Part shown: one piece after another, positions 1-64,000 of the stretch
Numbering within the stretch: the stretch's first letter is position 1
How the letters are laid out: every line of letters starts with the position of its first letter
From: Ceratodon purpureus
Taxonomy: Eukaryota > Streptophyta > Bryopsida > Pseudoditrichales > Ditrichaceae
Length of the DNA stretch: 64,000 bases
Reading direction: 5' to 3'
Assembly (NCBI GenBank): GCA_014871385.1
Contig: CM026433.1
Location: 11,809,326 to 11,873,325, forward strand
Notes under the pieces: model-generated
Seen by the model: only the letters and a program-made list of their open reading frames with translations
Databases searched by the model: none
Told to the model about the DNA's origin: nothing
Made by a program: the position numbers and the translations under genes

Positions 1-152
1 CAATATGCAAATCTTTAGACAAGAAAATTCACTAAATTCAAATGAGTTCTTTTGTATTTAATAATGACTTCAGTTCAATAGCGATTTCCTTAAGACCAAC
101 AAAGAGTATTTTATTTAATCAAAGCTCATGCAATGTAATTCAAATTTATAAA

Positions 153-560
153 TAAAGTTGGACCTATAAGACGAACAGATTCCAGATCCAGATGAAAATG
201 CAAATACGTCATTGATCTTTTTCTTCACAAGTCTGACAACTTGACAAGTCACAATATTTGCTACTTGTTACCGTGACACCATAGCAGGTTTGTCATCTGG
301 TAAACAAATATTTTTATTATTTTTGAAAAAATTATGTTTGTCTCTCAAAAAATGAATTCCTTAATTTATTTATTTTTAGCAAAAAAATTAGTAAAAATGG
401 ACTTAAATGAATCAAAAATAACAAAATATGGCAAACCCTAAAATTTTACTTTATTTTTATTTTTGAGTTTTCATAATTTTCTAATTTTAATTTTTTACGT
501 TTTCTATTTTTTATGATTATATTTGGGCAAACCTGCTAATGCAATATTCATTAAAGTGAC
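153..560. repeat. dispersed repeat, copy 1
   Basis: This AT-rich stretch matches a second copy at about 4783-5210 in the same orientation. Shared landmarks are the opening AAGTTGGACCTATAAGAC, the block CATTGATCTTTTTCTTCACA, and the T-rich tail ending in AACCTGCTA. The tail also resembles the sequence just right of element A (36322-36450). No coding capacity is visible. The class of repeat is unknown. Confidence 0.6.
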
Positions 561-673
561 CAATCTTGATTATATTGGCCGCTCAAATAGTGTGAATTTG
601 ATTCATTTTCTCTCTTTATTTGAATAGTGTGGCGGGCAATATAAACAAGATTGGCCACTTTAATGAATATGCC
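541..673. repeat. fold-back sequence with ~45-bp arms
   Basis: The left arm (about 541-590) reads GCAATATTCATTAAAGTG and onward, and it returns inverted at about 623-673 (ending CACTTTAATGAATATGCC). A short loop separates the arms. It looks like a small MITE or fold-back remnant at the edge of the dispersed repeat. Short ORFs across it are not considered genes. Confidence 0.6.
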
Positions 674-716
674 AATCATTCCACAAATACATTCCACAAC
701 TACAAATCCACAAGAA

Positions 717-2318
717 AGTTGGGGAGAAGCACAATAAAGTGGACCACAAAAGTGCTTAGCTATATGCCTGTTTTAGCCCTTTTGCAAAAACTGCACAAAA
801 GTGATGGAAAGATGTAATTTAAGTCAATTGTTTTTGCTAATATGGATTCTCAACTTGTTTTTCTACGACTTAAAAAAGTTTTGTGCAAAGTAAACACTTT
901 AAAGTTATTGTATGAAGGCTTTATATCCAAGCAAAGTGAATGCAGCCATTTGAAAAAGTGACTATAAAAGAATCAAAACTATCAAAAAATCACTTTGAAT
1001 TAAGTGGTGCCCTTTGTATGTTTAAGAGGTATTCTAAAATAGTCAATTCATATACTCATTAATAGGTTTAGGGTTCCAAAAGTACCGCAAGGATGTTTTT
1101 TAACCCCTAAAGGACAATGTGGCAAAATGGGGCTATTTTGGAGTTTGGGCATGTACATGCGGATGCAATTTGAATTCAAAATTTATGAAAATTTTAATGA
1201 AAGTAGGCCTTGGTGAGAGCTTCGTGTCGGTATTTTTTATTCTCAATTCCGATGTCGGAGTGAAAAGTTATTCACCTCTGAACCGCAAAAGCTCCTCCAA
1301 GGGCAGTCAGTTAGCCAATGAGAATGACATTGAATGCAGCAAATTCTGCCCAAAACTGCCCAAAATTACCAAAATCTGCCCAAAGACAAAACTTTAAAAT
1401 TCCACCAAAAATTGAGATTTTGATATTTTTCAAACATAAAAATTTCTATGCATAGAGAAGGCAGTAGAGCATGTTCCCACCGTTCGGATTTTTAATCCAA
1501 ATTTTTTTCATATGCTATTTTTATTGTCAAAAACCAGCCTTTGTTTGTGAATTCCAGTATACCCCCTAGTGGAAAATGATTTTTTTGGCAACCTTCCACA
1601 ACTTTTTTGAATATGATTTTTTAATTACTATTAGCTAACTCAGTCTTCTTTGATGTGCATCAAAACTGCCAAAATCCATAATGCAAAAAAATGGTTTTTT
1701 GAGTCTTCAAAACTCTGCTGATCCCTTTTTGCGCAGGGAAAAAAAACTTGATTTTCAACTTTGAACGTTATGATCTTGCAATTGGTGAGGAATGAGTGTC
1801 TAAGATTTGGTGGACATGTAGACATAGTAGTTAGCTACAAGATCTTACGGTTAGATGTACTAATTAAGACCCCAACTTAGCAAAATCCACCTTGATTTGA
1901 AGAGTGGCTGTTTTCAGGCAGTTTTGATGAAAAATACCCTAAGAACTTTAGGGGTTAAGAGAATCACTTCCGTAGTACTTTTGCGTGTTTTTTTCCACCA
2001 AACATTGTTTTTTAAATTCAAAAAAACATCCTCTAAAGACAATAGAGAACCCCAAATGAAGAAATTAAGACTTTGGAAAAGTTCATTTTCATGATTTAGA
2101 CCTAGTGGTCAAATTTAGTTTCAATTGAGGATGTTCTTTCTATGAAGATGCGTGTAAGATTCCTTGTGACACCCTAGAAAGTGACTAAAATGCTCAAAAA
2201 CTACACCAAAATCCTCAAAATCAGCTCTGAGCTTTAAAAAACAACACACTTCATATTCACTTCCTAGTGATCACATTTTGCACTTTGCGGTCCACTTTAT
2301 TGTGCTCTCCCCCAGTTA
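717..2318. repeat. inverted repeat pair 717-756 / 2279-2318
   Basis: A 40-bp block centred on GCACAATAAAGTGGACC at 717-756 recurs inverted at 2279-2318 with a few mismatches. The intervening 1.5 kb contains the TTAA-flanked element at 1100-1958 but no convincing gene. It may be the remains of a larger DNA transposon whose ends are these blocks; no target duplication was identified. Confidence 0.4.
1100..1958. mobile_element. TTAA-flanked DNA transposon remnant (piggyBac-like signature)
   Basis: The element begins TTAA-CCCCTAAAG (1100-1112) and ends CTTTAGGGG-TTAA (1946-1958), giving a perfect inverted terminus next to a TTAA tetranucleotide on both sides. A TTAA target duplication is the hallmark of the piggyBac superfamily. 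The 851-bp body has no transposase ORF. A shortened relative with the same ends lies inverted at 59422-59629. Superfamily assignment rests only on the target site and terminal bases. Confidence 0.55.
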
Positions 2319-3114
2319 GGACTTGTTTATACGGCACATGCTACATCCGCATACATGATACACATTCGCCGTTGCAGAGTTTGGAAGAAACCACATTAAA
2401 GCCCTATTCGGAATTTTATCCATTTAACGATGTTAAAGTTGGACATTTTTTTGCTATGACTAGCAGCATCGATGATATGAGGTTGGATATACCTTTTTTT
2501 CTAGGAAAGGTGAAGGCTATAAGAGATATTTCCACATAATGAAGGTGCATGAAGGTAATATGGTATTAGCCGAAACCAACAATTCAACAAGATGACCTAG
2601 GTATGTGGACTTATAGATATGAAAAATGTCTAAAACAAAGATGGATTCCCTCTTATGAGCTGTCCAATTGGGTGGACTTAGATACAACAATCACCTCACA
2701 TCATACATGCACCATCTTCAAAAAACAAGACTTATTGGTTGAAAAAACCATTGTACAGAAAGAAATATCCATTTCAAAAACAATGCATTTCATCTGTTGG
2801 AGCACATGGCGAATCAATCCCATACAACAAACGATGAGCAAGTGGACAACAATGGAGATGCAACAGAAGAAAATGACTTTGAGTAGCTCCAAAATAGTAA
2901 ACAAGTTTTAGCAGTAGAATATGTATTTAATTAAAACCAATTTTGTGCATATAATACACTCATACTCATAACTAAAGACTTTTGACAAATGGGAATTTTT
3001 TAAATCATGTGAAAATAAATCATAATGAAGATAGATTAGTTTCATAACACTAGCAATTTATGAAAAAATACTACATAAAATAAAGTAGTAGCTTTTAAAA
3101 ATTGTTTGTTTCAT
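1959..3114. other. AT-rich DNA, no gene recognised
   Basis: Short ORFs at 1897-2094, 2267-2539 and 2603-2911 have no recognisable domains and look like chance reading frames in AT-rich DNA. Confidence 0.5.
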
Positions 3115-3116
3115 TA

Positions 3117-3537
3117 GGGGAAAAATGGGGTCTCCAATGGGCCTTGTAAGACAAGCCGGATTAGGTGAGCTTCCTGCCCGCTGACACTTCTGTGCGAAAT
3201 CTCATGAGTGGATATCATGCCCGCAGACAACAAAATTTGCCCCGCTGACAACAGGATTCGCCGCGCTGACAATAGGATCCGCTACTGTCCAATGGGGTGA
3301 CAGCAGTGGGCACACGCTCGTTGACAGTGTCATTACTGCTTGTATTGTCCAATGGGGTGACAGCAGTGGGCAACGCCTTTGCTGCAAGCGATTGGCTGGA
3401 CCCCCCAAACGCCAACTGCTGGCACCATTTGGCATCCTGCTGGCACCATTGGTGCCAACAGGTAAAGTGCACGGGCATGGCCTAATTTTCAGGCACAGAT
3501 CCCGACCAAAGGCCCATTGGAGACCCCAATCTTCCCC
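3117..3537. mobile_element. TA-flanked MITE, copy 1
   Basis: The inverted ends are GGGGAAAAATGGGGTCTCC at 3117 and the near-exact complement ending at 3537, about 30 bp each, bounded by TA. A GC-richer interior contains two tandem copies of GTCCAATGGGGTGACAGCAG (3286 and 3348). A diverged copy in the same orientation lies at 37647-37953. TA boundaries would fit Tc1/mariner or, if three bases, PIF/Harbinger. No protein is encoded. Confidence 0.65.
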
Positions 3538-3540
3538 TAA

Positions 3541-6500
3541 TGAAGTGTTTTTCAAAATACAAGATTCAATAGCAACATATTATAAAATTGATTGAAGCTT
3601 TCTATCGGATACTATGAAATTGGTTCACAATCTTAGTAAATTTGTTTCATTCTATTGCTAAAATGTTGGACAAAATAAATGTAAAAATCAAACTTGTGTA
3701 TTTATGAAATTTTATTCAGAGAAGAATTATGTATCTCAAATTGTATGGACCTAAATTTGCACCCATCCAAAATACTAACCATTGATTGCCTTTTGTATCA
3801 ACAATTTATCTTGGATTCTTGGCTCTAACTTACTTCCAAGCTAGCGTTTATTCTGTTCACTTGAAATTTCATTTGTAATTATTATATCGGATTGAAATTA
3901 CCGTTTATCTCATATTTTCTATTTGGTGTTATTTGCAATCCAAGTCTGGTAATTTTGAGTTTATTAATGCTATTTCTAATGTGGAATAATAATATAAGAT
4001 GATTAAATGAGTTGTTTATTAACAAAACTACTAAATTTTATTGTTTTACATGTTTCACAGCAAATTGCTTACAATAACATATATGTTTATGGATATGAAC
4101 ATATTTAATCTTAAGACATCTTTATGTCTTTTCAAATTTTTTTGTTTAATTCTTTGAAGCACATATTTTTCTAATAAGTTTGTGCTTTTCAAAGCACACA
4201 ATTAAAAACCTCATGTTAAATATGTTAAGAAACGTGAAATCATTCTTCACCTCAATATTTAGAACGCAACCCATACAAATGAAGGCTAAAATCAATAAAT
4301 TCTTTATAAGAAATCAAACATTATTTTTCTGGTTGATCATTTGATATAAGATTAAGTTCTAAGATCTCATTAATTATGAAGAAACATTAGCATGCTAAAG
4401 GTTCGGATTGCATTGCAAATTAGAATTATTTTGGAGTTATTCCATTTACAAGTCAAACGTAGCTTGACTAAGCATGTGATCAACTACACTATCTTGTGAA
4501 TGGTGAGTGAAAAATATTGCATTTTTTTTGAAATGTTTTTGAAAAAATAATTTGATTTTTTATCAAAATACTAAAATTACTCAACATTGAGGAGGTTTTT
4601 AAATACTTTTCTTTGATGTATATGAGTTCAAATCTAATAGGCCCTATAACCATGATTACAAATCTAGATCATTTAAATGAAAGAATTTTGCAGAGTTGGT
4701 AATACAAAGAATCCATGACAAATTCTTTTTTGCGATATAGTAGCCTCGGACCTGTGAAAAGAATATTCTAAAATTTTGAAATTAAAGTTGGACCTATAAG
4801 ACCACCGGATTTGCTCCAGAATCCAGATCCAGATGGTATTGCTGGATCATGGCATAAAAACACAAATACCTCATTGATCTTTTTCTTCACAAGACTCACA
4901 AGTCACAATATTTGCCAGTCATTACCATAACACTATAGCAAGTTTGTCACTTTGCAAACAAGCATTTATTTTCTTTGAAAAATTAAGGTTCCCAACTCAA
5001 AAAATGAATTATTTAATTCTTATTCTTAGCAATTTTTTTAGTAAAGATAGGCTTAAATAGATCAAAGATAATAAAATATGATAAATACCAATTTTATTCA
5101 TTCTTGTTTTTTTATCTTCATAATTTTCTATTTTTTTACATATTTATTATTAGAATTATTCTTGGACGAACCTGCTACAATACTACGGTATATTAGTGTC
5201 AAGGAGGCCAATATAAGCTTGTGCTTCCAAAGCTGAAGATAGCTTTGCAATTTGATAAACTGAGTCCTTTGATTCCTAATTGTACTCTCAGCTGTGTATA
5301 GGGAACTCTCTACATACATGGTGCTTTAGCCTGCACGTGCGTCACTAGAAAAACCTGAATTAGAACAACACCAGCACCTTAACGCCATTCAAGATATAAA
5401 ACCTGAGTATATGCATAATTATCAGTTTCTTACGGTTTGGGGTGACCTCTAGAGTCTACACTAGTGAGCTCATGAGGATAACAAATAAGTTAACAAATAG
5501 TTCCCCAATATTTGTTAACTAAAAGACTGGGTCCCTTTGATAACCAAATCACAGTGGGGCAACTTGAAATGCAATACACCAACTACAATATAATTTCTCA
5601 AGAATGTTTTGCATATATATGCAAAGTTCCATTCCAACATCTAGACATGTCCTTCTTGAGCCTTGGAGATTTGAGATTCAAGCATCTAGGTTGCATCTTT
5701 ATACGGTCATGCTGGCCTCATAGCTAGGACAACCGCACCCGGCAGCGGGGAGACCTTCTAGATGTGCTTCACCAACCGGAGAACTTCTGCATGAATACGG
5801 CCATATTCTCAGTTTTAATGCCCAAAAAGTATACATTACAAACACAATTGTTGCATGAAGGCCCAAGGGTCATCCATTCTTGTAGGTGTAGAAGTTACGT
5901 ATACACTCACAAAGTTTGAACCCCATACGAGCTTGAAGACTCAAGAGGGGGAAAAACCTTTTGTGAAAAAAAGTGTGTTGAAAATGACTTATATTCTCCA
6001 AAATTAAACTACCAAAAAGGTAATCTAAACAAGTCCAATTGAAAATCCAAACTGTAGATACCTTCATGTTAATGAGACAAAGAACTTTAGCATGCCCAGA
6101 AGTGCTACGACCCTTATGTGGTCTTAAAGGCCTTTAGGAATTAAGATTATAATCATGTTACAAGAGTATTTCATGAATTCTATTTTCAAGATGTTATTAA
6201 TAAAAATAATCTTTGTGATTTATTCATTCAATTTCATATATTATAAAACGTTATTTTTGGAAGTGATCTTCATATGATTTTTTTATTTTACTTTTTTATT
6301 TGCACCGTGATTGCACAAGTAAAGTGGTTTTAATTTTTGGTAGAAAAATATAGATAACAAATAATGGAAGAGTCTCATGTATTTATCTCCAACGGTAATT
6401 ACTAATAACTATGGTATTTCTAGGATTTGTACGCATCCAAGACCAATTGAAATGCTTTTTCTGCTGCTGACAAGTCACTTTGAGCTTGTTAAGTACGAGG

Positions 6501-6700
6501 CTTGTCGTTCTCGTAACGATTAGGAGCATTGAGTAAACCTTGTGTAAATCCATATCTCTCAATGAATCTCTTCTCTGAGCTACAAGCCTACAATACATAA
6601 TCATAGACCAAGTTGAAAGGCCTGTGCAAGAATTGATCATGCAAATATGAACTCGAGTGCCATATTACTTCATGTATGTGTAATACTGTATATCGTACAT
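3541..6700. other. AT-rich intergenic DNA
   Basis: Apart from the dispersed repeat copy at 4783-5210, nothing is recognised. ORFs at 5128-5319, 5512-5727, 5870-6067 and 6383-6640 are short and carry no motif I know. Confidence 0.5.
4783..5210. repeat. dispersed repeat, copy 2
   Basis: Same-orientation copy of 153-560 with small insertions, for example GGTATTGCTGGATCATGG absent from copy 1. Together with the partial copy that element A appears to have landed in, it indicates a moderately abundant non-coding repeat family in this genome. Confidence 0.6.
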
Positions 6701-7110
6701 TGATCAATGCTTCTTACCTACCTGACTTCAAGAACCTCCACATGAGTAAATGTCATGCTTCAGCTCTTCTACTCCTAGACTGCAATTCAATTCTTGCTAC
6801 AGCTACCCGTTGTGGACATTGAGTCAGCACTCGGGTTTCACCGAAGAAAGCAGCACTTGTATCCAAATCCTACAAACTAAATTACCTAACACATGGCCTC
6901 CTCGTCATTCACTATGTATCACCTGGAATTATTCTTCTTCTACCTTCAAGACATCGATAAATTCTGCGCCACGGAATACTTTCTCAGGGTTCTAGCAGCA
7001 GAGTACCGGATCATTATATTGTTACATCCACAAGACTTGTGGCGTTGAGTCAATTGTTGGGCTCCGCAGTTAAGCCAGCACGTCTCTTCTGCGAGGCCTG
7101 TGCTCTTGGT

Positions 7111-7710
7111 TCAGTAGACGTCGCAGGCGCCGCTCATGAGAGCCTGGAACTCTCGGAAGTCCACCATGTGGTCGCCGTCCTGATCCACGCACTTGATCAT
7201 ACGCTGGCACTCCTCCATAGACACGCCCTCGTCCCCAAACGCCACCAGCACGCGCTGCAGCTCCTCCGCCGAGATCAGCCCGTCGTTGTCCACGTCAAAC
7301 ACGCCGAACGCCGACCGCAGCGACTCCTCCACACTGCTGCCCTCCGCATCCGACGCCGACTCGGATCCGCTCTCTGAGTCACTCTCCGAACTCGACGACT
7401 CGCCCTTGATCGGCCGCGTATTCAGCTCAATAAACTCGTACAGATCAATGAACCCGTCGCCGTTGGCGTCCACGTCGTGTATCAGTCTCGCTAGGTCCGC
7501 ATCGCTCACGGCCTGCCCAAGCGACCGCATCACGGCGCCCAGCTCGTCCTGCGAGATGCGCCCGTCGCCGTTGCGGTCGAAGAACTCAAACGAATCAGTG
7601 AGCTCCCGCACAAGGTGTACCGGTAAGTCGAGCACAAACTTTGGCGACAGGCTGGGCACCCTCTCGAACCTCGCGGACCCAGTCCAGCTCGACTCCATCA
7701 ACAAATCCAT
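7111..7710 (-). CDS. calmodulin-like protein with four EF hands
   Basis: A 199-residue calcium sensor of the plant calmodulin-like (CML) family. Four EF-hand loops are visible at residues 45-56, 81-92, 139-150 and 176-187. Each keeps Asp at position 1 and Glu at position 12; loop 4 has His instead of Gly at position 6. An acidic serine-rich linker (about 105-128) separates the two EF pairs. Such proteins bind Ca2+ and then partner proteins; the target is unknown. The start chosen is the ATG at 7710. The frame stays open upstream to an ATG at 7842, which would add 44 residues with a hydrophobic run (LGVLLLAGVL) able to anchor the protein in a membrane. No intron is needed. Coding sequence is GC-rich compared with its surroundings. 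This is the only clear host gene in the window. Confidence 0.85.
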   Translation of the reverse strand: MDLLMESSWTGSARFERVPSLSPKFVLDLPVHLVRELTDSFEFFDRNGDGRISQDELGAVMRSLGQAVSDADLARLIHDVDANGDGFIDLYEFIELNTRPIKGESSSSESDSESGSESASDAEGSSVEESLRSAFGVFDVDNDGLISAEELQRVLVAFGDEGVSMEECQRMIKCVDQDGDHMVDFREFQALMSGACDVY

Positions 7711-8052
7711 CTCAAATCTGACCACACTACAGAGCACTCCTGCCAATAGTAGAACTCCTAATGCAGAGCTGATCCTAACACCCAAACTCTGATGAACACA
7801 AGGAACAAAGCGAAGTTGTAGCACTAGTTTTATGACATACAAATTATCCTATCCTCTGCAAACTCTCCCTGTCAACAATTCTGCACACAATTCAGTCTAG
7901 ACACGGCCTTCACGAACAAGTCTAGAAACCACCCTGAGTTTGAAACAGATATCGAAGGCTAGCTCTCAGTCTTGAACACAGAAGTTCACTCAAAGTTCGA
8001 AGCTGCTCACTTCGGTATTTTGCTCAGTTTTTAGTATGGGATTGATCTTAGA

Positions 8053-8220
8053 CTTCACATCCACCTCCTCCGATGTCACGTCGGAGTTTAAGCAATAGAG
8101 CTTCGTAAGGGGCACATCATCGTTTGGGCACTTTCAACGCCAGCACCGGACGATGATCTGCCCCTCACCAAGCTATATTGCCCGAACTCAGACGTGACAT
8201 CGGAGGAGGTGGATGTGAAG
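8053..8220. repeat. 168-bp imperfect hairpin
   Basis: Positions 8053-8082 and 8191-8220 are perfect 30-bp complements (left arm opens CTTCACATCCACCTCCTCCG). Pairing continues imperfectly inward to a small loop near 8136, so the transcript would fold into one stem of about 80 bp with scattered mismatches. It lies about 340 bp beyond the extended 5' end of the EF-hand gene. It could be a fold-back MITE, a small-RNA hairpin or a simple inverted duplication. ORFs over it are artefacts of the symmetry. Confidence 0.65.
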
Positions 8221-9708
8221 CCAAAGCTCATTTCCATGGGCCCTATTCCCAAGAAAGCGAAGGTGAAACTCAGACTAGCAACGAAAGAAAAGTAGGCTTG
8301 GAACAGAAAAGGAGCACTTCTCTTCCAAAATGCGAAGCACTCAGAAGTATGGGACAGAGAAATCCAAACTATGGAAGCAATGACCCCAGCCTTTGAATTT
8401 ATAGGGCTTGAAGGTCTGCACCTTCCTACCAAACCTCCTACCAAACCTCTGGCAGGTATTTAAGTGGACATTATGGCACCGGCTCTTAAATGGCACCGCC
8501 GGAGACTCCTCTTGAGTGAACATCTTGAAGGAGCCAATAAAAAGACTACCAGATGTTGATAAGTATGAGACTTAAAACTTGACGAAAATCATACAAGTGC
8601 ATACAGAAAATATAAAAAATATAGTGTACGAGTTGTCCTGTACTCATATTCTTGAAGGTTCCAAGTCTGTGCATCATAAAATTGATTTATCAGGAAGCCA
8701 GGTGGAAGTGCATTGATGTGAACTAATTAGCTTCCAAGGGGAGCTTTTGCTACACTGTGCATTGGTGTGCATAGTCACATAGTCATTGTTCATTCGAATA
8801 AGGAGCTCGGAGTTTCGCAGCCTATTCTTCCCATGGCATCGCAGGCCGCACACTTATTTGTTTCACCGTCCGATCTTCATTTCCTCACCAGCACATGCCA
8901 TCAAAGGCCTAAACTGCATAGCAGATTAATTGCAAAAGCAGGATTAGCTTCTGTACGATACTAACAACATGGAGAAACTCTTTGGTCTGATGTAGCTGCT
9001 CATTTGAGCTGTATTTTAACTGATTAACTAGAGTAGAAAATGCTGTGCCTCAAGACCTACCTGCTCACATGAGAAAACCGACGACAATCTATGCCTGTGT
9101 CTGGACTACTTTCTTATTTCCAAGTCAGACTTGAATTTCGATCTTTGTATCTACTATCAAGTTGGATTCTATGACAAGATCAGTTCCGGCTGAACTCAGA
9201 AAGCTGAACAGAGAGTGGGGCATATATTGCAGATCTGAGGTTGGAAGAAAGGAGGATTTCTCATGATGAGACAGCGTGAATATTATAACTTCTATGTCTG
9301 TGCATAACACAACATAGACACAATGTGATCGATGCAGAATACATGTGATTGTAGGAGCCACTTGTAGGAACCTTGTTGTACAACACAGTATCATGGATTT
9401 GAACGTTGCTCGAAGACATAATGGCGCCCAAACAAACAAACAAACAAACAAACTCAATCTGAGCAGGCTCAGTTCACCACCTTTAGCCGTTAATACCCGC
9501 AAAACATCAAACAAGAAAGCGAGGCATCTGAGATGATCATCTTCATGGCGATATATGAGTGATGAGAAGTTGATAACAGCCTCAAGTTGACAAGATGATA
9601 ATTGGACTCTCTGCTGGTGATCAAAGGTAGACTGCAGTGTCCGTCTGGCCAAAAGATGCGCCTTTGGATTTTCAATTCATTGTAGCTCGAGGAATATTAA
9701 GATTGCTA
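8221..9708. other. intergenic DNA left of element A
   Basis: No convincing gene. The longest frame (9125-9652, minus, 175 residues) lacks recognisable domains and overlaps several equally long frames. Confidence 0.4.
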
Positions 9709-9716
9709 CTTTAAGA
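9709..9716. repeat. left target duplication of element A (CTTTAAGA)
   Basis: These 8 bp precede the AAGGGTTGTT terminus and match CTTTAACA at 36314-36321 at 7 of 8 positions. Eight-base duplications are typical of hAT transposons. Confidence 0.6.
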
Positions 9717-9879
9717 AAGGGTTGTTCAAATAGATGTCCGACCCGGCTCCGGACGTCCGGACGTCCAACCCGGACGTCCCCGTCCCGAACGTGGCGTCCC
9801 CGACGCTCGAGAATTACGTCGCCGTAATAATTTTGCAACCCTTGAGGGGTAAAAACATCCCCCAACCGTCCGATCGGCC

Positions 9880-10440
9880 GATCCCGACACCACGCCCCAT
9901 CTCGTCCGTCCGTTCGCTGGGACGGCCGCAGAGACGGCCGCGGGGTCGCTGAGGACATCGGCATCTCGATCCGACGGCCAAGATGCGGCCGTCCTGGCAC
10001 ATCGCAGGTCGTCGGATGTGGGCGGCCCCTTTGGGCCGTCGGATCCCTCGGCCCTCGCCGTGGCCGACCGCGGGGACGGCCACGGGGACGGCCGCGGGAT
10101 CCGACGGCCCGGATCGACCCCTGCGTGGGCCATTGGGGACTGTCCGATCGCCGCGGCCGACCGCGGGCCGTCAGATACTTCGGCCATCCCCGTGGCCGTC
10201 CCTACGGTCGGCCACGGCGACGGCCGCAGGATCAGACGGCATGCGGCCGCCATGGTCGGCTTGGGAGGGCCGTCCAATCAGGCAGCCGTCTCCACGGTCG
10301 GCCCCGGGGACGGCCACGAATCGGAGGGCCTGTGGTCGGCATGGTCGGCCGCGGAAGGCCGTCCGATCGGACGGCCGTCCGCGTGGCCGACCGCGTGGAG
10401 ACGCGGCCGACCGCGGAGACGGCCGCAAATTAAAAAAAAA
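9880..10440. repeat. GGCCGTC/GACGGCC-rich block
   Basis: GGCCGTC or its complement GACGGCC recurs in both orientations every few tens of bases, often as near-palindromic pairs. Equivalent but shorter blocks in the right arm are at about 35590-35660, 35805-35870 and 36045-36150. Dense subterminal repeats in both orientations are where hAT-type transposases commonly bind; that role is inferred here. Confidence 0.65.
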
Positions 10441-10481
10441 TTCCCGAATCTTAAAATCTTCATAATTTTTTGAAAACGTAT

Positions 10482-10568
10482 CCAAATTGGGCTTATGAGG
10501 TGTTTTTTCAACTTTTGGCATCTACATTTCCTGTAGATGCCAAAAAACATCTCATAAGTCCAATTTGG
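10482..10568. repeat. 87-bp palindromic hairpin in left arm
   Basis: CCAAATTGG ... CCAATTTGG flank an inverted pair GGCATCTAC / GTAGATGCC around a 7-bp loop. The left half has a short insertion (CAACTTTT). Two further copies lie in the right arm at 35698-35776 and 35912-35990. Confidence 0.75.
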
Positions 10569-11163
10569 ACAAGTTTTGAAGAAGGTACGGAAATTTGAAG
10601 ATTTCGGGGAGTTGAGGGGTCGGCCGTCGGCGGAGACGGGGGGGGCCGACTCCGCTGACGGCCGCGGAGACGGCCCTCGGTCCGCTTGGAGGCGGGGTCT
10701 CGCAAGGCCTTCCTTCTTCTCTTGGGTTTTCTCTAGAGACGGCCTCCCCTCGCCTCCTCCTCTCGTCCAACTTTGACAAAAAAAATTCTATTTCTAGATA
10801 CTCTAAAAACAAAATCTTTACCAAATTAGAAACTTGAGACATATCCCTGAAATCATGGAAAATGTCCAAAAGATTTTGTAATCGGGATTGTGGGATCCGC
10901 CTTGATGTTGGGGTATACTTTAGAAGGAGATATTTATGCCGTTCAATTGTTGGTGCTCTACTATGGTTTGCAAACATAATCCCAATGTCTAGAAGGAAGA
11001 TTACATTTGTTTTGGAAATGAAATTATGGCCCATGGGCCTATAGAAGAGGGAGGTATACGATGGGGGGTACAACTTAAAAGGTAATGAGAAGCTAATAAA
11101 AAATAATATTCTTTTATTTGAAGACATTATTTCGTTAGGTAAGAAAATTAAAGGAGAACTCGA

Positions 11164-12918
11164 CATGGATTTCTTTTACATTAATATGACAAGTTTGTAT
11201 GTTTTTGGCTTTAATTTTATATCGCAAGACAAATCCTTTTTCTATAAATGGAACATTGAAATTAAATAAAGGATAAACTTGAAATTTAGAAATGAAATTG
11301 AATGAGAGGATTTGGAAGGTACGTTGTAGATGAGGTAACACTTAGGAATTAGATTTCAAATCAAATTAGATAGAGGTTGAAATTGTGTGAAGGAGGTTGG
11401 AGGACACATTAAATAGAATTGAGGATTGTAAAGTTGAATTAGAAGTCGAAGATGGTGGACAAAAAATTCATTATAAGAGATAGAGGATAGAAAATTAAAT
11501 ACAACAAATTTTAGTTCTAATAATAAATAAATTGATTATTTAATTTAAAAACCAAGCAATCTGAGAAGGGTGGATGTTTAATTTTAAAAGGTGAGTGAAT
11601 TTTGAAGGTTTGGGAGTTGACATTAAGAGAACTGTTTCTTGCTTTTGAAATGAAAAATATGCTAGTATTACATTTGAGTACTTGGGCAAGTGAATGCCTC
11701 ATTGTTTGCCTTCCATTCCTTTTAGACAAACACCGAGTCTATATGGCTTAAAGTTTAACAAATCTCGTCAATTTTTTATTCTGAGACTTATGAATTTTTT
11801 CCATCTTAAAGGTGATTCATAATCATTATTTTTATGAATGAAGGACATAACATGTGGATTCATCTAAATGTGGAAATACAAACACATACTTCATAGCCAA
11901 AAATTTATATTTGTTTATTTATTTATTTAAGTATTTAATTATTTTGTATTCTTTCTTTAGTCTCCGATTCTATCTTTTATTTTTATACTTTTTCCATTTG
12001 CCTTCCATTCTATCTTCTTGTTATTTTATTATTATACTATTATTCCATTCTATACTCTTAACTTTTTATTATTACACTATTTTTCCATTCTATCGTCTCT
12101 TTAGTTTTTTATCTTAACATTATTCTTCCATTTTATCTTCTCATTTTCCTATCCTTCATTCCTCTCCCATCATCTATTTATTTATTTAATATTCCTCTAA
12201 TCTGTCTCCCATTCTATCTTTTTATTTTAACTATCGGAAGAAAGGAAAAATAAATAAAAGGTTAGGGGATTATATTATGTACAAGACAATAAGAAAAAAC
12301 AGACAATTGAAATAAAATACAATATGACAGTAAATGAAACATAACAAATAACCGCAAGACAGACAAACTACAATGGGAAAGGTTTGAAGGAAATAGATGT
12401 GTATAGAGAAGATAGATATCAAGGGAAAAAACAAAAAATAAAAAAAGTACATGAGAGGTAATAATAAATCAAAAAGATAATTAGAATAAAAGATCAAATA
12501 AAAAATAATAATAATAATTGCAAGAGTGGATATGACATACAAGAAGAAATGAGGAGTATGAAGTGAATAGAAAAAAACCATGTCATGGTGATAACATTAT
12601 GGCAAAAGAAGAAACTATATAAAAATATCCAACTTAGAAAAGACTTTTTTCTTAAAGATTAAAGGATTAGATAAAGCACGAGACAATAATTGGAAAATAG
12701 TTAATTATAATTACATAGAATAAAATGGTATTTGAAAACATAAGAAATAAGTTCAATAACACTAAGATATACAAACTACAGTGGACATAATTTTAAATAC
12801 CCAAGAAAGCAATTAATTAGGAAAAGAGCATTTTCATGGAAAAAAGGATTTGTCTTGCGATATAAAATTAAAGCCAAAAACATACAAACTTGTCATATTA
12901 ATGTAAAAGAAATCCATG
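11164..12918. mobile_element. 1755-bp DNA transposon with 78-bp TIRs and TCGA target duplication
   Basis: The ends are inverted repeats of about 78 bp beginning CATGGATTTCTTTTACATTA and identical over that length. TCGA flanks the element on both sides (11160-11163 and 12919-12922). The right arm of element A keeps the unoccupied site with a single TCGA at about 35102, which proves insertion after the arms formed. The interior is AT-rich with no transposase, so the element is non-autonomous. A 4-bp duplication does not fit hAT, piggyBac or Tc1/mariner; superfamily unassigned. Confidence 0.8.
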
Positions 12919-13513
12919 TCGAAAGGGATATTTAGGTAATTCTGGACAAAAAAAAGTCCATAATTCAAAAATGACCAATGCGAACTCAGCGGACCGCCGA
13001 TGGATGGAGACCACAGATGAACAGTGTCATTGTACATGAATACCACAGAATATGGAATGCAAAACTAGACATCGAGATGTGCATGGGCGGAATTTGCCAG
13101 TGATGGATATATGAACCCGAAGATTGCGACATATAATGCAGAATAAGAGTTACAATGAATACTTTAAAGAATATCATGTTGATTCAAGTAATGAAATGTA
13201 CAATACAGAGTCGGCGACCCGCCGATAATAGAACACGCTAAACTAACTAGTCCCGTAGCACTTTGAGTCCTGAAGTCCTACAACATTAAGTCTACACCCA
13301 GCACTATGTACCAAGTTCAAGTAAATCCTATCACATTATAACCTACTCTGAAAACTATTTCCCTGAAAGCATAGCCGTAAGGTCAATGAGTAAATCATAT
13401 ATTTGAAGGCCGCACAAACGGGTCGACCAAGTCGGCGGGCAGCCGATGGAAGGTGTTCTGTTGGTCAGGAGGAGGGAAGAAGTGCAAATTGGAGGCGAAA
13501 AAGTCCGCCTAAC
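12919..13513. other. core edge of element A, no gene
   Basis: Contains the inner 30 bp of the left arm and three copies of the 17-bp dyad (12985-13001 degenerate, 13210-13226, 13431-13447). It is the 3' side of the leftward FCP1-like locus C. No ORF with a recognisable domain. Confidence 0.5.
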
Positions 13514-14191
13514 TCAGTCCCAGCAAACTTCAGTCCAGTCCACTCGTGCACGTCCAAACTTTCTCGCAGCTTCAATTGCCCAGTGCACTTGCCCCGGCCT
13601 ACACGCCTGCGCCATATACTCCGGTACAGATCCGAACTTGTGCAAGGGATAAACCAGAGGAAGGATATCTGTAGCAATGTTAGGTATAACGCCGTCATCG
13701 TTCGGAAAGTTTAGATGACCCTGAAAAGGCCAAGGAATGTAGCACATACAGTTTGGTGTCCTCCTCAATGACCTCGGGTCAACATCCACAAATAGCACCT
13801 GATCTAGTTTGCAGACGTTTCTAGACTGTACCTTGGAGCAAACTTGACCTAACGTCTTATAACTCCAGGGGAAATTCTCCCGGTCGATAAGGTCACTTCT
13901 GCTATACACGAAGGACAGCCTCTCCATTACACCGGCCGGCAGAATATGTGTGAGTAAAGGCTTCAGTTCTCCCAAGGGCATCTTCGACCACAGACCAACA
14001 TGGAAATGCAAGAAAAGCATGTCGAAAAGCTTCTTCAAACCTGGGCGCTTCACTACATTCCGATGCGTATCCCATGGCAAAGCCTCTATCCTGGGATCCA
14101 CATAGCAGAGAAGGCCATTGACGCATAGGACAATACATTTCTTGACATGATGAGGTGGACCGTGAAGGCATTTGAAATAAAACGAGGAACC
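13514..14191 (-). CDS. FCP1-like phosphatase-fold protein, locus C (active site lost)
   Basis: An exon of 225 codons starts after a clear 3' splice site at 14191 (pyrimidine tract ending CTTCAG) and ends at a stop at 13514. It belongs to the FCP1/SCP-like HAD family of protein phosphatases that act on the RNA polymerase II tail. The motif that should read DxDG(T/L) here reads VLCVNGLLC (about residues 21-29 of the exon), so both catalytic aspartates are missing. Other family positions follow in order: a GLWS block matching the VFWS of its neighbours, and FVDVD matching LVDD. An upstream exon with the start codon is needed and was not identified; the intron before this exon holds a dyad (14274). 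Probably non-catalytic, possibly a decaying copy. Confidence 0.5.
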   Translation of the reverse strand, partial: GSSFYFKCLHGPPHHVKKCIVLCVNGLLCYVDPRIEALPWDTHRNVVKRPGLKKLFDMLFLHFHVGLWSKMPLGELKPLLTHILPAGVMERLSFVYSRSDLIDRENFPWSYKTLGQVCSKVQSRNVCKLDQVLFVDVDPRSLRRTPNCMCYIPWPFQGHLNFPNDDGVIPNIATDILPLVYPLHKFGSVPEYMAQACRPGQVHWAIEAARKFGRARVDWTEVCWD

Positions 14192-14500
14192 CTGAAGAAT
14201 ATGAAATGCAATCAGTGAAGGAAATCAAGGAACAGGACGAAGTATATGAAAGAAATGGACTACATTCAAAGTCGTCGGCGACCCGCCGACGAAACGATGC
14301 ATTGAAGAAACCTCAAAGGTAAATGTGCAGCAAGTGAAATGTCATGCATGCATCTACAAAAAGAACTACCGAATTGCAGCACTGGAAACAATTGTGTGGT
14401 GCAGGGAAGTTCAGAAAGGGAACAGTCTTAGCGTATTAAACTAAAGAGTGCAGAGTATCATATGTGATTTTTAAAACTAGTGGCGCCGCTGATGTAGGCT

Positions 14501-15598
14501 CTAATCAGTCGGCTGCCCGCCGATGATGGAACTACCAGGGGCCTCCGGAGGACAAGGTAAATTCACAAACCAAGATCCAGGATTACCCGGGACGTCAAAC
14601 CCACATGCATGAGAAGGAATAACCTCCCTATACTTCTGGTATTCGCGAGATTCTGGAAAAAGACGTGGCTTCCCCACGCTAGAATTCCTCCTACAATACT
14701 CCTGGACATCCAATCCAGACTGCTTAAGTCCTGCAAGGAATGGTGTAACTACCCTAGTTAAATAGGGATTGGGGGTGGGTTGAGGTTCTTTGCACTCTGC
14801 AGAGTCCCAGAAAAAAGAATTAGGATGGACAGCGCTAAATGGATGATTAAGTACATTCCTATAAGGGCGGTCGTCTACCAGTAGGGTATTCTGGACAGTG
14901 GCACCTGATCGAGCCAGTAGCCTAGTGTCGCAGAAAAGTCTATCCAGACGCTTCAACAAGTACTCCCGTTTCCCATTCGGATTAGTCCTTGTTGAGATAT
15001 CACACCAGAATCCTGGAAGGCGTCTGTAATTGCTCCTGAGCAAAGGATGAATGGCTAACAGCTTCTGGAAGTGACGATCGAGATTCTTTTCAGAAACCGT
15101 GGACCAAAAGACTACCTCGAAATTCGCCGTGCAGAACTCTAGAAATGAAAGAAGTCCTGGTCTAGCCCGGATATGAATTTTTGTCTTCTGGTCATCACCG
15201 ATATACCCGTGGTGCTCCGCGATGAGCAATCCCTTAATGTCAAGGACAAGGTAGTATCGTTGGAGAGGTACCTCAATATTACGCGCAATAATATCAGTGC
15301 TGACACTGACGGAATCATCGCGCGGGGAACCGGTGCGCGGGATCGCGACGTTGGTCTCGACGAACGAGGTGGAAGCCATCGCACACCGGCCAGAGCTATG
15401 TGCAGCAGACAGCGTCGGCGGCCCGCCGACTGGATAGTCGTACTCGTCCTTCCCATCACTTTCATTCTCGGCTTCCGCTCCCGGAGACTCTTCTCTGAGA
15501 GCATCACCATCAGGAGATGTTGGGTACTCCTCCAAGAGCATACTAAGAAGGGAAGGTCCCTGGTGCACTTTAATTTCAGCGTCATCCTCCAGTGACTC
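14501..15598 (-). CDS. FCP1-like phosphatase-fold protein, locus B
   Basis: A 365-codon exon begins after a 3' splice site at 15598 and ends at TAG (14501). An acidic N-terminal third precedes an FCP1-like HAD domain: YYLVLDIKGLL (catalytic motif), RPGLLSFLEFC, FEVVFWSTVSEKN, and NTLLVDDRPYRNV. The nucleophile Asp is kept but the second Asp, the general acid, is Lys, so activity is doubtful. Two copies of the 17-bp dyad lie in frame, at 15414 (read VGGPPT) and at the extreme C terminus (14508, read IGGQPT, then one residue and the stop). The first exon is unknown. Plant genomes contain an FCP1-like clade with an LDxNGLL motif, so a captured host gene is the likely source. Confidence 0.65.
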   Translation of the reverse strand, partial: ESLEDDAEIKVHQGPSLLSMLLEEYPTSPDGDALREESPGAEAENESDGKDEYDYPVGGPPTLSAAHSSGRCAMASTSFVETNVAIPRTGSPRDDSVSVSTDIIARNIEVPLQRYYLVLDIKGLLIAEHHGYIGDDQKTKIHIRARPGLLSFLEFCTANFEVVFWSTVSEKNLDRHFQKLLAIHPLLRSNYRRLPGFWCDISTRTNPNGKREYLLKRLDRLFCDTRLLARSGATVQNTLLVDDRPYRNVLNHPFSAVHPNSFFWDSAECKEPQPTPNPYLTRVVTPFLAGLKQSGLDVQEYCRRNSSVGKPRLFPESREYQKYREVIPSHACGFDVPGNPGSWFVNLPCPPEAPGSSIIGGQPTD

Positions 15599-15855
15599 CT
15601 GAAAAATGAAGGACAAATTCCAAGAAAATTCCGGTGATCAATCGCATGCTCACAATTCATACTTGCTCTAGTGTACAAATGGAGACACAATAAGACACCC
15701 ACGACAGAATACACAGTCTCGACACTGAGTTCCGTTCTCATATATTTAAAAGGAGGAAAACTTTATTTACTGAAAAAGTCTAAATACATGAAGATCCCAT
15801 CGGCGGGCAGCCGACTGAATCATGTGCATGCTCTCTAAAACAGTTTCTACATCTA

Positions 15856-16625
15856 CTATGTTCTCTTTCGTTTAGGGCAATCAATGTGTGGAGAGAAGAG
15901 ACTATAAGCTTCATCCCCCGGAAACAGACGACGCTGACCGAATTCGGAATGTTTCTGGCAGTACTCGGGCACGGGGAGTTTGGATTCTTTCAAACTGGTA
16001 AGCCAAGGAATCAATTCTCCAAGCAGATAATTCCTCTTACTTTCCGACTCCTTCGACTCGAAGGTATATGGTGTAGGGTGCACAGCGTTCCAAGGAGTGT
16101 TTGCGACATTCTTATAAGGGGAATCATCAACCAAGAGAGTGTTAATTGAAGACGCCCCCGTCCCCTTCAGCCCGTCATCGAGGTCAAAGAGGGTCTGGAG
16201 TCTCTTCAAATAAAACTCCCTACTAGCCTTATGTACGCAAGTCTCGCAGAAACTCTGGTCGAACTTGTAGCGCACTTCGGCATCTAAACGAGGACAGCGC
16301 TGCTGCAACGCTTTCCACAGAATCTAGAACCTCTTTTCCTGAACGCAGCTCCAGAAGACCACCTCGAAATTGTCCAGGCAGAACTCTAGGAACCTCTCTA
16401 AACCCGGTCTAAGTTTAGTACTCCACCTAGTACCCTGCTTCGTCTGGACTAATAGCAGGCCGTTAATATCCAGAACAAGAAAGTACTTCAGCACTGGATT
16501 GTGTACCTGAGTACCAGCCTGTTCCGGGGCTATGTGAAGTGGATTCAGAGGTGGAGGTCCCTGCTCCAGAACTGCACTGGGTCTATCTTCGTGAAGTTTT
16601 CCATGGACTTCCTTGTCCGCGGACT
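15856..16625 (-). pseudogene. FCP1-like locus A, interrupted by an in-frame stop
   Basis: The exon starts after a splice acceptor at 16626. The N-terminal half has FLVLDINGLLL (nucleophile Asp kept, second Asp replaced by Asn), RPGLERFLEFC and FEVVFWSCVQEK. The C-terminal half has NTLLVDDSPYKNV and RLFPG. Between them, in the same frame, is a TAG at 16321-16323 at a place where locus B reads straight through. Unless a short intron removes it, this copy cannot make a full-length protein. A dyad (16677) lies just upstream, between this locus and the 3' end of the ParB/methylase-like gene. Confidence 0.65.
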
Positions 16626-16857
16626 CTGGAGTGACAGAAAACAAAGCAGAGGACAAACGTGACGGTTAGGATGACAGTCGGCGGACAGCCGACTTGCAAG
16701 CAACATTATTTGAAAAAAGGGAAAGCGTACAACTTGGCATTTACCAAAAATTTATTCATATTTGGCAGTACAAACATCTAACACAATCCTAGAGCCCGAT
16801 CACTACACTAAATTATCAATGCAGGCATTTAAAAGATGGACTGGGCCACCGCTTGAT

Positions 16858-19800
16858 TCACTGACCTCCACCTTTGTGCTTCTTCGGCCTAGGCTCCCGT
16901 TTGGATGCCCGCGGAGGTGACAGAACGTCCTCTGGAGCGTCCACATTCCTAGGACTCATGAGCAGATCCCCAGATGTGCCCTTCTTGGAGGAAGTCTTCT
17001 TCGAAGCAGCCTTCCGTTTGCCCTTCCCAGAGGACTCCTCCCCTTCCTGAACCCCTGAGGAATCACGGGATAAGTTACCCACAAGAGAGGAATCCTGCGC
17101 AGTACCATCGGTCTTACTTCTCTTCATTGATCGTGTCTTCACCAGAGGGTTCTCATCCGGGCCAATCATCCGAGTTGCGCCCTTCACACCTTGAGTGACG
17201 AATGCGATTGACTTCCCTGTCAACTTGGTCTTGGCAGAGGGGTTAGATGAGGTTTGCTCGTCTGCCGTCGGCTGCCCGCCGACGGCAGCAGGAGGAACAT
17301 GCCCTTCAATGCTCACTGCAGGCTCCTGGGTTGTCTTCTGGACACGGAGAACCACTTCATCGGTAGGCCTCGATGCTAGAGGAACCTGCATCTTCTTTGG
17401 ACGCCCCGCCTGGTCTAAATCAGGTTCTGGCTCGGCGAGAGGAGTGTCCTGCTCTTGAAATGTAGGAGAAATAATACCGAAGCTGAGGGAGTCAGTTCCT
17501 TGCTCCCCTAGAACTTGCGACATCGGTGGGTTCACGTAACGAGGATTCGATTCTTCCAGTGGTAATTCGTCGGGTTCTGGTTCATAGTCTAATTCCTCCC
17601 TGTCTCGCTCCTCTACCTCTGCATCTCCAGTTGCAATGAAAGCCTCAGCTTGGTCGTCCTCGTTTCTTGGCTGTTCCTCACCATCTCCAGCTTCATCTTC
17701 AACGTCTGGGTCGGGTACATCTGGTGGCTCCTCGTCGACATCGTCGTCGGAGTCCTGAAAAATCTGTGAGGGAACCCCCGCAGTCTTCCCCGAACCCATA
17801 CATCCACCCTTCCCGACCAAATGGGCCTCCTCCGCATTCACACCCAAGTCGGCAGCCGTGAGAGAGCCAGTCCTGCCTCTAGCAGAGGCGGGGACAGACG
17901 GCCCGGCCCCAGACTGCGTGGTCTGAACTGGAGCTTGGACGGGCACGTTATAAACGCCCGGAATGAACGTCATATTCCGAACCCGACAGTGCGCTTCGTA
18001 TCTCTCTTCCTCGGTACGCACGATCTCAATTACAGTCAAATGGTTTTTCTGCAGCAGAACAAGACGAAACGGTTAAGGAAATCTTCTACCCAAGAAACAC
18101 GAAGGATTCAATCAGCGTCGGCTGCCAGCCGACGATCGGTGAGCAAACAGCGAAGGCACCAGAAGAGACTGCAGTAACTTACCAGAGCGAGGGCCGTGAC
18201 GTTCCCCCCTCCCCAGCAATTGATCACCCGAACGTCCTCAATCTGCATCGCTTTCTCCAGAAGAGATTGGAGGAAAGAGAAACTAGCGTGGCAGTGTCCA
18301 TTTGACCAATCCTCCCCAAGATGATCTTGTCCTTCGTCCACATAGGGAGGAAGCGGACGTTTCAAACCAGTGAAGTCCGAGAAGGTATTCCATGCATCCC
18401 CGGGCGTTGTTCTTGGATACATAACGGACACATGAACCTTGGGTCTAGAGTCAATGAGAGAACTCCTTTGAAACCCGGCGGAACTATCAGGGAAGTACTG
18501 CATAGTATGAACCGTCCACGAATTACTCGTCAGCCTTGACACGCCTTGAAGAGTGTGATTACACTCAGCATCGAGTAGCCACAAGGATGGGGTGACAAGC
18601 TTATTCACCTTAATTGTATCTACCTCCCCATCCAGAATGACCTCCTCCTCCACCTCACGGTGAATCCTCTCAGCGACAGTTATAATGTGTTGTTGTCGCA
18701 TGTTAGGCATCTCCTTTCCCGCTGGATCGTAGCCAAAGACCACGAACATCTCATACTGCGCCTTGTTGAAGGAGAATGCTCCGCGAACGTCAAGAGCTGT
18801 GCACACTTCACCCAGGTCCTCTGCAATCCGAACATCGAACTGTACAGACGACTGCGAAGACTGGTCCACATCCGACTTCCAGTACTTTTGCACAATGTCT
18901 TTGAAGAATTCTGGTGTTGGCCCTTGCGACGGCGTGAGCGGATGATTCCGTCCCTTAAGCCACTCCTTCCCCTCAGGACTATCTTCCAAGTCAGCCCGAA
19001 TATTACTAATCATTGTATCATTGAACCCCTTCTCGACTTCAAGGGAATTCCAGTCATCCATGCTCCACTCAATATGCTTCCCAGTCCCTGGTTTCTTCAG
19101 TGCAAAGCCCCTGTAAATACACATGAGCTCGTTCCGGACAATATACTCGAATTTCACACGCTTACACCAATTCTCCACTGATGTTCCATCCCGTTGAACC
19201 ACCTCTTTCCCAGTGACCTTGACGTACACTTTAAGGTCCAGAATTTCCTTGGCCAGCCTCTTGCATTCGTGGTCCCAAAGACCGATCACGTACTGCATGT
19301 CGTTGAATGTTATGTCCCGGCGGGCTGGCTTTGGGGGAAATCCTGGTTTCAGACCGTCCTCCCCGATGATCCTCCCCTCCTCCCAGGCGTCGAACACCAG
19401 TTGCCACTCGTTGTATGTTTCGTCAGACACGAAGACTAAGGGCAACTTGAAGGTTTGGGACGTAGGGGACTTTCCGAGAATCGGACTGAGGTACTCCTTG
19501 CAGAACTCCTGCAAGGAAGAAGAAAATGACATTGATAAATAAATCCCACTTCTGCAATACGGAGAACCACTTGAGCGTCGGCGGTCCGCCGACGACTTTC
19601 AACTACATGGAAACAACAGGAAAAGAGGAAGATGTGAATTACCTTCCATGCGCTGTAGTCATCTTTCTTGTCGATCCTCCCCCGCTCGATCCATTTGGCG
19701 CGCATCTTCGCCAGCTGGGACCTGAAACTTACTTCGGCGACTTTATCCTTCACCTCGATGTTTAATGCGTTAGAGACCTTAATGAGGGTATCCTTGTTAT

Positions 19801-21691
19801 CAGCGTATACAGGAATGATGTCGTGGTTAAGGTAATACTGCCGCATAGGAGAGTCCAGTGGTTCCTTCTCTCCCAGTTCTCGACAAGCCTCAAACGTGTG
19901 CTGGCCCCCAATTATGTACCAGTGGATGCCCTCATCTTCATACCAAGGTATCTGCTTAGATGTGCCGTCATCCAGTGTAAGTGAATACTTGATATTTAGG
20001 GCCATCCAAGGTCGAAGAAGTCCTTCCAAGCCTTTAAGCTTAATCTCGCCCGTCACTGGATCCTTTACTCTGGGGTCACCACTCATAGGAAGGCAGTACA
20101 GCTCGGGCTTCTTCCGGATTGCTCCAAGTCCTTTGTAGAAAAGACTTATCTGATCCTGCCTCTTCCTGAATATCGCTCTGTACTTGAATTCGTCGGGAGC
20201 TATGTGTATCCTGTTATATGGAATCTGACAAGGAAGGGCACGTTGCCCGTTGGGGAAGCAGTGCCCAAGTCCCTCCTCCAACGTCTGGTACATGGCAAGG
20301 ACGTCGGTGTCCTTTGTTTTGGAAGTGAGATTGTTTGCGAGCATGAGAGCTTCCGCCACGGTCTGCTTCTTCTCTTCCTTCTTCCCACCTTTCTTCTTCC
20401 CACCCTCGCCCTCAGCAGCCGCTGCCTTTCCCTTCTTCCTTCTCGATGACTCCCCTGTCGTCTGTGTCTCTCCGGTCTCGGGGGTGACTGTACCAGTGCC
20501 CGCTTCTACAGCAGACTTGCGGCCGCCTCTTTTCTTTGCTGCAGGCTTAACCAAGTTCTTCGTCTTCTCTTCCATCACTTTGTCCCCGAGCGTATCAATC
20601 ACGTCGAGTATCTGTTCAACAGCTATGTTCTCGCCCCTGCCCCAAGTAGCCGCATCCTGTACTTCTTTAGAGCACAAGCCGTCCATGCACTTCTCAACCG
20701 GAATTACAACCGCGAAGCAGTCCACTGGTGTGCCCTCCGCGACAGGAACCGATGCAAACACCAAGAACACGTTGTCGTTATCCTCGCATTCCCTAGCACC
20801 AATAATCTCAAATCTTGGTCCACCTGCCATTTGCTTCTGACCTATTTTGGTCACGAAGCCCAGCGACATGGGAGTGTCACGCCAGGTGATGCCCCACTCC
20901 GTTATCTTCGAATCAGCGAGGAATGTCACCCTCGGTTTCAAGCCCCGTGCGAGTATTTCTACTTCAGGATCAACAACCTTGTCACAGAGCCACCGTAACC
21001 CATTTGGTTTTGCGGTGGAGTCGACCTTTGCCCTGCAAAATTAGAATCACAAGATTAGACCATCACATTCTCACTCCATCGGCGGACAGTCGACGGGGCG
21101 GATGGACACGCCCTCCCCATCGGCGGACAGCCGACGGGGGGAATAACCCATGTGAGAAAATAGAAAAATGAAGGACTCAGAAAGGGGTGGCGTCGGCGGT
21201 CAGCCGACGGGAGGAACAACCCCATGCGCCAGAACACAAAACATGAAGGGCAAAAGAAGGGGTCACGGCGTCGGCGGACAGCCGACGGGAGGAACAACCC
21301 CATGCGCCAGAACACAAAACATGAAGGGCAAAAGAAGGGGTCACGGCGTCGGCGGACAGCCGACGGTAGGGACAAACTCATGCGAGAAAACAGAAACACG
21401 AAGGACAAAAGCAGGGGTGGCGTCGGCGGACAGCCGACTGGAGGGACAAACTCATGCGAGAAAACAGAAACACGAAGGACAAAAGCAGGGGTGGCGTCGG
21501 CGGACAGCCGACGGGAGGGACAAACCCATGCGAGAAAACGGAAACATGAAGGACAAAAGAAGGGGTGGCGTCGGCGGACAGCCGACGGGAGGGACAAACC
21601 CAGGCGAGAAATCGGAAACTTGAAGGACTCAAGAAGGGGAGCGTCGGCGGACAGCCGGTTGGACAACTTACCCACTCTCGGAGGCTGCCAT
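16858..21691 (-). CDS. ParB-like / DNA-methyltransferase-like fusion protein, four exons
   Basis: Exons run 21691-21672, 21032-19643, 19508-18183 and 18048-16858. All three introns have GT...AG ends, the phases agree, and the product is 1308 residues. ATG at 21691 is followed after 20 nt by the donor GG|GTAAGT. Residues 204-229 are Lys/Arg-rich (nuclear-signal-like). Residues about 280-457 resemble the ParB/DGQHR fold, with WYIIGGQHTFEA at 379-390. Residues about 829-840 and 898-935 match the permuted N6/N4 DNA methyltransferase layout: a degenerate catalytic motif (YPRT where [DNS]PP[YFW] is expected), then VINCWGGGNVTALAL as the SAM-binding motif I, then IEIV and ERY. ParB-methylase fusions are known in phages and bacteria. 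Catalysis is doubtful; DNA binding is the likelier role. The tail (exon 4) is charged and low-complexity. Each intron contains the 17-bp dyad, and exon 4 carries one in frame (17267). Confidence 0.6.
21078..21659. repeat. tandem array of the dyad, 73-78-bp units, inside an intron
   Basis: Nine dyads lie at 21078, 21119, 21192, 21270, 21348, 21422, 21496, 21570 and 21643. From 21192 on, the units are 78, 78, 74, 74, 74 and 73 bp long and share the spacer AACACAAAACATGAAGG or the related CAGAAACACGAAGG. Almost every dyad has the centre GGACA. The array fills intron 1 (21033-21671) of the ParB/methylase-like gene, immediately downstream of its first exon. It resembles an iteron-type binding array. 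Long frames through it on both strands arise because the repeat lacks stops. Confidence 0.85.
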
Positions 21692-22700
21692 GTCGTCGGC
21701 GGATGGCCTTTCACCGTCGGCGGATGACCTTCGAACAGCAGCCGACGCGCGCAGGTGAAGGAGCCGACGCCCTCAACCCTAGCAGCCGACGCAGAAAAAC
21801 CTAGCAGCCGACGCGACCTCTGCGGAGCGCTGAGAAGAGGACAAAAGAGAGCTGAAAAAGAGAAGGCTGGAAATGAGGAGGAAATGTCGGGAGTGGCGGG
21901 TGTATACCCTGCAGACCCCCACCTCCCGAGACTGAATCGTCACGCCCGATGGGTCATGACGTATGGCTATGTACATACCATCCATGCATGGATGGTCATC
22001 CCTAACATCCGTCCCATCACGCCACGTAGGATGATGATGGGACGTCTTTTGACTTTTTTTCAATCCGTCACCCAGTCATGATGGCCTGGGCATGTGATAT
22101 GACAGCTGCTCCAATCGCCACGTTCAAATTCGTAATAATGAACCAACATTGTTCTGTGACGGCGGGGGCATCTCGCCGCCATGATGGGATCTTGATCTGT
22201 CCAAGGCGCGCAAAATTGAATTCGATTCTGGCGCCAATTTGTACTCCTGGGAATTCATAACTAACCCCCCGTCAGATGCGCATACTTCATTCTATTTCTG
22301 TCATTGCACTTTCGATTCCCTCTGAGAGTGCTCTTGACGCACACGTTTCCTGAGAGGACCGTTATTATTCCCGCATGTGCTTAACTGTCCCGCACCTTCT
22401 GTTGCCGTTTCTGTTGTCTTCGTCTATCGTTTCTGATTGGACGGTTGAGAGGAGTCTCTGATTGGACAGGTTAGGGACATCATACTGCTTCTCAACTCAG
22501 GTCCCCTGCAATTTCTGTCGGCGGACGTGTCCGTCATCGTCGGCGGATGCTATTTCTGTGCACACTCCGAGTCGTAGGATCCGCGTCGGCTGCCCGCCGA
22601 GTCGTCTTCGTTGTCGGCGGATACATTTTACTCCGTCGGCGGGGACACTTCCCGTCGACCCTGTCGGCTGTCTGCCGACGAGGTCTTCATCTTTTATCCA
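21692..22700. promoter_or_regulatory. divergent promoter region between the two transcription units of element A
   Basis: The leftward gene starts at 21691 and the rightward gene at 22701, so this 1-kb stretch must carry both promoters. It is studded with half-sites GTCGGCGGA (about 21695, 21716, 22518, 22540, 22613), GCCGACG (about 21741-21810) and two full dyads (22585, 22663). A sharp imperfect palindrome CCATCCATGCATGGATGG lies near 21980-21996. I did not pick out convincing TATA boxes. Confidence 0.5.
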
Positions 22701-23255
22701 ATGGAAGTAGAGCCGATCCAGACGTTTCTAAGGAATGGCCGATCAGGGCGGTGGAAGGTTAAAAAGGGCGTTGTCGTGGCCCTTACTCATTCTGGGCTCT
22801 ATTATGCAGGCAGGGCAGTGATCCAACGTGTTGTAGAATTTGATCCTATAGTGGTGGTGGTAAAAGTGATTGAGGTTTCAGACAGCATGGAAATGAATAT
22901 ACCATTTCCGGATGAGGGTGCGAAGTCCTTGAGCAACTGCTTAGGACAAATGATATTGTGGGAGGCGGCCGACCTCAGGCCTTTCGGAGAGGTCGAAGAC
23001 GATGACATCAAGGCCGTCGGCTGCCCGCCGACGGATGTTGAAGAAGATGTCAAGCCCGTTCAAGAATTCCTGGACCTCGCAGAGCAGATGGAAGTTGCGC
23101 TCCTCGAGGAATCCGGAGGCTCAAAGCGTTGTGTAGCCGCTGGAGTCATTATGGAGTGCTCTCCTAAAGGAACGTGGGAGGGGTTCTTGATTCCTCACAG
23201 CTTCTTTCTAATAGTGAGAGTGTCGTCCGTCAATCCAGAATTCTCTGAAACACCT

Positions 23256-23260
23256 GCTTT
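23256..23260. repeat. GCTTT target duplication (left) of the Ty3 retrotransposon
   Basis: Perfect 5-bp duplication with 29518-29522. Five bases is normal for Ty3-type integrases. Excising the element with one copy restores the open frame of the DUF7869 gene. Confidence 0.95.
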
Positions 23261-23278
23261 TGTCACGGACATACATTA

Positions 23279-23377
23279 GAAACTTCTAGAAGATTCTTCT
23301 AGAAGTTTCTTTGAAGATTCTATAGAATATTCTTAAAAGATTCCTTCAAGATTCTATTGGAAACTTCTAGAAGATTC
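23279..23377. promoter_or_regulatory. perfect heat-shock element arrays in LTR U3
   Basis: GAA-AC-TTC-TA-GAA-GA-TTC at 23279-23296 gives four correctly phased nGAAn units. TTC-TA-GAA-GT-TTC at 23297-23309 gives three, and four more lie at 23360-23377. Three or more alternating units is the binding requirement for trimeric heat-shock factor. The same sites recur in the 3' LTR. Confidence 0.75.
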
Positions 23378-23503
23378 TTAGTATATTCTTAGTATATTCT
23401 AATAGATTCTAGGAAGCTGCTTGAGAAGCTTCTTGGTTAGTAGAAGTTGTTTGAGAAGCGTCCTAATTGGCAGAAGTAGCTCGAGAAGCTTCCTATCCAG
23501 TAG

Positions 23504-23513
23504 TATATATAAG
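23504..23513 (+). promoter_or_regulatory. TATA box of the LTR promoter
   Basis: TATATATAAG lies 32 bp upstream of the predicted transcript start at 23536, the normal plant spacing. Confidence 0.7.
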
Positions 23514-23677
23514 AGTCGAGGCTAAAGGGTTCTTCAGTCTCGACAACGCATCTCTTGGAGCTCTAGCTCACCTCTCTTGGTGTTGTTCGTATACTCATCT
23601 GATCAATCTAGTTCTTGTCTGTTTTCTCTGAACTTCTTGTTTAGATCTCTTGTCTGTATTTCCGTGTCCGTAACAGT

Positions 23678-23688
23678 TTGTCGAGACT
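23678..23688 (+). promoter_or_regulatory. primer binding site, apparently self-priming
   Basis: TTGTCGAGACT, two bases after the 5' LTR, is the exact complement of AGTCTCGACAA at 23536-23546 inside the same LTR, placed where transcription should begin. The Tf1 retrotransposon of fission yeast primes from the first 11 nt of its own mRNA in the same way. No match to a tRNA 3' end such as initiator Met (TGGTATCAGAGC) is visible. Confidence 0.7.
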
Positions 23689-23699
23689 AACTTCATCTC

Positions 23700-23930
23700 A
23701 AATATCAGAGTTGGATCCTTCTTGCTTGAGAGTGGATTACCCCTCTTCTTGAAGGTATTCTAGCGTTTTAGGGGTTGCGGATTACCCTCCTCTAAACTGA
23801 TATTTTTTTTCAATTACAATATCGGAGCTTAGTTCTTCAAGGCAGAGAGTGGACTACCCCTTTTTCTTGAAGATACTTAAGCGTTCCAAGGGTTGCGGAT
23901 TACCCTCCCTTGGCCTGGTATTAATTTCTT
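23700..23930 (+). repeat. duplicated leader segment of the retrotransposon
   Basis: Two diverged units of about 120 bp share GAGTGGA.TACCCCT, CTTGAAG.TA and GGGTTGCGGATTACCCTCC. They lie in the untranslated leader between the primer site and gag (ATG 24038). Function unknown. Confidence 0.6.
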
Positions 23931-24037
23931 CGTTCTTTAGTATTTAGTGAGATCATTTAGTATTTTCTATTCTCTTTTCTCCAAGGATTTAGTAGTTTCT
24001 TCTTCTCTCAACAATTCTATCCATCCATTTCCTTTAT

Positions 24038-25087
24038 ATGGAAGTAAATCAGGCCATGGATAGTGCATCGCCACAAATAGAGAATAGAGTGGCAACTCTT
24101 GCAGATCTTCAAGCTCTTATGAATAGTGTGCGGGAGGAGATTGCATTTCTTCGCAATCCAAGTAAAGATTCTCAAATTGATCCAGTGACTGAAGAAGCTA
24201 GACGTGAAATTCACAGCCTACAACAAGAGCTTGTTCGATTAAGAGAAACAAGACATGTATCACCTACGACCCTGATGGACAATTCAAGGACTAGTACAAA
24301 AGAACCAAAAGCAAGTATGCCAGACAAGTTTGATGCAACAAGAACCAATTTCCGAGGTTTTGTGCAACAAGTACGACTTTATCTACGCCTATATCCTTCT
24401 CGTTATCCAGATGGATTTACTCAAGTTGCGTTCATAGGTACTCTTTTATCAGGAAATGCTCGCTCTTGGTTTGCTCCGTTATTGGAAAAGGATTCTCCAA
24501 TACTGTACAACCTAGAGGCTTTTATGGAAAGATTTACCGCTGCGTTTGGAGATAGCGATCGAGAAGGAGTGGCTGAAAGAAAGATACAAAATCTGCGACA
24601 AGGATCACGTTCTGTTGCAATCTATGCGACAGAATTCCAACAACTTACTTGTGATCTTGATTGGAACGATAAGGCGTTCATGACACGATTTCGTTATGGA
24701 CTGAGAGATGATGTCAAGAACTTGTTGATCACTATGCCTAAGGTGAATACTTTAGAAGAACTTATATCTCAGGCAATTATTTGTGACAACCGCCTTTTTG
24801 AATTACGACAAGAAAAACGATCAGGCTGGAGGAATGATGGAGCATTTGCTGCATTTTCAAAAGGTCAAGAAAATCGCTCTACAGGTGCTGAACCTATGCA
24901 AATTGATGCGGTACGTTTTAAACCCCTCACAGCTGAAGAAAGGAAGCGACGGTTTGAACAAAATTTGTGCTTATATTGTGGAGAGGCGGGACATATAGCA
25001 ACAACTTGTTCGAAGAAACAGAAGCCTCAAACGACAAGACTAAGGAATACAAACATACAGGAAAACGAGGACGCCCAGCCACAATAG
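24038..25087 (+). CDS. gag: retrotransposon Gag
   Basis: A 349-residue capsid/nucleocapsid protein. The retrotransposon-gag core is in the middle (PDKFDATRTNFRGFVQQVRL, about residues 94-113, through FRYGLRDDVKNLL). A CCHC zinc knuckle CLYCGEAGHIATTC lies near residues 313-326. The ATG at 24038 is the first in this frame after the leader. The end overlaps pol, which is in the -1 frame. Confidence 0.9.
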   Translation: MEVNQAMDSASPQIENRVATLADLQALMNSVREEIAFLRNPSKDSQIDPVTEEARREIHSLQQELVRLRETRHVSPTTLMDNSRTSTKEPKASMPDKFDATRTNFRGFVQQVRLYLRLYPSRYPDGFTQVAFIGTLLSGNARSWFAPLLEKDSPILYNLEAFMERFTAAFGDSDREGVAERKIQNLRQGSRSVAIYATEFQQLTCDLDWNDKAFMTRFRYGLRDDVKNLLITMPKVNTLEELISQAIICDNRLFELRQEKRSGWRNDGAFAAFSKGQENRSTGAEPMQIDAVRFKPLTAEERKRRFEQNLCLYCGEAGHIATTCSKKQKPQTTRLRNTNIQENEDAQPQ

Positions 25088-28000
25088 GGACTGTGCGGCT
25101 GGACATCTCAACATCCAAAATTAATCCAGGTCCCTTTCTCTCAGCTCAACCTTCAGATTGTTTTATGCTACCTTTACATCTTGGTATTCAAGAACTACAA
25201 GCCGATGCTTTATTAGACTCGGGTGCATCCGCTTGCTTTATAGATGAAGAGTTTACCAAGCTTCACAATATTCCTCTTGTGAAAAAACCAAAGCCTGTCC
25301 ATGTAGAAGTCATAGACGGACGACCATTGTCTTCAGGCAATGTTATCCATGAAACCAAACCGTTGAAGGTACGTCTTGAAAACCATGAGAGCAACATTGT
25401 GTTTAATGTTATCAAGACCCCTTCATGTCCTGTCATTTTGGGACTATCTTGGCTTGCTAGATATAATCCATTAATAGATTGGAAGTTGCGGAAAGTGACA
25501 TTTCCAACAAACTCCTTGAAGGTAGAATTTGCCAAGACAATGTCTAGAAATAAACCTTTGTTTATAGGTGCAAGAGCCTTTATGAAGGAAGCCAAACACA
25601 ATACACCTCTTGTCATCTTTGCAACTCCGACTTATCAAGATGCGACTCCAACTTTTGGTATTCCGAAGAAGTATGAAGGATTCGAAGATGTCTTTGAAAA
25701 GAAGAATGCTGACATGCTGCCAGAACATCGACCCTACGACTGTGCTATAGACCTTCATGAAGGAATGCAACCACCTTTTGGACCAATCTACAACTTATCG
25801 CAAACAGAGTTGGCAGAATTGCGGAAGTACATTGACGAAAATCTAGCCAAGAATTTTATTCGTCACTCAAAGTCGCCAGCTGGAGCACCGATCTTGTTCG
25901 TGAAGAAGAAGGATGGCTCTCTGCGGATGTGCGTGGACTATCGAGGACTCAATAAGGTAACTAAGAAAAATCGTTATCCGTTACCTTTGATTTCTGGTCT
26001 TTTGGAGCAGCTTGGGCGTGCAAAGATCTTTACGAAAATTGATCTGAGGGGAGCTTACAACCTTGTACGAATCAAGGAAGGAGACGAGTGGAAGACAGCT
26101 TTCCGTACAAGGTATGGTCATTTTGAGTATAACGTCATGCCCTTTGGTCTTACCAATGCTCCGGCTGTTTTTCAACATATGATGAATGACATCTTTCGGG
26201 AGTACCTTGACGACTTTGTTGTCATCTATCTGGATGACATTCTGATATTTTCGAAGAACGAAGAAGAGCACAAGAAGCATGTTCGTTTGGTCCTTGAGAA
26301 ACTACGAGAACGAGGACTCTACGCCAAGTTGGAAAAGTGTCTATTCCACCAAACCGAGATGGAGTTTCTAGGGTTCATTGCAACTACAGATGGTTTGAAG
26401 ATGGACCCGAAGAAGGTGGAAGCAATTGTATCATGGGAGGTTCCGAAGACGATTAGAGACGTGCAATGTTTTCTTGGCTTTGCTAACTTCTATCGGATCT
26501 TCATCAAGAATTATTCTCGAATAGCTGCTCCACTCACTCGGTTGACTTGTAAGGACAAGCTTGAATGGGGACCTCAAGCAGAAAAGGCATTCCAAGATCT
26601 TAAGACGACGTTTACTATGGCTCCAATCTTGGTACACCCTGACTTTGCAAAGGCCTTCTATTTGGAGACCGATGCTTCTGATTTTGCTTTGGGAGCTGTA
26701 CTTTCACAGATGAACGTAGACGGTAAGCTCCATCCAGTTGCTTTTTATTCTCGGAAGTTCTCTGCCGCTGAAATCAACTACGAAATCTACGATAAGGAAC
26801 TCCTTGCTATAGTGGATTCTTTCCAAGAGTGGCGACACTTTCTCGAAGGCGCTGCGCATCCGGTGACCGTATATACGGATCACAAGAATTTGGAGTACTT
26901 CATGTCGGCTCGAGTCCTGAATCGACGTCAAGCTCGGTGGAATATGTCGCTGTCACGATTTGACTTTGTTATTTTCTATCGGCCTGGGAAGCAACAAGGA
27001 CTATCCGATGCATTATCGAGGAGATCATATCTCGTGCCTAAGGCTGGAGAAGCAGCGTTTGATCAACAATGCGTCACATTGTTGAAACCAGAGCATTTTA
27101 GAATTCGCGCTGCTGTCGTGCCAATTGATGCAGACTTCCTCAACCAGATACGTACTGCGACAATTGAAGATTCTGTAGCTCTTGAGATCAAGAAGCGTGC
27201 TGATAATAACAAGTTCAAGATGGAGGGAGACCTTTTGTACTTTGAAGAGCGACTATATATTCCGAAAGGACCAACACGACTTCGAGTTCTCCAATCTCGC
27301 CACGACTTTCCTGCAGCAGGTCATTTTGGATACAACAAGACATTAGAGCTTATTTCACGAGATTTTTGGTGGCCCCAAATGTGGAAAGATGTAAAAGAGT
27401 TTGTGATCTCTTGTGATATTTGTTCAAGGTCCAAAAATCCTCGGCATCGCCCCTATGGACTTCTGCAGCCATTACCTATTCCGCATCGACCATGGTCTTC
27501 AGTCTCCATGGACTTCATTACGGACCTGCCGCTTTCAAACTCGTTTGACAGCATCTTTGTTGTAGTGGATCGGCTTACAAAGATGGCGCACTTTATTCCC
27601 TGCAAGAAGACATCGTCAAGTGAAGACACAGCAAGATTCTTTCTTGATAATATATATCGTTATCATGGTTTGCCAGATGATATTATATCGGATCGAGGAA
27701 CTCAGTTTGTTTCCAAGTTCTGGAAATCTCTTTTTGAGATATTAAAGGTGGATATCAAGCTTTCTTCGGCTTTTCATCCTCAAACCGACGGTCAGACAGA
27801 ACGGGTGAATCAAGTCTTAGAGCAGTATCTACGTTGCACCATCAACTATCAGCAAGACGATTGGATCGAGTATCTACCGTTTGCCGAGTTTGCCTACAAC
27901 AACACCCTTCATGCGTCGACTCAACAAACACCGTTTTTTGCCAATTATGGATACCATCCAAAACTCGATTTGTTAAATCCAGTGGCCAATAACAACCCGG

Positions 28001-28563
28001 CAGCAGAAGGCTTTGCGAAGCAGCTATCAGAACTTCAAGCTACGTTGAGATTTCAATTACAATCTGCTCAAGAATCTTACAAAGCGGCCGCAGATAAATT
28101 TCGGAATAAGGCACCTATTTTCAAGATTGGAGCTAAAGTATGGCTTCTTCGACGGAATATTCAGACTAAACGACCGTGTGATAAATTGGACTACCGCAGA
28201 TTAGGACCATTTGTTGTCCAGAAGCAAATCAATCCCGTGGCTTACCGTCTGGAATTACCAGCCGCTATGAAGGTACATCCAGTCTTTCATGTTTCTTTAT
28301 TGGAGCCTTATCGAGAATCGTCTTTTCCTGGAAGAGTGCAAAATCCGCCACCTAGCATTGAAATTGAGAACCACGAGGAATACGAGGTCGAAAAGGTGCT
28401 AGATTCACGACGAAGGTGGGGCAAGTTGGAGTATCTTGTTCATTGGTACGGCTATGATATTAATGAGCGAACGTGGGAGCCAGCCGAAAATCTTGCTAAT
28501 GCGCCGCAAAAGGTACAGGAATTTCATCAACAATATCCTGATAAACCGAAGCCATCTCGATGA
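24958..28563 (+). CDS. pol: retrotransposon Pol (PR-RT-RH-IN-chromodomain)
   Basis: Open in the -1 frame relative to gag from 24958 (a stop lies at 24955) to 28563. In order: protease with LLDSGASACFID; reverse transcriptase with YLDDILIFSKN; RNase H with ETDASDFALGA; integrase with an HHCC finger (HDFPAAGHFGYNK ... CDICSRSK) and a DDE core (MDFITDLP, ISDRGTQF, TERVNQVLEQ); and a chromodomain near the end (YLVHWYGYDINERTWEP). No internal stop. There is no ATG near the start, so translation presumably follows a -1 shift from gag; AAATTTG at 24961-24967 has the X-XXY-YYZ form in the gag frame. Confidence 0.93.
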   Translation, partial: TKFVLILWRGGTYSNNLFEETEASNDKTKEYKHTGKRGRPATIGTVRLDISTSKINPGPFLSAQPSDCFMLPLHLGIQELQADALLDSGASACFIDEEFTKLHNIPLVKKPKPVHVEVIDGRPLSSGNVIHETKPLKVRLENHESNIVFNVIKTPSCPVILGLSWLARYNPLIDWKLRKVTFPTNSLKVEFAKTMSRNKPLFIGARAFMKEAKHNTPLVIFATPTYQDATPTFGIPKKYEGFEDVFEKKNADMLPEHRPYDCAIDLHEGMQPPFGPIYNLSQTELAELRKYIDENLAKNFIRHSKSPAGAPILFVKKKDGSLRMCVDYRGLNKVTKKNRYPLPLISGLLEQLGRAKIFTKIDLRGAYNLVRIKEGDEWKTAFRTRYGHFEYNVMPFGLTNAPAVFQHMMNDIFREYLDDFVVIYLDDILIFSKNEEEHKKHVRLVLEKLRERGLYAKLEKCLFHQTEMEFLGFIATTDGLKMDPKKVEAIVSWEVPKTIRDVQCFLGFANFYRIFIKNYSRIAAPLTRLTCKDKLEWGPQAEKAFQDLKTTFTMAPILVHPDFAKAFYLETDASDFALGAVLSQMNVDGKLHPVAFYSRKFSAAEINYEIYDKELLAIVDSFQEWRHFLEGAAHPVTVYTDHKNLEYFMSARVLNRRQARWNMSLSRFDFVIFYRPGKQQGLSDALSRRSYLVPKAGEAAFDQQCVTLLKPEHFRIRAAVVPIDADFLNQIRTATIEDSVALEIKKRADNNKFKMEGDLLYFEERLYIPKGPTRLRVLQSRHDFPAAGHFGYNKTLELISRDFWWPQMWKDVKEFVISCDICSRSKNPRHRPYGLLQPLPIPHRPWSSVSMDFITDLPLSNSFDSIFVVVDRLTKMAHFIPCKKTSSSEDTARFFLDNIYRYHGLPDDIISDRGTQFVSKFWKSLFEILKVDIKLSSAFHPQTDGQTERVNQVLEQYLRCTINYQQDDWIEYLPFAEFAYNNTLHASTQQTPFFANYGYHPKLDLLNPVANNNPAAEGFAKQLSELQATLRFQLQSAQESYKAAADKFRNKAPIFKIGAKVWLLRRNIQTKRPCDKLDYRRLGPFVVQKQINPVAYRLELPAAMKVHPVFHVSLLEPYRESSFPGRVQNPPPSIEIENHEEYEVEKVLDSRRRWGKLEYLVHWYGYDINERTWEPAENLANAPQKVQEFHQQYPDKPKPSR

Positions 28564-28698
28564 TAGCTTATTTCTCAAGTTTCTCCAGACATTAGTATAA
28601 AAGGAGGGGAGAACGCTACCAAAACTCATAGTTGATGTTATTATTTTCTGTAAGCTAGAGTAGAGTTTATCCGAGTAGTCATAGTTTGGTCTACAGTC

Positions 28699-29052
28699 AT
28701 GGATAGTCAAGAGTTAGATACTATGCCAGTCATGTCATCTCAACCAACGAATTCACGTAGGCGATCCCGAGATGAAGAACCGCCTGTACCACAACGACGA
28801 CGGAGGATACCAAGCAACCGATCGCTGGTGATTGTATTCGAGGTGGAGCCTGCTTTCAATGGTCTACCAGAAGGAGTGTTTGCTGGACAATTTCACAATG
28901 AAGACACGGAAGTTCATGCTTGGTCAGAAGTGGAAGGCGTAGGCCACTACCGTTGGCTTCAAGGACCAATGAACCACCTACCTCGTGAACAACAATTGGA
29001 CTTCATTGCAGACGTGATGCGACAAATCTTCATTTTTCTACGATGGTATTGA
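28699..29052 (+). CDS. extra 3' ORF of the retrotransposon, unknown function
   Basis: 117 codons, ATG to TGA, between pol and the polypurine tract. The N-terminal third is Arg-rich (RRRSRDEE ... QRRRRIPSNR), followed by a compact region ending IFIFLRWY. No signal peptide or internal membrane segment, so it is not an envelope-type protein by appearance. The basic stretch could be a nuclear or nucleic-acid-binding signal. Not a family I recognise. Confidence 0.55.
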   Translation: MDSQELDTMPVMSSQPTNSRRRSRDEEPPVPQRRRRIPSNRSLVIVFEVEPAFNGLPEGVFAGQFHNEDTEVHAWSEVEGVGHYRWLQGPMNHLPREQQLDFIADVMRQIFIFLRWY

Positions 29053-29089
29053 CCGGCAGCAAAACTGCTTCTCGGAGACCTCGAAGCTA

Positions 29090-29102
29090 GAAGGGGAGGT
29101 GA
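29090..29102 (+). promoter_or_regulatory. polypurine tract
   Basis: GAAGGGGAGGTGA directly precedes the 3' LTR, the expected place for the plus-strand primer. Confidence 0.8.
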
Positions 29103-29517
29103 TGTCACGGACATACATTAGAAACTTCTAGAAGATTCTTCTAGAAGTTTCTTTGAAGATTCTATAGAATATTCTTAAAAGATTCCTTCAAGATTCTATT
29201 GGAAACTTCTAGAAGATTCTTAGTATATTCTTAGTATATTCTAATAGATTCTAGGAAGCTGCTTGAGAAGCTTCTTGGTTAGTAGAAGTTGTTTGAGAAG
29301 CGTCCTAATTGGCAGAAGTAGCTCGAGAAGCTTCCTATCCAGTAGTATATATAAGAGTCGAGGCTAAAGGGTTCTTCAGTCTCGACAACGCATCTCTTGG
29401 AGCTCTAGCTCACCTCTCTTGGTGTTGTTCGTATACTCATCTGATCAATCTAGTTCTTGTCTGTTTTCTCTGAACTTCTTGTTTAGATCTCTTGTCTGTA
29501 TTTCCGTGTCCGTAACA
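29103..29517 (+). repeat. 3' LTR
   Basis: 415 bp; by eye identical to the 5' LTR, which implies very recent insertion. Confidence 0.95.
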
Positions 29518-32500
29518 GCTTTCTGCGAGTTACCGGATGTGTTAACGATCGGGTGTGCTGTGGGGCGATTGGTACTTTGGAGTGGATACAAGGTCTGTCC
29601 ACTTGTGAATGGCGCGTTGGCTGGCACATGTCCCGTCGGCTGCCCGCCGACGGAGCCTCACTTGGGGAACGAAGATGAAGAAATTGATGAAAGCAACTCC
29701 GCTCCGTCTGAGCAGGATCTGGGGACTAGGTCTCCTATGAATATCAGCAGTGACGACGATGTGTCTAAACAAGGGGAATCCGACGTAGAAACAGATGATC
29801 ATTGTTGGGGTCCGGATTCCGCGACCTCGGGTACTCCTTCCACTCCAGATGCTTCTTATCCTGACCGCCACCTCTGGAGAAATCGGTATGTCGAACTTCT
29901 TAATGATGATCTATCAGTCCGTGGTAGAGCAATGATTCAAGTATGTTTACCGGACGAGGCATGTGATGATGAAGTCCTCGGGGATACAGAGGTTGGGGTT
30001 CTCTTCGTCTCTGAAGACGATCATCTGCAGATGACAACTCTCAGATGGCGTCTGACTCACACTCGGTTAGAAGGGGGTCACCTTCTCTCTGATATAATTA
30101 CTTACTGCTCCGAGAATTTAGCAGACGCCGACGCGGACGATGGTCTGGATGGTGTCCCGAAGAATGCCTATCGATCGGTGCGGAGGAAAGTCTGCGAAAA
30201 AGATGACGTCTCTTCCACTAAGCTTCGTCGAATGGTTGTCCCTGCTGAGTGCCGCTTAGTGAGCTCAAAGCGCTGTTGCAAGGACCGATGTTGCCAGACT
30301 TTTAGATGAAAAGATACTATGAGTATTCGGCGTAAATTTTACGCAACAACATTCCAGGCGAGGCGAGAGATGTCCTTCGCTGTGCAAGGGCACTTACATA
30401 CTGTACCCGGCAAGCGGAAGCTCTATGTTACTCTTGCGAACGTTGACGTATGTGAAGTGGCGTGGTATATCATTCACAGAGTATCGAAATCCGCGTACTA
30501 CAGCTACAAGGCTGCGGCCCGAAGTGGTCGTGTCAGTGGGAGTCACGGAAATTCCGGTGTACATCGTCCCCAGATTCACACAATCCAGGCCCGCGCGACG
30601 TTGACCACTATCGTTAATGAGAATGCCGACCAAATGCCCAATGAGTTTCGGATGATTGGCAAGAAGAGAGTGGCCGCGCACAAAGTACTCCCGTCTGCGA
30701 TGAACTGGAATCACATGCGCGAAATGGCCAACGCCGTAAGTTCCTCCTCATCTTCTTTCACTTTGGATAGTTTACTGAATTGTAGTGATTACTATCGTCG
30801 GCTGCCCGCCGACTGGATGACGAACTTCCCAACTGATCGACCTCACTCTGTGCTATTCAGGTCAATGAGCAGTGCAACGCGAAGCTGATTTCGCAGTCCT
30901 CCGTTAGTCGCATGAGGAAGGAGTACTTCCGCAACGTTGAGGTCAAGGCCGTAGGAAGTAATTTCTCCAAGTGCACTGAGTGTGACTTCCTCGTTGAACT
31001 CATTGCCAAGTATCCTAGAGGGTCGGACGAGTGGCAGAGCTTGACAGAGGATAGGACCAGGCATTTGAACTATCAGCGAGCTTGTCGCAACATTTATTAC
31101 GGATGGACAACCCAATCTATACAGAGTCCTACTGAGTTCCTATGCATCATACATGATAAGATGGACACATCGAAAACAGCGATCCCCCGCATGCAACGTA
31201 TCACGAAGGCTACGGCAGGGCTTGGTCAAATTCCGATTTCCTGTACTAGAATGCTGACTCACGGTCACGAAGATGGCGCCTACGCACACTATGCAACTGC
31301 CCTGTGGCCAGGAGACCCAAATTTCACAATCTCCTCGTTGTGCAGGGTATTCCGTGCCTTGGAGAGACTACCTGTCCGGGAGTCAAAAGCACTCTTCGAG
31401 GCACCGCCACAGAATGAATTCTTTGCAGCGCTAATGCATGGATCGTCACGTTGCATCCCCTCAATTCCACCTTCTAGAGATGAGCCACTCACTCCACCTC
31501 TGCCTGGTAGGCCTGCTGTTCCTTTGCCGAAGAAGTTGTATCTCCAGCTTGACAATTCTGCGAAGGACAACAAGAACCGGTTTCTTCTAGCATTCTGCTC
31601 GTTGCTGACGGCGAGGCGAATATTCAAGGAAGTTACAGTTGGTTTCCTGATTGTGGGACACACACATGAGGACATCGACGCCCACTTCAGTCACCTATCG
31701 AAACTCATTAAGCGAAAGAACACATACTGCCTTGCAGACCTTATGAAGGCATTCATGGATTCTCAGAAGACAGTTGCCTTTATTCCAGAGGTTGTTCAGG
31801 AAGTGGCAGACTTCAAAAGTTATGTTGCTGATTTTCATCACGACGGAGGTAATGCGATAGAAGGTCACAGTGAAATGCATCTTTTTAAGTTCTATGTGGT
31901 GGAGGATGGGGAGGATGCGGGGTGGCCCGTAATGAGGTACAAGAAGCGTGCAACTGATCCGTCATGGCTTCCACCTGGCAAACCCGTGAAAATGTGGAGG
32001 GCAGACAAAGAGGGTAAACCACGTTTGCCCGTCGGTGATCCCAAACCGGTTCCTCATAAGCACTTATGGGGTAGTGTTGAAGTCGATGAGGGCAAGAAGA
32101 ACGCGGATAAAGAGGTGGCAAGGGCAGCGGAGTGTTCAGAGAAGAGAAATTTCATTAAAAGTGGATTATCTAAGTACATTGAGTACTGGAGAACTGGCAT
32201 GGCTCGGGATAAGAAATACGCACAAGACATGTTACCATATGTACTGTATTGGGAACGAATTTTAAAGGAGGTCAACGAGCCACTGCCCCCCAATTCCGCC
32301 ACCTTACAGGAAGGATTCTGGCCTATCTCAGACTGGAAGCGGGACCACGTCACCACATTCGATGCACAGGACGAATATATACCGGATCCGGATATTTGTC
32401 CCGGTGACGAGGATGAGGTGGAGCCCTATCCTTTCTGTGGTCCGAAAAACTCTAGGCCGAAGTCTGTGTTTAACCCATATCGTGACGTTTTACGTGGCGA

Positions 32501-32889
32501 TTGGGTTTTCTGTCGTCCGTGTAAGGAAGACCACCTACCCATTTGGATGGGTAGGGCGATAGAGCCTGTTATAACAGAGCCTGGTCCTAATTACGGTAAG
32601 TTCAAGGTTGAATGGTGGACTCCGATGAAGGGCAAGAAGGAAGGTAAGAAGAAGGTTGCGAGAGAGTGCTGGACAAGACGGTGGGAAAGGGAGTTGACTC
32701 TTGCGGAGTGGGTGGAGTGTAAATCCGTTGTATACACTCATAGGACCAAGAAAACTACGCATGAGGGACCCTCAAAGTCCCATCTAATACCCAAAGATGT
32801 TGTGATTGCTGCCATGGCAAACTTCGAATCGCATGGAATCTCGATGAACTGGAATGACGAGGAGGAAGACTAGTCGGCTGCCCGCCGAC

Positions 32890-33500
32890 GATTGTGATCT
32901 TAGCTGTAGAAGATGTAGCAAGTGATGGTTTCCTCTGTAAACGTTATAGTTGAATATTGTAAACACTGTGATTCCTTCGAATAAGAATTGTATTCTACCA
33001 TTGACCCAATACTAGTCATGTATTACGCTTTGTCTTCTATTTGTTGTTCTGATACCTTACTTTTCCTTCTTCGGTGGTCGTCGGCTGTCCGCCGATGCCT
33101 CTATCCATGTTAGATAAGCATCATGAACGGTGACTTTGTGAGGCTGGTCTATATTGTATGGCCTGTGATTTTTACGGTGGACACTGTTACTCTAGTCGGC
33201 TGCCCGCCGACGCTTTCCACAACATTGGTAGAACCACTATGCGCTTTGAGAAACTGGGAAAAAATATTTATCCATTTCATTATATTCTTATCGGAGTACA
33301 ACGGTAGTGTTCCGCCCTTTACATGTTACTTTGTATTGTGTATACATCAGAGATGCCACTACTCCTAAAGCCTCAGTAACAAATACTAACCATGAATTCT
33401 ACAACTATCCGAGTGTGTGAAGCAGCTCTATTGAAAACGAGCTGGACAGTTCTAACACACACTAATTCACCCTAAAGCCAAAAAACCAAAAAGCTGCATA
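32890..33500. other. 3' flank of the transposase gene
   Basis: Contains dyads at 33080 and 33195. No recognisable coding sequence. Confidence 0.4.
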
Positions 33501-33523
33501 TGGTCGCCAACGCCATGAAGCGA

Positions 33524-34045
33524 TCAGTCCTTCGCAGTAGACTTGGCTCGGACAGCACTACACCCAGTATCGACGGATGGATGCACGGATCCAAACGACG
33601 AATACGTGGACTGCGGGCTTGCGTTCCCTCCGCACCACTGATCTTGGCCAGAGCATCGACTTCCAGCACCCTCCAAGTTGTCGTATGCTTCGCCAACAAT
33701 GCGGAGCCACCCTGCCGTTGACATGGTCTGCGTTGACACCTCCCCTGTGTGGCTGAAGTGAACGCTGCCAACACTCTCGGACTCCTCAGACTCCTCGGAC
33801 TCCTCGAATGTCATTGGGAAGGCGATGCCGGAAGCGTCAGCGATCTCCAACAACTCTATGGTGTGAGCAATACTCCAAAACCACACCGCACCTGGCTGCA
33901 GAAGGCGTGTGATGTACTTGAAACGTGGAATGGCGGTGTTGCGAGAACGGGCGACCACCGCCCTATACCATGGCCGGAGCTCCTCGAGGTCAGCCGGTGA
34001 CTCCTGATAACCCAGTGGTCTCACATTGCTACCACGCCTCACCAT
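33524..34045 (-). CDS. hypothetical protein, 173 residues
   Basis: An ATG-initiated frame within element A, on the strand opposite the transposase gene. The N-terminal part is tryptophan-containing and regular (LRPWYRAVVA, GAVWFWSIAHTIELLEIA). It is followed by an acidic run (EESEESEESESV) and a low-complexity tail. No family is recognised. It could be one exon of a cargo gene or a fortuitous frame. Confidence 0.3.
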   Translation of the reverse strand: MVRRGSNVRPLGYQESPADLEELRPWYRAVVARSRNTAIPRFKYITRLLQPGAVWFWSIAHTIELLEIADASGIAFPMTFEESEESEESESVGSVHFSHTGEVSTQTMSTAGWLRIVGEAYDNLEGAGSRCSGQDQWCGGNASPQSTYSSFGSVHPSVDTGCSAVRAKSTAKD

Positions 34046-34219
34046 AACGACAAAATATTGGACAATATGCGACTAACTTCTACAGTATGCGACCTGCTTC
34101 TACAGTATGCGACCTTCTTCTACAGTGGACAGCCGACGAGTTCGTCTAGTAAACTGCTAAACATTCTAGTAATCCACTTCTCTAGGGTTTTCTGGACGAC
34201 TAATTGCCAACGTCGACCT

Positions 34220-34510
34220 AGTCTAGTAGCCCCTACTCCCCTACTCGGCTGGTAGCCGACTAGGACTAGCCTACTCATCATTTGCATTATTAGGACTAGG
34301 ACTTATTTACTCATCATTAGGACTAGTAGCCCCTACTCTCCTACTCGGCTGGTAGCCGACTAGGACTGGCTTACTCATCATTTGCATCATTAGGACTAGG
34401 ACTTATTTACTCATCATTAGGACTAGTAGCCCCTACTCTCCTACTCGGCTGATAGCCGACTAGGACTAGCTTACTCATCATTTTTATCACTAGGACTAGG
34501 ACTTATTTCC
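34220..34510. repeat. 100-bp tandem repeat, three units
   Basis: Units repeat at exactly 100 bp, each with a degenerate dyad (CTCGGCTGGTAGCCGAC at 34244 and 34344, one change at 34444) between TAGCCCCTACTC and GACTAGGACT, plus AGGACTAGGACTTATTTACTCATCAT. No ORF. Confidence 0.85.
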
Positions 34511-34800
34511 TCATCATCTTTATATGTATTTCAGATTCCAGAGGTCGGTTCAGTGAGGAAGAGGTTGGCTCTCCTAGTCGGCGGCCAGCAGACTACAAAG
34601 GACTTCCATTCGTTGTGACCGTGAATACTGTTCATTCTAAACGACGACTCCGGAGTCCTCACAGACGGACACCCCAATGTGAGATGCCTGGCAGTCGTGT
34701 CCACTCAGCGGGTCGCCGACGATCTTCCCTTCACCCGCTTCACTTCACAGATCCACATTTTGCAGAGCAAGTATTTCCTTTTATTAGAACAGATAGATTT

Positions 34801-34862
34801 CTAAGGATAGGGTTTCTAGGGTTTAGGGTTTCTAGGGTTTAGGGTTTCTAGGGTTTAGGGTT
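34801..34862. repeat. telomere-like TTTAGGG repeats
   Basis: About three units of GGGTTTCTAGGGTTTA, a variant of the plant telomere repeat TTTAGGG. It lies at the right margin of the dyad-bearing core, about 210 bp from the inverted arm. Confidence 0.75.
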
Positions 34863-35075
34863 CTCAGTCAGCCACTCGCCGAGAGATTCGGCCATGACAG
34901 TGGGACTGGGATGTCCTCTATTCAACATTATAATAAATTCACTCAAATGATTTTATCCCTTGTAAACGGAATGCATTTTTTCATAAATATTTGACATCTT
35001 TGTCTTTAAATTTGAGGGATAACACATGAATTGGACGTCTACTGATGATGCAAAGTAGTCCATAATTGAGCGTTT

Positions 35076-36313
35076 TGTCCATAATTACTTAAATACCCCT
35101 TTCGAGTTCTCCTTTACTTTTCTTACCTAACGAAATAATGTCTTCAAATAAAAGAATATTATTTTTTATTAGCTTCTCATTACCTTTTAAGTTGTACCCC
35201 CCATCGTATACCTCCCTCTTCTATAGGCCCATGGGCCATAATTTCATTTCCAAAACAAATGTAATCTTCCTTCTAGACATTGGGATTATGTTTGCAAACC
35301 ATAGTAGAGCACCAACAATTGAACGGCATAAATATCTCCTTCTAAAGTATACCCCAACATCAAGGCGGATCCCACAATCCCGATTACAAAATCTTTTGGA
35401 CATTTTCCATGATTTCAGGGATATGTCTCAAGTTTCTAATTTGGTAAAGATTTTGTTTTTAGAATATCTAGAAATAGAATTTTTTTTGTCAAAGTTGGAC
35501 GAGGGGAGGAGGCGAGGGGAGGCCGTCTCTAGAGAAAACCCAAGAGAAGAAGGAAGGCCTTGCGAGACCCCGCCTCCAAGCGGACCGGGGGCCGTCTCCG
35601 CGGCCGTCAGCGGGGTCGGCCCCCCCCCGTCTCCGCCGACGGCCGACCCCTCAACTCCCCGAAATCTCCAAATTTCCGTAACTTCTTCAAAACTTGTCCA
35701 AATTGGACTTATGAGATGTTTTTTGGCATCTACAGGAAATGTAGATGCCAAAAAACACCTCATAAGCCCAATTTGGATTTTAAGATTCGGGTTTTTTTTC
35801 TTTAATTTGCGGCCGTCGCCGGGGACGGCTGGCCGTCTCCACGGCCGTCAGGGGGGACGGCCTCACAACTCCCCGAAATCTATAAATTCCCGTAACTTCT
35901 TCAAAACTTGTCCACATTGGACTTATGAGATTTTTTTTGGCATCTACAAGAAATGTAGATGCCAAAAAACACCTCATAAACTTGATTTGGATACGTTTTG
36001 AAGAAGTTATGAAGATTTTAAGATTCGGGATTTATTTTTTTAATTTGCGGTCGTCTCCGCGGCCGTCGCCGGGGACGGCCCTTTCTCCGCGGCGACGGGA
36101 AGGGGCCGTCGCCGGGGACGGCCCCTTCCACCGCGGCGACGGCCGCTTTCTCCTCCCGCAACCCCTCCCCCGCGTTCAATGTGTGGTTTCACCCGGGGGT
36201 GAAACCTGTGCGGGTGAATTTTTTTTTCTAAGTCACAGGACGTCCTGTGGCGCTGGCGGACGTCTGCGGACGTCCCCACGTCCCGAGCGTCCCGGACGTC
36301 CATGACAACCCTG
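35076..36313. repeat. right inverted arm of element A
   Basis: Inverse copy of the left arm. Its inner part (to about 35510) is nearly identical to 10757-11163 and lacks the 1755-bp insert. The middle has GGCCGTC blocks, including palindromes such as GGCCGTC-N6-GACGGCC near 36107. The hairpin unit is duplicated here (35698-35776, 35912-35990). The outer end has GACGTCC repeats and the terminus CATGACAACCCTG. An ORF of 287 codons over the arm (35138-36001) is not supported as a gene because it runs through the hairpins. Confidence 0.8.
35698..35990. repeat. two palindromic hairpins in right arm
   Basis: 35698-35776 and 35912-35990 each fold on GGCATCTAC / GTAGATGCC with outer arms CCAAATTGG or CCACATTGG. 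They are tandem relatives of the single left-arm hairpin at 10482-10568. Confidence 0.75.
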
Positions 36314-36321
36314 CTTTAACA
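36314..36321. repeat. right target duplication of element A (CTTTAACA)
   Basis: Follows the right terminus ...CAACCCTG directly. Seven of eight positions match 9709-9716. Confidence 0.6.
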
Positions 36322-37646
36322 TTACCACAGGTTTGCCCTGGAGAACTTTTTTATTTTTGGAAAAAATAAGGTTCTCCTCTTGAAGAACTGAATTTCTCAA
36401 ATTTGTTTTCTCAAATTCGTTTTCTAACAAAAAAATTTGTATAATCGCCTACAGTCGAAAAGCCTCACAACTGCCAATTTCCAAAACCCCTCAAAAATGG
36501 CTTTTTTCAATACAAGGTGTAAGTATTCAAGTTTTTATATATTTTGCGGGGAGATAACCGTCAGATCTAGTACCTGTAACCTTACTTGTGCACATACATG
36601 GAGTCCAAATCTTAGATTCAAAATCCATATAGTTTGAGAGATAGTAATGTTCAAAGTTGGAAAAAAAAAAATCATTCTTATTAAATAATGGGTTTGAAGT
36701 GTTTCGTGAGCCAATCAAATCAATCTTAAAAGTAATTTTGACTTGACGTGGCTCTTCAAATTCTTGTTCTTAGGTGGGTTAGGAATATGTCCATGCCTTT
36801 TTTACCCTCATACAACCTATAAAACCTAAAAAAATGCTTGATTTTTCACATGGAGGTATGCTGAAATTCAAATACAAAAGCTAGTCTTTGATAGCAAAAA
36901 AGCCGTATAGAGAAATATCGGATAAAAATTTCGAGAGGTGAGATCATCCGTTGAAATTTTATTTACATATACCAAAAAAAAAACTTGAAAAAGAAAAGTT
37001 AAATCTCAATTTTTAAATTTTAGAAGTTTCTGTCATCTACTTAATTTTGGGCAGTTTTTGAGGGTAAATGAGCATATATATACTCCAATTAAGGGCAGAT
37101 TTCAGCATGCCCTAATAGTGTTTTCAATCTCTGACTGCAAATATCTCCTAAATTATGGGGAATTTTGAAGCAGGAATGGTCTTGTTGGAAAGGTATGGAA
37201 AAACTCCACAATCCACAATAAAAACTCAACTTCATGCAATTTATATTTAGTATCTAAGAGCCTAATTAAAGTCAAATCAACCTTATTAGGGTTGTTTTTG
37301 ACTTTAGGAATTAAATGACTGAAAAATAGCAAAATCTTGTAAAATGGCTGAAATGGATCTTATGCAGGTTTCTATCAGCTTAAATTTAAACGCTATTTTT
37401 TTTAAAACATTTGTGGATGTAATGGGTTTAAAGAGCTTCAACAAAATATATTAAATATTATCTTTAGACCTCTAGAAAAGATGTTATGTTCTTTTGAATT
37501 AATTTTATTGGACTAAGAGCAATCCCAAAAAATTTGTTAATTGGATTTTCTACCTTTGAGATCTTTTATACAAATAATTTAATTTTATCAAAATTTTCAA
37601 CCTTGGATAATGTGGAAAATTTTGGTCCATATAGAGTCAAACATTA
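36322..37646. other. AT-rich DNA right of element A
   Basis: The first 130 bp resemble the tail of the dispersed repeat seen at 153-560 and 4783-5210, so element A seems to have inserted into a third copy. No gene recognised in the rest. Confidence 0.5.
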
Positions 37647-37953
37647 GGGAAATATGGGGCCTGCAATGGGCCTTGTAAGACATCCCGAAGGTAGGTGAAC
37701 TTGCTGCCCACGCATGCCTCTCTAAGTAATCTCATTGGTGGATATCCTGCCCGCTGACAACACAATCCACTACTATCCAATGGGGTGACAGCAATGGCAC
37801 ACGCCTTCGCTGCCAGCAATTGGCTGGACCCTCCAAACGCCAATTTGGCGACCTGCTGGCACTATTGGTGCCAGCGGATAAAGTGCACGGGCATGGCCAA
37901 ATTTTGAGGCACTTGGGAAACCCAAAGGCCCATTGCAAACCCCATATTTCCCC
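37647..37953. mobile_element. TA-flanked MITE, copy 2
   Basis: Same-orientation relative of 3117-3537: it opens GGGAAATATGGGGCC and closes with the inverted end, bounded by TA. It is about 110 bp shorter, having one instead of two GTCCAATGGGGTGACAGCA-type units. Confidence 0.65.
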
Positions 37954-39902
37954 TAATGGTTTTCTCACCCTTTTCAATTAGGATGTAAGAATAATTCTTT
38001 TGTTTCACAAAAACTAAAGATTTTGGATTTTGATTTTTCCTTACTTGATACTTAGACATAAATACTTGTATTGATAGTGTGGATTCAAATTCCAAAAGAA
38101 ATAACATGAAGGAAAAAATGTGTATTAATAAGTTATGAACCCATGTCCATTTCATATAATTTGTTTTACAATGTTGTACACCCGTTCAAAATTGGTGTAC
38201 GAAAAGCTAACATCTTGTACACCAAACTAGTATAAAATTTGAACTCTATATTGTGCAAAATTTTGTCACATGGAAGAAATTCAAAACTTGTTGATCATGT
38301 TTGTGTATAATAGATAAAATAGAATTTAATTACTTGATAATTTGTAATCTTTTAAACCTGATTGTCAAATTTTATAAACTTTTTTGTGCATGATAGTCAA
38401 GTAGTCTTAAGCAAAAATTGTTCAACTAAAGATGTACAGAATGCTTTCATTTTGGCTATTTTACTTTTTGCTTTGGAAGTGACAATTTTGTAATGTTTTT
38501 GGTGAGAAATGATCAATCAGGAATTTTAGAGACTAAGATTCTAGCCAAAAACTCTGGTCATGGAATGCAAGGAACCAAAAAACTGAATATTTCAAGAAAA
38601 TATATACATACAATTAAACAATCTGTACTTTGATTCTTTTTAATGATCTTTTTTTTAACTTTGTTGTTCTTGTTATTATCATAGCTTTTTTTGTGGATTG
38701 TGACACTATTTCTAGTTTAACACCAAAACTTCGGACTTCACCTCATTATAACTTCCTTGCTTCAAGTATGGAACCACATGCTTACAATTTACAATGCTCT
38801 CATACCAGAAATCAGTGTAACCACTTGTGTCTTTGGATTGGAACCCATGTTTTTTGGTGTAACCCAATCCTTAGGCCAAGACCATGACCGTGACCAAGGA
38901 GAAAATAAAATACAGCCTCACTTCAAGAGGTTTGTACAGTAAACCAAATACTTGTGGCGTATGCACCATTTGCTTAGAAAAGTAAATAAATAAATATTTT
39001 TTAAAAAAAACTTAAAAATCAATAAATAAAAAAAATACTTATGGCACCACACCCAATGGTTTAGCGAATAATTCCTATTATTGATTGATTGGATGAAACT
39101 GCTACAGTAATCTGGTGATCAACAGTGCAAGATTGGATGGCACAGCCTACAATCAAATCTGTTAAACAAATGCTAGAATCCAGATTATATTTTTATAAGT
39201 ATTAAGGTTCACTTGACGAAACTTAAGTGAACAGTTATGTCATGCACAAGTCAACAAGCTGATAATAGAATTTAGAATTGTAGGCTCGCCACTTGATCTG
39301 CCACTACAAACTGCCCAATGGCCCACTCAGAATAAAATATTCAAAATAAGCCCCACTGGTGGGACACATGGCACAATGTCGCTTGATCTTGCAGATTTGG
39401 AGCCATTTCAATTGTTGGGGAAAATCGCCACTCAAACCATTTCAAAGATGGTTGGGGTGTCCACCGTATGCTTTGTTTTGTTTTGTTTTTTTTTGGATTG
39501 AAATGGATTTTTTTTAATTTTAATTTTAATTTTTTTTGTGGGACAGAAATGGTGAAATTCCACTGCCAAAAAAAAAAAAAAAGTACATCACCGCCTCAAA
39601 CCAGGCAAAGAAGACCTCACCGGCGAGAACGCTTTGAATTCAAATGGATGTTTTGTAGCCAGACGGGGTTTGCCTCTCTCAGTTCTGCGGCGGTGTGTAT
39701 TTTACTCTTTATGCACGGTGTGTATTTTACTCTTTATGCAGTGGAATTTTCACCATTTGACTCAAAATAAATAAATAAATAATTAAAGATACGGATTTTT
39801 TATTTTGTGGGGAAGCAGATGGTGAATTTATTCCACATCAAAGTCAAAACAAATGCAACGAAGCAAATGCAAGGCTTGCTGGCCCAAATACCAGTTTCTG
39901 AA
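37954..39902. other. AT-rich intergenic DNA
   Basis: No gene recognised. There is a 23-bp direct repeat (GTGTATTTTACTCTTTATGCA, about 39696-39741) and several homopolymer runs. Confidence 0.5.
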
Positions 39903-39917
39903 GTCCACCATATGTTT
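39903..39917. repeat. LINE target duplication, left copy
   Basis: GTCCACCATATGTTT, identical to 46591-46605. Confidence 0.9.
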
Positions 39918-40034
39918 TTTTTTTTTTTTTTTGAAGACACGTAACACTTTAATATTACTGCAAAGAAGGTAACAAAAGAACTGCCAAGGGAACCATCGTT
40001 CCCTGGTCTTGAGGGGGGCCAGAACTCTGAGAAA

Positions 40035-43000
40035 CTAAAACAAAAACACGTCTGCAGGGCGGGTGACGATCCAATTGACCGTCAGATCATTGCGGTAACC
40101 TAAGAGAGTTGAAAACATCCACAGATTGTCGAACTTGGTGAGAATCCCGCCGGCATCACGAGGACGTCGTCGTAGAGCGCGCAAAGCCTTGAACCAGGCC
40201 ACGCGTCCGGCGTCGACCAGCGCGTCCCAAATGGCTTGTTGGAGGCGGGGCCCGGGCCAATCTTCATCGGCGAAGACGCGAGCGTTACGCGCAATCCACG
40301 ATTGCCAGAGGACAGCCCCGCGAAGCACAGACCAGATGTGTCGAAGCCATCGAAGGGGTCGAGGCCAGGGGACCCCGAACACGCAAGTGCGCCAGCGCAT
40401 TCGCTGGTAGGGGCCGAACCCACCGCCGCAGAAGCGATGGATGATGGCCTGGGCGTAGCCCCACAGGCTGAAGACGCGAGGGCAATCATGGAAACGATGA
40501 AGAATCGATTCCTCATCAGCGCGGGGGCAGACCGGACAGTTGGTGGAGATAGCTGCAGATGCACGATGGCGCCATACGTTAACAGCCACGGCTTTATGGA
40601 TGACGGACCAGAGAAAAGCGCACTCCTTCCGGGGGCGAACGGTCGTCCAGGTCTCTTTCCAGTCCGGACGGAACCTGGCCGGCACCAGGCCGGGTCCCCA
40701 CTTAACTGCAATCGGAAGATTGAGGGAAGTGCGGGGGTTCAAATAGTGTCTACCCTTCCGGGCTGTATAGGTAAGTAATTTGGATTTATCCGGCCAAAGC
40801 CATCGGTTGGGATCGAAATCCAACTTGGCCGTGGGGGCAACGTAGAGGAAGATCGGGTCCTTGTCTTGGCCGCGGAGAATAGAGGCAACGCAAACCTGCC
40901 GGACGAACCCTGCAAGATGTAGGCGAGGCCGGGGAACGCCAGGGGGCGTATCAGGGTGGAGCTGGCGGGACTGGTTGCCGACGCGGAACCTCGGGACCGC
41001 AGGAGGGAGATCAATGACAATTCGATCGCCGTGTGCCAAGGGTCGGAACTGAGGGGTAGCTTGGCAAACGATTGCGGGGAGCAGATCGTCGAGTTGGGTG
41101 AATATGCCGAGCCAAGCCTTGGGCTCAAGGGGAGTGGGCAAACGCCGCAGCAGCCGAAGCCAATGGGGTGGCATGTGTCGGCGGAGGGCATTGATCATCG
41201 GGCGGTCCTCGTCTGTCAGGGTGAAGGCTCGACGAAGCGCGTCCCAAGATCTGAAACAGCGGGCCTCGGCATTCCACAGATCGCCGATTGTACGAAGACC
41301 GCGGTTGAAAAGGAGGCGACCGCGGGAGAGAGAGAAACCAAAATTCCCACCAATGAATGTGGAGGCCCACCATAAGCTGGTAGCACGAACTTCGTCGCTA
41401 GTGGTGGGATCTGTCGGGGTGGCACACTTCACCAACTTGCGCCACGCTTCGATGACCTTGACCCCGATACGAGAGCCACGGGGAGACGTAGCGCCCGGCA
41501 CCATAATCCAATTCAGTGAGGGCTGCCAACGCCCACCTCGACGCGCCGGATTGCATTGATCGAGCCGGTGGCGCAGGAGAACTTTGAGGTTGGAGGTACC
41601 AGGTTGCAAACTGTGGATTAGCCACTTGCCCATCAAGGCTTCAGTGGTGAGTTCGGGATCGAGGAGCGACAAGCCTCCATACGCCCGAGGGAGGCAGTAG
41701 TCCTCCCAGCGGACCCGGGCTCGACAGTTCGTGTCTGACCCGGACCAGAGATAGTTGCGAAGCAAGCGCCGGGCGGATCGTAGCGCTCCACGAGAGCCGC
41801 CCCACACCGAAGTGAAATACCACAAAGTGGATGACAAAACGGAGTTAACGATTGTGACGCGGCCGGCGAGACTCAAGTGTTGAGTGCGCCAAAAGGCGAG
41901 CTTGCGGTTGATCTTCGCGAGAAGGAAAGCATCCACGTCCGCTGTGGCCAGGTTAATCCCGAAAGGGGTCCCTAGGAGTTTTGAAAGCGCGCGATCCTCC
42001 GCCCAAACACAGTCAAAGTCGCGGGTCCAATCGGGGGGCCTATCCCGAGAAAACCAGTACGCCACAGACTTCGTCCAGTTGACGCGGAGGCCAGACGCTA
42101 GTTTGAACCGGTCGAGGAGGGAAACCAAGGCACGGAGATTAGCTGCAGTGCCGGCAATGGAAAAACTCGTATCGTCCGCGTACTGCGAAACGAGTTGTTG
42201 GAGCAGGCCGCCAGGAAGAGAGATCCCCATGAGGTCGCCAGCGGCTTGCGCCGCGACGCTAGCTGCATGCAGAGCCTCGCCTATCACGAGGAAGAGGTAG
42301 GGTGCCAAAGGGCACCCTTGCCTCACCCCACGGCAGATGGGGAAGGAGGCTGTCAGCTGATTATTGACGGACACCGACGCAGTGGCGTCGACGAGCAGCA
42401 TGCGGGTCAGGCGGAGGAAAGGCTCCGGAATGCCCAGTTTCAGCATGACATTGAACAGAAAGGTCCAATCAACTGAGTCATAAGCTTTTGTGAAGTCTAA
42501 CTTGAGGAAGACAAGGTTTTGGTTGGATTGGGAGGCCCAGTTGATGGTTTCCGCCTGCAGGAGTACATTATCAAGAATGTACCGACGGGGTAGAAATGCC
42601 GATTGTTCGGGGCTGATCACCTCCATAAGAACTTCCTGCATGCGGAGCTGCATGGCTTTGGCCACGACTTTGTAAGACGAGTTGAGCAGCGTAATAGGGC
42701 GCCAATTGGCCAATTGCTGAAGATCGCCATCTTTGGGGAGGAGGACAATGACCCCGCTAGTCATGCCAGGGGGGAAGTGACCATTCTCGATGGAAGTGTG
42801 TACCATGGCGGTGAAATCCTCCCCGAGGAAGGACCAACACTCCTGGAAGAATTCAGCTATGACACCATCGGGGCCCGGGCTGCGACTCTTCGCCAACTTA
42901 CTGCATGCATCATGCAATTCGGTGTTTGTGAATGGGCGAGAAAGGGTGGCGATCATGGGCTCCGTGAGCTTGGGGTGTAGATGAGACAGAATTTCCTCCT

Positions 43001-44306
43001 GGGCGGCACGGGAGGCCGGAGTGGGAGCGTCGGCGGCATAGAGCGCAGCATAGAACTGGCGGCATTGTTGAGCGACGGCGGCAGGGTCGGAGACGGGGAC
43101 GCCTTGGCCGTCAAGGAGGTGTGAGAGCAGAGCAGGAGGGGGGCGGTCTCGGACCGCAGTGAAGAATTCTTTAGTGACGCCATCGCCGAGGGCTTGCCAG
43201 CGGATCCTGCTGCGGATGCGGCGGCCGGCGACTTGGCGGGCTTCGAGGTGCCCCAGGGCAGTGCGACTGCGGGTAGCAGCCGTTTGGGCAGGAACATCTT
43301 GAGGAGCAGCATGCAAGGCCGCAGTGGCATCGGCAAGGGTGGCGCGAAGCGTAAGCTCTTCCTCTACCAGGCGGGCGGCTTGAGACTTGGAGTACTCACG
43401 ATAGAAACGGATCAGGTGCCGAAACTTTGTGAAGAAGGGGGTGGGAGTCGGATAAGAGTCCCAGATTTCCTGGAGTTGAGGCCGGACTCGTGGGAGGTGA
43501 AACGATGACATGATCCAGCGGCTAGGCCTAGGGAGATCAGGGCTGAGCTTGAGCAGCACGGAGATGGGACAGTGGTCGGACAAGGAACCATCCCCATGGA
43601 TCCGATATCCATTGAGGGCCTGACCGCCAGTGCGGGGAAACATGTAGCAGCGATCAAGGCGCGCCATGACGCGCGTGCCGTTGATCCGGCAATTGTCCCA
43701 AGTATATTGGAGGGGGGAGGGAGTACGGTCAGGTTCCGTGAGGTTCAAGGCATCTTTGAGGGCGTTGAACAACACCCGCTCACGGCCTCCAATAATTTGT
43801 CCGCATTGGGTTGACTTATCTCGACGGGCCTCAACCATATTAAAGTCACCAAGCAACGTCCATTGACAATGCCGAGGGAGGTCCCGTAGAAGAGTTTCCC
43901 ACAGGACGCATCGGTGAAGAGGGTCATTGGGGGCATACAAATTGAGAAAGCCATAGTTGCCCCCGGGGAGGCCACTAAGAATAAACCAGAAGGCCCGGTT
44001 GTTGAGGACACTACCGGAGGCTGAGACAAACTTGGTCCATTTCGGTCCCAGAAGGGTGGCGATACCACCCCTGCCGGCGTGACCACCATCGGGTGTGTAG
44101 CCAACAGAGGCCTCGAGGCTCCAGCAGCGAGCCCCGCGCCAGAGAGTCCGGCCAAGTCGCTGAGCAGAGTCGTGGCGAAGCTTAGTCTCCTGAAGGAAAA
44201 GTAAATCCACGGCAGGCTTTTGCAGTCGTAGATAGCTGCGAAGATTCGCAATGGCGGAGGCATCGTTGAGCCCGCGAACGTTGTAGGAAAGGATGTGTAA
44301 TTTCAT
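40035..44306 (-). CDS. LINE ORF2: endonuclease / reverse transcriptase
   Basis: 1423 residues. An APE-type endonuclease is at the N terminus (ILSYNVRGLND, LFLQETKL, GDFNMVEARRDK, LSDHCPIS). It is followed by the RT domain (VIVLLPKDGD, LKLDFTKAYDSVDW, GVRQGCPLAPYLF, QYADDTSFSI) and a C-terminal zinc-binding RT domain (FLWSVIHKAV ... CPVCPRADEESILHRFHDCP) typical of plant L1 elements. The start ATG at 44306 overlaps the ORF1 stop as ATGA, pointing to termination-reinitiation. Confidence 0.95.
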   Translation of the reverse strand: MKLHILSYNVRGLNDASAIANLRSYLRLQKPAVDLLFLQETKLRHDSAQRLGRTLWRGARCWSLEASVGYTPDGGHAGRGGIATLLGPKWTKFVSASGSVLNNRAFWFILSGLPGGNYGFLNLYAPNDPLHRCVLWETLLRDLPRHCQWTLLGDFNMVEARRDKSTQCGQIIGGRERVLFNALKDALNLTEPDRTPSPLQYTWDNCRINGTRVMARLDRCYMFPRTGGQALNGYRIHGDGSLSDHCPISVLLKLSPDLPRPSRWIMSSFHLPRVRPQLQEIWDSYPTPTPFFTKFRHLIRFYREYSKSQAARLVEEELTLRATLADATAALHAAPQDVPAQTAATRSRTALGHLEARQVAGRRIRSRIRWQALGDGVTKEFFTAVRDRPPPALLSHLLDGQGVPVSDPAAVAQQCRQFYAALYAADAPTPASRAAQEEILSHLHPKLTEPMIATLSRPFTNTELHDACSKLAKSRSPGPDGVIAEFFQECWSFLGEDFTAMVHTSIENGHFPPGMTSGVIVLLPKDGDLQQLANWRPITLLNSSYKVVAKAMQLRMQEVLMEVISPEQSAFLPRRYILDNVLLQAETINWASQSNQNLVFLKLDFTKAYDSVDWTFLFNVMLKLGIPEPFLRLTRMLLVDATASVSVNNQLTASFPICRGVRQGCPLAPYLFLVIGEALHAASVAAQAAGDLMGISLPGGLLQQLVSQYADDTSFSIAGTAANLRALVSLLDRFKLASGLRVNWTKSVAYWFSRDRPPDWTRDFDCVWAEDRALSKLLGTPFGINLATADVDAFLLAKINRKLAFWRTQHLSLAGRVTIVNSVLSSTLWYFTSVWGGSRGALRSARRLLRNYLWSGSDTNCRARVRWEDYCLPRAYGGLSLLDPELTTEALMGKWLIHSLQPGTSNLKVLLRHRLDQCNPARRGGRWQPSLNWIMVPGATSPRGSRIGVKVIEAWRKLVKCATPTDPTTSDEVRATSLWWASTFIGGNFGFSLSRGRLLFNRGLRTIGDLWNAEARCFRSWDALRRAFTLTDEDRPMINALRRHMPPHWLRLLRRLPTPLEPKAWLGIFTQLDDLLPAIVCQATPQFRPLAHGDRIVIDLPPAVPRFRVGNQSRQLHPDTPPGVPRPRLHLAGFVRQVCVASILRGQDKDPIFLYVAPTAKLDFDPNRWLWPDKSKLLTYTARKGRHYLNPRTSLNLPIAVKWGPGLVPARFRPDWKETWTTVRPRKECAFLWSVIHKAVAVNVWRHRASAAISTNCPVCPRADEESILHRFHDCPRVFSLWGYAQAIIHRFCGGGFGPYQRMRWRTCVFGVPWPRPLRWLRHIWSVLRGAVLWQSWIARNARVFADEDWPGPRLQQAIWDALVDAGRVAWFKALRALRRRPRDAGGILTKFDNLWMFSTLLGYRNDLTVNWIVTRPADVFLF

Positions 44307-46303
44307 GATCGGCGACGGGGTCGGGATTTGTAAGCGTCTCCCACGCTGTTGGGTTGAGGGCGGCCCCAGAGGGAAAAGGTGCGGCCAGCGGCGTCAGTAG
44401 AAGGGGGGGCATCGCAGCTGGGGATAGGGTCAGAGCCACGCCGAGCGGCGGCTTTAGCATGGCGAACAGAGGAGCCGACGAAGGAGGGGAGCAATTGGGC
44501 TTCGCGGATGGCCGCCAGGTTGATATCCAATGTGAGCTTGGGGAGCAATGGCGGTTGAGAGGGAGGAGGGGATTGGGATGCGTCGCGGCTGGACGGCAAG
44601 GCGTCCAGGAAGTCATCATCGGTGGAGCTAGTTTCTTCCGCCTCCGAAGGGCGAAAGAAGATGCGGCTCCGTGGCGAAGGGCCAGTGTTGTGATCCGTGG
44701 AGGACCGTCGGTAAGGCGGGGAGGCATAGATTGGATCCACTGAGCCCCGATCAGCCTCCGAGCGCGGGGAGTAAGGGACTAGGGCGCCGGAAAAGCCACC
44801 CAGACGGGTGATTGTGGATACCGCCGAAGGGGGAGGCGAAGCCGGCTCACTAAGTTCAGAGTCTACAAGGAATGGCCGGGCAAAGGTACCAGCCTGAGTT
44901 GGGGCAGGGGTAACCAGGGGCGGGCGTTGGGAGTCGATTTCTTTAAAGAGATCATCGATAAGATCCAGGTCCATGGAGGAGATGTCGCCGCCAAAATCCC
45001 TGCTGACAGCAGGGAGATAGTCCGAAATATGGTTGGGGGGAGGGGAACCCGCGGGGAGAAGGGGGGGTGGAGGGAGAGGATACAGGGGAAGGGGAGTGGG
45101 AGTAGACTCTGTGGCGGGGTTGGGAAGAAGCCCGGGGCTCCCAGTGGCTGCAACCGGATCAATATCCATGCGCGTGGGGCGAGAGCATGGTCCCCGGCCG
45201 CGCCAGTCAGGTGGTGCACGCGGCAGAGGTTTGCGGGCGCGGGTAGACTCCGAACTCGAGCCGCTGGCTTGATTGCCAGAGTGAGGTGGTCGACGAGGCC
45301 GTTGAACTGTCATCCACCCGTCGTGGTCCGGGGGAGAGTAGCGGCGGGGCCGAGGGTGCTGGGCGCGGCGAAGACCTCGACGGCGGGGACGATGTGGGCG
45401 GGAAGAATGGGGAGATGGAGGAGACCGGCGTCGGGCGGCCGGAGCCGCAGCTGTACGGCGGGGAGGGAGAGGAGGGGTAGCCAGTAGGGGACCAGGGTCC
45501 GGAGGGCTAGCACCATGGAAAGGAGGGTGGGGTACCGGGGGCGGGCTGGGGGATCCGGAGCTAAATGTGCCGGAATAGTCCAGGAGGATGACCACGGGCC
45601 TGCCGTCGGAAGACCGAAGGCTGACACTGGCGGGCCAGCCACCACTAACATCCAAAGCCACGCAGAACCGGTGGTCTTGAGGGGAGGGCGCGGTGGTGTC
45701 CGTGGCCAGGACCCGGCCGAGCTGTTGAGCGATAGTACGAGCAACAGGACAAAATTCAAGCGGGAGAAACTGAAAAGAGAACCAAGAAGGGACCAGTACT
45801 CCCTGGGGACAGTCGGGGGTGAATCCAGCCTCCCATGGCTGGTAAAACGCAGAACCCCCAGAGAAATCATGAAGGGTGTGGATGAGGCGCTTCGTTGCCT
45901 CTACACTGTCGAGCTTGACGTATGAGAAGCCCCGCCCAGCATCTTTCTGCCACAGAATACGTCCCGGGTGTGCCACACGAGAGAGGTCCGCGAGCCAGCA
46001 GGCTCTGACCGAGTCAGACAAGGGCCCAGCTGGAAAGGTGGCGATGACGACTTGGCCGCGCAGCTGGGCTATTTCTTGTTGCTGGGTCTGTGGGGAGAAG
46101 ATGGAAGAGGGAATAGTGACTGAGTCCCAGAGGAGAAGACCAGCGGGATTGCGCCGAGTGCCGGGAGGGAGGGATTCCCCCTCACGGGGTTGGAAGGGAC
46201 TGCACGGGGGGCCGAAAGCTGGCTTTGGGAAGCGTGGAGCGCTCTGAGGGCCGCCCCAGGCAGAGGGCCCGGCAGGCGCCTCGGCGCGGTGGGGAGTCGC
46301 CAT
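44303..46303 (-). CDS. LINE ORF1
   Basis: 666 residues from ATG 46303. A folded N-terminal region (about 60-230, including VVIATFPAGPLSDSVRACWL and GRGFSYVKLDS, RRM-like in feel) precedes a long proline/serine/arginine-rich region. ORF1 proteins of plant L1 elements bind the element RNA. I see no CCHC knuckle, so the RNA-binding assignment comes from position in the element. Confidence 0.8.
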   Translation of the reverse strand: MATPHRAEAPAGPSAWGGPQSAPRFPKPAFGPPCSPFQPREGESLPPGTRRNPAGLLLWDSVTIPSSIFSPQTQQQEIAQLRGQVVIATFPAGPLSDSVRACWLADLSRVAHPGRILWQKDAGRGFSYVKLDSVEATKRLIHTLHDFSGGSAFYQPWEAGFTPDCPQGVLVPSWFSFQFLPLEFCPVARTIAQQLGRVLATDTTAPSPQDHRFCVALDVSGGWPASVSLRSSDGRPVVILLDYSGTFSSGSPSPPPVPHPPFHGASPPDPGPLLATPPLPPRRTAAAPAARRRSPPSPHSSRPHRPRRRGLRRAQHPRPRRYSPPDHDGWMTVQRPRRPPHSGNQASGSSSESTRARKPLPRAPPDWRGRGPCSRPTRMDIDPVAATGSPGLLPNPATESTPTPLPLYPLPPPPLLPAGSPPPNHISDYLPAVSRDFGGDISSMDLDLIDDLFKEIDSQRPPLVTPAPTQAGTFARPFLVDSELSEPASPPPSAVSTITRLGGFSGALVPYSPRSEADRGSVDPIYASPPYRRSSTDHNTGPSPRSRIFFRPSEAEETSSTDDDFLDALPSSRDASQSPPPSQPPLLPKLTLDINLAAIREAQLLPSFVGSSVRHAKAAARRGSDPIPSCDAPPSTDAAGRTFSLWGRPQPNSVGDAYKSRPRRRS

Positions 46304-46590
46304 GAACGCAGAAATTAGGTCGACGTGAGAAAACTACAAATCCACGTAAAAACTCAAATACCGCACCAATTCGGCAAAGGGCGGTATCAATCGCTTCGGC
46401 GTGAGATAAGCTACCCAGATTTGCAACAAACGTCGTCGGGGGAGGCAGTCTCCGAAGCGGAGTAGTGACGAGCTGAGTGCCCGCCACCCTGCGGCGGCCG
46501 TGCGGCCAAGGGCCGGAGCCTCCCCTCACCTAAAATCGCGGAGCGCCGTACCGCTCACCGTCCCCCCATTCATAACTCCATTCCGACTGC

Positions 46591-46605
46591 GTCCACCATA
46601 TGTTT
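46591..46605. repeat. LINE target duplication, right copy
   Basis: GTCCACCATATGTTT, identical to 39903-39917. It overlaps the 8 bp (GTTTCAAG, 46602-46609) that would be the target duplication of element C. Confidence 0.9.
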
Positions 46606-46619
46606 CAAGCAGGGTTTTC

Positions 46620-47080
46620 TATGCCGTCGGGTCGTGACTTTTCCGTCGCGACGTCCGAATGGGTCGTGACGGGGGTCCTCCGACGTCACAATAGGGGTCA
46701 GCGTAGGGTCCTCTAGGTCCTGCGAGTAGCGTGGGTAAAAGAGTTACTCGGCCCCGTTACGTGGCGTCCTACTTGGAATTGCGGTGGCCCCGGACGGTGA
46801 CGTGGATGTCCGGAGGAGTTCCGACGGCGGAGTCGGGCGGACAGAGACGGGTAACCGATTTAGGGTTCAGGGGCGGACGTGTTTAGGCCTGGCGGACGAT
46901 TGAGGAGGAACAGGACCGTTGAATGCCGGGGAAGTCCGCGAGTGGGCCGGACTGGTAGGCGGACATGGCTCGGACGGGCCTGTAGGCGGGCATAATGCGT
47001 ATCCGGGTGGGCGGACTTGATGCCGATCGTATTGCGGACGGAGGTTGTCGGACCGGGCGGACGCGATGTGGACGAACACA
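46620..47080. repeat. CGGAC/GTCCG subterminal cluster
   Basis: More than a dozen CGGAC or GTCCG pentamers within 460 bp just inside the left end of element C, mostly as GGGCGGAC or GGCGGAC in one orientation. Dense subterminal repeats are a usual transposase binding zone in hAT elements. Confidence 0.65.
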
Positions 47081-47850
47081 TACAGGGTGGTCCGCGATGC
47101 TGTGATTGGGAACATATTGTCTTCAATTTTCATACAGCTCAACTGCTTCACGAGCAAATATGAAATTCGAACCATCCGACACTACTGAAGTGACACACTG
47201 ACCAACTACTTCTCAAACCGACATTGAATTCCATCAGATTATATATTGTAATCGAGATGAATCCATTAAAACATGGCTGTCTTGGTAGAAGTTTAGTCAG
47301 TGAATGAGTATAGCTCTGAAGGTTCCTTATAAAAAACAGGACTTCCGTGATAGTAGCTCAGTTATCAAACGAGTATAGGTCCGAAAATTCCTTACAAACA
47401 GTCTTTGATCAAAGTTTTCCTGGTTCGGATGCACAGTTGGGAGTTTAAAAAAGGTAAAGTGTCTAAGCTACTGTAAGAAAATTCACTGCGTAGTCACAAT
47501 GAATCCATTCCGTCGCTGAGATACAGTCTTCCAAGAAATCGGAGGTGGAAAACACTATTTTGATTTCCGGCGGCTTGTAGAGGTCGACTTGTCCTTGCGC
47601 GCATAATTCCACCCTCCAATGTCCGAGTTCAAATGCTTGCGCTTCTTTTCTCCCTCTCCGGTATCTGGCGCACTGCTAATCCCCACTCGCGCTGTTGTAG
47701 CAAAACTCAGATATCAGTTCCGGACCAGCGCCCTGGACACTCTAATGCACAGTATCATGTCAAAAACGAATTTTAAAAAATAATTGCTTATCAGATGCAA
47801 GATACAGACTCATAAGTCGGAAGTTTTTCATATTCGGTTCCGCAACGGAT
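47081..47850. other. non-coding stretch of element C
   Basis: No gene recognised between the subterminal repeats and the first cargo gene. Confidence 0.4.
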
Positions 47851-49032
47851 TCAGCAATACTGGAAATCAATGCACATGCGCGACATTGACGTACCTTCGC
47901 ACTTGAAAAAGCCGAAGCTGTTCAACCAGTTCTCTGCGAAAGGCTCCCCGCATTTTGCGCAGTTCTGACTAAGCGACGTCCGCGCTGCAGCGCACCACGG
48001 GTGGTATGGGCAAGCGCACGACGCAGTCACGAGGTCCATCGCCGGAAACCCTTGGTTACAAAGGGAGCAACCTTCCACTGTAAGGGTAATTGACTCGATG
48101 TTCTGAGTGGGCGCTGCGATTCGAGGACTGGGGGCACGGAACATTGATGTAGACGACCATATCTGAAGCTGGCGGAGATTTTCTTTCAAGCCCATCACCT
48201 TGTCCCTTGCATCCTGCAATGCAGAAGACAGGCGTTTCTCAACCCCGATGGCCACCGCGAGATCCTTCGCCGACGTTTCAGTTAAATCCTCCTTCATACG
48301 TTGCACTTCCTCCCCAGCCTCCAAGATTCTCTGTTCTTCCCCGAAAATTTCGTCTTTGAAGAACCTCAGGAACGTTTCATCAGCAGAGCCTTCGACGACG
48401 GACTTCATCGCCCCCCACTTCTGCAGTTTCGCCTCGGAGGAGTCCATAGATAACTCAATGTACATCAGCTTGATCTGAAGCTTGTACCTCTCCATATCCG
48501 TGAGCGGTGGCTTGGCCGTCTGCCTCAGAAGCGCAGCCCGTTCGTGTGCAACACTATGGATTGCCACGGCCGTCTCGAAGTCCTTCTCAGCGATCGCAAT
48601 CTCGGCTTCCAGGCCCTTGTAGAGGGTTTCGACGTAGGTGGCATTCCGGTCAGGGGTGCGATACAGGACTGTGAGTTCGTCTCCGCTCTCGATTTTCTTA
48701 CCCCTCCAGCGATCCTCCGCATACTTTGCCCAGTTCATTGGGTAGCGATGGAAGACCTCCGAAACGACCGCTCTCGCGAAGCTCTCCGGGAGGAACAAAC
48801 CCGCAGGAAGCTCGGGAATTTGAGAGATTGCTGGGTACAGCTCCAACACTCTCGCCTTGACCTCTCCTGATTTCGCTCCGTCGAAGAGATATCCCTTCCC
48901 AGGAACCCTCTCTCCGAATACGGACCTTAGCTCCTCATTGCTGACATGGTTGCAGTCGAAGGCGGGGTCCAAACCTGCATTTGGCAACCCAACCTTCACG
49001 TGAAAGTAATTCTCCTTCCCAACTTCTCCCAT
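47851..49032 (-). CDS. RING-like zinc-finger cargo protein
   Basis: 393 residues from ATG 49032; the frame is open a little further upstream without an ATG. The middle is helical and charged (about 150-300, likely coiled coil). Near the C terminus is a RING-like cluster, CSLCNQGF then SCACPYHPWC then CAKCGEPF. The fourth zinc ligand is Cys rather than the usual His, a CxCxxHxxC core. RING domains usually act as ubiquitin E3 ligases, but a variant like this may be purely structural. A GTACGT right after KCE in the C-terminal region could be a splice donor, so the last 13 residues are uncertain. It shares its general design with the coiled-coil RING gene at 52976. Confidence 0.6.
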   Translation of the reverse strand: MGEVGKENYFHVKVGLPNAGLDPAFDCNHVSNEELRSVFGERVPGKGYLFDGAKSGEVKARVLELYPAISQIPELPAGLFLPESFARAVVSEVFHRYPMNWAKYAEDRWRGKKIESGDELTVLYRTPDRNATYVETLYKGLEAEIAIAEKDFETAVAIHSVAHERAALLRQTAKPPLTDMERYKLQIKLMYIELSMDSSEAKLQKWGAMKSVVEGSADETFLRFFKDEIFGEEQRILEAGEEVQRMKEDLTETSAKDLAVAIGVEKRLSSALQDARDKVMGLKENLRQLQIWSSTSMFRAPSPRIAAPTQNIESITLTVEGCSLCNQGFPAMDLVTASCACPYHPWCAAARTSLSQNCAKCGEPFAENWLNSFGFFKCEGTSMSRMCIDFQYC

Positions 49033-50270
49033 TCTGACCCCTCTCACTCGCAACAGGTATATCCCTCCTCTTCGATCGGACCGGGGCAACCTCAGACCAG
49101 CGAACTACAAGTTGGAACCAGAATGCAATGGCGACTCCAACCAAAACTCTCAGCGATGGCGTGGTTGAATGGAACTGCCCTCGCCATGGCTGGCCATGGC
49201 TACCCCTACAGGCAGCCGCCATATTTAACGCCAAGGTGGTCATCTCATTATGGTGATTTGAGGGGTTGAGTTCGGATTGGCGACTGTGACTTGACAACAT
49301 ACCTTTCAGGACTTCCTGTCTTCGTACTCCTCCTTCAACACTCAGTGTATCCAAATAGGCTCCATCATTGCAACATGAATATGGTGTTTCAAATGTCCTG
49401 TAGGCTGTGGGTAATAGACGGTTTAATAGATGGATGAACACGAAATTCATTGCATTCAAAAAAATCTATGCACCTTGTAATTCTACTGAAGTGTCACACC
49501 GATGAAATCTCGTGTTCGTAAGTTCTATTGGGAATTTTCGTTCATGAGTTGGTCAGAGTTTGAATTTCACGTTGTTGAAGAGGATTTGTGACATTGTCTC
49601 TGCCTAAGCACGGGACACGAGCCGTATTTCTCGGCCAGTCGTCCGGTCTTTCCGACATTCCTCGTCGCCAGGTTTGAAGACCGAAGTGGTTTAATGTAGC
49701 GGACGATTGAGGCCGGACAGGCGGATGCGGATCGGGGTTTAGAGTCGGAAGGCAATTATATGCGGACGCGGCTGGGGCGGACCGGTAAGCGGGCATGATT
49801 CGGACGCCAGTAAGACGGATCGGAGAGCGGGCACAACGAGTACGCGGAGTGGGCGGACTAGATGTCGGACAGTGGTCACTGCAGGAGGGTGTCGGATCGC
49901 ACGGATTCGAGGTGAACGGGCACCATCCGCGGGTGCAGTGGGCAAGGGGGTGGTCCGCGTCGCCGGACCATTTTCAGAGGGTCCGGCGTGGAATAAACGT
50001 TGGGTGTTTAGGGCTCTGGTCCCAATATTGTGGAATTACAATCACTCTATCATGGCTTCGGGGTCAGGAATTTGACAAACAAACTCTATTTACAAATTGA
50101 TCTGTTCAGAGACGGTACATGACCTCCTATGCGCCTAACCTGGGCGAATGCAAACTCGGACCCTGGTGTTCAGAATGATATAGTTATATTCAAATTGTCA
50201 GACCACTAAGAAGCGGTACTTGCGCGTTGGACAAAACGTTTCTAAGGAGTTTTGCATACTCACATGTGAT
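49033..50270. repeat. intergenic stretch with CGGAC/GTCCG cluster
   Basis: Between two leftward cargo genes. About 49590-49990 carries many CGGAC units (GGCGGACCGG, GCGGACGCGG, GGCGGACTAG). No gene recognised. Confidence 0.55.
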
Positions 50271-52205
50271 TTATGAATGGGTGTCCCGGAAACACATATT
50301 CGGTGTTTGCAGATTGTAAGGTGGTAACTTCAACGTCCTCACGACGTGTGTGACGGTTTGTCTAGCAGCCGGGTTGATGTGGGTCATTTCGTCTAAACCC
50401 TGCTCAAAGCGCATCTTAACCCCGTTAGGATCGCGGTTCTGCTGAAATAGAACCGATGTCGAGTCGGAGTTGTAAATCTGCCTTGCGAGTACTCCAACGC
50501 TATAGGACTCTGATTTGTACGTGTGAGGGTGCTGCTTTGCCATGCGACGTGGGGATTGGGATGAGCCTCTAGAGCCATGCACATGGAACAACTCCGGAGC
50601 GGCACAACTGTACATTTCCATGTGCTTCTTTATCGCGTCTTCGCTCTGTACTCCGTAGTACGAAGGGGCCGATTCGGGCATGAAAGAAGCCATTCCCCAG
50701 TCACATATACCTATGAAAATAGCTCCGTCGCGGTCTGTTGGAAAGTGGAGCATGACATTGTTAGGGTGCAGGTCGCAGTGTAGCACTTCCTCGCCGTGTA
50801 CCACATCCACGATGCACATGAGAGCCCAGGCCAAGTGAGCTCGATTTTTTCGGTAAACGACCAGCTTCTTCCGGGCCTCGAAGTCCAGACCTGCGTCTTT
50901 GAGGAGTTCCATTTCATGGGTTTCCCCAAATTTCAAATCGAACGCACGCATGTTCTTCAACGAGCCTCCGTTCCACCATAGCGAGTACGACTCGAGCGTC
51001 TTCCGGTTTAGGTATTGCAGCTTAATCACACCAGGGTGATCAACTGGACACGACATTGCCTCGATAGAGCGTTGATCGCGACTTGTCTTGAAGTCAGTCA
51101 CCTTCATGGTCTTCCCTGCAAAATGAAGCCACTCCGGGATGAAACATGCCTCTGCAATTCGCACCCTTCGCACGATTCCAAACGAACCCTGAAAACTATT
51201 TTCGTCTACGGGGATGGCGTAAGAACCCTTCGGTAGCCACTTCAGACCGTTTCTGTCCCGAGAAGCGATGTCGTCGGCCAGAGCTCTCCCGACGAACTTC
51301 GGCAGTGTAGTCCTTCCCTTCCCCTTCGCGAGGATAGCACCTCTTTTCCAATTCTCCAGCTTCTGAAGGAGCTCGGAGTTTCCCCCACTACATCCCGAAC
51401 CAGGTCCACATATCATGTTAAATGGCACTGTCGAATTGAACAATGCCTCCTGCACCTGTTCCTCGATCCACTGTCCCCAATTACTCTTCCCTCTATCCTC
51501 TTGGAACTCATCCCCCGCCATGCCCTCCTGCAGTAGTAACCTCAGAGCATTCGATGCTTTCTCGAGTCCCGCCGGACCATCATTCAAGAATGTACTCTCC
51601 AAGTATGGCATGTCGTGGCTTGCAAACCAGTCCAGGATTATCTTTCTACAGCAAAGCCTAGCCTCCGTGGAATGCTGGTCACACGCGGCTACCTTCTTCC
51701 GATGCTTGTGCTTCCTAACCTCAGAACCGGACGCGGTCGACCCAGACTCCGTTCCTTGCGACCCCCCTGCCCGCTTACTCCCCCTGCGCTCTTCAGTAGA
51801 CGGCGGACACTGGTCGGACGGTGCCGATGTCCACAATACCCTAGGTAGTGGTTTAGGTGGCGGGACGATTTCCATGGCGGGTGCTTGTACTCCGCTAGAA
51901 CTTCCCGAGCTCGCTGGACCAGACCTAGTGCCTTGGCTGCCGATGTTTTCCGCGGCGTGGCTCCCTATCGCACCGTGTCGCCCCCCTGATCCATGGGTTG
52001 CACGAGAGCCGTGACTCCGGGAACCATGGCCACCCCGCGTTCCCCGCGCTCGCTGCAAGTGGCCTCCTCCGAGGTTTTCCATCGGGGTGAATTCCTGATT
52101 GAACCTGGTTCTCTCTCCGCCACGCCCCCCGCCCACCCCGAGTGCTCCGACGGGGCTCCCGTCGGATCGCCATTCCTGAAGTATTCTTCCACTCTCGTTT
52201 GCCAT
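50271..52205 (-). CDS. protein kinase cargo gene with complete catalytic residues
   Basis: 644 residues from ATG 52205, which lies a few bases after a 3' splice site (TCCTTTCCAG), so a 5'-UTR intron is likely. The N-terminal 160 residues are Gly/Arg/Ser-rich and disordered. The kinase domain begins near 330: glycine loop SFQGSFGIVRRV (337-348), Lys in FAGKTMKV (365/368), catalytic loop HCDLHPNNV (Asp 478, Asn 483), metal site CDWGMAS (Asp 502; DWG for DFG) and CAAPELF in the APE position (536-538). All catalytic residues are present, so an active Ser/Thr-type kinase is plausible. Subfamily not recognised. Function within a transposon is unknown; it may modify the transposase or a host factor. 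Confidence 0.75.
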   Translation of the reverse strand: MANESGRILQEWRSDGSPVGALGVGGGRGGERTRFNQEFTPMENLGGGHLQRARGTRGGHGSRSHGSRATHGSGGRHGAIGSHAAENIGSQGTRSGPASSGSSSGVQAPAMEIVPPPKPLPRVLWTSAPSDQCPPSTEERRGSKRAGGSQGTESGSTASGSEVRKHKHRKKVAACDQHSTEARLCCRKIILDWFASHDMPYLESTFLNDGPAGLEKASNALRLLLQEGMAGDEFQEDRGKSNWGQWIEEQVQEALFNSTVPFNMICGPGSGCSGGNSELLQKLENWKRGAILAKGKGRTTLPKFVGRALADDIASRDRNGLKWLPKGSYAIPVDENSFQGSFGIVRRVRIAEACFIPEWLHFAGKTMKVTDFKTSRDQRSIEAMSCPVDHPGVIKLQYLNRKTLESYSLWWNGGSLKNMRAFDLKFGETHEMELLKDAGLDFEARKKLVVYRKNRAHLAWALMCIVDVVHGEEVLHCDLHPNNVMLHFPTDRDGAIFIGICDWGMASFMPESAPSYYGVQSEDAIKKHMEMYSCAAPELFHVHGSRGSSQSPRRMAKQHPHTYKSESYSVGVLARQIYNSDSTSVLFQQNRDPNGVKMRFEQGLDEMTHINPAARQTVTHVVRTLKLPPYNLQTPNMCFRDTHS

Positions 52206-52975
52206 GGTACCCTGGAAAGGAAGAAAACAGAACAATCAGCAATTGGTTTTTCGGTAGGCGAGTCAGTTCAGAACCCTGATATAAATTAGCAAGGGTTTGT
52301 CTCTGAAATCGGTCCCGTGCTCTACTGACCCTCCGGACCCGCGCACTGCCGCTGTCCCGACGGACGCAACAGAGTCTCGGATCCCAACGAGAGGCCTAGA
52401 GAGGATGGGAAAGTGAGCGGAAAATAAAGGGACACCTTTATATAGGAGACGAGGAAGATCATTGATCTGGGACGATAACTGATTGCTTGGCGATCACCCT
52501 TGGAAGGGATCGGTCGGGTGGCAGACGTAGGATCTAGGCCTGTGAGCGAATTAGGGTTAGCGGGTTGGTCGGATCGCACAGTCGGACTTGGCGGACTGTG
52601 AATGCGGACGAGGCGGGTCGTCGGACGGGTGGGTTGCTATGTCCGCATGGGCTCGCGATCTTATGATGCGAACGGATGGGTCGATCGGTGATTGCACCAC
52701 GCGTACTCGGACGCATGGGCGGACTCGGACCCGGACGCACGGGCGGATTCGGACTCGGACGCATGGGCGGACTCGGACTCGGTCGCATGCGCGGACTGAA
52801 GGGATGATACTCTTTATATGGCATATATCCAGACTTAGGCGTTGGTGACTCTAGGTGAGTCTTCGGGAAAGGAAAAAGCCAAATGAAGTTATGTTTATGC
52901 AATGGTTACTATAGTTATGAAAGAAAATAAAACATTGTTAATGGTTACCACTCTATACAGTTCTAGGAGTTCATC
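52206..52975. repeat. intergenic stretch with CGGAC/GTCCG cluster
   Basis: Spans the promoter of the kinase gene. About 52560-52810 is packed with CGGAC units, including repeats of ACTCGGAC-type sequence around ACGCATGGGCGG. Short frames through it are compositional. Confidence 0.55.
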
Positions 52976-55900
52976 TCACTCCGAATCGTCTATTTGCAAT
53001 GTATCACCTGATCCGGACGCTGCACTATTGTGGCCAGGTTGCGTTGGGCCCTCGGACGGCGGAATCGGCGGTGTCGGGACTCTGGAGGGAGGTGCCGACT
53101 GGCTTGGGTTCAAACGGGTTCGTGACGCGTTCCTCGTGGAATTCCCCGGCGGTGTCGCGCTCCTTGGTGTGGCCCCTGAAGTTCCTGAAGTCGAAGCACC
53201 ACTCGATAACAAGCGTCCACGACATGATGGCTCCTTCGGCTTGGGCCTCGGTCCTTTCTTATCCAGCCACCTCTTGGTAGCGGGGAGAATTTTGCATAAC
53301 AATTCTTCTAAAGCGAGCATCTCTAGCCGCATCGTGTGGTAACCCTGTTCGTAATCCATCTCGCGACTACTGGTAGCACCCGTATATCCTCCTCCTGGAA
53401 ATCCTGCCAATACGTCGGCAGATGTCGCAGGCAATCCTTGTGAATTCACTGGATTTGGATTCGGCCCTGGAACCAGCTGGCCCTTTCTACTGTCCCAGTA
53501 GTGTTTGCACATCTGGTAAAAGTATTGCCTGATTCCACTATCGACAGGCTTCCCTGGGTACAACAAATCGGCCGCTTGCATAATGGTCCTCGGTTTCTTT
53601 AGCAAGTCCGTAGGCTGAAATTGGTGCCACATCTCGAGCTGCGACGTGTGTAGTTGCCAGACCCACTCCATTGGTTTTCCCTCGAAAGTCCCGAGCGGAT
53701 AGTTAAGTGCGAACTCCCTTGGATCGTACGCCCAGCCCCTGGGCATGAAATCCCTCAATCCGAATGTCAAATACAGGCGAGGATGGAGAGGGGCTGCGCA
53801 GATTGGACACGCACGTCTTCTTATCATCATCGGGATTAAACAATATGGGTGAAATCCATGTTTGCACGTCCCCAGTTGCCAGCACCCCTCCGGGCCAAAA
53901 GGATTAAAGCACACGATGCAATTGGTTCCGTCGATTGTCATGTCGTGCGGGACGGGCCAAGTCAGCGCCGCCCGCGCTGCTTCGGTCTTGCCCATCCCCC
54001 ATTTCTGATCCCGCTTCCAGTGATGATCAATCTCAGCAACATTCTCCCACTGAATGCTGCCCGTGTCGGACCGGATCCCCGGACTGTCCTCCCATTCCGG
54101 AGGGTACATCGTCTGTAAAGGCGGCCAGGAGGTGAGGAGCAAGTGTCGCAATCGTCCATTCTCCGTCCACTCTTTCTGAATTGCCTCGAATTCCTTCTCG
54201 TACTGAAGTCGCCCCGCTAATGCAAGTATAGCGATCACGTACATATCCTCCGTTTTTTGGAGCGCACCCACGAGTAATGCCTTCTGCTCCTGAGTTAATG
54301 ACTCCGACCAGCCCTGGATTGGATCATCGTTGGCACCACCTTCACTCACAGCGCCAGTGGCCTTCCCAAGCCGTGTTACCTCCTCTAGTAGTCGCAGGTT
54401 CTCTGTCTCCAATTCCACCACCTTGGCATTGTTTGCTTCTTTCTCCGCCTCTGCCTCCGCACGTATCAAGTTGTCGCTCGTCGTAGCGACTTCCCGGAGC
54501 TCGTTTAGTTCTTCCTGTGTTTTCGTTGCCAAAGCTATTGCGTCCGAAGCCTTATTCTTATGATCTTCCATTTTGGACGCCAATGACAGGATGATCTCTC
54601 CTTGCTTCGATGTATTCTTCTTCTCCTCCTCCAGTTGGCGAGACAGTCTCCGACATTCGTCTTCCATTGCCTTTGCACGTATCTCGGATTCCTCTAGTCG
54701 GACACCCCGCTCCGTGGATCTGGCTTCCGCCGCTATTGCTCGCTTTTCCGCATCTTCGAGTCGGACGCTCATCTCCCTCATTTCCGTTTCCAACGTTAGA
54801 ATGCGTTCCTCAGCGTCCGTGAGTTGGCCATTTAACTGCGTGGTCAGGTCCTCGGCCGATTTCGCTGCGTACATGGAGGCTTTCATATCCTTTTCCCATG
54901 CATTAGCCCGTGCCTCCGCTCTCTCAGCGGATCTCAGCGCCTCGTCCCTTTCTCGCATCAACTCTGTGTCCGATGTTCCTGCCATCTGGTCCCCGCTGTC
55001 GGACACGCGAAGAGCCTCTATCTTCAGTTCCAAACCACCTATCGTTGCTTTTAACTCCCGAACGTCCGCATCATGTTTGGCAAAAACTTCCTCTAGCAGA
55101 CGCCGCATTACCGGGTCTGCTCCCAATACAACGTTTGCTGCACCTCTCGGCTGAGGAGGATCGTGATGGCCAGTGCTAGTTGTCGCACCTCGTCCGAATA
55201 ACCCGTGTTCCGAGCCGGGCATCCGCCAATCCCGTGAGGTCGTCGGAGCGATTCCCCCATCGAATCTGTGGTCCGACCCACCTAAACCCACGTCCGACGC
55301 ATCCAGACCCTCGTCCGACGCACCCAAAACCTCGTCCGACCTACCTAAACCCGGATTCGCGCTCTCGGTCCCACCGTGCGCCATGTCAAGGTCTATGTCA
55401 GCTCCAGAAAAGGAGGCTACTGTCGCGTTGACGATTTCTTCCAATCCGACCATAGCCACATCTGGCCCGGAACTCTCCTCACCTGCCTCGGATGGTCCCC
55501 GTGCCGATCCCGTCCGATCGTTCCCCCCGTCCCTCGCATGGGATGCAGTCGCCGCGCCCGACCCTTCTCCCGCACTCCCGCCAATGATGGGGTCCGACCC
55601 ACTTCCCTGCCAATCGGATCCGAGCATGCCAGCCATCTGATCCTCGTACGTGGCATTCTGTATTGTGCGTTGCCGTGGTCTCCCGGCCCTCGACGGTTCC
55701 CTGTCTGTCGGTATCGGACCCCCTGGATCTTCTACGAGGGAAGGATTACGCTTGAACCATTCGGGCACATCTATATAAGGTATGTGCACCGGCTTCTTCG
55801 CTGTCAATTTCTCTCCTAGACCTCCGAAAGTGGAGCCTGGAGTCTTTAAGGTAGACCAGTCGACCTTCTTCTTCAACACATGCTCGGCATACATCAGGGA

Positions 55901-56299
55901 AAGAATAGCCTTCGGGATCTCGTTCTTGGGCCACTTCGATTCATTGGAAATTGCCCGGAGAATGCAGAGGAATCTCCACTTCACGTCCACGTCTGTCAAG
56001 GATGCATATTTCGCGTTCTTCGACTTACAGTGTTGCGCGTGCGAACTATCTGGCCAAAGCCGATCGAAATGAGGAAAGTCGACAAAATGCATAGCCGTCG
56101 CAGCGTCCCAAGGCTCTGGCACTTCCTCCCAGCCATTAGCAGCCAGTATCGCTCTATTGTGGAAAACGTCCAGCTGCAAATCCAGTTCTTTGCGGGCTCT
56201 CTTCCCGGAACCACTGGCGGACTGCGATCCGCCGGCGGACTCATCTCCGCCCGGTCTGCTCGGCCTCCTCCTAGAGGGAGTGCCCGATCCGGATGACAT
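52976..56299 (-). CDS. coiled-coil RING-H2 cargo protein, 1107 residues
   Basis: Chosen start is the ATG at 56299; the frame is open a few codons further. An N-terminal globular region (about 40-190) contains WEEVPEPWDAA and WRFLCILRAIS. A disordered region follows, including SD-rich heptad repeats (about 320-347) encoded by 21-bp repeats with GTCCGAC on the plus strand. A long coiled coil occupies about 398-650. A canonical RING-H2 lies at about 794-838: CIVCFNPF, TCKHGFHPYC, CPICAAPL, with all eight zinc ligands. A folded tail follows. RING-H2 proteins are usually ubiquitin ligases; the coiled coil would dimerise it. Not recognised beyond these domains. Confidence 0.7.
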   Translation of the reverse strand: MSSGSGTPSRRRPSRPGGDESAGGSQSASGSGKRARKELDLQLDVFHNRAILAANGWEEVPEPWDAATAMHFVDFPHFDRLWPDSSHAQHCKSKNAKYASLTDVDVKWRFLCILRAISNESKWPKNEIPKAILSLMYAEHVLKKKVDWSTLKTPGSTFGGLGEKLTAKKPVHIPYIDVPEWFKRNPSLVEDPGGPIPTDREPSRAGRPRQRTIQNATYEDQMAGMLGSDWQGSGSDPIIGGSAGEGSGAATASHARDGGNDRTGSARGPSEAGEESSGPDVAMVGLEEIVNATVASFSGADIDLDMAHGGTESANPGLGRSDEVLGASDEGLDASDVGLGGSDHRFDGGIAPTTSRDWRMPGSEHGLFGRGATTSTGHHDPPQPRGAANVVLGADPVMRRLLEEVFAKHDADVRELKATIGGLELKIEALRVSDSGDQMAGTSDTELMRERDEALRSAERAEARANAWEKDMKASMYAAKSAEDLTTQLNGQLTDAEERILTLETEMREMSVRLEDAEKRAIAAEARSTERGVRLEESEIRAKAMEDECRRLSRQLEEEKKNTSKQGEIILSLASKMEDHKNKASDAIALATKTQEELNELREVATTSDNLIRAEAEAEKEANNAKVVELETENLRLLEEVTRLGKATGAVSEGGANDDPIQGWSESLTQEQKALLVGALQKTEDMYVIAILALAGRLQYEKEFEAIQKEWTENGRLRHLLLTSWPPLQTMYPPEWEDSPGIRSDTGSIQWENVAEIDHHWKRDQKWGMGKTEAARAALTWPVPHDMTIDGTNCIVCFNPFGPEGCWQLGTCKHGFHPYCLIPMMIRRRACPICAAPLHPRLYLTFGLRDFMPRGWAYDPREFALNYPLGTFEGKPMEWVWQLHTSQLEMWHQFQPTDLLKKPRTIMQAADLLYPGKPVDSGIRQYFYQMCKHYWDSRKGQLVPGPNPNPVNSQGLPATSADVLAGFPGGGYTGATSSREMDYEQGYHTMRLEMLALEELLCKILPATKRWLDKKGPRPKPKEPSCRGRLLSSGASTSGTSGATPRSATPPGNSTRNASRTRLNPSQSAPPSRVPTPPIPPSEGPTQPGHNSAASGSGDTLQIDDSE
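55271..55340. repeat. four GTCCGAC motifs at exact 21-bp spacing inside an exon
   Basis: GTCCGAC at 55271, 55292, 55313 and 55334. Being 21 bp apart they sit on the same face of the helix (about two turns) and give a seven-residue protein repeat (SDxxLxx-like). Confidence 0.85.
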
Positions 56300-58052
56300 C
56301 CTCGTGCTGCGAACTTCGGACCTGCTCACAGTATCTTGGTTAGATCCTGATACGATTACTCTTAAACCCTAAACGGACACTTCGCATATGCTGGGTTCAG
56401 GGGAAAAAATTAACATTAGGTATATAATGTGACAGAGCACACGAATAGGGTCAATTTAGTACATACGGAATATTCAGGTCGTACAAGGAACCCACGCTCA
56501 CCCCGCACCCCGCGCGCCCGCACACTCAGAGAGAGGCAAGCGGTCTGGGCGCAAAAGTTGAGAAGTGTGGAGAACGAATGTGCGTCCGAACTTGCATTTT
56601 ATACGAGTCCGCCTCTCCGTTCCGCACCCGCCCGACCCACTGGCCATCCTGCTCTTGCCCCTTCGCATTCCTCGCTCCCTTCCACATCCCCCGCTCCCTG
56701 TCAAGTGCACAACGTTCCCAGGAATCCGACGTCCAGTCCGACTACTGATCCGCATTCCGATTCGTAATTGTCAGTCCGGCTTGCAGTCCGCAGTCCGCGC
56801 TACAATCCGGATTGTAGTCCGCTGCATCGCGGACACGCGCGAACGTTCCAGAGTGACCTCGTCCGACCTCGTCCGTCGTATCGCTCTTCCAAGCTTTGGT
56901 GCTCCCCAATTAACACGCCATCTGGGACAGGGTTCCGCTGCGTCCATCCGGCTTGGTTTTTTATCGATTAAAGTTTTCCGTATTATTTTTTCATTATCTT
57001 TCTCGGATGTTTTTTGTGCCTAAGAGCAAACTTCATCTCAGAGAGTGGGTTGAGGTCCTCGTCGGACGACTTTTCACATAAAAGAAAGGATACTGCAGCA
57101 TTGTACATGTACAAATGCATCACTAGTTCGGAAGTATTCCTGAAGTTTATAGTTACGGATCACGATGAGGATGAGTTCGAATTGCAAGGATGTGTCCGAC
57201 CGGATGTTAGATTAATCGTTACACAAGTTCTCTGTGATGATCAGCTCTACAGTGAGTTCTTACTGGACAGTTGCACATTCAGAATCGTGTTCGAGACAAA
57301 AAGGAAGGAACCATACAGATGGAGGTTGCATGCAAGATTTTATTTTATTTTTGACGCAAAGGAATTCCATTGCAAAAGATAGATTACAAGCCCGCATTCA
57401 AGAGTCTATCACGCATTGCCCTGGCTAGAACACCAGTATCGTACATGAAGAGGATACACAACATACGCAAAAACTAATTAGGGGTAAGGCAGGCACATGA
57501 CAGCCGTCAGAGCCAGATTTCCATAACGCAACGCGGACTCCATATCACGACAATGAATGAACCGAGATTTAATGCACGCCGCCAATTCCATTGGACGAGA
57601 ATCTTACGAAATTGGGACTTTATTGGACGTTGGCAGAGCACTGTTCTATACATAGTAAAAAGGCACGTAAACTGATAGTAACAAGATGTCTAGCAAAGGT
57701 TCGTGCAGGATTAGAAAAGCCGAGTAATCCAACCCAGGATCACTTTCCGTAAATTAAAAATAGGAACTGCAAAAAAGGGATCTGTGAGACGTAAGTTACA
57801 GTGAAGAAAAGTTCTCAAAATGGAGCTTAAAAACTGCAAAGCAAAGCTCATTATGCACCTTAGCTCCAGCTTGCCCTCAAAAGAGGCGGGTTCAAAGGAA
57901 GTTGCATTGCATCGCTGGCGGATTCATACTCCAACAAAATTGTTCGTTCGAATGCAGGACCACCCTTCCATTGCGCAAATACCCGCTCCATTCTAATAAG
58001 CCCGTAAACTGTTCCACTTCATATGGCTCCGTAGTGTCCACTTACAAATGGA
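56300..58052. other. non-coding stretch of element C
   Basis: Upstream region of the RING-H2 gene, with a cluster of AGTCCG/CGTCCGAC at about 56720-56900. A 122-codon frame at 57014-57382 (plus strand) has no recognisable domain and opposes all neighbouring genes; I do not call it. Confidence 0.45.
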
Positions 58053-58667
58053 TTAATAATTACACGTACATTCCGGCTCCGACAGAAGATCCACGAAATC
58101 GGTCTGCGTTCCCTGGTCGCGAGTGACGCGCCGGGGCGTCGTGGATCCGCGAAAAGCAGGGGGTTGAGGACGCATACCTTCGTAATCGCGACTAAGCCGG
58201 CGTTCCCGACCTCTGCGATGCCGTGCGACTCGGCCACCCCCGGCGAGAGTCCGAGAAGAAATGTCCGGTCGGATTGGAGCGGAGATGTCCGTCTCGCGAT
58301 GCGCGCTTCTAGGTGATACGGTCTGCGAGTTCGTGGGAGTTCCGCTCTGCGCGTGAGCCGAGCCGTGTGCAGTTTGATCTCCCGAGTTCGCAGCTCCAGC
58401 GGAGAGTAGACCCCGTCGCACCCAAGTGTAGTTCAACACATTGTTGACGTTGGTGAACTGCTCCTGCATAATGGGCGTCCACTGGAAATCTCGAGAAGTA
58501 TTCAACAAAGACCTCACAATATCCTGGTGATCTGGTAAATACCGGAAATTTCTAATCTCGTGCATCACGCGGGTTACAAGCAGCCACTGCAAAACATCCG
58601 TGGCGGACTCAGGGTGCGGGGAGGACTCTGTCGGACTAGGCATTCTAAACGAGGAGCTCCCGGCCAT
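58053..58667 (-). CDS. hypothetical cargo protein, 204 residues
   Basis: Starts at ATG 58667. An N-terminal helical part (VLQWLLVTRVMHEIRNF, about 28-44) contrasts with an Arg/Ser/Gly-rich middle. The C terminus contains GTQTDFVDLLSEPECTCN. No family recognised. It has the same orientation as the other element C genes, and an open upstream frame preceded by TTG suggests either this ATG or an upstream exon. Confidence 0.5.
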   Translation of the reverse strand: MAGSSSFRMPSPTESSPHPESATDVLQWLLVTRVMHEIRNFRYLPDHQDIVRSLLNTSRDFQWTPIMQEQFTNVNNVLNYTWVRRGLLSAGAANSGDQTAHGSAHAQSGTPTNSQTVSPRSAHRETDISAPIRPDISSRTLAGGGRVARHRRGRERRLSRDYEGMRPQPPAFRGSTTPRRVTRDQGTQTDFVDLLSEPECTCNY

Positions 58668-58989
58668 GCTACGAGACGATGCGGAAATCAAGAGAGTCAA
58701 GTGGGAGTCTCAAATGACAGTCTCAAAAATAAGCACCCTGTTCATTCTAAAACGAGAGTCTCAAGAATAACCAAAATTACTATACGCATATCGTGGAAGA
58801 GCATAGGTAATCTACCGTGTAGACAGTACACTGCCGTTGTAGAAGAATGAGTGAATAATGACTGAACAATGCATTTGACATGATATCCGAGAGCAGGGAA
58901 AGAGTGACAATGATTAGATCAAGCATGTTAATCATAAGTACTGATGTTTTGGTGGGAGTGGAGACATGTTAGTGCATGACTTAAAGAAG

Positions 58990-59130
58990 AACGTCCACTC
59001 AAATCCGACATTGCCATCCGTCGTCCGACCTTCGTATCCGCGCTCTCCGCATCCCGTCCGCATGAACCCGTGTGCATTTGGATCCGATGAGAGCACGCTC
59101 CCGACCCGTCCGACCCAATGACCGCGTAAT
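58990..59130. repeat. GTCCGAC/TCCG cluster
   Basis: ATCCGAC, GTCCGACC, CCCGTCCG and CGTCCGACC lie within 140 bp upstream of the small cargo gene, the same motif family as elsewhere in element C. Confidence 0.6.
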
Positions 59131-59421
59131 TCCCAGTGTTGAACGCAGGTTCCGATGGCTCAATCGCTCCGATTCTCCGATCACAGCGACTGTTACGGAC
59201 CACGCGGCCAAGAATAAACGAAAATACGAAATTCGTGGAGAAAAGAAAACGCTGTGAATGAAGAAGGACGAATAAGCGTTTAATAAGAAATAAATATAAG
59301 GGAAAGTTATAGAGAAGTTATGAAATACTGTTTAAATAAGTATGATATAGAAACAAAATCGTGAACGATAAAGGAATGAGGTGGGAGTACATAATAGAAT
59401 ACTGAGCGGCTAAAGAATACA

Positions 59422-59629
59422 TTAAGCCCTAAAGTCCTGAGGGTATTTTTCATCAAAACTGCCTGAAAACAGCTCCTCTTCGAAGCAAGGTTGATTCTGT
59501 AAACTTGGGGGTTTTTTTTTTAACATCTAACCAAAAGATCTTGTAGCTAACTTCAATAAATTGCATACATACGTACATGCCCAAATTCAAAAAATGCCCA
59601 AATGTGGCAGATTGTCCTTTAGGGGTTAA
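59422..59629. mobile_element. TTAA-flanked MITE, short relative of 1100-1958
   Basis: TTAA-GCCCTAAAG ... CTTTAGGGG-TTAA, 200-bp body. Its ends and about 120 bp of interior match the element at 1100-1958 in inverse orientation (for example the block around CATCAAAACTGCCTGAAAACAGC, shared in part). It behaves as a non-autonomous deletion derivative of the same family. Confidence 0.6.
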
Positions 59630-59637
59630 AAACGATA

Positions 59638-60033
59638 AATACAGAGTGATTACTAACGAGATTATTGCAACGATATTAAAATTAGAATTAATTGGTGGCA
59701 ATGATCAATTAGATGGCATAAGAGCGAAAGTAGACTAAAAAATAATATAGAAGTCCAACTACAATTCCGATGAGGACAAGTAAAGTTCCTAAAAACATAT
59801 AACGACCGTATAAATTATACTATGATTTAACTAGGTATGACAAAGTTGGTTGGCGTGTAGGCAAAAGGTTTAACATATGTGGGCAAAAAGTTTTGGATAT
59901 GAAAGGCGTTTCAATTAAATCTTAACCGCAACGTACCGCAACGTACCGCAACTTACCGCAACTTACCGCAACTTACCGCAACGTACCGCAACTTACCGCA
60001 ACTTAACCACAACTTACCGCAACGTAACGTAAT
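59638..60033. repeat. ~400-bp duplicated segment ending in a 10-bp satellite, copy 1
   Basis: Starts GATAAATACAGAGTGATTAC and ends in about ten units of ACCGCAACTT / ACCGCAACGT. A near-identical copy is at 60725-61122. AT-rich, with no coding capacity. Confidence 0.8.
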
Positions 60034-60724
60034 GTAACTTGCTTTAAACAGTAAGTTGCCACATTCCTTGACGAGTATAGTGGTACAACAACGTCCAATC
60101 CAGTGGTAGTAAAAAAGCCCAACCCCTCTATACTATAATTATTTGCTAAAGTTACAATTTTTTAGCGTCATTATTGTTCTTGGATGACGATTAAATATTC
60201 TGTGTATTCAAAGAATGATTCACAAACAATTTACGACTTTTAACAAATTGAGTTCTTTAGCAATGTTAAATTTGATGTGTTTATTATACGTTTCTCTTTA
60301 CCTTTTTAATTCATATTTGACCAAATACATGTATCTCTTGTTAAACTTTATGTTAAACTTGGCTAAGTTTAACGTCTGGACCAACAGGGCTTGCAATTGG
60401 CTATATCATACTAAAGCTAATATACTAAAGCCGTCAAATCTGCAGGTCGACCCTAAGTCACCTGAAGATCCTCTAAGCGCTTGAGTTCAGCAAATGATTC
60501 GTCAATATCCATTGTTTCAAACGTAGCAGAAGCCATGGCCATCATTGGAGAAGACGTTCGTTGTAAATAGAACGGCAATGAGAAATTCCCTTCGCCGAAC
60601 CTCGCAACTAAGCGGAGCCATGTGCACACGGATAACATGAAGAAATGAAGTAGAGAGACGACTGCACGTGCATTGTGAGGTAGCACTAGCCCATCGCCCC
60701 CCCCCCCACCTTCCCCAATCTATT
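60034..60724. other. spacer between the duplicated segments
   Basis: No gene recognised. A short frame at 60453-60686 and another at 60215-60484 lack known motifs. Confidence 0.4.
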
Positions 60725-61122
60725 GATAAATACAGAGTGATTACTAACGGGAGTATTGCAACGATATTAAAATTAGAATTAATTGGTGGCAATGATCAAT
60801 TAGATGGCATAAGAGTGAAAGTAGAGTAAAAAATAATATAGAAGTCCAACTACAATTCCGATGAGGACAATTAAATTTCCAAAAAAAATATAACGACCGT
60901 ATAAATTATACTACGATTTAACTAGGTATGACAAAGCTGGTTGGCGTGTAGGCAAAAGGTTTAACATATGTAGGCAAATAGTTTTGGATATGAAAGGCGT
61001 TTCTATTAAATCTTAACCGCAACTTACCGCAACGCACCGCAACTTACCGCAACGCACCGCAACTTACCGCAACGCACCGCAACTTACCGCAACTTACCGC
61101 AACATACCGCAACTTACCGCAT
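60725..61122. repeat. ~400-bp duplicated segment ending in a 10-bp satellite, copy 2
   Basis: Same order as copy 1, with the satellite alternating ACCGCAACTT and ACCGCAACGC. Confidence 0.8.
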
Positions 61123-61206
61123 TGTGAGGTATCACTACCCCACCGCAGCCCCACCCCCCCCCCCTTTCGTAACAATGAGGATAATGGGATTTGGGTTTAG
61201 AGAGCA

Positions 61207-61290
61207 CGTATGCACATGTTTCTAATATGCACATGTTTATTATATGCACATGTTTCTTATATGCACATGTTTGTTATATGCACATGTACG
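61207..61290. repeat. short tandem repeat ATATGCACATGTTTNTT
   Basis: Five units of about 18 bp, each with the palindrome GCACATGT. Confidence 0.85.
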
Positions 61291-61865
61291 CAAAATCAAC
61301 GTAATTACTATACTCATGTGTTGGTTGCATAAACAAATATTTAAAAAAGAGAGTAGAGATTTTACAGGAATCTTGGAAGGTAAATGCTTATATGGCATAA
61401 ATGATTGTCACACGCTTTAATAACTTGTTATTTGGGCTTTTATAAAACGGATGCCAAAAAATTCCAATGTTTTCCTTATTCCATTAGTTTTTTATAATAC
61501 ATATTCTCAATCTGTTTGTAAATCACGTACAATTACATCCACATGTAGAATACTATACCAAATGGGACTTCCCACGATGCATGCTCTACGAAATAATGAT
61601 TTTTTTATTATTCGGAACAGGATAAAATAGACAAAATTGAGGGACCGCGGAGGGTGCACTCTAATACGGACGGAAGGGAAGTAAACTGTACGCAAACGGG
61701 GACGAAGATTATAATGCAACCCGTCCGACCTGCAGCGGACATCCGGCAAAGGGATCGGACGAGTAGCCTCCGAGATCATCCAATCAGTATAGGCGCCGGA
61801 CAGTGAGTCGGACAGTGCCATATCCGGGGTAGCGAAGAGTGCATGTCTGACACAGAAGTGAGGAT

Positions 61866-61945
61866 GGCGCGAGGAGGGGAGTGCGAGGAGGGGAGTGCGA
61901 GGAGGGGAGTGCGAGGAGGGGAGTGCGAGGAGGGGGAGTGGGAGG
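61866..61945. repeat. GAGGAGGGGAGTGC tandem repeat
   Basis: About five 14-bp units, strongly purine-biased on the plus strand. Confidence 0.8.
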
Positions 61946-62153
61946 GGCAAGACACAGAACACTAAAGGATCCACGGCGGACGAGGTCGGAGAGCCACCAA
62001 AAGGGGATATTAATCGTGGGCGGACAGAGGTCGCACATCTGTCGCGGAGCAGACCGATTCATGCGCGGACGGGTCACGAGGTTGTCGGACACGGCTCGGA
62101 TAAGTACGGAATGGAGGTCTCCTCATATCGTAGTATGAAGACTAGGCGAGCGT

Positions 62154-64000
62154 TCACTCTCGGATCCGAACAGTTGGGTCGTTCGCTTCGTCGCAACGTC
62201 GGTCCTCCTCGGATTCATCTGTGCTCATGTCGTCATCAGACCGCGGACTTCTAGTGCTTAGCCGCAACTCATCGTCTCTGGTGATAACTAGCTTCTTCGT
62301 TGGACGGGATCCTTGAGGGTCGCGTATTCCATTTTCATCGAGTTCTGGTCTACCTTCAGAGTTGTCAGGTTCGTACGGGGCGAAACGCGACGCAGTCCCC
62401 TGGAACCTTTTCTTTCGCTTTACACCTCTTGTTGTTCGTTGGATAACACTTCCCCTTGCAGGACCACTGGACACTCTTTCCCCAGTCGTGCAACTAGATG
62501 CACGTGCCGCAGGGTCCCGGATCGACGTAGATGGAACCCCTCTCCGCACGGGCCGGCTGCGTGAAGAAGACGCGGTCAGAACAACGGACTGGCTACCGTT
62601 GGTTACAGCAGATCCTACTGCTCGGCGTCTGCGACCCCGGCCGGAGGTCTGCTGCGGAAGGATGTGATCCCTACCAACGGGGGTGGAGAGCAGGGCAGAA
62701 GCTGGCTGTTGCTGGTTTACAGCCATACTTCCGGACGTACTAGCAAGGCTTCGAGTTATGGGACGGCGTATTTCCTCAGACGGGGTCTGAACTTCCTGGT
62801 CGGCCATCCTCCTTCTCGAATCTTCCTCCGTCATTTCATCTCTCCGGCGATTGATAGGTGGTAAATCCTCCTGAAGAACAGTTCGAATCTCTCCCTCCAT
62901 GTTCGCCAGGTTCTCGTCGAAATCCCTCTGGCCAAATGACAAAGAATCACTCCAAGGCTGCGAGAAGTCCGCGTCGACGATAGGTATCCTCCGGGCCGGA
63001 CTACCATCTCCTCTGTCCGACTGTATTTCTGCTTCGTTGATCGGACTCTGAGCTCGACGCTCACCTCCTGCATACGCCTGCCGTCCGACGCGACTATCCT
63101 GGCGGAGGATATCTTCAACCGCATCTCGGCGATGTCCTGCGTCGAACATATTGTGGAAGAGCTCGGCAATCCGGACATCGCCACCGTCGTCACCGTCAGA
63201 TCCTGCGTCGTCTGATCCAGATTCCTCAAAGTCGCTCTCGGGCGGATCGTCGTCCGCAAGTCCGACACCCCCCATGCCCAATCCGCCCTGTCCGACACCA
63301 TCCATGCGGGCATCGTCCGCCACATCGTCCGCTACATGGTCTCCTCCCCGTCCGACGTCTTCCTCCTCGTCGTCCTCGTCCGGATCCTCGCCATCGAGGT
63401 CATCGTCGGAATGAACCTCCTCTAAGCCATACCACTGTGCCGGACGCGGGGCCCGGCGGTGACGTACGAGTCTACTGTTCGTGTAGATATACACGAGGTC
63501 CTCCGCTCGTACATGTTTCAATCTATTGCGCACCCTGTGCACGTAAGAGTACATGCTCCAGTTGCGCTCACACGCAGACACGGAGCAAACCTGTCCAAGT
63601 ATACGTCTAGCTATTGTTTGGAGAGCCCGGGCTCCACCTCCCATTGCGTCCCACCATTCGTGGATAGCAGTGCCGTGCGCCTGGGGATCGGTTGAATCAG
63701 CAAATGCCTCCCGATTCTCGAGGAAATCCTGATACTGGACAAGGATCTGGACGTAATTCTCCTCGTTAGAGGATAACTTGCGAAAAACCCGGTTTAAAAT
63801 GATCCTCGACTCCTCGTGGTTATGAAGTGGCGCCCATCCACGTAGGGTCGGGTTGAGCATCGCACCTGCCCAATGAAGATCTGTCAACATCATAGCCCAT
63901 CTGTGGTCGAATGCGACCATGGCGTCTGCTGCCAGGTCCGCGTTCAATCTAAACGGATGGGAGGAAAAACTGCGGACGTGGTTCTTCAAATCGTACATCG
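62154..64000 (-). CDS. hAT transposase, C-terminal part (cut by window edge)
   Basis: At least 614 codons, open to the right edge. The hAT C-terminal dimerisation domain is clear in the first 180 visible residues: HEWWDAMGGGARALQTIA, then SACERNWSMYSYVHRVRNRL, then LVYIYTNSRL. It is followed by an unusually long (over 400 residues) acidic then Arg/Ser-rich tail (DEDDEEEDVGRGG, VKRKKRF), which most hAT transposases lack. The DDE catalytic residues and BED finger would be encoded beyond the window. Its presence and the CAGGG end at 46610 support hAT identity for element C. The exon carries many CGGAC units. Confidence 0.85.
   Translation of the reverse strand, partial: MYDLKNHVRSFSSHPFRLNADLAADAMVAFDHRWAMMLTDLHWAGAMLNPTLRGWAPLHNHEESRIILNRVFRKLSSNEENYVQILVQYQDFLENREAFADSTDPQAHGTAIHEWWDAMGGGARALQTIARRILGQVCSVSACERNWSMYSYVHRVRNRLKHVRAEDLVYIYTNSRLVRHRRAPRPAQWYGLEEVHSDDDLDGEDPDEDDEEEDVGRGGDHVADDVADDARMDGVGQGGLGMGGVGLADDDPPESDFEESGSDDAGSDGDDGGDVRIAELFHNMFDAGHRRDAVEDILRQDSRVGRQAYAGGERRAQSPINEAEIQSDRGDGSPARRIPIVDADFSQPWSDSLSFGQRDFDENLANMEGEIRTVLQEDLPPINRRRDEMTEEDSRRRMADQEVQTPSEEIRRPITRSLASTSGSMAVNQQQPASALLSTPVGRDHILPQQTSGRGRRRRAVGSAVTNGSQSVVLTASSSRSRPVRRGVPSTSIRDPAARASSCTTGERVSSGPARGSVIQRTTRGVKRKKRFQGTASRFAPYEPDNSEGRPELDENGIRDPQGSRPTKKLVITRDDELRLSTRSPRSDDDMSTDESEEDRRCDEANDPTVRIRE

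Follow-up and report, generated by a model that had tools for sequence, protein, structure and literature searches.

Results

A four-exon gene carried by a DNA transposon

The window, by which we mean the whole 64,000-nucleotide stretch of Ceratodon purpureus DNA analysed here, contains a minus-strand gene whose four exons (21691-16858) splice into a frame of 1308 codons that is open throughout. All three introns have GT..AG borders in the window copy, and the gene is intact in 13 of 21 copies examined, gene regions having been taken from 20 of at least 94 further genomic copies. The exon model put forward in the first-pass annotation is sustained. The gene resides in a roughly 16-kb DNA transposon (12923-35101) with imperfect terminal inverted repeats and a 4-bp target duplication, within which a retrotransposon is nested (Table 1). 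The hallmarks of a DNA transposon are all present: inverted ends, a target duplication, many copies and a transposase-like gene. The terminal repeats match at 30 of 33 positions, counting four bases of the duplication. Exon 3 occurs in at least 95 copies in the host genome, 79 of 95 being free of internal stops. The inverted ends, the 4-bp duplications and this copy number bear out the earlier proposal that the gene is transposon-borne.

Table 1. Features of the transposon and of the gene that it carries (positions in the window)
Feature	Positions	Strand	Remarks
Target-site duplication TCGA, left	12919..12922	none	same letters at 35102-35105
Left terminal inverted repeat	12923..12951	plus	
NIF/FCP-phosphatase-like modules	13514..16665	minus	Pfam for two (13514-14224, 14501-15637); third (15859-16665) by eye only
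Exon 4	16858..18048	minus	includes stop codon; one coding dyad, 17266-17284
Intron 3	18049..18182	minus	dyad at 18116-18134
Exon 3	18183..19508	minus	
Intron 2	19509..19642	minus	dyad at 19576-19594
Exon 2	19643..21032	minus	N-terminal domain (PH-like fold suggested), linker, putative ParB-like GGQH box
Intron 1	21033..21671	minus	74-bp tandem array of dyads
Exon 1	21672..21691	minus	20 nt
Probable 5' part of DUF7869 transposase-like gene	22578..23260	plus	ORF 22578-23279; dyad at 23015; join to 3' part inferred
Nested Ty3-type LTR retrotransposon	23261..29518	plus	identical 416-bp LTRs; TSD GCTTT; dyad-free
Remainder of transposase-like gene	29519..32873	plus	DUF7869 (PF25273) in ORF 30837-32873; dyads at 29634, 30796, 32872
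Three 100-bp direct repeats	34223..34522	plus	related shorter palindrome in each
Right terminal inverted repeat	35073..35101	minus	
Target-site duplication TCGA, right	35102..35105	none	

Selection on the protein and CpG content of the element

Among 18 copies, dN/dS lies at 0.40-0.52 in the ParB-like region, the middle region and the one that follows, compared with 1.85 in the linker, 1.42 in the tail and 0.72 over the entire protein, a trend towards purifying selection on the protein core. Three of the 21 sequences (L059, L066 and L068) were excluded from the dN/dS, motif and dyad-conservation counts, and 18 were retained. CpG content, with observed/expected ratios of 0.85 and 0.87 for the element, 0.84 for the nested retrotransposon and 0.90 for a LINE, gave no clear sign of hypomethylation. 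Transitions at CpG relative to other C/G positions numbered 101/7596 against 201/29321 in exons, 4/576 against 26/1638 in introns 2 and 3, and 11/1836 against 33/4948 upstream; with so few events, these counts hint at most that noncoding CpGs are protected.

A constrained palindrome is dispersed through the element

The element repeats a 17-bp palindrome, or dyad, with the consensus GTCGGC-NGNCN-GCCGAC. Searched as a 19-mer with up to three mismatches, it has 27 matches in the window, where 100 shuffled sequences average 0.07; the matches range from 13430 to 34594, with none in the nested retrotransposon. At the same threshold intron 1 holds nine dyads, where the 74-bp tandem array spans 21120-21657, and introns 2 and 3 hold one each. 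The first-pass annotation had placed a dyad in every intron, which is true of all three and is kept across copies, but the placement is not exclusive: dyads are also intergenic and lie inside open reading frames (17266, 15413, 14507, 23015, 29634), and for this reason the idea that dyads are tied strictly to introns was dropped. Dyads and related palindromes extend to both terminal regions (13209-13430 and 34244-34594), and the terminal repeats themselves are dyad-free. In the host genome, 92 of the first 100 dyads listed have a listed exon-3 copy no more than 12 kb away.

The sequence of the dyad is constrained. Across all 21 gene-copy sources the spacer is five nucleotides in 166 of 166 dyads, with none at any other spacing from 0 to 11, and spacer positions 2 and 4 are G and C, respectively, in 163 of them. 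The outermost spacer positions, 1 and 5, are unable to pair in 141 of the 166 sites. In introns 2 and 3, only 2 of 476 cells at fixed dyad positions differ from the window, compared with 107 of 3978 elsewhere in these introns, and 48 of 6561 slid masks are as invariant; the free dyad positions change faster than the remaining intron sequence (19/102). Two relatives whose exon 3 is 30-37% identical also appear to hold the dyad in their introns, and intron dyads are predicted in 5 of 12 read-through tails of relatives.

Relatives and predicted fold of the protein

A Pfam scan of the 1308-residue protein returned no domains, and no recognised DNA-binding domain was found in it with the curated libraries Pfam, NCBIfam and PHROG. 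The whole protein used as a query gave no relatives among 7998 candidates, possibly since the list was taken up by low-complexity words. Trimming the query recovered 18 relatives, and an exon-3 query gave four, one being common to both. Searches of viral_contigs and genome_contigs yielded no related locus, and a PDB sequence search nothing useful. In a fold search with the exon-2 model there was no match at E ≤0.001, the best being 0.15 in the PDB (FACT complex) and 0.014 in BFVD; a PH-like fold, which is characterised by seven strands and a C-terminal helix, is weakly suggested for the N-terminal part (residues 22-170).

The motif GGQH (residues 382-385), read previously as a ParB-like core, is kept in most relatives, with RGQH in P0009 and GGEH in P0020. 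When a profile of exon 2 built from 18 sequences was aligned with eight phage ParB domains, the alignment fell precisely on the GxH/R box (E 0.0092 in one comparison), and 1 of 150 column-shuffled profiles scored as well. Against this, a phage ParB HMM applied to the protein as a single sequence scored -3.9 bits, at a place other than the box, no sequence match in Pfam, NCBIfam, PHROG or the PDB named ParB, and AlphaFold modelled the region poorly (block-mean pLDDT 28-65). ParB is not among the VIA-align matches listed for the exon-2 model, an absence that says little because confidence in the model is low there. Taken together, the profile alignment weakly suggests that the GGQH stretch is a ParB-like box.

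The permuted N6/N4-methyltransferase layout that had been assigned to the protein finds no such footing. HMM and profile comparisons with eight phage methylases were at chance level, shuffled profiles doing as well in 64 of 150 and 75 of 150 trials, and neither the phage-methylase HMM nor Pfam matched the protein. The methylase profile omitted L007 (a split gene), the methylase-region profiles omitted P0022 and A2 omitted P0003. The best profile alignment nevertheless sets WGGGN opposite FGGSG, and WGGGNVT is common to the exon-3 relatives that reach this stretch (P0003, P0021), with WGGGNIT in P0023. An AlphaFold model of exon 3 made without an alignment was useless (pLDDT 33.1). The sequence YPRT is present at residues 834-837 as had been described, but a methyltransferase catalytic motif there is not supported, the comparison being at chance, and its reading as a lost one was dropped, since nothing anchors the alignment. 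By eye, motif IV could equally be VVFGYDP (726-732), an unproven assignment.

Discussion

The reading that we favour, albeit tentatively and at rather less than even confidence, is that the protein has an accessory role as a sequence-specific DNA-binding factor, which coats its own element via the dyads and counters silencing in the manner of VANC. The protein would bind GTCGGC-NGNCN-GCCGAC, probably as a dimer, at dyads located in the introns, in intergenic DNA and near the gene ends of its own element. Coating of the element at many sites would most likely counter host silencing, and the element's genes would thereby stay expressed, as with Arabidopsis VANC on VANDAL elements. It is plausible that the 1308-residue protein is the reader of the dyads, although the binder could instead be the transposase; we infer the identity of the binder, its dimeric binding and an anti-silencing role beyond transposition.

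VANC is an accessory gene product encoded by VANDAL transposons, with the motif YAGTATTAY; the motif of VANC21 lies in noncoding parts of the element that encodes it, including the introns of the VANC gene, and has multiplied there as tandem repeats (PMC5735166). The moss element is alike in repeating a short motif in noncoding DNA, in its own introns and in tandem arrays, and differs in that the motif is a 17-bp palindrome instead of YAGTATTAY. The moss protein has no VANC-type or other Pfam domain, and by this measure is apparently unrelated, and the likely transposase of its element has DUF7869. VANC systems are marked by DNA binding and by loss of methylation when the protein is expressed, both of which would be predictions for the moss system. 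Moss dyads also occur in coding sequence, from which, to our knowledge, VANC sites are not known. A literature search of limited coverage found no paper on DUF7869 and, for ParB with KDZ, one on a brown alga.

The dyads might instead be bound, by this protein or by the transposase, as a step of transposition proper (location of the ends, synapsis or recruitment of the transposase) without any anti-silencing effect. TnpA of Spm/En, which binds repeated short motifs of its own element and acts in transposition, offers a parallel by description: both systems combine an element-encoded binder, a candidate in the moss, with repeated short motifs. The extension of dyads and related palindromes to both terminal regions and the position of the gene next to the likely transposase gene agree with such a role. 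Nevertheless, the dyads are dispersed and concentrated away from the ends, in intron 1 and elsewhere inside the element, so that unlike in the TnpA case they are internal and intronic more than subterminal, and the terminal repeats carry none; we regard this explanation as a serious contender, but an unlikely one. A role of the dyads in RNA, as intron hairpins or splicing signals in place of protein sites on duplex DNA, draws on their complementary arms, on their presence in each intron and on their constant place in introns 2 and 3 across copies. Such a role is improbable given that dyads are also intergenic and lie in ORFs, that the symmetric spacer G and C are conserved and that the outermost spacer positions mostly cannot pair, although these might form a loop.

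Slightly less credible still is the view that gene conversion and replication slippage have spread and homogenised the dyads as passive repeats. The length of intron 1 varies among copies, and the rapid change at free dyad positions is what exchange between dyads would give, but the fixed positions are near-invariant at the same intron places and an intron dyad seemingly recurs in the distant relatives. We consider it very unlikely that the protein acts, or until recently acted, as a DNA methyltransferase guided to its targets by a ParB-like domain, whether as a writer or as a reader derived from one: the motif order seen by eye, the WGGGNVT of relatives and the pairing of WGGGN with FGGSG in the top alignment are offset by chance-level profile scores and the absence of HMM and Pfam matches. 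Phage and bacterial ParB-methylase fusions (L001-L005) resemble the moss protein in the aligned GxH/R box and in the proposed order of parts, yet there is no family-level match, the moss protein has large extra N-terminal and middle regions, and a methylase part is not demonstrable in it. ParB proteins bind and hydrolyse CTP and spread from their sites; their parS sites are palindromic and in this resemble the dyads. A bolder scheme, to which we attach only a low probability, is a centromere-like self-labelling in which a ParB-type clamp would load at dispersed, partly intron-borne palindromes and spread along the element, which would thereby be labelled as self and protected from silencing.

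If the protein does read the dyads, the VANC strategy would have evolved a second time in plants, in another type of transposon and with an apparently unrelated protein. At least 95 closely similar copies, mostly open in exon 3, together with a 17-bp palindrome of fixed spacing make the idea directly testable. A ParB-like domain might also enter eukaryotic transposon biology.

A palindrome of fixed form within the transposon

The palindrome GTCGGC-NGNCN-GCCGAC (17 bp; hereafter the dyad) was sought in the window with its 19-mer search pattern, which gave 27 matches at up to three mismatches vs 0.07 expected. All 27 lie within the DNA transposon that bears the candidate gene (the element), and none lies in the retrotransposon nested in it. 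When GTCGGC...GCCGAC pairs were collected at spacings of 0-11 from 20 fetched gene regions and the element of the window, 166 of 166 had a spacer of 5, and 163 carried G at spacer position 2 and C at position 4; these dyads are largely copies of one another by descent. Genome-wide, one variant was counted 810 times and the backward pattern 0 times; among the first 100 listed sites of that variant, 92 are within 12 kb of a listed exon 3 copy. In the candidate gene, a 74-bp tandem array of dyads takes up most of intron 1. Five ORF-internal dyads share one reading frame, V/I-G-x-x-P-T, and another dyad overlaps a stop codon.

Conservation of the dyad in introns

In introns 2 and 3, where 17 copies each were set against the window, 2 of 476 cells at the fixed positions of the dyad had changed vs 107 of 3978 cells in the remaining intron sequence; slid masks equalled this constraint in 48 of 6561 cases, some of them overlapping the dyad. 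The exact core is retained in 17 of 18 copies of intron 2, 17 of 18 of intron 3 and 18 of 18 of exon 4, and at least one exact core is present in intron 1 of 17 of 18 copies; in the 18 copies searched it is absent from exons 2 and 3. The free positions of the dyad vary faster than the rest of introns 2 and 3 (19/102 vs 107/3978), as if variants were being swapped between dyads.

Some database proteins are exons translated onward into the adjacent intron. These relatives are protein fragments, and 12 such read-through tails were checked by back-translation for the ability to encode the dyad. A perfect dyad fits three tails, those of P0003 and P0023 (both intron 3) and of P0004 (intron 2), with 0 of 500 shuffles doing as well in each case. 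One mismatch suffices for two more, P0021 (intron 3; 4 of 500 shuffles) and P0022 (intron 2; 7 of 500). At least three mismatches are required by the remaining seven tails, whose lengths are 10-30 residues. Control windows of coding sequence, drawn from a pool that includes the coding dyad itself, encoded it perfectly in 1 of 400 cases at 24 aa, rising to 10 of 400 at 68 aa; one mismatch or none was needed in 3 of 400 windows of 29 aa and in 13 of 400 windows of 60 aa. Because P0021 and P0023 are 37% and 30% identical in exon 3, back-translation makes the intron-borne dyads look old.

The gene and its protein

The first-pass annotation had proposed a four-exon model that proved correct: the minus-strand exons, once joined, encode 1308 residues without interruption, and the exon 3 donor agrees with the read-through tails (NVTALAL then VS in P0003 and P0021). 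Across the host genome (362,488,568 bases, 151 contigs; the window is C13:11809326-11873325), exon 3 is matched at no fewer than 95 places, at 91-100% identity (95 scored among 426 candidates), and 79 of the 95 lack an internal stop. Of 21 gene copies inspected, the window's own and 20 fetched ones, 13 retain the full four-exon frame. Stops are the sole defect in L053, L054 and L060; L070 combines stops with loss of the intron 2 acceptor, the frame is shifted in L068 and L069, and the start region is unalignable in L059 and L066.

Across the 153 pairs formed by 18 copies, pooled dN/dS was 0.72 for the protein as a whole; by region it was 0.70 in the N-terminal domain, 0.52 in the ParB-like region (the exon 2 stretch with the GGQH box), 0.40 in the middle and 0.51 in residues 690-945, vs 1.85 in the linker and 1.42 in the tail. 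The pairs are non-independent and 5 of the 18 copies carry a stop or frameshift, so these values are to be read as a trend. Among relatives from other records, 16 proteins show 45-54% identity over exon 2, and P0004 stands apart as near-identical; over exon 3 the values are 30%, 37% and 68%, with P0003 standing out at 95%.

A putative binding site and its likely binder

The two inverted 6-bp half-sites of the dyad are 11 bp, or one helical turn, apart. With symmetric G/C between them and free positions around, the dyad resembles a site that a dimer would bind on duplex DNA. A short hairpin (6-bp stem, 5-nt loop) is possible; maintenance of a longer hairpin stem is contradicted by spacer positions 1 and 5, which cannot pair in 141 of the 166 sites. 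For a duplex site of this kind, we infer that the likeliest binder would be the element's own accessory protein, of 1308 aa with a conserved core, and the transposase could be the binder instead.

The best functional parallel for this putative binder is VANC21, an accessory protein of Arabidopsis VANDAL transposons. PMC5735166 describes VANC21 as gathering, via a short motif, on noncoding parts of its own element (introns, intergenic stretches and terminal regions), with targets that expand as tandem repeats, for example in the introns of VANC21 and VANB21. The intron 1 array similarly places tandem repeats of the candidate site in the gene's own intron. The proposed likeness is one of mode of working and not of family membership.

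Structure of the element

The inverted stretches at the ends (Table) have a local score of 51 vs a maximum of 31 over 200 shuffles. Of four further copies inspected, two showed both ends and two had the left end outside the fetched stretch; 4-bp target duplications are TCGA in the window, ATAA for a copy on C1 and CTTT for a copy on C8. The element spans 22,179 bp in the window; subtracting the nested retrotransposon leaves about 15.9 kb.

Table. Positions of features in and beside the element
Feature	Position	Strand	Remarks
Inverted stretches	12919-12951 and 35073-35105		30/33 matching
Element ends	12923 and 35101		placed by comparison with other copies
NIF/FCP-phosphatase-like modules, tandem	13514-16665	minus	two by Pfam, third by eye
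Gene for 1308-aa protein	21691-16858	minus	four exons
Nested Ty3-type LTR retrotransposon, chromodomain	23261-29518		LTRs 416 bp, identical; TSD GCTTT
ORF-internal dyads	14507, 15413, 17266, 23015, 29634		
Dyad at stop codon	32872		
TGA in transposase-like region	30307-30309		
Open stretches split by TGA	29368-30309 and 30310-30888		one frame
TAGGGTTT-type telomere-like repeat run	34808-34862		right part of element
Hairpins with TTTTGGCATCTACA arms	10513-10545; 35720-35754 and 35934-35968		left of element; right of element

Divergent from the gene of the 1308-aa protein is a DUF7869 gene (PF25273, E 4.1e-42), likely the element's transposase. The retrotransposon is a young insertion, probably in the 5' part of the transposase gene, so the window copy has probably lost autonomy. 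The TGA in the transposase-like region marks either a stop removed by splicing or degeneration of the window copy. NIF/FCP-type phosphatases are expected to carry a DxDxT motif; the modules here have LDINGLL, LDIKGLL and LCVNGLL at that position and may therefore be inactive. A telomere-like repeat run lies inside the element, and the near-identical hairpins flanking it are probably a separate repeat family.
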